This document shows positions 1 through 21,423 of a stretch of 21,423 bases of DNA, one piece after another. The stretch spans positions 1 through 21,423 of IMG/VR virus record IMGVR_UViG_3300034682_000108, one strand, 5' to 3'. The stretch comes from a virus. The notes below the pieces were generated by a model. The model ran no database searches, was not told where the DNA came from, and was given only the letters and a program-made list of their open reading frames with translations. The translations under genes were made by a program, and so were the position numbers. Positions within the stretch are counted from its first letter, which is position 1; every line of letters starts with the position of its first letter.

Positions 1-535
1 GGTACTTGGCCTGGATGGAAGATGCCATCCCTGGCTTCAGCTTGGAGAAGTCGGGCAGGATGGCTTGCCACTTCGGGAACTGGCCATGGATCAGGGCCCG
101 GCCTGGCATCACATAGGTTTCGCTGTCCGTACCGATGCCGTCGAAGTCGTGGGCAACCGTGACGCGGTCGCCGGTGATCAGCACCTTCTTGGTCCAGACA
201 GTTCGCGCCTTGCAGGCACGCACCAGGCCGTCCGTCACGCGGAAGATCAGGCTGTCGGCGCCCTCCAGCGTGCCTCCCTTGTCGTGGATGACAGCCATGA
301 GGTGGCCGTTGCTGGCCACCAGGTAGATTCCGCCCAGGTGCTCTGGTGCCGGGCACACATAGACGCCGTTCAGGTAGTAGCGGATGTCGTTCGTGGCGGC
401 AAACAGCGCAATCATTGGCAGGTAGCGCGCCGAAATGCTGGCCTTGATGGCGGCGATCTTGGCGTCGTGCTCTGCGTTGGCCTGGGCGGCGGCGTCCAGA
501 GGGTGCTGGTCGTTGGTAGTGGTGGCTTCAGTCAT
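1..535 (-). CDS. DNA polymerase III beta-subunit (sliding clamp)-like phage protein, partial (C-terminus outside window)
   Basis: Reading leftward from an ATG at 533-535, the frame stays open for 178 codons to the window edge, so the C-terminus is missing. A strong Shine-Dalgarno (AAGGAAGG) lies just upstream. After a polar N-terminal tail of about 30 residues, residues 50-83 read like the DnaN middle-domain signature: IRYYLNGVYV at 51-60 resembles the clamp motif TRYYLNGV, and LVASNGHLMAV at 72-82 resembles VATDGHRLAV. Known clamps are ring-shaped processivity factors for DNA polymerase. A phage copy would act at its replication fork, or compete with or replace the host clamp. It is the last visible gene of the leftward operon that starts with the GHKL ATPase. 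The family call rests on these two motifs only; the missing C-terminal half should decide whether it can form a ring. Confidence 0.6.
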   Translation of the reverse strand, partial: MTEATTTNDQHPLDAAAQANAEHDAKIAAIKASISARYLPMIALFAATNDIRYYLNGVYVCPAPEHLGGIYLVASNGHLMAVIHDKGGTLEGADSLIFRVTDGLVRACKARTVWTKKVLITGDRVTVAHDFDGIGTDSETYVMPGRALIHGQFPKWQAILPDFSKLKPGMASSIQAKY

Positions 536-549
536 ACCTTCCTTTCATC

Positions 550-566
550 GCCCGGCCAGGCCGGGC
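550..566. repeat. Perfect GC-rich palindrome (8+1+8)
   Basis: GCCCGGCC-A-GGCCGGGC lies in the 41-nt gap between the stop of the 42-aa gene and the start of the clamp-like gene, just upstream of the clamp ribosome binding site. No T-tract follows on either strand, so it is not a standard intrinsic terminator. It could be an RNA processing or stabilising hairpin. Confidence 0.5.
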
Positions 567-576
567 ATGGGTTGAA

Positions 577-705
577 TCAATGCCCGCAGGGCAGCGCGCC
601 GCCCACGGGTGTGCCGTCGGAGTTGAACGGGTGGCGGCGGCCGCAGGCAATGCAGGTCTTTTCTTGCGTTGCCGGAGCTGGCGCGGGTTGTGGTGTAGTG
701 CTCAT
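577..705 (-). CDS. 42-aa Cys/His-containing small phage protein
   Basis: The ATG at 703-705 overlaps the stop of the upstream gene as ATGA and is preceded by a strong ribosome binding site (GGAGGTGAT), which favours it over the longer in-frame extension to 762. The protein has a Pro/Ala-rich N-terminal third, then CIAC at residues 18-21 and PCGH at the very C-terminus. This C-x2-C ... C-x-H spacing suggests one small zinc-binding knuckle. I do not recognise the family. Its place in a coupled early operon next to DNA metabolism genes suggests a small regulatory or adaptor protein, but nothing in the sequence shows a partner. Confidence 0.6.
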   Translation of the reverse strand: MSTTPQPAPAPATQEKTCIACGRRHPFNSDGTPVGGALPCGH

Positions 706-1190
706 GCCATCACCTCCGGACGTCCAGCCAGGCCGCAGTAGCCGCGGCGGCGGGCCAGCCACAGGTGCTCAGGTTCTACCCAGCATGCGCCGCCATCGTC
801 GCCGGGCTCATGGGGCGTGAACACCAGCGCAGGGTTCATGCCGGCTGGGCGCTCTGGCTCGACCTGCGCGTCGAACTGCTTGCACATGACGCGAACGCGA
901 TGGACGGCATGTTCCGGCTCGGCCCAGCGCCACATCGCGCACTTCTCGCCCACGCAGTTGGCGGCCATGGACACGCCTGGCGTGGCATCCATCACCATGA
1001 TAGTTTTGGACCCAGTGGCTTCGCCGCCCAACTTGAATTCCTCGGCGCTGGCGTATGCCACGACTTCAGCGGCTTTGACTTCCTTGGTCAGGCTGCGGTT
1101 GTAAGCGACGGGAATGTCCACGTTGCCTGCCTGGGCCACACGCGCCATGGGGCACCACAGGTCGCGGGCTTGTTCGGTGGTGTGGGTCAT
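702..1190 (-). CDS. Conserved phage hypothetical protein with Cys-rich CPMARV / CGEKCAMWRW / GYCGLAG motifs
   Basis: A 162-aa protein with a good ribosome binding site (GGGAGG, 7 nt before the ATG at 1188-1190). LWCPMARV (residues 11-18, Cys13), NCVGEKCAMWRW (79-89, Cys79 and Cys84) and GYCGLAG (150-156, Cys152) resemble a family I know only as phage hypothetical proteins. Four cysteines in conserved-looking contexts suggest an Fe-S cluster or structural zinc; Cys103 and Cys136 look like additional, less patterned cysteines. Both ends are translationally coupled by ATGA overlaps to the 109-aa gene upstream and the 42-aa gene downstream. No function can be assigned; a metal-binding DNA or RNA metabolism protein is the most I would infer. 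Confidence 0.72.
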   Translation of the reverse strand: MTHTTEQARDLWCPMARVAQAGNVDIPVAYNRSLTKEVKAAEVVAYASAEEFKLGGEATGSKTIMVMDATPGVSMAANCVGEKCAMWRWAEPEHAVHRVRVMCKQFDAQVEPERPAGMNPALVFTPHEPGDDGGACWVEPEHLWLARRRGYCGLAGRPEVMA

Positions 1191-1516
1191 GCTGCACCTC
1201 CCTGGTTGGGTTTGGCGGCGACAGCAAAAAGCATGTACTCACCGGGCTGCAGCTGCGGTGCTGCGCATGGGCACAGCTCCAGATCGTTTGTGCCGTTTTC
1301 TTCTACCCACAGCGTGCCAATGCTTGTGCGCGCATCCAGGCCTTGCACAACCTGCTGCGCCTCGGCCTTCATCGCGTGCAGCGCAGTGATGGCCTTGCCC
1401 AGCTGCTCGCGCTCGACGGCCACAGAGAAGCGGGCACCAGGGCGCTGCTGCATGGCGCTGAACAGGTTCAAGGCTGGCTCGATGGCCTTGATGATTTCGT
1501 CGTGTGTCATGGTCAT
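1187..1516 (-). CDS. Hypothetical phage protein, 109 aa
   Basis: The ATG at 1514-1516 overlaps the RdgC stop codon as ATGA; a second in-frame ATG two codons later is equally possible. Residues 5-60 look helical (DEIIKAIEPALNLF, REQLGKAITALHAMKAEAQQVV). The C-terminal part, with CPCAAPQL and PGEYMLFAV, is more beta-like. I do not recognise the family. It sits between RdgC and the Cys-rich 162-aa protein in a chain of overlapping stop/start codons, so it is probably co-translated with them. Confidence 0.65.
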   Translation of the reverse strand: MTMTHDEIIKAIEPALNLFSAMQQRPGARFSVAVEREQLGKAITALHAMKAEAQQVVQGLDARTSIGTLWVEENGTNDLELCPCAAPQLQPGEYMLFAVAAKPNQGGAA

Positions 1517-2433
1517 GCCGCACCGCCTTCCTCGCCCTCGGCGGCTTCTTCCTTGCCGTGGCCGATCATGGCCACCAGGTCGGTGATGACGGCCGACACG
1601 GCATCCACTTCCAGCGTGGCCTGGGCGTAGAAGCTCGGAGCCTCGTCGTCCTCGGCGTCGGTGTGCGCAAACTCGATGCCCTTCAGGCGGAAGTCCTTGG
1701 TCAGACGGAAGGCTGTCTTACCGTCGTGCGTGAAGCCCATCGAGATAACCTGGAAGCGGGAGGACAGCGCTTCCTTGATGGCCTGATTGGCGCCGGCGAG
1801 CGAGCCCATCTTGATGCTGATCTTGCGGTCGCCCTGCTGCAGTGCAGCTTCTTCGCAGGGGTTGAAGACGCCGAAGGCTTCTTCGTTGCCGGCGATCCAG
1901 GCTGCCAGGCGTGTGGTCAGGCCGTGCTTCACGTCGCTGACGTGAATGGTTTCTGTTTTCACGCTGCCCGTGGCCTGGACCAATGCCGAGGTGATGTAGT
2001 CGGCCAGCTTCTTGCTGGTGGTGGGCACGATCAGATAGCCGGTGGTCTGCTGGTAGAAGCACGTGATGATCGCCGTGCGCGGGAATGCCTGCTTCGCCAG
2101 CTCCAGCAGTGCCGCGTCCTTGATTTCGGAGCGCTCCTTCTTGCTGGGCGTGCGGTTTTCAGCTGCCTTGAAGGCTTCGGCGAGTTCATCGACCTTGCGG
2201 TTGAGAACGGAACCAGGGATTTGCTTTTCGTCAATGCGGACGCGGAAGGCGACGCCGTTCTTGAATGGCAGGGCCAGCTGGTCGCTGTCGGTCACGGGGA
2301 CGAAGCCGACGCTGCGCATATGCGTTGGCGCGCACTCCTGAAATGGGTTGGCCTGCAGCTTGTCGTGCAGAGCCTCGGCGTCCATGCCGAAGTCGGCTTT
2401 GTAGACGATGGCAGATTTGATGGTTTGCTTCAT
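1513..2433 (-). CDS. rdgC: RdgC-family recombination-associated protein (phage-encoded)
   Basis: A 306-aa protein. The start MKQTIKSAIVYKA at 2431-2433 is chosen because the frame further upstream runs through the GHKL ATPase gene in another frame and loses protein-like composition. No good Shine-Dalgarno is visible before it. Length and layout match RdgC (about 300 aa in bacteria): an N-terminal half with a VGFVPV segment near residue 42, a central all-beta/alpha part (RTAIITCFYQQTTGYLIVPTTS split by short loops) and a C-terminal acidic tail rich in Glu. Host RdgC is a ring-shaped dsDNA-binding dimer that restrains RecA by covering DNA. A phage copy may protect phage DNA or steer recombination towards the phage Sak4-like/SSB system encoded at 10.8-12.5 kb. 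It lies 65 nt downstream of the GHKL ATPase and shares its promoter. Confidence 0.82.
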   Translation of the reverse strand: MKQTIKSAIVYKADFGMDAEALHDKLQANPFQECAPTHMRSVGFVPVTDSDQLALPFKNGVAFRVRIDEKQIPGSVLNRKVDELAEAFKAAENRTPSKKERSEIKDAALLELAKQAFPRTAIITCFYQQTTGYLIVPTTSKKLADYITSALVQATGSVKTETIHVSDVKHGLTTRLAAWIAGNEEAFGVFNPCEEAALQQGDRKISIKMGSLAGANQAIKEALSSRFQVISMGFTHDGKTAFRLTKDFRLKGIEFAHTDAEDDEAPSFYAQATLEVDAVSAVITDLVAMIGHGKEEAAEGEEGGAA

Positions 2434-2469
2434 AGTCGTGGTGGGCTGTGCCCGGTTGGTCAATGATGC

Positions 2470-2492
2470 GGCCGGGAAAAACGCGCCCGGCC
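2470..2492. repeat. Intergenic inverted repeat GGCCGGG / CCCGGCC
   Basis: A 7-bp perfect stem with a 9-nt spacer lies in the 65-nt gap between the GHKL ATPase stop and the RdgC start. On the transcribed strand the T-run is in the loop and not after the stem, so this is not a typical terminator. It could separate the expression of the two genes. Confidence 0.45.
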
Positions 2493-2498
2493 TTCGCG

Positions 2499-3578
2499 TT
2501 ACTTCAGGCGCCAGCTCTCGGCCTGCGTGATCAGGTCCTTGCGGAATGCCTCGATGGCAGCGCCTCGCATTTCGCGGCGGTTGGCGGCCAGCCATTTGCG
2601 CAGGACATCTGCTGGCGGCGTCACGGGCACCACGACCTCGCTGGTGTAGGCCTTGGTCTGGGTGACGAATGGGTAGTAGGCCGAATGCACCACCACCTTG
2701 GTCATGCCGCGCGCCACCAGGGCGTCCAGTTCTTCCTGGTTCTTGGCGATGACGGCGCCGGGGTGCTTGTTGCGGAACGCGCGGTAGCAGGCTTCCTTGA
2801 CCAGCGCTGGCGATCCGTACTCGGCGTATTCCAGGTCCTTGACGCCGGCGCCGATCATCTCGGCGATTTCCTCCCAGCGCTCGGTCTGGAACCACATGGA
2901 TTTCGTCGTGAAAAGCAGGTCAAAGCTCGACACGGTCTGGCGGTCGCGCTCCAGTTTCAGGAATTCGGGCTTCACGTCGTAGCCGAACTGCAGTTCGGTT
3001 TCGCAGACGAACAGGCCGCCAACGTACAGACGCCCAGGGCGGGCCCGCAGGATGCGGCCTTCCTGCACCTGGTGCACCTCGCCGATGTCGGTCTGCATGT
3101 GCAGGCAGCCGTCGCGGATCACGGCAATGTCGGCAGGGCTCAGGCCGCCGACCTCGAATTCCAGGCCTTCACGGCGCTGCGCAGCGGGCTCGTCCTCGAT
3201 GCACAGCACCTCGGCGTCGAACTGGCGCGACTGGCGGAAAACAGGCCTCCAGGTGCGGTCGCCGTTGTGGATGGTGACCGGGTAGCCGGCACGCGCCAAC
3301 ACCAGCAGCGCGATCTTGTAGCCCTCGCCGAAGCTGCCGATGGTGTCGGCGCTGTCGGCCTTGCTGGTCTGGCCCAGCAGCAGCGTGGCGGCCGACAGGC
3401 GGGAGTGGCGGCTGCGGATGTGCAGGCTGTCGGCGCGGAACTCGTACTCGAAGGGGCTGTCGCTATCGATTGCGTTCTGCAGCAGCTCGCGCACTGCTTC
3501 CGCCATGCCCCAGTGGCGAACGTAGGTCTTGGCGATGGGCAGCTCGTAGGTGCGGCTGCCCAAAGATAGAAGTGACAT
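2499..3578 (-). CDS. GHKL/HATPase-fold ATP-binding protein with degenerate G1 box
   Basis: A 359-aa protein. Two tandem ATGs occur at 3581 and 3578; the second is 5 nt from GGGAG and is preferred. The N-terminal 95 residues carry GHKL signatures: the N-box AVRELLQNAIDS (28-39, with Glu31 and Asn35 as the Mg/ATP residues), a GQTSK element (69-73) and the glycine box IGSFGEGYKIAL (80-91). The DxGxG box expected between them is replaced by SRHSRLS (56-62), so the usual adenine-contacting Asp is not evident. The remaining 260 residues are not recognised; they lack a histidine-kinase dimerisation helix, receiver or MutL-like nuclease motif. GHKL proteins (Hsp90, MutL, MORC, gyrase B) use ATP to clamp or dimerise. 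As first gene of a transcript also encoding RdgC and a clamp-like protein, a DNA-clamping role is plausible but unproven. Confidence 0.72.
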   Translation of the reverse strand: MSLLSLGSRTYELPIAKTYVRHWGMAEAVRELLQNAIDSDSPFEYEFRADSLHIRSRHSRLSAATLLLGQTSKADSADTIGSFGEGYKIALLVLARAGYPVTIHNGDRTWRPVFRQSRQFDAEVLCIEDEPAAQRREGLEFEVGGLSPADIAVIRDGCLHMQTDIGEVHQVQEGRILRARPGRLYVGGLFVCETELQFGYDVKPEFLKLERDRQTVSSFDLLFTTKSMWFQTERWEEIAEMIGAGVKDLEYAEYGSPALVKEACYRAFRNKHPGAVIAKNQEELDALVARGMTKVVVHSAYYPFVTQTKAYTSEVVVPVTPPADVLRKWLAANRREMRGAAIEAFRKDLITQAESWRLK

Positions 3579-3594
3579 CATTACTCCCGTGTTG

Positions 3595-3607
3595 TTTACG
3601 GGGTAAA
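3595..3607. promoter_or_regulatory. Operator O1, TTTAC-GGG-GTAAA
   Basis: A perfect 5+3+5 palindrome that overlaps by one base the -10 box of the leftward promoter in front of the GHKL ATPase. The same arrangement recurs at 9559-9576. Binding here would block RNA polymerase. Confidence 0.6.
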
Positions 3608-3612
3608 TAATA
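3607..3612 (-). promoter_or_regulatory. Putative -10 box (TATTAT) of the leftward GHKL ATPase-RdgC promoter
   Basis: On the minus strand TATTAT is followed directly by TTACCCCGTAAACA, closely matching TATAAT followed by TTACGCCGTAAACA at 9559 on the plus strand. No good -35 is seen; the hexamer at a 17-bp spacing is GTTCAC. The start codon lies about 30 nt downstream. Confidence 0.5.
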
Positions 3613-3621
3613 CACCAAGAA

Positions 3622-3634
3622 TTTACCGGGTGAA
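3622..3634. promoter_or_regulatory. Operator O2, TTTAC-CGG-GTGAA
   Basis: A second copy of the 13-bp element starts 27 bp from O1 and covers the -35/spacer region of the leftward promoter. One base departs from perfect symmetry. It is followed 3 bp later by a weaker half-matching element, TTCGC-GGC-GTGAA (3638-3650). Confidence 0.5.
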
Positions 3635-3653
3635 CACTTCGCGGCGTGAAATA

Positions 3654-3860
3654 TTATTTGTTGCGCTGACGCTGCACTTCTGCGCGGTAAATCTTCAGGA
3701 TGTGCGGGCGCATCGCCGGCCAGCTGGCCGGGTACTTCGTGGCCAGCCAGTCGGCTGTGCGTTTGACGTAGTCGGGCCTGACAGGGTGGCGCTCCAGGAA
3801 GTTGTAGAGCTGCTGCGGGTCGCCGTACTCACCGGCGCCAGGCTTTGCCACTGCGGACAT
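3654..3860 (-). CDS. Hypothetical phage protein, 68 aa
   Basis: A short basic protein (PGAGEYGDPQQLYNFLERHP, then RTADWLATKYP and a C-terminus of QRQRNK). Its start overlaps the 3' end of the VRR-NUC gene by 32 nt and has no clear Shine-Dalgarno, so translation probably depends on coupling. It is the last gene of the leftward operon that begins at 9465 and abuts the O1/O2 promoter gap. I do not recognise the family. The composition (Trp, Tyr, Arg, Lys) would suit a small nucleic-acid-binding protein. Confidence 0.6.
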   Translation of the reverse strand: MSAVAKPGAGEYGDPQQLYNFLERHPVRPDYVKRTADWLATKYPASWPAMRPHILKIYRAEVQRQRNK

Positions 3861-4218
3861 CGGCGATCAGTTGGTGCATTTCATCGGCAGACCGGATCAG
3901 GCGGTAGACACCGGCCGCGCGCTCGACGGCTTTCTGCCAGGTCTTCTGGTCGCCCTTTTGCCGGCCACCTTTGGGCACCTTGAATTCGGGCTGTACGGCA
4001 ACGCCTATCGTCTGGCCGACCATGTCGGGCGTGATGGTCACAGGCACGATCATGCCGGAATCGGCCATGCCAGCCTGGCCGACTTTGACGACGCGGCGCG
4101 GGTCATCGTAGGCGCGAAAAAGCCCGACCTGCTGGCGCCAGCACAGCACATCAGGGTGCTTGCCGGTCGCCAACAGGGCGGGGTTTTGGACTTCTCGGGT
4201 CTCTCGGTTCTGGGCCAT
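3829..4218 (-). CDS. VRR-NUC domain nuclease (PD-(D/E)XK superfamily)
   Basis: A 129-aa protein close to the size of a stand-alone VRR-NUC domain. The catalytic pattern is visible: VGQAGMADSGMIVPV (residues 46-60) gives the Gly-rich turn and Asp53, PEFK (77-80) gives the E-x-K pair Glu78/Lys80, and GGRQKGDQKTW (84-94) gives the conserved Gln91-containing helix of this family, followed by the terminal GVYRLIRSADE strand and turn. VRR-NUC proteins cut branched DNA; in phages they often lie beside SF2 helicases, as here, where the helicase stop is only 7 nt upstream. A Holliday-junction or flap nuclease role during recombination-dependent replication is likely. No Shine-Dalgarno is apparent. Confidence 0.75.
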   Translation of the reverse strand: MAQNRETREVQNPALLATGKHPDVLCWRQQVGLFRAYDDPRRVVKVGQAGMADSGMIVPVTITPDMVGQTIGVAVQPEFKVPKGGRQKGDQKTWQKAVERAAGVYRLIRSADEMHQLIADVRSGKAWRR

Positions 4219-4225
4219 GCCGGCA

Positions 4226-5911
4226 TTATGCCGCGTTGCTGACCACCAGCGGCTGCGCGGTGCGCTCCAGCAGCGCCTTCAGGTCCTTAGGCTTCATGCG
4301 CCGGATGTCGTGCAGCGTGACGCCAAACTCCTGGTGCGTGGGCAGCCCGCTGCGCTTCTTGGCAGCCTCCAGGTTGTCGAGCACGGCGGCCAGCAGGGCA
4401 TCTTTCTTCTCGCGCGCTGCCACAATCTTCATGGCCTGCACCCTGCCGATGCCCTGGGCGATCAGCTGATCCAAGGACTTCGCCTGGCCCTGCAGCATGC
4501 GCTTTTGCCGGCGCAGGCGCTCGTCCTCGGCCTGATCGATAAGCTTCAGCTCTGCCTCGACCTGCTCCATCTCTATGACTTCGCGCTTTTTATAGATATG
4601 GTCGCAGTGCGGGCATGCCTTGTCGCCGTCTTTGTTCTTGTGGTCAGGGTCGTGATACCGCCTACACTTCGGGCACGCCTTGGCGCCCTCTTCGCCGCTT
4701 TCGTTGTCGTTGGCTGCCTGCCGGCGAGCCTTCTTCTCCGGTGGTGACAGCGTCCACTCGCGCTCCCAGTGCGGCAGCCCGTGTTCCTCGATTACGCCCA
4801 CGCAGTCCAGGATAATGGCTTTTTCCTTGTCGGGGTGCGGCCGCAGCACGCGGCCCGTGCCCTGCATGAAAATGCGCAGGCTCTTGGTCTTGCGCAGCCA
4901 GATGGCCGTGGTGGCGTAGGGGATGTCCACGCCCTTCACCAGCAGGCCAACGCCGGTCAACACGTCGATGTCGCCGCGGCCCAGGGCCTTCACGGCATTG
5001 CGTCGCACGCCATCCTCGGTCATACCGTCCAATGACTGGGCCCGGTATCCGCCGTCGCGGAAAGCCTGGGCGAATTTCTCGGCCATGCGCACGGTCGGGC
5101 AGAACGCTATGGCCGGCTTGCCGTGGCTGTAGTTGCGGTAGTGCTCCACGACGTCGCCGTATACGCGCGGAGCGTCCAGCTCCTTTTCCAGCTCCTGCGG
5201 GTCGTAGTCGTCGCCCTTCAGTTTGGTAAGGTCGGCGACGCCTTCAACCAGGTGCACGTCTGGCTTGTAAGCGTCGTAAGGCGACAGGAATCCGTTATCG
5301 ATCAACCATGCCTCGGTTGGGCCGTGCACAACGACGTCGTACAGCCCGCCCTCGCTTCGCGCGAAGCTCTGACGATCCATGCGGATCAGTGTGGCCGTCA
5401 GCCCCAGTAGTCTGGCGTCTGGCCAGTAGCCAATCACACGGCGCCACGTCGCAGCCAGGCTCAGGTCGCATTCGTCGGCGATGATCTGGAACGGGTTGAG
5501 CCACGCCAGCGCGCAGTCGGGTTTCCATAGCTCGCCGTCCAGCCGCCGCACCAGGGTCTGAACACTAGCGATCACGGCCTTGGCGCCGGTCTTCACGAAG
5601 CTGCGGCCGAATTCCAGGAACTCATGGGCGACGATCGCGCGGCGCGTCTTGTCGCTGCACACCAGCTGGTGCTCAATGCCGTACTCGGCCCAGGTCATGG
5701 CGGCCTGGTCGAGCAGCTCCTCCTGATCAACAATCCACAGCACCTGGCGGTCAGTCGTTGTGTACTTCTCGACAATGAACGACGCCGTGCGGGTCTTTCC
5801 GCCTCCAGTCGGGCAGCGCAGCACGATGCCCTTGGCTCCGGCCTGGTAGTGCTGCGAAATTTCGCGCACCATCGGCAGCTGATATTCGGGGCGCAGTACG
5901 ATCTTGCTCAT
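4226..5911 (-). CDS. SF2 DEAD/DEAH-box helicase with C-terminal zinc ribbon
   Basis: A 561-aa protein. The start MSKIVLRPEYQ at 5909-5911 is chosen because it overlaps the upstream stop as ATGA and has GAGGG 7 nt before it; the frame extends further but without protein-like sequence. Motifs in order: RPEYQ at the N-terminus, Walker A PTGGGKT (34-40), motif II DECD (146-149), motif III LTAT (171-174) and motif VI QGTGRVLRPH (350-359). Residues 413-436 form a CPKC...CPHC zinc ribbon, and the rest is helical and charged. Motif II has Asp where Cys/Ala-His is usual in related helicases. The enzyme should unwind or remodel DNA with ATP. Its position between a PD-(D/E)XK protein and a VRR-NUC nuclease suggests a branched-DNA processing unit. 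Confidence 0.85.
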   Translation of the reverse strand: MSKIVLRPEYQLPMVREISQHYQAGAKGIVLRCPTGGGKTRTASFIVEKYTTTDRQVLWIVDQEELLDQAAMTWAEYGIEHQLVCSDKTRRAIVAHEFLEFGRSFVKTGAKAVIASVQTLVRRLDGELWKPDCALAWLNPFQIIADECDLSLAATWRRVIGYWPDARLLGLTATLIRMDRQSFARSEGGLYDVVVHGPTEAWLIDNGFLSPYDAYKPDVHLVEGVADLTKLKGDDYDPQELEKELDAPRVYGDVVEHYRNYSHGKPAIAFCPTVRMAEKFAQAFRDGGYRAQSLDGMTEDGVRRNAVKALGRGDIDVLTGVGLLVKGVDIPYATTAIWLRKTKSLRIFMQGTGRVLRPHPDKEKAIILDCVGVIEEHGLPHWEREWTLSPPEKKARRQAANDNESGEEGAKACPKCRRYHDPDHKNKDGDKACPHCDHIYKKREVIEMEQVEAELKLIDQAEDERLRRQKRMLQGQAKSLDQLIAQGIGRVQAMKIVAAREKKDALLAAVLDNLEAAKKRSGLPTHQEFGVTLHDIRRMKPKDLKALLERTAQPLVVSNAA

Positions 5912-6510
5912 GCCGCCGCCCTCGCCTGCTGGGCCTGCAGTTTCGCGGCGTCGCGCTGGTGGTAGGCCTCCCACATGCGCAGGTTGGCCAGGCGGGCAAT
6001 GTCGATGACCTGCTGCGGCGTCAGCCGGTGGGCATCCTTGTTTGTCGTGGCGCGGCGCTCGCAGCAAACCTGCACGCGGCCGTTATGCTCCCAAAGCAGC
6101 AGCACGCCGCTGGCCTTGCTGGGCAGGCACTCCAAAAGCTCTGGCTTCCAGATTTCGCGCGGCAGCGCATAGTAATGTTTCCAGACCTTGCGCGGCCACT
6201 CCCGCGGCGTGCTGTCGTATATCCGCTCCTGCCTAGTCCAGATGTGCCGTCCGTTGGCGTCGTAGCCCTTCTCTTCGGGCTTGTACTGGCCGGTGAACAC
6301 GCGCTCCCACCACTTTTCCTTTTTGGCGTCTGCCTTCAGGTCTGCGCGGCTGATCTTCACCTCGACGTCGATGATGCGCAGGTCGGTCGTCACGCCCAGG
6401 ACGTCGCATTCTCTGCCCGTCCAGTTGCAGTTATCGACCAGCACCACGCATTTGCGCGCCAGGGTCTGCAGGGCGATGGCCCTGGCTATGTTGTGTTCGT
6501 TCCATTCCAT
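5908..6510 (-). CDS. PD-(D/E)XK nuclease-like (MmcB-like) phage protein
   Basis: A 200-aa protein. The start MEWNEHNIAR at 6508-6510 is preferred because AAGGA lies at good distance before it; an upstream in-frame ATG at 6555 has no such support and overlaps the previous gene. Residues 29-55 show the restriction-nuclease-like core: NWTGRECDVLGV (29-40, with Glu34 and Asp36), then the strand LRIIDVEVKISRADL (44-58) with Glu50-x-Lys52. WW at 67-68 and a YYALP segment follow. The closest match I know is the MmcB/DUF-type PD-(D/E)XK group, whose members are DNA-repair nucleases or inactive relatives. It overlaps the helicase start by ATGA and may act with it. Confidence 0.6.
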   Translation of the reverse strand: MEWNEHNIARAIALQTLARKCVVLVDNCNWTGRECDVLGVTTDLRIIDVEVKISRADLKADAKKEKWWERVFTGQYKPEEKGYDANGRHIWTRQERIYDSTPREWPRKVWKHYYALPREIWKPELLECLPSKASGVLLLWEHNGRVQVCCERRATTNKDAHRLTPQQVIDIARLANLRMWEAYHQRDAAKLQAQQARAAA

Positions 6511-6533
6511 AGGTTTCCTTGCGCCCGGCAGCA

Positions 6534-6848
6534 TCATGCCGCGGGCTCCATCCATTCGTCGGGCACGGGGTCGGGCAGCGCGGGCTTGTGCAGCACGTCG
6601 TCGGCAGGCATGCCCCAGTGCTTTCGGGCATCAACACGGCGCCAGGCGTGCGTCGTTCCGCTGTAGCCGTCGCCGCTCCGGCTCTTGCAGGGCTCGCCCA
6701 CCATGGCGTGGCACTGTGGGCAGGCGACAAACGCCACGCTCCGGTCGGTGCGCAGGTAGCGCCCGCGCTGGTCCGGCACCGCCACAAAGATGAAATGCGG
6801 GTCGCGGTCCTCGAAGGCCACCAGGCTGATGCGAGGCGTCACGGTCAT
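6534..6848 (-). CDS. Phage zinc-finger protein (C-x2-C-x7-C ... H), 104 aa
   Basis: The start at 6846-6848 overlaps the upstream stop as ATGA and has GGGAC before it; the longer frame to 6965 is rejected. An N-terminal beta-like region (LVAFEDRDPHFIFVAVPDQRG, broken by a turn) precedes the finger: CPQCHAMVGEPC then a short loop and THAWRR. The pattern CPxC-x-G-x-PC ... H-x-x-R is typical of small phage zinc-finger proteins thought to bind DNA. The tail PDPVPDEWMEPAA is acidic and proline-rich. Function unknown. Confidence 0.65.
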   Translation of the reverse strand: MTVTPRISLVAFEDRDPHFIFVAVPDQRGRYLRTDRSVAFVACPQCHAMVGEPCKSRSGDGYSGTTHAWRRVDARKHWGMPADDVLHKPALPDPVPDEWMEPAA

Positions 6849-7087
6849 GCCGCGTCCCGCTGGGCAAAGCCTGCATCCCAGGCTTGGGCGGCCACGCGCT
6901 TGGCGTGGGCTTCGGCGTACTCGCCTGGAATCGGAGCGATGCCGCTGCCCGTGGTGCGCCACCACTCGGTGAAGGCCGGCAAGCGGTTCTTCAGCGCGCG
7001 GTCGCGGCGGATTTCTTTGAAGAGGGCGATGACGAAGCCGCCGATGGCGGCCAGGATCATGCCGTTGATGGGGTCGATGGTGATCAT
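6845..7087 (-). CDS. Small membrane-anchored phage protein, 80 aa
   Basis: The start at 7085-7087 overlaps the upstream stop (ATGA). Residues 9-26 (GMILAAIGGFVIALFKEI) form one hydrophobic helix followed by a basic stretch (RRDRALKNR), so it would anchor with the C-terminus inside by the positive-inside rule. The C-terminal part, with WWRTTG and helical AEAHAKRVAAQAWDAGF, is soluble. I do not recognise it. Lying in an early operon, it might tether a replication or exclusion function to the membrane, but this is inference. Confidence 0.6.
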   Translation of the reverse strand: MITIDPINGMILAAIGGFVIALFKEIRRDRALKNRLPAFTEWWRTTGSGIAPIPGEYAEAHAKRVAAQAWDAGFAQRDAA

Positions 7088-7299
7088 AGAGTTTCTGGGA
7101 AGAGTTCCAGGGTTTGCGGGCCAGCCTCGCGGGCCTGGCTCCGGACAGTGGCGGCGATCCGCAGGCGGCCGCTTTTCGCGGCCTTCACTGCGGTCTTGGT
7201 CAGCCCCAGCTTGCGCGCGCAGTTTGGGCCGATGGGCTCGTCGCCGAGGTAGGCGAATGGCCGGGTGCGCCGGCCGCAGATGGAGCAGACGGGTTTCAT
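7084..7299 (-). CDS. Small zinc-ribbon-like phage protein, 71 aa
   Basis: The start MKPVCSICGRR at 7297-7299 has GAGGG 5 nt upstream and overlaps the methyltransferase stop as ATGA, so the much longer antisense-like frame is not used. Cys5 and Cys8 (CSIC) and Cys27 (PIGPNCARKLG) form a three-Cys half of a treble-clef-like fold. The IGPxCAxKLGL pattern is common in small phage proteins without known role. The C-terminal half is basic (TKTAVKAAKSGRLR). Confidence 0.65.
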   Translation of the reverse strand: MKPVCSICGRRTRPFAYLGDEPIGPNCARKLGLTKTAVKAAKSGRLRIAATVRSQAREAGPQTLELFPETL

Positions 7300-8909
7300 G
7301 CTGCCCTCGCCTTCCGCGAGTTGTCGTTGGCAGCCGCCTGCTTCTGCTCGGCGTAGTTGGCCGCAACGATGGCACGGGCCAGCGGCGGGCAGACGCTGTT
7401 GCCGCACATCCGAACCTGGGCATCCTTCGGCAGGGCACGGCCATCGGCACCGCGGTCGATTACGTAGTTTTCCGGGAAGCCCTGGGCTCGGTACAGCTCG
7501 CGCGGCTGCAGCATCCGCATGCCGATGTCGGCGATCACGTAGTCCTGGCCGAGCACAGTCACGACGCCGAAGCGGTGCTTGGTGGTGACCGTGTGCATGG
7601 GCTCGTCCAGCCGCGGGTCCTGGTCGGTGCCGTAGTATTTCAGCAGCAGCGCGCGCACCTCGGCGTGATGGGTGCCCTGGGCGCTGACGGTGTGCAGGGG
7701 CTCGGCCGTTCCGGCGCTGTTGCTGGTGCCGCGCAGCTTGACCAGGTTGCTGGTGACCAAGCCCATGACGTTGCCGGTGCTGGGGCGCTTGGGCGTGCCG
7801 CCGGCGGTGACGGTGTGCACTGGTTCGTCGGCTGCAGACCCGACGCTGCCGGTGCGGAGCTTGGTCAGGTGCGCAGCCACCAGGGCCTGCGGGCCGCCCT
7901 GGGCCAAGACCGTCGGCGCTGGCGCGTCCACGGGCTGCCCGGTCTTCCCGGGTGCGGGATCGCCGCCGAAGTGCTTGGCGAGATAGGCCGCCACCAGCGC
8001 GCTGTTTCCGCCGCTGGCCACGACCGTGGGCAGCTGCCCAGTGATAGGCCGGTTCCCGTGGCTCCAGCGCTTCACGCCAGACGGCGACACGTCGGAGTGC
8101 GCGCTGTCGATCAGCAGTGGCGCCGCAAGTCCTGGCACGATGAACGGCTTGTCGCTGTCCAGCACATAGCGCTTGATGCCGTGCGCGATGCGGCGCAGCG
8201 TCGAATCCTTCAGCGGCTTGTCGCGCTCGAAGATGCTGGGCGCCAGGATGTCCCAGTCGATGCAGTCGGCCGCCGTCAGGTACGGCTTGCGGCCTGGGCC
8301 ATGGGTGGGTTCGGGCCACACGATGGGCTTGCCGTCGCGGCGGGCCACCAGGAACAGGCGCTTGCGGATTGTCGGCGCGCCATAGTCGCAGGCCCGCAGC
8401 TCGCGGTACTCAATGACATAGCCCAGGTTCTCCAGGCGGGATTTCCAGTGGTGGAAAGTACGGCCCTTGCGCTTCGGGCACGGCTTGCCGCCTTTGAGCA
8501 GCGGCCCCCAGGTCTGGAATTCCTCGACGTTCTCCAGGAAGATCATGCGGGGCTGAACCGCCTTGGCCCACTTGATCACGACGCCGGCCAGGCCGCGGAT
8601 TTTCTTGGCGACCGGCTTGCCGCCCTTGGCCTTGCTGAAGTGCTTGCAGTCCGGCGATGCCCACAGCAGGCCCACCGGGCGACCGGCCGTCACGGTCAGC
8701 GGATCGACCTCGAACACGTCGCTGACATAGTGGCGGGTCTGGGGATGGTTGACCTCATGCAGGCTCACGGCCTGGGGGTCGTGGTTGACGGCGATGTCAA
8801 CGTGGCGGCCGATGGCCTGCTCGATGCCAGTGCTGGCGCCGCCGCCGCCGGCGAACAGATCGACTACCAGCTCATGGGCCAGAGGAAGGATGAACTGGCT
8901 GCCGATCAT
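7296..8909 (-). CDS. dcm: DNA (cytosine-5) methyltransferase, Dcm type, with repeat-built variable region
   Basis: A 537-aa enzyme that transfers methyl from S-adenosylmethionine to cytosine C5. Motifs in order: I DLFAGGGGASTGIE (17-30), IV SPDCKHFSKAKG (85-96, catalytic Cys88, PDC instead of PPC as in many phage enzymes), VI ENVEEF (126-131), VIII IRKRLFLVAR (181-190) and a C-terminal QPRELYRAQGFPE (468-480) with CGNSVCPPLA (502-511). The ribosome binding site GGAGG lies 7 nt before the ATG. Residues 290-445 between VIII and the C-terminal motifs contain about four copies of a 33-41 aa unit ending in P-x-x-TV. No cognate endonuclease is visible, so it is probably an orphan enzyme that shields phage DNA from host restriction. 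The C-terminus AANDNSRKARAA looks disordered. Confidence 0.93.
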   Translation of the reverse strand: MIGSQFILPLAHELVVDLFAGGGGASTGIEQAIGRHVDIAVNHDPQAVSLHEVNHPQTRHYVSDVFEVDPLTVTAGRPVGLLWASPDCKHFSKAKGGKPVAKKIRGLAGVVIKWAKAVQPRMIFLENVEEFQTWGPLLKGGKPCPKRKGRTFHHWKSRLENLGYVIEYRELRACDYGAPTIRKRLFLVARRDGKPIVWPEPTHGPGRKPYLTAADCIDWDILAPSIFERDKPLKDSTLRRIAHGIKRYVLDSDKPFIVPGLAAPLLIDSAHSDVSPSGVKRWSHGNRPITGQLPTVVASGGNSALVAAYLAKHFGGDPAPGKTGQPVDAPAPTVLAQGGPQALVAAHLTKLRTGSVGSAADEPVHTVTAGGTPKRPSTGNVMGLVTSNLVKLRGTSNSAGTAEPLHTVSAQGTHHAEVRALLLKYYGTDQDPRLDEPMHTVTTKHRFGVVTVLGQDYVIADIGMRMLQPRELYRAQGFPENYVIDRGADGRALPKDAQVRMCGNSVCPPLARAIVAANYAEQKQAAANDNSRKARAA

Positions 8910-9226
8910 GCTGCAGCCTCCACCAGCCAGTCAGCCAGCACCTCGACACGCATGCCGAGCCGCACGGCGATGTCGGCCTCCAGGCGCGCGCCGTTCGACT
9001 TCAGCCAGCCGGGCAGCAGGGCCACGCCCGTGCAGTCCATCAGCATCTTGATGTCGGCACGCATGTGCTGGTGCCACTCGGCATCGTCAGGCACGCCGTT
9101 GTCGACGGGGTTCACGACCTCGAAGCCGGCGGCTCGCAGGGCCTGCTCGGCGGCGTAGAAGGCGGGCTTGTTGAATTCCGGAAAGCCGGTCATCGGGCCG
9201 GACACGTACAGGATGCCGCGCTTCAT
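8906..9226 (-). CDS. DUF4406 / nucleoside 2-deoxyribosyltransferase-like protein
   Basis: A 106-aa protein with AGGAG 8 nt before its ATG. YVSGPMTGFPEFNKPAFYAA (residues 7-26) is the signature N-terminus of the DUF4406 group; it is followed by a helix and strand (LRAAGFEVVNPV, 30-41), then ADIKMLMDCTGVALLPGW (57-74) and SNGARLEADIAVRLGM (77-92). This is the layout of small nucleoside deoxyribosyltransferase-fold proteins, with Glu83 in the position of a possible catalytic acid. Related phage enzymes act on nucleotides or bind nucleotide-derived ligands; the substrate is not known. It is coupled by ATGA overlaps to the XRE gene upstream and the methyltransferase downstream. Confidence 0.8.
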   Translation of the reverse strand: MKRGILYVSGPMTGFPEFNKPAFYAAEQALRAAGFEVVNPVDNGVPDDAEWHQHMRADIKMLMDCTGVALLPGWLKSNGARLEADIAVRLGMRVEVLADWLVEAAA

Positions 9227-9465
9227 GCCGCTGCTCCTGGTTTGGCGCCTGCCTTCTTGGCAGCGGCGCGTGCGGCCACGGCCTTGTGCAGGTCGTCGGC
9301 CGACACGGCACCACCGGTGCCGATGCGGATGGCCTCCACGGTGTCGGGCTTCGGCATGCTCATGCCGGTTTCCCAGCGCCAGACCTGCACGCCGGATGCA
9401 TGCACCAGCTTGCCAAATGCGGCGCGGCTGAGCTTGCGCAGTTTTCTGTATTCCTTGAGTTCCAT
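9223..9465 (-). CDS. XRE/Cro-like helix-turn-helix regulator
   Basis: An 80-aa protein whose first 45 residues form a lambda-repressor-like HTH: LKEYRKLRKLSRAAFGKLV (3-21) then ASGVQVWRWETGMSMPKPDTV (23-43), with recognition helix around VQVWRWE. The C-terminus is Ala/Lys-rich. It is first in the leftward early operon and faces the divergent promoter region at 9466-9594, as expected of a Cro-type switch protein. It is a good candidate to bind the 9488-9523 inverted repeat or the TTTAC-N3-GTRAA operators, but no direct evidence links it to either. Its ribosome binding site is weak (AACAAGATC). Confidence 0.75.
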   Translation of the reverse strand: MELKEYRKLRKLSRAAFGKLVHASGVQVWRWETGMSMPKPDTVEAIRIGTGGAVSADDLHKAVAARAAAKKAGAKPGAAA

Positions 9466-9487
9466 GATCTTGTTAAGTGGTTAGCAC

Positions 9488-9523
9488 GTTGCAATATTAC
9501 ACGCGGCTAAATATTATTGCAAC
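9488..9523. promoter_or_regulatory. Inverted repeat GTTGCAATA-N18-TATTGCAAC over the leftward early promoter
   Basis: A perfect 9-bp inverted repeat (9488-9496 and 9515-9523) whose arms overlap the -10 and -35 of the predicted leftward promoter. The arm spacing places both on one face of about two and a half helical turns. It is probably a repressor or autoregulation site for the XRE gene. Confidence 0.5.
9494..9522 (-). promoter_or_regulatory. Predicted leftward early promoter (XRE-DUF4406-Dcm operon)
   Basis: On the minus strand, -35 TTGCAA (9517-9522) and -10 TAATAT (9494-9499) are separated by 17 bp; each matches 4 of 6 consensus bases. The XRE start codon is about 30 nt downstream. Confidence 0.45.
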
Positions 9524-9558
9524 CAGCGTAAAGCATCACACAAGTCTAAAGACGTGTG

Positions 9559-9564
9559 TATAAT
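9559..9564 (+). promoter_or_regulatory. -10 box TATAAT of the rightward recombination operon
   Basis: A perfect consensus -10, 30 nt before the exonuclease ATG. No convincing -35 is visible at 16-18 bp (TCACAC at 17 bp), so an activator may be needed. Its last T is the first base of operator O3. Confidence 0.55.
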
Positions 9565-9576
9565 TTACGCCGTAAA
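9564..9576. promoter_or_regulatory. Operator O3, TTTAC-GCC-GTAAA
   Basis: A perfect 5+3+5 palindrome placed against the -10 box exactly as O1 is placed against its own promoter 6 kb away. It is followed 3 bp later by TTCAC-AGG-ATGAA (9580-9592), which includes the AGGA ribosome binding site of the exonuclease gene. Confidence 0.6.
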
Positions 9577-9594
9577 CACTTCACAGGATGAATT

Positions 9595-10620
9595 ATGGAA
9601 AACTACTTGCAGGGCATGTTTGCCGACATGCCGAACGCGGTCTATCACGGCCACGTCCACATCGGTAGCAGCGGCTTCAAGCTGCTGGCCCGCAGCCCGC
9701 TGCACTTCTGGCACGCCAGCCCGATGAACCCGGATCGCGAGCCGCGCGAACCCAGCGTCTACATGACCATGGGCACGGCCTGGCACACCGGCATCTGGGA
9801 GCCCGAACTTTTCGACGGCAGCTACGCCGCCAAGCCGGACATCAGCCCCATGAGCACCGTGGCGAAACTGCTGGACGAAGCGCTGGCCGGCTTTGACGCT
9901 TTCAAGGCGCGCTATGTCGCCATCCCCGAAGGCCTGACCAAGACCAGCAAGGAAGGCAAGGCGCTGCTGGCCGAGCTGGAGGCCCGCGGCCAGACAGGCG
10001 TCGAGGCCGACAAGCTGGCCCAGGTGCTGGAGCTGGCGCCGACGCTGATCGGCAAGACGCTGCTGTCGGCCGAGAACCTGGACAAGGTTCGCGCCATGAC
10101 GGAAGCCGCGCGCCGCCATCCGGTAACGCAGGCCATCTTCGCGCTGCCCGGCGGCATGTCCGAGCACTCGATTTTCTGGGTCGATCCGGTGACCGGGGCG
10201 CCATGCCGCATCCGCCCAGATTACGCCGTGCCGCCCTGCTCGATGTTCCCCTACGGCCTGGTGGTGGACGGCAAGTCGAACGACGACAGCAGCCCGGTAG
10301 GCTTTGCCCGCAGCGCCTGGAACTCGGAAATGTATTTCCAGGCCGCGTTCTACGCCGACGGCTTCCAGCAGCACTTCAAAACCGAGAAGCCGCCCGTCTT
10401 TGCCTGGCTGGCCCAGGAGCGCGAAGCACCGTTCGCCACGACATACTACGCGGCGCCGCCCGACTTCATCGAGTACGGCCGCCGCAAGTACCGCCGACTG
10501 CTCACCCTGTTCGCGGAGTGCCTGCGCACCGGCCAGTGGCCCAGCTACAGCCAGCAGGTGCAGGACCTGGCGCTGCCAGCCTGGGCCGCCAAGGAAATCG
10601 ACGCCGAGGTGCGGGCATGA
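9595..10620 (+). CDS. RecE/YqaJ-like PD-(D/E)XK exonuclease (exodeoxyribonuclease VIII-type)
   Basis: A 341-aa protein; AGGA lies 6 nt before the ATG. N-terminal helices SSGFKLLARSPLHFWHA (25-41) and GTAWHTGIWEPE (60-71, His64) match the entry motif of phage RecB/RecE-family nucleases. The catalytic core follows: Glu190 in GGMSEHSIFWVD, Asp209 in IRPDY, the D-x-K pair Asp225/Lys227 in VVDGKSN, and Gln249 in MYFQAAFYADGF. DGKSN departs from the usual DLKTT but keeps D-x-K. The enzyme should resect dsDNA ends to give 3' single strands for annealing. It is first in an operon with a Sak4-like ATPase and SSB, a typical phage recombination cassette. Its stop overlaps the next start as ATGA. Confidence 0.82.
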   Translation: MENYLQGMFADMPNAVYHGHVHIGSSGFKLLARSPLHFWHASPMNPDREPREPSVYMTMGTAWHTGIWEPELFDGSYAAKPDISPMSTVAKLLDEALAGFDAFKARYVAIPEGLTKTSKEGKALLAELEARGQTGVEADKLAQVLELAPTLIGKTLLSAENLDKVRAMTEAARRHPVTQAIFALPGGMSEHSIFWVDPVTGAPCRIRPDYAVPPCSMFPYGLVVDGKSNDDSSPVGFARSAWNSEMYFQAAFYADGFQQHFKTEKPPVFAWLAQEREAPFATTYYAAPPDFIEYGRRKYRRLLTLFAECLRTGQWPSYSQQVQDLALPAWAAKEIDAEVRA

Positions 10621-10826
10621 GGGCATCCATCCTTGGCGCCGCCATTGCCGTGATTGCCCGCACCGCCGGCTCGCTGGCGTTGGCCATGCCGGCGCCGCTT
10701 CAGGAACCCGGGTGGCCCGGAATGCCCGGCGCCAGCACCCGCAAGCCTGCCGGCAAACGCCCGGCCGGCAGCAAACTCGCCCGCATGGCCCGCGAGGGCC
10801 GCGTGGGTGTTTCACAACCACGTTGA
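10617..10826 (+). CDS. Small basic protein with hydrophobic N-terminus, 69 aa
   Basis: The ATG at 10617 overlaps the exonuclease stop as ATGA, with GAGG 7 nt before it. Residues 2-25 (RASILGAAIAVIARTAGSLALAM) are hydrophobic with two Arg and could be a weak signal or membrane helix; the rest is Pro/Gly/Arg-rich and ends in KLARMAREGRVGVSQPR. I do not recognise the family. It lies between the exonuclease and the Sak4-like ATPase, 9 nt before the latter. Confidence 0.6.
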   Translation: MRASILGAAIAVIARTAGSLALAMPAPLQEPGWPGMPGASTRKPAGKRPAGSKLARMAREGRVGVSQPR

Positions 10827-10835
10827 AAGACCATC

Positions 10836-11945
10836 ATGTCCTTTGAAATCAAAGTCGCAGAGCGCCAAGGCGCGCGCCTGCTGATCCAGCTGTCCGGCGT
10901 GTCGGGCGGCGGCAAGACGCTGACCGGCCTGCTGCTGGCCTACGGCCTGACCGGCGGCGACGGCAGCAAGATCATCGGCATCGACACCGAAAATCGCCGC
11001 ATGTCGCTGAACGCCAGCAAGGCCACCTACGACCTGGCACAGCAGCAGCTCGGCCTGGCCCAGCCCGTGACACCGTTCCGCACCATCGACTTCTTCGCGC
11101 CGTTCTCGCCGGCACGCTACATCGAGGCCATCGACACCGCGTGCAAGGCCGGCGCCGAGGTCATTGTGATCGACAGCGTGACCCACGAATGGGAGAGCGA
11201 AGGCGGCTGCGAGTGGATCGCCAACCAGACACGTTTCCCAGACTGGAAGCGCGCCAAGGCGGAGCACAAGCGCTTCATGACCTTCATGCTGCAGTGCCCG
11301 GCCCACATCGTTGCCTGCACCCGGGCCCGCGAGAAGGTGGACTTCAGCGACCCGAAGAACCCGAAGCCCTTGGGCATCCAGCCCATCCAGGAGAAGAACT
11401 TCAGCTTCGAGGCAACTGTCAGCCTGATGATGCACGACCAGGGCCGCAGCCAGGACGTGCTGAAGTGCCCAGCCGAGCTGCAGGCCATCATGGGCCGTGG
11501 CCAGGGTTACCTGACGGCGGCCGACGGCCAGGCGCTGCGCTCCTGGGTGGACGGCGGCGCCCCTGTAGACCCTGCCGTCGAGCACTGGCGCGGCGTCCTG
11601 CTGAACGAATGCGAGAAGGGCGTCGCAGCGCTGCGGGCGAAATGGAACTCCATGCCCAAGGGAATGAGTGGCAAGCTGGGCACGGCCTTCCGTGACCAGT
11701 GCGCGGCCAGCGCCGAGGCCTACGACCAGGCGCGCCAGCAGCAGCAGGATGGCCAGGGCGCCGGCAGTGACGCGTTCGACGCACTGAACCAAGCGGCCGC
11801 ACAGCAGCAGGTGCAGCAGCCAGCAGCTGACGCCGATGCTCCAGCAGCTGCCAGCGCTGGCGCAGACGCCACCACGGCGGCCGCCACGTCCACGACAGCC
11901 CAGGCGCCCGCAGCGGCACCAGCTGAAGACGGCATCAAGTTCTGA
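10836..11945 (+). CDS. RecA-core AAA ATPase, Sak4-like single-strand annealing/pairing protein
   Basis: A 369-aa protein. Walker A is GVSGGGKT (21-28), followed by [11 protein letters not shown] (48-57) and Walker [13 protein letters not shown] (109-120, Asp113). The core ends near residue 240. The C-terminal 110 residues are Gln/Ala-rich, look disordered and end in an acidic tip, DGIKF, that resembles an SSB-type tail. Phage Sak4 proteins are a minimal RecA core that promotes annealing with the phage SSB; the order exonuclease-ATPase-SSB here supports that role. It is longer than typical Sak4 (about 220-240 aa) because of the C-terminal extension. A generic phage nucleotide-binding ATPase is the alternative. 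Confidence 0.78.
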
Positions 11946-11956
11946 CGGGAGGCACC

Positions 11957-12469
11957 ATGGCATCAGTTAACAAGGTGATCCTGGTCGGCAATCTGGGCCG
12001 CGATCCTGAAATGCGCACGTTCCCCAGCGGCGACCAGGTGGCGAACGTCACCATCGCCACCACGGACCGCTGGCGCGACAAGACCACCGGCGAGAACAAG
12101 GAAGCCACGGAGTGGCATCGCGTCGTGTTCAATGGCCGCCTCGCCGAGATTGTCGGCCAGTACCTGAAGAAGGGCTCGCAGGTCTACGTCGAGGGCTCGC
12201 TGCGCACGCGCAAGTGGACCGACCAGGCCACCGGCCAGGAGCGCTACGCCACCGAAATTCGCGCCGACAGCATGCAGATGCTGGGCAATCGGCAGGACGC
12301 CGGCGGCGCCAGCAGCACTGGCCCGCGGGATCATATTGATCCTCCGAGTGGAGGCCAGCAGCGGCAAAGCGCCGCTCCTGCTACCACCCAGCTCACTGCC
12401 GCAGCGCCACCTCCGGCCCAGCGTGCTGCGTCCGGTTTTGACGATATGGATGACGACATCCCATTCTGA
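11957..12469 (+). CDS. ssb: Single-stranded DNA-binding protein
   Basis: A 170-aa protein; GGGAGG lies 5 nt before the ATG, 11 nt after the Sak4-like gene. Residues 1-110 are the OB fold with the classic opening [19 protein letters not shown] (2-20), [15 protein letters not shown] (51-65) and [18 protein letters not shown] (69-86). Residues 111-155 are a Gln/Pro/Ala linker, and the end, DDMDDDIPF, is the acidic tip through which SSB recruits partners. It should coat single strands from the exonuclease and cooperate with the Sak4-like ATPase. The operon ends just after it at a terminator. Confidence 0.95.
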
Positions 12470-12498
12470 GATCGCCGCTGGTGAAGCGAGAGAAGCAG

Positions 12499-12523
12499 AA
12501 AGGCCCCACGTGGGCCTTTTTCT
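12499..12523 (+). terminator. Intrinsic terminator of the exonuclease-Sak4-SSB operon
   Basis: AAAGGCCC, a short CACGT loop and GGGCCTTT, followed by a T-run ending TTCT. It lies 30 nt after the SSB stop on the plus strand. Confidence 0.85.
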
Positions 12524-12546
12524 ATTCACGAATCCACAGATGGGGA

Positions 12547-12735
12547 ATGTTGAATATCAAGTCAGAGTCGTTTTTAGAATTCGACTCGTCGCATGGCAGG
12601 CATTTTGAATCCACCGACAGTGCAAATCGCTTGGCGGCGGAAAAAGCAAAGTGTCATTTGGAGGGCAGTCAATACCGACCAAGGTTCACGCAAATGTTTG
12701 CCGTGACAATTAGATTCCCGACTTGTGAAAAATGA
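12547..12735 (+). CDS. Possible small protein, 62 aa (doubtful)
   Basis: An open frame from the ATG at 12547 in an AT-richer stretch than its neighbours. A GTG at 12481 would lengthen it but would place the SSB terminator inside the gene, so it is not used. GGGGA lies too close to the ATG to be a good ribosome binding site. The product contains a KSESFLEFDSSHGRHFES segment and an Arg/Phe-rich end. I recognise no family. It may be a moron-type gene or non-coding. Confidence 0.3.
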   Translation: MLNIKSESFLEFDSSHGRHFESTDSANRLAAEKAKCHLEGSQYRPRFTQMFAVTIRFPTCEK

Positions 12736-12794
12736 ATCACAGGACGTAAAAGGGTTTCGCTTTGGGGGCATTGCAGAAGGAGCCCAACCAGGAA

Positions 12795-13061
12795 ATGACA
12801 CCGGAAGACATTGTCGGCATACAGCAGAAGCTCGGCCTCTCTGACGGCAAGATGGCGCAAGCACTTGGGGTCACCCGCCAGACCTGGCGGAACTGGCGCC
12901 GTGGTGCCAAGTGCCCGAAGTTCGCTCAGAATGCCTTGCTCTGGCTGATGGAGCTGCGCCGCCTTGAGCCGGCCAACGATAATCTCCCGGATCGAATCCG
13001 CATGCTCGCCACGCTGGTATGTGTTTTGTTTTTCGGCGTAGCGGCTGAGATTACGCCGTAA
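12795..13061 (+). CDS. Helix-turn-helix DNA-binding protein, 88 aa
   Basis: The ATG at 12795 follows AGAAGGAG (12 nt away) and AGG close by; the frame can be read from 12762 but without better support. Residues 12-40 form an HTH, LGLSDGKMAQALGVTRQTWRNWRRG in two halves, with recognition helix VTRQTWRNWRRG, then a helix KFAQNALLWLMELRRLEP. This matches small phage and plasmid regulators with an XRE-like fold. The last 20 residues are hydrophobic (RMLATLVCVLFFGVAAE), which is odd for a regulator and may be a late extension. It could regulate the integrase or the early operators; a TTACGCCGTAA palindrome lies at its own stop codon. Confidence 0.65.
   Translation: MTPEDIVGIQQKLGLSDGKMAQALGVTRQTWRNWRRGAKCPKFAQNALLWLMELRRLEPANDNLPDRIRMLATLVCVLFFGVAAEITP
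13051..13061. promoter_or_regulatory. Operator-like palindrome TTACGCCGTAA
   Basis: Identical to the central 11 bp of O3 (9565-9575), here at the 3' end of the HTH gene and including its stop codon. The outer base pair is A/C and not T/A. It may be a chance match. Confidence 0.3.
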
Positions 13062-13066
13062 CCACC

Positions 13067-13095
13067 AAGGCCAGGGCCCCCGACCTGGCCTTTTT
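13067..13095 (+). terminator. Intrinsic terminator after the HTH gene
   Basis: Stem GGCCAGG (13069-13075) / CCTGGCC (13084-13090) with an 8-nt loop, followed by TTTTTCTTT. It lies 8 nt after the HTH stop. Confidence 0.85.
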
Positions 13096-13099
13096 CTTT

Positions 13100-13124
13100 G
13101 TGACAGCACAGGTGCCAGCAGTTG
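13100..13124 (+). repeat. Direct repeat copy 1 (25 bp)
   Basis: Begins GTGACAGCACAGGTGCC. It agrees with 13325-13349 at 22 of 25 positions; the copies are 225 bp apart. Confidence 0.6.
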
Positions 13125-13324
13125 CGGGTTACCCTCCGCGCCCATCCAGCAATATCAATCGTTTATCGCTTAAACTGCACCTGATCGCGGATCAGCGTGC
13201 CAGCAAAATCGCTGTACCGAATTGACAAGCCGTTTTGCAGCCTAAGCCACTGCGCTGCAAAGCCATTTACTAGGTGATAGCAATTAGCGGGACCGAGGCT
13301 TTACACGGCAATGGCGCGCACTTA

Positions 13325-13349
13325 GTGATGGCACAGCTGCCAGCAGTTG
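13325..13349 (+). repeat. Direct repeat copy 2 (25 bp)
   Basis: Begins GTGATGGCACAGCTGCC and pairs with 13100-13124. It ends 27 nt before the preferred integrase start codon. Confidence 0.6.
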
Positions 13350-13376
13350 GGCTGGTGCCGAGCCAAGGTGATAGCA

Positions 13377-14711
13377 GTGCTGACGGATGCCGATCTGAAG
13401 AAGGCCATCAGGGACGTGAAGGCCTCGGGCAAGTCCAAGACCCTGACCGATGACGGGCGCCGCGGTGATGGCCGCCTGCTGGTGGTCACCAGGCCGATGC
13501 CGGCCGGGCCCCTGGTGGAGTTCTACGCCCGCCAGATCGTCGGCAAGAAGCGCAGCATGGCGAAGCTGGGCACCTACCCCATCATGAGCCTGCAGGCCGC
13601 GCGCAAGGCGTTCGCCGATCTGGCGCCGGCCATCAGGGAGCGCGAGAACGTCCGCGCCCACCGCGACAAGACCCGCCAGGAGCGCCAGGAGCTGGGCACC
13701 CTGCTGGACCTGTGCACGGCCTACCACGAAAGCCTGGGCGGTCGCCGCAGCGCGCCAGAGGTCAAGCGCTGCCTGATCGACACCGCGGGGTCAGCCTGCA
13801 AGGCCATCGGTGGCCACCGACCGGCCTGCGAGGTCACGCCCAAGGATGTCGCCGACTGGCTGCGGCCCATCCACCGCCGTGGTTCGTCGGTGGCCGCCAA
13901 GCAGGCGCGCGTCTGGCTGTCGGCGGCCTACACGTGGGGGCTCAAGCGCGAGCACGACTACACCATCGACCAGCCGCACAAGTGGGGTCTGACCATGAAC
14001 CCGGCAGCGCTGGTGCCATCCGACACCGTGGCGCAACGCGCTGGCACCAGGTCGCTGTCGGCCGAGGAATTCCGCGCCGTGTGGTTCTGGATGGCGGCAG
14101 AAGGCGGCCGCAGTGATCTGCGGGCCTGCAACGCGCTGCGCCTGCTGCTGGCCACCGGGCAGCGCGTCGAGGAAATCACGGGCTTGCGTGCCGGCCAGTA
14201 TGCCGAGGGCTGGCTGCGCTGGGGCGACACCAAGACCGGCCGGCAGCGGCAGGTCGAGAAGCCGCACAGCATCCCGGTTCCGGCCCAGGCCGCGCAGATA
14301 CTGGACGGCATGGTGCCCAACCAGCACGGCTTCTACGTGCCTGGCTGCAAGCGGCCGGACGAAGCATTCCGTGGCGCCAGCTTTGGCTACATCGCACGGC
14401 GCTGCTCCAAGCAGCTCGGCATCCCGCTGTTCACGCCCAGGGACTGCCGGCGCACGTGGCGCACGCTCGCCGGTGACATCGGCGGCCTGACCACCGAGGA
14501 ATGCAACCGGATCATGAACCACGTGCACGGCAACAAGACCGAGGAAGAACACTATGACAAGGGCGAGAACGCGCTGGTGAAGCTCGCCGGCATGGCCAAG
14601 TGGGAGCGCGCCATGAATGCCATCCTGTACCCGGAGCGGGCAAAAAAAGACCCGGCAGAAGCCGGGTCAATCACATGCCCACCACGAAAAACTCAGTTCA
14701 GCGCGTCGTAG
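13377..14711 (+). CDS. int: Tyrosine recombinase / phage integrase
   Basis: A 444-aa protein from the preferred GTG at 13377, where AAGGTG lies 6 nt upstream; an ATG at 13347 and a GTG at 13368 are in frame but have no better site. An N-terminal arm-binding region (about 1-95, with LVEFYARQIVGKKRSMAKLGTYP in two strands) precedes the core-binding SAM-like domain and the catalytic domain. Catalytic residues: Arg263 in ATGQRVEEI, Lys286 in DTKTGRQR, the box TPRDCRRTW (353-361, Arg in place of the first His), His382 in MNHVHG and the nucleophile Tyr393 in EEHYDKG. It should integrate and excise the phage at an att site. Its last 7 codons overlap the convergent spanin genes, and a leftward terminator lies inside its 3' end. 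Confidence 0.93.
   Translation: MLTDADLKKAIRDVKASGKSKTLTDDGRRGDGRLLVVTRPMPAGPLVEFYARQIVGKKRSMAKLGTYPIMSLQAARKAFADLAPAIRERENVRAHRDKTRQERQELGTLLDLCTAYHESLGGRRSAPEVKRCLIDTAGSACKAIGGHRPACEVTPKDVADWLRPIHRRGSSVAAKQARVWLSAAYTWGLKREHDYTIDQPHKWGLTMNPAALVPSDTVAQRAGTRSLSAEEFRAVWFWMAAEGGRSDLRACNALRLLLATGQRVEEITGLRAGQYAEGWLRWGDTKTGRQRQVEKPHSIPVPAQAAQILDGMVPNQHGFYVPGCKRPDEAFRGASFGYIARRCSKQLGIPLFTPRDCRRTWRTLAGDIGGLTTEECNRIMNHVHGNKTEEEHYDKGENALVKLAGMAKWERAMNAILYPERAKKDPAEAGSITCPPRKTQFSAS
14642..14668 (-). terminator. Intrinsic terminator of the leftward late operon
   Basis: Stem GACCCGGC (14649-14656), loop AGAA and stem GCCGGGTC (14661-14668); on the minus strand this is followed by seven T (14642-14648). 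It lies 25 nt beyond the spanin stop and within the 3' coding end of the convergent integrase. Confidence 0.85.
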
Positions 14712-15220
14712 CTTCGCTGGCATCCGAGCCCTGCGGCGTGGGCTCGGTCAGCGAATTCAGCAATTCCGTCCGTAGCTTGGTCAAGCCGGCGCTGCACGTC
14801 GGCAAGCAGATCGGCGGTGGCGTCGGCTGGCGCGCCTGCTTCGGCAGCGCCGGCTTTGCTGGCGGCGGCACGACGGCCGGCGGCGGCGAGGATGGCAATT
14901 TGCTTGCGCAGCCTGTCGCCAGCATCGCGGGCAGCAACAGCATCGGCAGCCGCCACTTCCAGTTTCTTTTGCGTGTCATCGGCAATCTCCTGCACGGCGA
15001 CCGTGCGGCGTCGTTCTTCGTCGCGGGCGGCCTGCACGGCTTCGCGGGCGTTGTGCTCCAGCTGCGCCACGTAGGTCGCGTGATCGGCGACGGTCTTGGC
15101 GTGGGCGGCCTGCTCTCGGCTCAGGCGCACGGTCTGCGCGGCCAGCAGCCAGGCCAGCGCCAGGACGGCCAGGACCCAGGCCATCCATGGGCGGAACCAG
15201 ATCGGAATCAGTCCAGCCAT
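14693..15220 (-). CDS. Rz-like inner-membrane spanin (DUF2514-like)
   Basis: A 175-aa protein. The start MAGLIPIWFRPW at 15218-15220 has GGTGG before it; the longer frame is rejected. One transmembrane helix lies at about residues 11-29 (PWMAWVLAVLALAWLLAAQ), followed by a long periplasmic coiled-coil region rich in Ala, Arg and Glu (30-150) and a C-terminal LGCQRSYDALN with one Cys. This is the layout of an i-spanin, which with the outer-membrane partner fuses inner and outer membranes in the last step of lysis. The partner gene is nested within it in another frame. Its 3' end overlaps the integrase. Confidence 0.8.
   Translation of the reverse strand: MAGLIPIWFRPWMAWVLAVLALAWLLAAQTVRLSREQAAHAKTVADHATYVAQLEHNAREAVQAARDEERRRTVAVQEIADDTQKKLEVAAADAVAARDAGDRLRKQIAILAAAGRRAAASKAGAAEAGAPADATADLLADVQRRLDQATDGIAEFADRAHAAGLGCQRSYDALN
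14698..14979 (-). CDS. Rz1-like outer-membrane lipoprotein spanin, nested in the Rz-like gene
   Basis: A 93-aa protein entirely inside the i-spanin gene in a different frame. The ATG at 14977-14979 has GGAG 7 nt upstream; a TTG two codons earlier is an alternative. The signal sequence MTRKRNWKWRLPMLLLPAML ends in a lipobox, LATGC, with lipidated Cys24. A proline-rich segment follows (LPSSPPPAVVPPPAKPALP, residues 28-46, and PTPPP), the hallmark of Rz1 o-spanins. It should sit in the outer membrane and bind the C-terminus of the i-spanin. Longer than lambda Rz1 but within the range of nested o-spanins. Confidence 0.8.
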   Translation of the reverse strand: MTRKRNWKWRLPMLLLPAMLATGCASKLPSSPPPAVVPPPAKPALPKQARQPTPPPICLPTCSAGLTKLRTELLNSLTEPTPQGSDASEATTR

Positions 15221-15273
15221 ACGCGCCACCAGAACCAGGGGTCGTACATCATGAGCAGCATCACGGGGCTCAT
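15208..15273 (-). CDS. Trp-rich 21-aa mini-ORF between endolysin and spanin
   Basis: The ATG at 15271-15273 overlaps the endolysin stop as ATGA, AAGGCG lies about 9 nt upstream, and the stop overlaps the spanin start by 13 nt, so it bridges the only gap in the lysis cassette. The product begins MSPVMLLMMYDP and ends FWWRVWLD; it is hydrophobic with four Trp in 21 residues. It could be a tiny membrane-active lysis helper or only a translational bridge that lets ribosomes reach the spanin. Too short to judge by composition. Confidence 0.4.
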   Translation of the reverse strand: MSPVMLLMMYDPWFWWRVWLD

Positions 15274-15884
15274 GCCGCCAACGCCTTCGCGGCCAGTGCC
15301 GCCAGTCGGCCGCGGTCATCGAGGCCGTGCTTGCCGCCGTTCACCAGCTTGGTAATGCGGCGCACGTCGCCCATGGCGCTGTCCGGGATTTTGCGCTCCC
15401 ACCACGCGATGCTGGCGCGCAGGGCAATAGCGGGTTGCGCCAGCATGTCGGGGTTGCCGGCGAGGTCGAGGCCCAGCGCCTTGCCCACGGTGGCGTAGTT
15501 GTCGCGGCCCGTGACCTGCACCAGGCCGCGGCCACGGAAGCGCCAGCCATCGCCGGGCTGCGTGTTGCCCAGGCGCCCGCCATAGACCTTGTTCGCCAGG
15601 GCTACTGGGTTGCCCACAAACGACGCGGCAGAAGCTGCTGTCGGGAAACGGGTGGGCCACACCTGGCACATGCGGGCGGCGCCGTAGTTCAGGTTTTCCT
15701 CGATGCGCTCCAGCATGCCGCTCTCGTGCAGCACCTGGCCGAGGAAGTCGTCCAGCTCGCCGATGCCCGCCGAGAACGTGCCGGGCTTTACCTCGGCGGC
15801 GAACACCGGGGCCCAGCGCGCGGCCGTCGCAGCCTTCACCTGGCACTGCTGGAGAATGCGGACCCACTCAGCCTGCGTTTTCAT
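15270..15884 (-). CDS. GH19-family endolysin (chitinase-like lysozyme)
   Basis: A 204-aa protein. The start MKTQAEWVRI at 15882-15884 has AGAAGG 6 nt upstream. The GH19 fold is clear: FLGQVLHESGMLERIEENLNYG in two parts (48-68) holds the catalytic Glu54 and the second acid at Glu62 or Glu63; YGGRLGN (101-107) and GWRFRGRGLVQVTGRDNY (113-130) line the cleft. There is no signal peptide, so it depends on a holin to reach the peptidoglycan. It cleaves the glycan strand in lysis. The start overlaps the upstream membrane-protein gene by 17 nt. Confidence 0.92.
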   Translation of the reverse strand: MKTQAEWVRILQQCQVKAATAARWAPVFAAEVKPGTFSAGIGELDDFLGQVLHESGMLERIEENLNYGAARMCQVWPTRFPTAASAASFVGNPVALANKVYGGRLGNTQPGDGWRFRGRGLVQVTGRDNYATVGKALGLDLAGNPDMLAQPAIALRASIAWWERKIPDSAMGDVRRITKLVNGGKHGLDDRGRLAALAAKALAA

Positions 15885-16173
15885 GGGGCACCTTCTGGAA
15901 TTGCTTGGGGACGCCGGCATGCCAGTAGTGCGAGGTCACGACCTGCACGATGATGATGGCCAGCATGAGCGCCATGGTCGGCAGCGTCGGCCGCCAGGCG
16001 GAAACGATGGGCGCGGCGATCATGAGGACCGCCGACAGGCCGAGCAGGTAGAACGCGAACATGACACCATAGCTTGTCGTGTCGGTGTCCATGCGAACCG
16101 CACGGCAGAAGCAGGTGTAGAACAGCACGCCTGCCAGCAGTTCATGCGCTATCAGCAACGCGTATGCGCTCAT
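15868..16173 (-). CDS. Holin/antiholin-like membrane protein, 101 aa
   Basis: Three hydrophobic helices at about residues 4-24, 35-58 and 66-82 with a soluble C-terminus. It starts 4 nt inside the previous gene (ATGA) with GGGGG upstream, and it overlaps the endolysin start by 17 nt. Size, topology and position between another small membrane protein and the endolysin fit a holin or antiholin. No family motif is recognised, so which of the two membrane proteins is the holin is not settled. Confidence 0.65.
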   Translation of the reverse strand: MSAYALLIAHELLAGVLFYTCFCRAVRMDTDTTSYGVMFAFYLLGLSAVLMIAAPIVSAWRPTLPTMALMLAIIIVQVVTSHYWHAGVPKQFQKVPHENAG

Positions 16174-16562
16174 GGAGCCCCCGCGTCTTTGCCGAGCGTG
16201 CTGAGTGCCTTTGCCGTGGCGGCCAGACCTGCGCGCAGCGCGTCAATTACAGAACCAAAACCGTTGCCCATGGCGCCAATAAAGAAAGCAACGACTGTCA
16301 TGCCATGCAGCGCCGGCAGCTCATACTTGGCTTCGAGCCAGTAGGTCGCCGAGCCCGTGATCAGGACTGCCGTTATCACCACGCGAAACAGGAAAAACGC
16401 GCCCTTCTTTTTGCTGACGTCCTTCATGGTCTGAAGTGGCCACAGCGCGCCGCCCAGGGCGGCAAAGATGATGGCAGCGTATTCCCCACCAAGTGGGCCG
16501 AGTATAGCGATAAGCAGTGCAGCAATTCCAGTGCTGCCGGCCGAAGTGGGTTCTGGTGCCAT
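16170..16562 (-). CDS. Phage holin-like membrane protein, 130 aa
   Basis: Residues 11-42 (GIAALLIAILGPLGGEY then AAIIFAALGGALWPL), 56-76 (FFLFRVVITAVLITGSATYWL) and 84-103 (ALHGMTVVAFFIGAMGNGFG) are membrane segments, with a basic loop KKK between the first and second. This is typical of 3-TM phage holins that open lesions in the inner membrane for the endolysin. No Shine-Dalgarno is seen before the ATG, and 24 nt separate it from the gpD stop, so translation may be kept low. It leads the lysis cassette. Confidence 0.7.
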   Translation of the reverse strand: MAPEPTSAGSTGIAALLIAILGPLGGEYAAIIFAALGGALWPLQTMKDVSKKKGAFFLFRVVITAVLITGSATYWLEAKYELPALHGMTVVAFFIGAMGNGFGSVIDALRAGLAATAKALSTLGKDAGAP

Positions 16563-16586
16563 TTGGTAATTGAGTTTACAAGACTG

Positions 16587-17567
16587 TTACTTCTCAGACT
16601 GAGGTGTCTCACAATCGACGGCACAAGTGTATCCGGAATCTGTTAGACGATGGACTACACGATTGATCAGCCAAATGCCGTCAACGCCTGCCCGCAAGCC
16701 TTTCACGTTGGCTTTTGTCTCGGCGCGCAGCTCTGCCACGCCGGGCATGTTGTAGATGGACAACGTCGAGCGGTGGCGCTTCAGCGCCCGGGAGCGCGAC
16801 TTCGCGGCCTTGATGGCGGCCTTCTTGTCCTTGAAGGTGTGGGGCAGCGTGGTCGTGTTCACGGTGTCCTCGCCGTCCACCACAGTGCCGCGGTCGCCTT
16901 CCTTCAGGTTGTAGTAGGTGGCCTTCACGCCGGCATAGTTGCCGCGCTCCACGATGGTCATGGACCAGTCCGTCAGCTGGTCGGCCACCAGCTCGACAAC
17001 CGGCATTTCGCCGCCGCTGACGCGCTTGCCGCTGGCGTGCGGGTTGATGACCAGCCTGCCATTGGCGACCTTGGCGACGGCGTCGTTCTCGGCCGCCAGG
17101 CGCGACAGGAACTGCAGGTCGTTCTCGTTCTGCTCGGCCTGGTCGATCTGGACGTCGGCGAGTTCCTTGCTGATGGCCAGCTTCCAGCCGTGGCGACTGG
17201 CGATGCTGGCCGCGATCTTGCCCAGGGTGGTGTCGTTCCAGCTGACGTCACGCGAGGCCCCTGCGCCTTTGCTGGCACCCATGGAGGTTCCGCGCAGCGT
17301 CATGGTCCGCTCGGGCCCCGTCAGCTCGATGTCCTCGATGGTGAAGGTGCCCTTGTCCACCAGCGGGCTGCCCTGGTAGCCGATCTCCACCGTCATGGTG
17401 GCCTTGGTCGGCGGGATGCTCAGGCGCTGGTCGCGGTCGTCCAGCTTGATTTCCACGCGGTCGCTGTTGACCCCGGCTTCGTCGGTGACGGCGAGCTGCA
17501 CCAGGCGGCCGGCGATGACCTCGGTGATGTCGGAGCCGTTGACCGTGATTTTGAATGCGGGCTTCAT
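16587..17567 (-). CDS. D: Late control protein gpD (P2-type tail/baseplate hub)
   Basis: A 326-aa protein. The start MKPAFKITVNGSDIT at 17565-17567 matches the family N-terminus; a TTG at 17624 extends the frame but into a hairpin region. VEIKLDDRDQRLSIPPTKATM (residues 39-59, split by a turn), the FTIEDIELTGPERTMTLRG strand pair (74-92) and a segment LQFLSRLAAENDAVAKV (152-168) are typical of the Phage_GPD family, relatives of T4 gp27 and VgrG hub proteins. In P2 it is a tail component in the T-U-X-D region. No Shine-Dalgarno precedes the ATG, and a terminator-like hairpin lies 63 nt upstream. Confidence 0.88.
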   Translation of the reverse strand: MKPAFKITVNGSDITEVIAGRLVQLAVTDEAGVNSDRVEIKLDDRDQRLSIPPTKATMTVEIGYQGSPLVDKGTFTIEDIELTGPERTMTLRGTSMGASKGAGASRDVSWNDTTLGKIAASIASRHGWKLAISKELADVQIDQAEQNENDLQFLSRLAAENDAVAKVANGRLVINPHASGKRVSGGEMPVVELVADQLTDWSMTIVERGNYAGVKATYYNLKEGDRGTVVDGEDTVNTTTLPHTFKDKKAAIKAAKSRSRALKRHRSTLSIYNMPGVAELRAETKANVKGLRAGVDGIWLINRVVHRLTDSGYTCAVDCETPQSEK

Positions 17568-17622
17568 GGCCGCGATTGTCGCCGATCCTGGCTGCGGCGG
17601 GAACGGAAGCCATTGGCAGCCC

Positions 17623-17663
17623 AAAAGAAATGGCCCCGGGTGCTACCAACACCACGGGGCCAT
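17623..17663 (-). terminator. Terminator-like hairpin between gpX and gpD genes
   Basis: Stem ATGGCCCCG (17630-17638) / CGGGGCCAT (17655-17663), with an inner GGTG/CACC pairing. On the minus strand it is followed by TTCTTTTGG. It lies within the 140-nt gene-free gap inside the tail operon. It could be a weak terminator or a processing site. Confidence 0.55.
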
Positions 17664-17707
17664 GTGCCACAGAACAACCATGTCTTAGAGGACCTGGCGA
17701 TCTTACC

Positions 17708-17938
17708 TCAATCCCAGAGCTCAACCAGCTTCGCGGTCTTGCCGGGCAGCGTGATGGCGGGCAACGTGATCACCAGGCCGGCGGGCAGGACGGGCCCACG
17801 CTGGGCGAGTCCGGGATTGGCCTCCAGCACAGCCTCGGTCGTGCCGCCGCGCTCCGTGCCGTAGTAGCGCCAGCAGATGTAATCCACGGTGTCGCCCTGG
17901 CGGGTCGTGTACTTCGCGGCTTGGATGGATGTCGTCAT
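17708..17938 (-). CDS. X: Tail protein X (P2 gpX-like, LysM-like)
   Basis: A 76-aa protein; its start at 17936-17938 overlaps the upstream stop as ATGA. AAKYTTRQGDTVDYICWRYYG (residues 7-27) is the LysM-like signature of gpX, followed by EAVLEANPGLAQRGPVLPAGLVI in two helices and a strand. GpX is a small tail component needed for baseplate or tail assembly in P2-type phages. It is slightly longer than P2 gpX. Confidence 0.9.
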   Translation of the reverse strand: MTTSIQAAKYTTRQGDTVDYICWRYYGTERGGTTEAVLEANPGLAQRGPVLPAGLVITLPAITLPGKTAKLVELWD

Positions 17939-18393
17939 ACCTTGATCTTTCCGGCAATCACTTCGAGCTGGCGCGCGGCCTCGTTGGCGGCATAGACCAT
18001 GCTGGAGCCGGCGCGCGTGACGTTGGCCAGGCTGGCATCGGTGACGACGTCGCCGGTGCCCTGCTGGTACTCGCTGTCCAGGCGGCCGGCGCTGGCACTT
18101 GCCTGCTGGCCGATCTGCCGCAGCTGGTTGGCAGACTGCAGCACGGCTGCCTTGGTGCTGACGGCAGAGCCGATCACCAGCTTCACCATGGCCTGGGTGT
18201 CGCGGTCGATTTCGGCGATGGCGGTGGACAGGCGCAGCAGCTCGGACATCGGTGTGCTCAGGCTCGGCACACCTGCCGTCACCTTGCCGGCATCGATGGT
18301 GCGCTGCACGACGGCCGCCATCTGGGACGCCAGCGATGCAGCGCCGGCCGTGGCGCCGATCACGGCGGATTGGTAGGACGCGGCTGTCGTCAT
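17935..18393 (-). CDS. Hypothetical tail-region protein, 152 aa
   Basis: The start MTTAASYQSA at 18391-18393 overlaps the gpU stop as ATGA and is preferred to an ATG five codons upstream. The protein is almost all helix, rich in Ala, Ser and Gln, with long segments such as LLRLSTAIAEIDRDTQAMV and SANQLRQIGQQASASAGRL that could form a coiled-coil bundle. P2 has no gene at this position that I recognise. Coupled tightly between gpU and gpX, it is probably a tail structural or assembly factor. No family assigned. Confidence 0.65.
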   Translation of the reverse strand: MTTAASYQSAVIGATAGAASLASQMAAVVQRTIDAGKVTAGVPSLSTPMSELLRLSTAIAEIDRDTQAMVKLVIGSAVSTKAAVLQSANQLRQIGQQASASAGRLDSEYQQGTGDVVTDASLANVTRAGSSMVYAANEAARQLEVIAGKIKV

Positions 18394-19043
18394 TCTTCGG
18401 TGCTCCATTCGTCGTCAATGACGTCCGGTAGGCCATCGACGTCCAGGGAGTTGGCCTTCAGGTCTGCAGCGCTGTCGCCCGTCATGGCCGGCGCCTGCAG
18501 AGCGGCCGGCGAAGCGTCGGCGGCCTTGCCCTGCTGGGTCACGGCCGCGTTGTTCTCGTCGTCCTCGCCGTAGGCCACCAGGGTCAGCGCGAAGTCGATC
18601 TTGCGGGCCGCGCCGTTGCGCATCGGCACGCTGCGCTCGTCGCTGATGGAGCGGATGCACCAGCGGCCGGCGTACTGGCCTGCAGTCTCGAAGGCGTAGA
18701 TCAGCGCCAGCGGCTCGCCACGGCCGGCTGCGGCACGCATGGTGTCGAGCTGGCCGAGGCCACCACGGAAGTGCGGGTAGATGGTGCCCTGCAGCGTGAT
18801 GGTTTCCTCGCCCATGCCAAGGAACTGCTGCGCCGGGCGGCGGCCGATGCGGTTCTGGCCCTTCCACAGGTACTCGGTGGCGCGCTTGAGCTGGTCGAAC
18901 GCCGCTGTCTCCAGGCTGAACTGGTACTGGCCGAGCTGGGCCATGAACGGCCCGCCAGCAGTGCGGATGCGCTGCTGGTTCAGGTAGGTCGGCGAGGCGT
19001 TGCCGCCGTCGAGGCCGACGAAAAACTCGTTGGAAAGCGTCAT
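18390..19043 (-). CDS. U: Tail protein U (P2 gpU-like)
   Basis: A 217-aa protein. After an N-terminal 30 residues, MAQLGQYQFSLETAAFDQL (34-52) and the following RIGRRPAQQFLGMGEETITLQGTIYP stretch (starting about 67) match gpU, as do FRGGLGQLDTMRAAA and the RWCIRSISDERS strand. GpU is a tail completion/terminator-type protein of P2-like contractile tails. Residues 160-217 are an Ala/Asp-rich extension beyond the usual P2 length (about 159 aa), ending EWSTEE. It starts 12 nt after the tape measure stop. Confidence 0.85.
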   Translation of the reverse strand: MTLSNEFFVGLDGGNASPTYLNQQRIRTAGGPFMAQLGQYQFSLETAAFDQLKRATEYLWKGQNRIGRRPAQQFLGMGEETITLQGTIYPHFRGGLGQLDTMRAAAGRGEPLALIYAFETAGQYAGRWCIRSISDERSVPMRNGAARKIDFALTLVAYGEDDENNAAVTQQGKAADASPAALQAPAMTGDSAADLKANSLDVDGLPDVIDDEWSTEE

Positions 19044-19055
19044 GGTGGCACCAGT

Positions 19056-21389
19056 TTAATACTGCGGCTGGCCGAGGAACGATCCGCGCAGGTCGGCAGC
19101 GCTCTGCCGCTCGCGCTCGCGCAGCGCCTTGTTGAACATTTCCGTGAACTCGAGCGCGCCGGCTTGCGGTGGCGCCTGCAGCACGACGCTGTAGCTGTTG
19201 TGCTGCACGACGTTCGGCCGGTTCTGCGCTGCCGTGGCCGCCTCGCTGGCTGCCCTTGCTGCGTCAGCCGCTGCAGCGCTTGCGCCGCCTCCCTGTTCGG
19301 CCACGTAGTCCTTGACCCAGCCTTCCAGGCGATCAGGGCGCGCCGTGTCCACGGTGCCGAACTGATACCAGGGACGCTTTTCCTGAAACGCCTTTTCCAG
19401 GGTCTCGCGGCCGTAGAGCTGCATCAGCTCGGCTCGCTTGGCTCGCTCTGCCTCCGCAGACTTCGCCAGGATGGCGTCTTCCTGCGGGCTGGTGCTGTTG
19501 GCCAGGCCAACGGCCAGGCCCAGGGGACCGCCACCACGCACCAGGGTTCCCAGCACTCCGCCTGCCGCGACGCTCCCACCTCCGGCCGCCGCGGCACCGG
19601 CAGCAGCGCCAGCCGCCACACCGCCGCCTTTGGTCAGCAGCTGCCACAGACCGGTGGCCGCGATACCGGCAGCCAGCGCGCTGAGGGCCGTTCCCGCCGC
19701 GTAGGCCCCTGCCGTCACGCCCGGGAACTTCTCGGCCATGCCGTTGGCAGCCTCCAGCACCTTGCCCAGCGGCCCGGCCAGCTCGTTGTAGGCCTGCTCG
19801 TTGGCGCGGTTCAGCGAGTTCGCGGCGTCCACTGCCTTCGCCCAGGTCTCGCCGCGGATGTTCGCGCTGGACTGGCTGACGGCACCGGCGGAATTGCCGA
19901 TGCCCTCGCGCAGCCCGATCATTTCCTGGCGGCCGTACAGCGAAGCCAGGGCGCCCATCAGGGCCTGGCGGTCGGCGATGAACTCGCCGAGCTTGCTGCC
20001 CTCGGCGATGCTGGCCATGGCCTCCAGCGTGGTGCGGCGCTCTGCGTCACTGCCGGCGCTGGCGATGCGCTTCTGCAGCTTCTGGTAACGCTTGTCGCCG
20101 GACATCTCGCGCTCCATCAGCATGGCGAAGGCGTCGATCTGGCTGACGCCCTTCTCGCGCATGTTGATGGCGTAGCCCGACCAGTCGAATTGTGGCTGCC
20201 CCTTCTTGTTGGCCACGAACGGATCGCCCTTGCGCAGTGTCACGTTGTCGGCCATCGACTTCGCGAATTCCCGGCTGGTGAACTTCTGCAGCAGGTTGAC
20301 GACGTTGTTCCCGGCTTCCTCGGGCGTGCCGGCCGTCTTCATGGCCACCTGGTTGAAGGCCAGCAGGTCGGTCAGGCCCTGGGTTCCACTCATGCCGGCG
20401 GCACGTGCCAGGGCAAGCTGGTTCGGCAGGGACTTCGCCATGTCGCGCAGCTCGAAGTTGCCGAGCTGGCCGGCGCGCAGCAGCTTGTCGAACTGGCTGC
20501 CTGGGTCAGTGATGCCGAAGTTCTTCAGCGCGATGGCGGTCTTGGCAATATCGTCGGCACTGGCGCCACTGGCGAACGCCGTGCGGCTGACGTCGCCCAT
20601 CTGCTTCAGCGCGTCCTCAAACCCGAACTTGCCGGACGCGATCAGCGTGTTCAGCGCCGCCGCGGCGTCCTCGCGCTTGCCGCCGCCGGACTTCAGGGCG
20701 ACGTTGATGGCGTCGCTGATCTGCGTCTTTGCTGCGCGGTAGGCCTCGGGGCCCTCCCCTGCCGCCGCGGTGTCGGCCATGTACGACAGCTGCTCGTCGT
20801 AGGTCATGGCCTTGCGGCCTGGCATTGCCAGGACTGCGCCTGCAGCCGTGACGCCGGCGGCCGTGCCTGCAATGCCGCGCCAGGTTGCGCCCATGGCCGA
20901 CACGATGCGCTGCTGCCGCTGCAGGGACTTCTCCAGGCGCTCATGCTGCGTCTGCGTGGTCTGCAGCTTGGCCTTCAGCTTGTCGTACTCGGTGCCCAGC
21001 TTGCCTGTGTGCACGCCGGCGCGCTGCAGCTCGCGCGACATTTCGCCGAGGCGAGTGCGTTGGCGCGCGAACTGCTCGCTGGCACGGCCCACGGCGGCGT
21101 CCAGGCGCCCCAGCTCGCGCGTCTGCTGCTTAGTCGGGGCGCCCTGGGCGCTGATCGCCTGGCGGAAGGCGTCGGCCTTTACCTTGGCGGCCTGCCACTG
21201 ATAGCCGGCCTGCTTCACGGCCTCCTGCTGGCGGCGGTAGGCGTCGATGTTGCCCATCGCCTTGCTCGTCGCGTCGGCGGTCTTGCCGAGGTTCTTCAGG
21301 CGTGTGTCTGCCGTCTGGAACGCTGCCGAAAAGCCCTGTCCCAGTTGGCTGACAATCGAAACCTGAACCGTGCTCTTGGCCAGGGACAT
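19056..21389 (-). CDS. T: Tail tape measure protein (P2 gpT-like)
   Basis: A 777-aa protein; AAGGGGAAGG lies just before the ATG at 21387-21389. Residues 30-165 are a long coiled coil rich in Lys, Gln and Arg. Hydrophobic stretches occur at about 165-190 and 565-650 (Gly/Ala-rich). The middle part, with YDEQLSYMADTAA and ASGASADDIAKTAIALKNFGI, is the minor-tail/tape-measure domain. The protein sets tail length and is expelled into the host during infection. Order T-U-X-D identifies a P2-type contractile tail. Upstream genes (such as gpE with its frameshift in P2) would lie beyond the right edge. Confidence 0.92.
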   Translation of the reverse strand: MSLAKSTVQVSIVSQLGQGFSAAFQTADTRLKNLGKTADATSKAMGNIDAYRRQQEAVKQAGYQWQAAKVKADAFRQAISAQGAPTKQQTRELGRLDAAVGRASEQFARQRTRLGEMSRELQRAGVHTGKLGTEYDKLKAKLQTTQTQHERLEKSLQRQQRIVSAMGATWRGIAGTAAGVTAAGAVLAMPGRKAMTYDEQLSYMADTAAAGEGPEAYRAAKTQISDAINVALKSGGGKREDAAAALNTLIASGKFGFEDALKQMGDVSRTAFASGASADDIAKTAIALKNFGITDPGSQFDKLLRAGQLGNFELRDMAKSLPNQLALARAAGMSGTQGLTDLLAFNQVAMKTAGTPEEAGNNVVNLLQKFTSREFAKSMADNVTLRKGDPFVANKKGQPQFDWSGYAINMREKGVSQIDAFAMLMEREMSGDKRYQKLQKRIASAGSDAERRTTLEAMASIAEGSKLGEFIADRQALMGALASLYGRQEMIGLREGIGNSAGAVSQSSANIRGETWAKAVDAANSLNRANEQAYNELAGPLGKVLEAANGMAEKFPGVTAGAYAAGTALSALAAGIAATGLWQLLTKGGGVAAGAAAGAAAAGGGSVAAGGVLGTLVRGGGPLGLAVGLANSTSPQEDAILAKSAEAERAKRAELMQLYGRETLEKAFQEKRPWYQFGTVDTARPDRLEGWVKDYVAEQGGGASAAAADAARAASEAATAAQNRPNVVQHNSYSVVLQAPPQAGALEFTEMFNKALRERERQSAADLRGSFLGQPQY

Positions 21390-21423
21390 GGCCTTCCCCT
21401 TATGAAAAACGGGGCACCTAGGC

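Follow-up and report, generated by a model that had tools for sequence, protein, structure and literature searches.

A predicted phage GHKL-transducer family without the adenine-binding Asp and its partner Thr, associated with recombination genes in about a third of loci

Among the residues that give GHKL enzymes (Hsp90, gyrase, MutL, histidine kinases) their specificity, none is more characteristic than the aspartate that binds adenine. In canonical members the base is read by this D-box Asp together with a Thr of a later strand, which acts via a water molecule (Asp79 and Thr171 in yeast Hsp90; cf. PMC9880540). Loss of the Asp is not unprecedented, since sacsin, a protein with three Hsp90-like domains, carries an Asn in its place and lacks the D-box glycines, and ATPase activity has been reported for larger sacsin constructs (PMC9880540). 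The lysine Lys180 of sacsin is predicted to touch the gamma-phosphate, and its catalytic arginine is supplied by a downstream domain (PMC9880540), a layout proposed also for the phage proteins described below. MORC and paraMORC proteins combine a GHKL domain with an S5 transducer, keep the ATP-binding motifs and are found in restriction-modification operons (PMC2292703). Among phage proteins, T4 RIIA and its relatives likewise join a GHKL domain to an Hsp90-type transducer, and a counter-defence role, itself poorly understood, has been ascribed to RIIA orthologues (PMC7824862).

The protein considered here is encoded in a window of 21,423 nucleotides, by which the whole stretch of viral DNA that was analysed is meant (IMG/VR record IMGVR_UViG_3300034682_000108, positions 1 to 21,423). 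Its fold, motif states, co-loss of Asp and Thr, conservation, genomic context and shared promoter were computed.

2499..3581, minus strand: GHKL-transducer NTPase-like protein, phrog_6077, 360 aa (open reading frame, family match and AlphaFold2 model)
2502..3098, minus strand: C-terminal half of this protein, residues 162-360, Hsp90/MORC-type transducer (S5-like) with a helical end (structure comparison)

The 360-aa open reading frame matches phrog_6077 with E = 3.5e-99 (PHROGs v4) and has relatives of 27-68% identity in 113 phage records, plus many IMG/VR contigs, and can therefore be regarded as a real gene; one homologue comes from E. coli K-12 phage 4MG. Two adjacent ATGs stand at its start; the second one (3578), which follows GGGAG and had been taken as the start in an earlier note on this DNA, is probably the better choice. 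All 62 relatives scanned matched phrog_6077, of which the window protein is a full-length member; the PHROGs v4 entry lists the function as unknown and has no function, fold or motif analysis attached. The sacsin-type profile NF047352 was matched by 51 of the same 62 relatives (best E 1e-7), the window protein itself scoring 20.5 bits, which is below the curated cut-off of 50. No GHKL relatives came up when the PDB was searched by sequence with the profile of the family, and nearest-DNA searches among phages and plasmids yielded short matches only, mostly to the methylase.

An AlphaFold2 model built from 50 homologues reached a mean pLDDT of 92.6 and contains a Bergerat fold. Foldseek searches against the PDB placed MORC4 and TRAP1/Hsp90 first (E 1.6e-5 to 7e-4, with MORC4 on top at 1.6e-5), followed by TopoVI-B, ParE and GyrB. 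In the VIA comparison, the N and middle domains of Hsp90/TRAP1 were the best whole-length match (TRAP1: Z 11.2, 278 residues, rmsd 6.7, model residues 14-319); since T6 topoisomerase II, MORC2 and GyrB lie within 1.5 Z of TRAP1, the fold singles out no one subfamily. Both comparisons are in line with the GHKL fold proposed in the earlier note, for which structure prediction against MORC and Hsp90 folds had been suggested. The statement that the C-terminal 260 residues match nothing, on the other hand, does not hold: modelled alone, the C-terminal half reached a pLDDT of 93.2, and its top 31 Foldseek rows were all Hsp90, TRAP1 or MORC, at weak scores (best E 9e-4; Z up to 5.3). The protein would thus be built like the N and middle domains of Hsp90 or MORC. 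It has half the length of Hsp90, without the C-terminal dimerisation domain and without DxGxG, and it differs from MORC and paraMORC, whose layout it shares, by the missing D-box. The HEPN, J and UBL domains of sacsin are absent. An hhalign comparison with HtpG aligned LYVGGLFVC with the HtpG strand LYVQRVFVM, but only locally and without placing the catalytic arginine loop in register, so that Arg214, for which motif comparison with HtpG and T4 RIIA suggests equivalence to Hsp90 Arg380, is a putative catalytic residue only; the same applies to it as a counterpart of the catalytic basic residue of MORC and paraMORC.

The residue states of the nucleotide pocket were counted in 108 aligned full-length homologues, and the 82 of them nearest to the window protein were treated as a core clade.

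3465..3488, minus strand: N-box ELLQNAID, residues 32-39, with catalytic Glu32, Mg-ligand Asn36 and Asp39, invariant in the core clade
3393..3413, minus strand: SRHSRLS at residues 57-63, where DxGxG would be expected, with Ser57 at the position of the adenine-binding Asp
3360..3362, minus strand: Lys74, near-invariant lid lysine of GxTSK (homologue alignment)
3315..3338, minus strand: G2 box GSFGEGYK, residues 82-89, intact (homologue alignment)
3162..3167, minus strand: Gly139-Leu140, Gly-Thr in canonical homologues, the Thr being the adenine-water Thr (homologue alignment)
2940..2948, minus strand: Arg212-Asp213-Arg214, invariant (alignment), proposed to include the transducer catalytic arginine (Hsp90 Arg380-like)

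These states agree with the earlier description of a GHKL protein with intact N-box (ELLQN, residues 32-36) and glycine box but without DxGxG. Across all homologues the column of the D-box Asp holds S in 85, N in 11, D in 9 and T in 3, meaning that the Asp is absent from 99 of 108. Within the core clade Ser occupies it in 80 sequences and Asn in 2, while positions 58-61 vary freely, and the substitution by Ser57 is therefore a conserved one; decay of a single gene is ruled out by the same count. The Thr of the "GT" strand is lost in the same 99 sequences, where Leu, Val, Ile or, rarely, Met or Tyr is found. Gly-Thr is kept in all nine Asp-bearing (D-type) homologues, and all 99 others lack both Asp and Thr. 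When the tree was built with these columns left out, each trait required the same two changes; the number of origins is unsure, because the D-type root is weak and the branches are long.

The nine D-type homologues are cellular and distant, 337-808 aa long and with a proper DxGxG (from Dehalococcoidales, Bathyarchaeota, Aneurinibacillus and others); they have the N-box and G2 box in common with the phage proteins and, in several cases, also the (L/N)xRDR motif. Judged from these members and from the modelled fold, the window protein is a GHKL homologue, not a canonical GHKL ATPase. The opposite motif deviation was seen in five loci from Dehalococcoidales and Rhodobacteraceae (L118, L119, L121, L123 and L125), in which the D-box is canonical and the catalytic Glu of the N-box is changed to Asp (AIRDIVQN). 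The wider family also includes a GHKL domain with the D-box DNGAGF in an Omnitrophota open reading frame of 2,938 aa (L122:7989-16802).

Invariant in the core clade are E32, Q35, N36, D39, K74, G82, G85, G87, K89, R97 and R212-D-R214. With Asp and Thr lost while the catalytic and phosphate-contacting residues are invariant, the pocket looks remodelled at its base end and preserved at its phosphate end. The Hsp90-like domain of sacsin SR1 is similar: its lid lysine lies in GxSxK, N-box and G2 box are both intact, and the D-box has lost its glycines and carries a residue other than Asp (Asn); by analogy, Lys74 may be the equivalent of sacsin Lys180. Sacsin, however, keeps the equivalent of Thr171, whereas the phage family has Leu, Val or Ile there. 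The novelty relative to sacsin is thus that the Thr is lost too and that a Ser is conserved at the Asp position. Since ATP binding is abolished in yeast Hsp90 D79N, in which the adenine Asp is lost, binding of NTP by the phage protein is not assured; we infer that it may still bind nucleotide. The reading that we prefer, and to which we assign roughly an even chance, is a stand-alone phage GHKL-transducer NTPase switch that serves DNA recombination and recognizes the base in a non-canonical manner.

Foremost among the alternatives is a pseudo-ATPase that has lost nucleotide binding and uses its GHKL-transducer body as a scaffold or to bind another ligand. The disappearance of both adenine-reading residues and of the D-box glycines from 99 of the 108 homologues would fit such a protein. 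We nevertheless regard it as unlikely, since a dead pocket would not need the catalytic Glu, the Mg-binding Asn, the lid Lys, the glycines of the G2 box (three in all) and the arginines of the transducer, all of which are essentially invariant among proteins at 45-60% identity, and since sacsin shows that an Asn at the Asp position can go together with reported ATPase activity (PMC9880540).

Somewhat less probable again is a RIIA-like counter-defence or membrane-protection factor. A fold search among viral models ranked RIIA proteins (E 1e-9) directly after the protein's own family (E 1e-30), one homologue (H16) is called "RIIA lysis inhibitor" in a phage record, and the counter-defence role ascribed to RIIA orthologues points the same way. 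T4 RIIA, however, has a canonical D-box (RDFGPGM) and 725 aa, and RIIA proteins, at about 700 aa, have another C-terminal region and form another sequence family. The window protein matched no RIIA PHROG, its only significant PHROG matches being phrog_6077 and phrog_8203, and its profile comparison with T4 RIIA by hhalign was weak (probability 33%).

The preferred reading, an NTPase switch serving recombination, draws on the organization of the window, where two operons appear to be under common control.

3607..3634, minus strand: promoter-like TTCACC-16-TATTAT, sigma-70-like, upstream of the GHKL gene (promoter search)
3593..3608, minus strand: operator-like inverted repeat ATTTACCCCGTAAACA, overlapping the -10 (repeat search)
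3621..3636, plus strand: second operator-like site ATTTACCGGGTGAACA (repeat search)
1513..2433, minus strand: RdgC homologue in the same operon as the GHKL gene (PF04381, E 2.1e-41)
1187..1516, minus strand: 109 aa protein of the operon, no family assigned, overlapping the rdgC stop
702..1190, minus strand: 162 aa protein of the operon, no family assigned
9559..9578, plus strand: promoter -10/operator TATAATTTACGCCGTAAACA of the exonuclease-P-loop-SSB operon, laid out as at the GHKL promoter
9595..10620, plus strand: exonuclease VIII-like PD-(D/E)XK exonuclease (phrog_412, E 5.8e-75)
10836..11945, plus strand: RecA-like P-loop NTPase (phrog_1366)
11957..12469, plus strand: SSB (phrog_44, E 3.8e-58)
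9223..9465, minus strand: small HTH-like protein, putative regulator acting at the shared operator (sequence)

The GHKL-RdgC and exonuclease-P-loop-SSB operons have a near-identical promoter/operator, TGTATWATTTACNCCGTAAACA. At the GHKL gene the promoter-like site lies within a pair of 16-nt inverted repeats, and its 20-mer layout TATTATTTACCCCGTAAACA recurs once in the window as TATAATTTACGCCGTAAACA, at the rightward -10; the shared 20-mer fits both promoters with zero mismatches, and none of 100 shuffles gave a match at three or fewer mismatches. The operator-like TTTAC-N3-GTAAA overlaps the -10 in the same way at the leftward and the rightward promoter (3593-3636 and 9559-9578). From this arrangement the two operons probably constitute a single regulon, a link between GHKL-RdgC and recombination that does not depend on the survey of neighbours. 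The shared operator was absent from the other loci fetched, and L060, which alone among the other loci has adjacent GHKL and RdgC genes, showed no inverted repeat in front of GHKL.

The view that the GHKL gene leads a unit with RdgC is confirmed for the window, with RdgC directly downstream and the promoter-like site and operator directly upstream. The clamp-like downstream protein that the earlier note had also mentioned is not recovered, as neither 1187-1516 nor 702-1190 has a meaningful family match. A survey of co-occurrence, likewise suggested there, found rdgC in 4 of 61 other homologue records, adjacent in L060 and far away in three; with adjacency in 1 of 61, a specific GHKL-RdgC pairing is rejected. 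Of the DNA-protection or anti-recombination unit envisaged originally, the role in recombination is backed by the shared operator and by the recombination genes near the GHKL gene, while the clamp partner and a regular pairing with rdgC find no support; an anti-defence role is conceivable. The protein encoded next to the GHKL-RdgC pair of L060, at 7118-7873, has its stronger match (E 4.8e-30) to a RusA-like resolvase profile; a DNA polymerase processivity factor profile is matched at E 3.6e-9.

Recombination genes were found within two genes of the GHKL gene in about 13 of 45 loci, and about 32 of 45 had no recognised one at that distance. The combinations include RecT with YqaJ in the two closest homologues (L001, L002), RecT with exonuclease VIII (L078), an exonuclease VIII-like protein with a P-loop NTPase (L026, L039, L063) or an exonuclease alone (L102), PDDEXK with Sak4 (L025, L076), and the phrog_7838 "exonuclease" with a Gp157/Gam-like protein (L027, L054, L066, L072, L073). 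The P-loop NTPase of the window clusters with the one that adjoins GHKL and exonuclease VIII in L063. A PHROG/Pfam scan compared 115 genes one to two positions from GHKL with 115 genes five to eight positions away: the near set was dominated by recombination families, with exonuclease VIII (5), phrog_7838 (5), Gp157/Gam-like (5), RecT (3), ligase (3), RecE/YqaJ (2), Sak4 (2) and RdgC, whereas helicases, polymerases and methylases lead the far set, where recombination families are outside the 25 commonest. In six of ten distinct records a RecT or DUF3799 gene lay no more than 2.5 kb from GHKL, where 1.4 such records would be expected (p about 8e-4). A near/far Fisher test (p 5e-11) is inflated, because its clusters were picked for adjacency to GHKL, and was set aside; the distance test and the family/PHROG comparison are used in its stead. 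The association with recombination genes is real and concerns about a third of loci; as adjacency and co-regulation, the link is one of guilt by association.

In the most likely mechanism, an NTP-gated, dimerising switch would assist recombination or end handling of phage DNA. Mg-NTP would be held through the N-box, the lid Lys and the G2 loop, with the base read differently or only loosely by the pocket. Like other GHKL-transducer proteins, the protein would dimerise and re-open with hydrolysis, and in doing so may load, gate or remodel the exonuclease, the annealing protein and RdgC on phage DNA. The more specific proposal, that the family has switched its base readout (non-ATP, or base-blind for NTP/dNTP) and provides recombination proteins with a nucleotide-gated DNA clamp or chaperone, is doubtful. 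A large phage family that lacks the Asp and its partner Thr and keeps the catalytic and phosphate machinery makes the use of other nucleotides by a Bergerat fold testable. If the preferred reading is true, phage recombination modules would have a GHKL switch of their own, which we did not find described in the literature searched.

The methylase, nuclease and helicase genes upstream of the GHKL operon raise the question of a MORC/paraMORC-type restriction-modification unit of the phage.

7296-8909, minus strand: cytosine DNA methylase
5908-6555, minus strand: MmcB/PD-(D/E)XK-like protein
4226-5911, minus strand: SF2 helicase

All three lie on the strand of the GHKL gene, and such gene content is known from MORC and paraMORC operons (PMC2292703). 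We consider this reading very improbable, however, because the context is not recurrent, with methylase, helicase and nuclease neighbours varying among relatives (a helicase in about six, an MmcB-like gene in one), because a promoter-like site of its own precedes the GHKL gene, and because PADLOC gave zero matches in the window. Least probable of all is a general early-region gene with an unrelated function, its place in a DNA-metabolism region having no further meaning, as the small unknown proteins beside it in many loci could suggest, given that the genes five to eight positions away are polymerases, helicases and methylases instead of recombination genes and that the GHKL and exonuclease operons have an operator in common.

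In L088 (around 8001-11507) and L095, the GHKL homologues adjoin DarA/DarB-like antirestriction and head-type proteins, a setting distinct from that of recombination.

Follow-up and report, generated by a model that had tools for sequence, protein, structure and literature searches.

The CI/Cro operators of lambdoid phages are short sequences of symmetric form that recur at early promoters, where they lie over the −10 and −35 elements and are bound by lambda-repressor-like helix-turn-helix (HTH) proteins. The operator of KorB, a ParB-like protein of IncP plasmids, reads TTTAGCSGCTAAA. A further described group is the Aca proteins, small phage HTH proteins that act at inverted repeats within the core promoter and block RNA polymerase, as set out in passages of PMC9410906 and PMC9410881.

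The DNA analysed here, referred to as the window, is an entire IMG/VR record of 21,423 bases and is probably a fragment of a phage genome. Two of its predicted early promoters carry the gapped palindrome TTTAC-N3-GTAAA, which is probably the operator of a small phage HTH repressor, most likely the 88-aa protein encoded at 12795–13061. Compared with lambdoid CI, this protein is without a C-terminal peptidase domain, and its putative sites are 13 bp long with a 3 bp centre; no divergent CI/Cro pair was seen in the window. The KorB operator resembles the motif in its 13 bp length, TTTA-rich half-sites, 3 bp centre and spread over several promoters, but differs from it at the fifth base. HigA2-type antitoxins and the restriction controller protein C.Kpn2I have their fold class in common with the 88-aa protein, at weak E-values (0.0077 and 0.016 at best). 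As far as the cited passages go, Aca1, Aca2 and Aca10 are likewise small HTH proteins with inverted repeats in the promoter core, and all three are among the Foldseek matches of the 88-aa model, again with weak E-values. However, Aca genes are located behind acr genes and their products repress the operon that encodes them, whereas here the HTH gene seemingly forms a separate unit and the sites serve two distant operons; the Aca sites quoted in passages of PMC9410881 also differ from the window motif in sequence and length.

Operator-like sites at two early promoters

The predicted promoters and candidate operator sites are the following.

3595–3607, minus strand: predicted operator O1 of the GHKL promoter, TTTACCCCGTAAA; exact match, top palindrome type, joint top matrix score
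3607–3634, minus strand: predicted promoter of the GHKL/RdgC/clamp genes, TTCACC-16-TATTAT, from the consensus scan
3622–3634, minus strand: predicted operator O2 over the −35 hexamer, TTCACCCGGTAAA; one mismatch, matrix score 17.1 bits
3638–3650, minus strand: possible weak third site, TTCACGCCGCGAA; matrix score 7.8, at chance level
9535–9564, plus strand: predicted promoter of the exonuclease/Sak4/SSB genes, ATCACA-18-TATAAT, from the consensus scan
9564–9576, plus strand: predicted operator O1 of the exonuclease promoter, TTTACGCCGTAAA; exact match, supported by palindrome rank and matrix, the module being found also in the related contig L010
9580–9592, plus strand: possible weak site, TTCACAGGATGAA, by its matrix score of 7.2 only

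On the minus strand TATTAT (3612–3607) runs into TTTACCCCGTAAA (3607–3595), and on the plus strand TATAAT (9559–9564) runs into TTTACGCCGTAAA (9564–9576), with one T in common in each case. This two-site geometry had been described in an earlier note on the same DNA and is borne out by reading the sequence, as both palindromes begin on the last T of the −10 box of a predicted promoter. The two are the sole exact copies in the window; copies at positions unrelated to promoters, a possibility raised in that note, were not seen. The left half of O2 is the −35 hexamer TTCACC itself, and its centre lies 27 bp from that of O1. The good site at 3622–3634 and the weak ones at 3638–3650 and 9580–9592 are absent from the earlier listing. 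The counterpart of the 9580–9592 site in L010 reads TTCGCAGGATGAA; since the site overlaps the presumed ribosome-binding site, this conservation may have another cause.

A plain sigma-70 consensus scan of positions 1–14800, blind to the palindrome, returned three promoter-like sites against a shuffle mean of 1.6: 9535–9564 (plus), 3634–3607 (minus) and 9489–9517 (plus), of which the former two are the promoters proposed earlier. A similar scan of L010 (4200–10100) did not list its operator-bearing promoters, so the scan is to be read as supportive.

The genes and terminator-like structures around the sites are as follows.

2499–3581, minus strand: GHKL-like protein, first gene behind the 3595 promoter (phrog_6077; a sacsin ATP-binding domain match is weak and below the cut-off)
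9223–9465, minus strand: 80-aa XRE protein, divergent from the exonuclease gene (HTH_31 and HTH_3 matches)
9595–10620, plus strand: PD-(D/E)XK exonuclease-like protein (DUF3799), first gene behind the 9564 promoter
12498–12522, plus strand: strong hairpin with a T-rich tail, a probable terminator between the SSB and HTH genes
12795–13061, plus strand: 88-aa HTH protein, the leading repressor candidate (from motif association, structural model and recognition helix)
13067–13092, plus strand: terminator-like hairpin after the HTH gene (consensus scan and RNA fold)

Leftwards from 3595 the genes encode the GHKL-like protein, RdgC and, at the window edge, a protein that reads like a sliding clamp; the window ends inside this gene, whose product matches its L013 counterpart with an E-value of 1.8e-12. 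Behind 9564 lie the genes for the DUF3799 exonuclease-like protein, an AAA_24 ATPase (named Sak4 here, following the earlier note) and SSB. The hairpin at 12498–12522 (RNA fold −18.8 kcal/mol, z −3.3; missing from the consensus scan's list) splits the HTH gene from the exonuclease operon, and the interval between the SSB and HTH genes holds no site above 5.1 bits. The 88-aa HTH gene is probably its own transcription unit, adjoining the integrase gene and outside the exonuclease operon. By the weight matrix no strong site stands ahead of the HTH gene in the window; L013 and L089 each have a site in the interval that separates the HTH unit from a divergent exonuclease gene, the L089 sites having one mismatch. 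No tRNA and no Rfam family were found in the window.

Allowing up to one mismatch, the window contains three matches (3595, 3622 and 9564) against 0.02 expected, and none of 100 shuffles reached three. Exact half-sites occur twice at a spacer of 3 nt and never at the 12 other spacers between 0 and 12. Because the motif had been picked after the sequence was seen, all gapped-palindrome types were counted (5 bp halves, spacers 0–9, 10,240 types, first-order expectation). TTTAC-N3-GTAAA was the most enriched type in three sequences, namely the window (n=2, Bonferroni p 0.001), the L009 contig (n=2, 0.011) and the L013 contig (n=6, 4.5e-10), and came second in L010 (n=2, 0.008). A weight matrix trained on other phages only, with the window excluded, placed the same three positions at the top (9564 and 3595, 21.8 bits each; 3622, 17.1 bits), the next match scoring 11.3; in simulated sequence 0.015 matches per window are reached at 17.1 bits and 0.2 at 11.3. 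The genome-wide motif scan covered the 21,423-base record and its relatives. Eleven of 16 exact sites fall outside any ORF of at least 80 aa, as against 6 of 400 random window positions; the other five lie within such ORFs, at least some of them antisense to the ORF.

Conservation and gene association among relatives

In L010, whose exonuclease is 71 % identical to that of the window, the exonuclease promoter reads TATAATTTACGCTGTAAA. A second L010 promoter, 5′ of a 109-aa ORF, reads TATAATTTACCCATCGTAAA, with a 5 bp centre, and a perfect TTTACCGCGTAAA stands 27 bp upstream of it. This brings to four, over two phages, the promoters at which the element overlaps the −10 box by one base. The L009 site lies 2 bp past TATAAT, ahead of a clamp/GHKL gene run. 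Of the six sites on the L013 contig, one each is located 5′ of the exonuclease gene, ahead of a methyltransferase-like gene, after the helicase gene and after a primase-like gene. The two further sites follow genes that match, by eye, the window's 129-aa and 68-aa ORFs, and correspond to the place of the 3595 site. At L013 positions 9835, 13942, 17900 and 20684, and in L072, L082 and L095, the operator coincides with a −35 box TTTACA, set 17 bp from TATATT, TAAACT, TACTAT, TATTAT or TATAGT. Together with the −10 overlap, this gives two operator placements, both in promoter cores. No TTYAC-N3-GTRAA match is present in the L011, L012 and L014 contigs. As far as can be judged from sequence, the element is a real, conserved promoter-operator module.

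The fused string TATWATTTACSCNGTAAA was also considered as a general element. It occurs in 21 stretches of viral contigs. L024 among them is identical with the L010 contig, while the remaining 20 range from 28 to 51 % GC and have no match to the window proteins used as queries, so they are read as chance and the string as not general.

The association of the motif with particular genes was examined in 81 loci, namely the window and the best 80 of 128 confirmed Sak4 relatives, some of them near-copies. With HTH relatives called by tblastn at E-values up to 1e-3, the motif is present at 9 of 11 HTH-positive loci and 1 of 70 HTH-negative ones, the lone exception being L143 (32 % GC). Among 5,941 palindrome types it is the one that best separates the two groups (p 2.1e-9), and when near-copies and low-GC negatives are dropped the counts become 6/8 against 0/48 (p 8.6e-7). 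Across the same loci a spacer of 3 occurs 16 times, as against at most five for any other spacer. In a reverse test, with ORFs of at least 45 aa from five carriers as queries and L143 scored as a non-carrier, the HTH locus was the family best associated with carriers (9/9 against 1/72), a result obtained through an antisense ORF over the HTH gene, with sense ORFs giving 7/9 against 2–5/72. Whole contigs were compared for 50 of the 80 relatives, a strong HTH match being defined by an E-value below 1e-14; the motif is found in 8 of 10 contigs with such a match and 2 of 40 others (Fisher 3.5e-6), and 14 of those 40 contain a weak HTH match (E 8e-9 to 2e-4).

The HTH-bearing phages are close kin, and the HTH label needs only three changes on a Sak4 tree of 59 rows. 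By independent contrasts the motif accompanies the HTH gene in 2.6 of 3 cases at the level of loci and in 1.5 of 3 at the level of contigs, never in the opposite direction, neither result being significant.

Several exceptions are apparent. The L012 contig (the same as L067) has an HTH gene and no site; its exonuclease gene faces a ribbon-helix-helix gene, and the helicase match runs to contig base 2, so the clamp-operon side is missing there. Of the other HTH-bearing loci, L089 has three sites, all with one mismatch, including one 5′ of the exonuclease gene and another behind the helicase gene, and L011 has two such sites, one of them after its 68-aa ORF. A single site without an HTH match is found in G051. 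Over the stretch compared, L083 matches L082 almost completely, apart from a 216 bp gap that removes the HTH gene except for its first 29 bases, and the L083 integrase appears to be cut short. In L095 and L096 the HTH protein is truncated to 43 aa, and there is no integrase ORF at the position it takes in L082 and L072. The contigs of L083, L095 and L096 nevertheless retain the operator despite the deleted or truncated HTH gene, which fits a recent loss of the lysogeny module or, equally, another binding protein.

The candidate repressor and alternative regulators

Modelled with AlphaFold2, the 88-aa protein reaches a mean pLDDT of 82.9, with block means of 92–96 for residues 1–50, which form four helices with a lambda-repressor-like HTH. 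No C-terminal LexA-like peptidase or dimerization domain is present in the 88 residues and their all-helical model. The recognition helix is almost unchanged across ten homologues, in which T27, R28, Q29, T30, R32, N33, W34 and R35 are invariant. Matches to protein families are weak. Foldseek returned HigA2 (best), Aca2, Aca1, Aca10, C.Kpn2I and HipB, none with an E-value below 0.001, so these matches indicate fold class only; HigA2 was also best in a profile search of PDB sequences (E 0.016). Aeromonas phage vB_AsaM-56 encodes a distant relative whose recognition helix is different, and the genome of this phage contains no TTYAC-N3-GTRAA site. Exonuclease and HTH alignments yielded no confirmed relative among genome contigs, and XRE and HTH queries gave no match among plasmids.

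Sites that are fused to promoter cores and kept together with the HTH gene in relatives are most likely repressor-binding sites. An HTH dimer on O1 at both early promoters would touch the −10 box and exclude RNA polymerase; if transcription starts 7 bp past the −10 box, O1 would span about −7 to +6. At the GHKL/RdgC/clamp promoter a second dimer could sit on O2, which would cover the −35 box from about −34 to −22. Both early operons would then be silenced together, in the lysogen or late in infection. The earlier note had proposed control by one phage regulator and named both the 80-aa XRE and the 88-aa HTH protein. Coordinated repression by a single regulator is well supported at the sequence level and is the best reading of operator-like sites that serve two early operons and recur at conserved places in relatives; as to the protein, the 88-aa HTH is favoured and the XRE disfavoured, since the HTH gene, whole or truncated, is present at all nine motif-bearing loci analysed and an 80-aa-type XRE gene is absent from six of the nine.

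Binding of the module by the divergent XRE, in the role of a Cro-like early regulator, was the first assumption; it appeared plausible after L010, which has the matching module and a 43 %-identical XRE at the equivalent place, and failed on the wider set. The XRE gene does adjoin the 9564 operator, and a precedent exists in the L014-type phages, five loci forming one clade, where another small XRE pairs with TTCAC-N4-GTGAA (5/5 against 0/76 loci), the core of which lies upstream of the exonuclease gene and beside the XRE gene itself in L014. This pairing is also taken to indicate that the method can detect pairs of regulator and operator. Besides its absence from most motif loci, XRE control is quite improbable given that four XRE-positive loci (L077, L089, L107 and L113) have no exact motif, that the motif is absent from XRE-bearing loci without the HTH gene, that it falls outside the eight best palindromes for XRE-positive loci in the 81-locus set, and that XRE relatives in other phages adjoin different palindromes. 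Those palindromes (at KLER1-1, ZRG1 and L042–L044) were not transferred to the window XRE, for which a query of viral contigs gave no confirmed relative.

A regulator encoded outside the window, whether a 78-aa HTH protein, a CI-like repressor or a host protein, would account for the persistence of the operator where the 88-aa HTH gene is broken or lost. The clamp operon encodes relatives of the 78-aa HTH in L009 and L013, with matches in L072, L082 and L089, and both the window and the L010 contig may end before its place. This explanation is rather unlikely: matches to the 78-aa HTH are found at only 3 of the 81 loci, the motif lies outside the eight palindrome types with the strongest association to it, and a host factor leaves the motif-less HTH-negative relatives, which may have other hosts, unexplained. 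The 78-aa HTH had no match among annotated phages, and viral contigs gave just its two source contigs. That there is no dedicated regulator at all, the similarity arising from promoter-core constraint or chance, is highly improbable. Although the window holds just two exact copies, and TTTAC and GTAAA resemble promoter hexamers, TTTACA serving as a −35 box in relatives, such constraint or chance sits poorly with the spacer-3 specificity in the window and across the 81 loci, with the symmetry retained on the half away from the hexamer, with the six L013 copies and with the very low number of matches expected in the window.

Novelty and significance for the phage group

Searches of a collection of open-access papers with the motif strings and notations found no matching operator among the papers listed; the statement in the earlier note that no operator of this sequence has been described is consistent with that literature, and the operator sequence is likely to be new. 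The regulator-operator pair is apparently undescribed, while the repressor type is ordinary and known and the type of mechanism already well known.

With the 88-aa HTH protein as the preferred candidate, the locus offers a specific regulator-operator pair that can be put to the test, in a phage group represented here almost entirely by metagenome contigs, and the comparative data rank this protein ahead of the 80-aa XRE for purification. If the pairing is true, it would explain the joint switching of the replication/clamp genes and the recombination genes, which lie 6 kb from each other, and would supply a DNA signature for locating the regulon in related phages. A broader, tentative possibility is that these are temperate phages without a detectable CI/Cro pair, in which the stand-alone 88-aa HTH protein, encoded beside the integrase gene, acts as master repressor. 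Its 13 bp operator would sit in the promoter cores of several dispersed early operons, where it either forms the −35 box or is joined to the −10 box, and would have been preserved without change through divergence; relatives that have lost the gene together with some or all of the integrase could then be natural virulent derivatives.

An alternative XRE type and its putative operator

A 63-aa XRE type pairs with a different operator, TTCAC-N4-GTGAA, at 5 of 5 loci (L081, L084, L091, L092 and L097) versus 0 of the 76 others; the corresponding L014 positions are 6009, 9897 and 13855.

Palindromes in the window and in related phages

Two further elements lie in the window:
9489–9523, inverted repeat TTGCAATA ... 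TATTGCAA, in the gap between the XRE and exonuclease genes
13050–13062, ATTACGCCGTAAC, lying across the HTH gene's stop codon, with the same 11-bp core, TTACGCCGTAA, as the operator at 9564

The former is possibly an operator for XRE; a related XRE in phage KLER1-1 likewise has TTGCA/TGCAA palindromes next to it. In several relatives (L072, L082, L095 and, near 11700, L089), a palindrome of the form TAGGGT-N2/3-ACCCCTA was seen by eye a few bases from the TTTAC-N3-GTAAA operator, and may possibly be a site for another regulator. The L009 contig (62 % GC) carries one operator copy directly past a primase-like gene, within an AT-rich stretch (L051, approximately 6640–6760) that lies between the arms of a long, imperfect inverted repeat.

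HTH and integrase genes in relatives

A 216 bp segment comprising nearly all of the HTH gene is present in L082 and missing from L083 (L083 approximately 2700–4600 compared with L082 9930–12000). The HTH gene is truncated in L095 (near 6478) and L096 (near 4896), and no integrase ORF occurs in either at the place corresponding to that of L082. These patterns suggest that L083, L095 and L096, contigs which keep the operator, could represent natural losses of the repressor/integrase.
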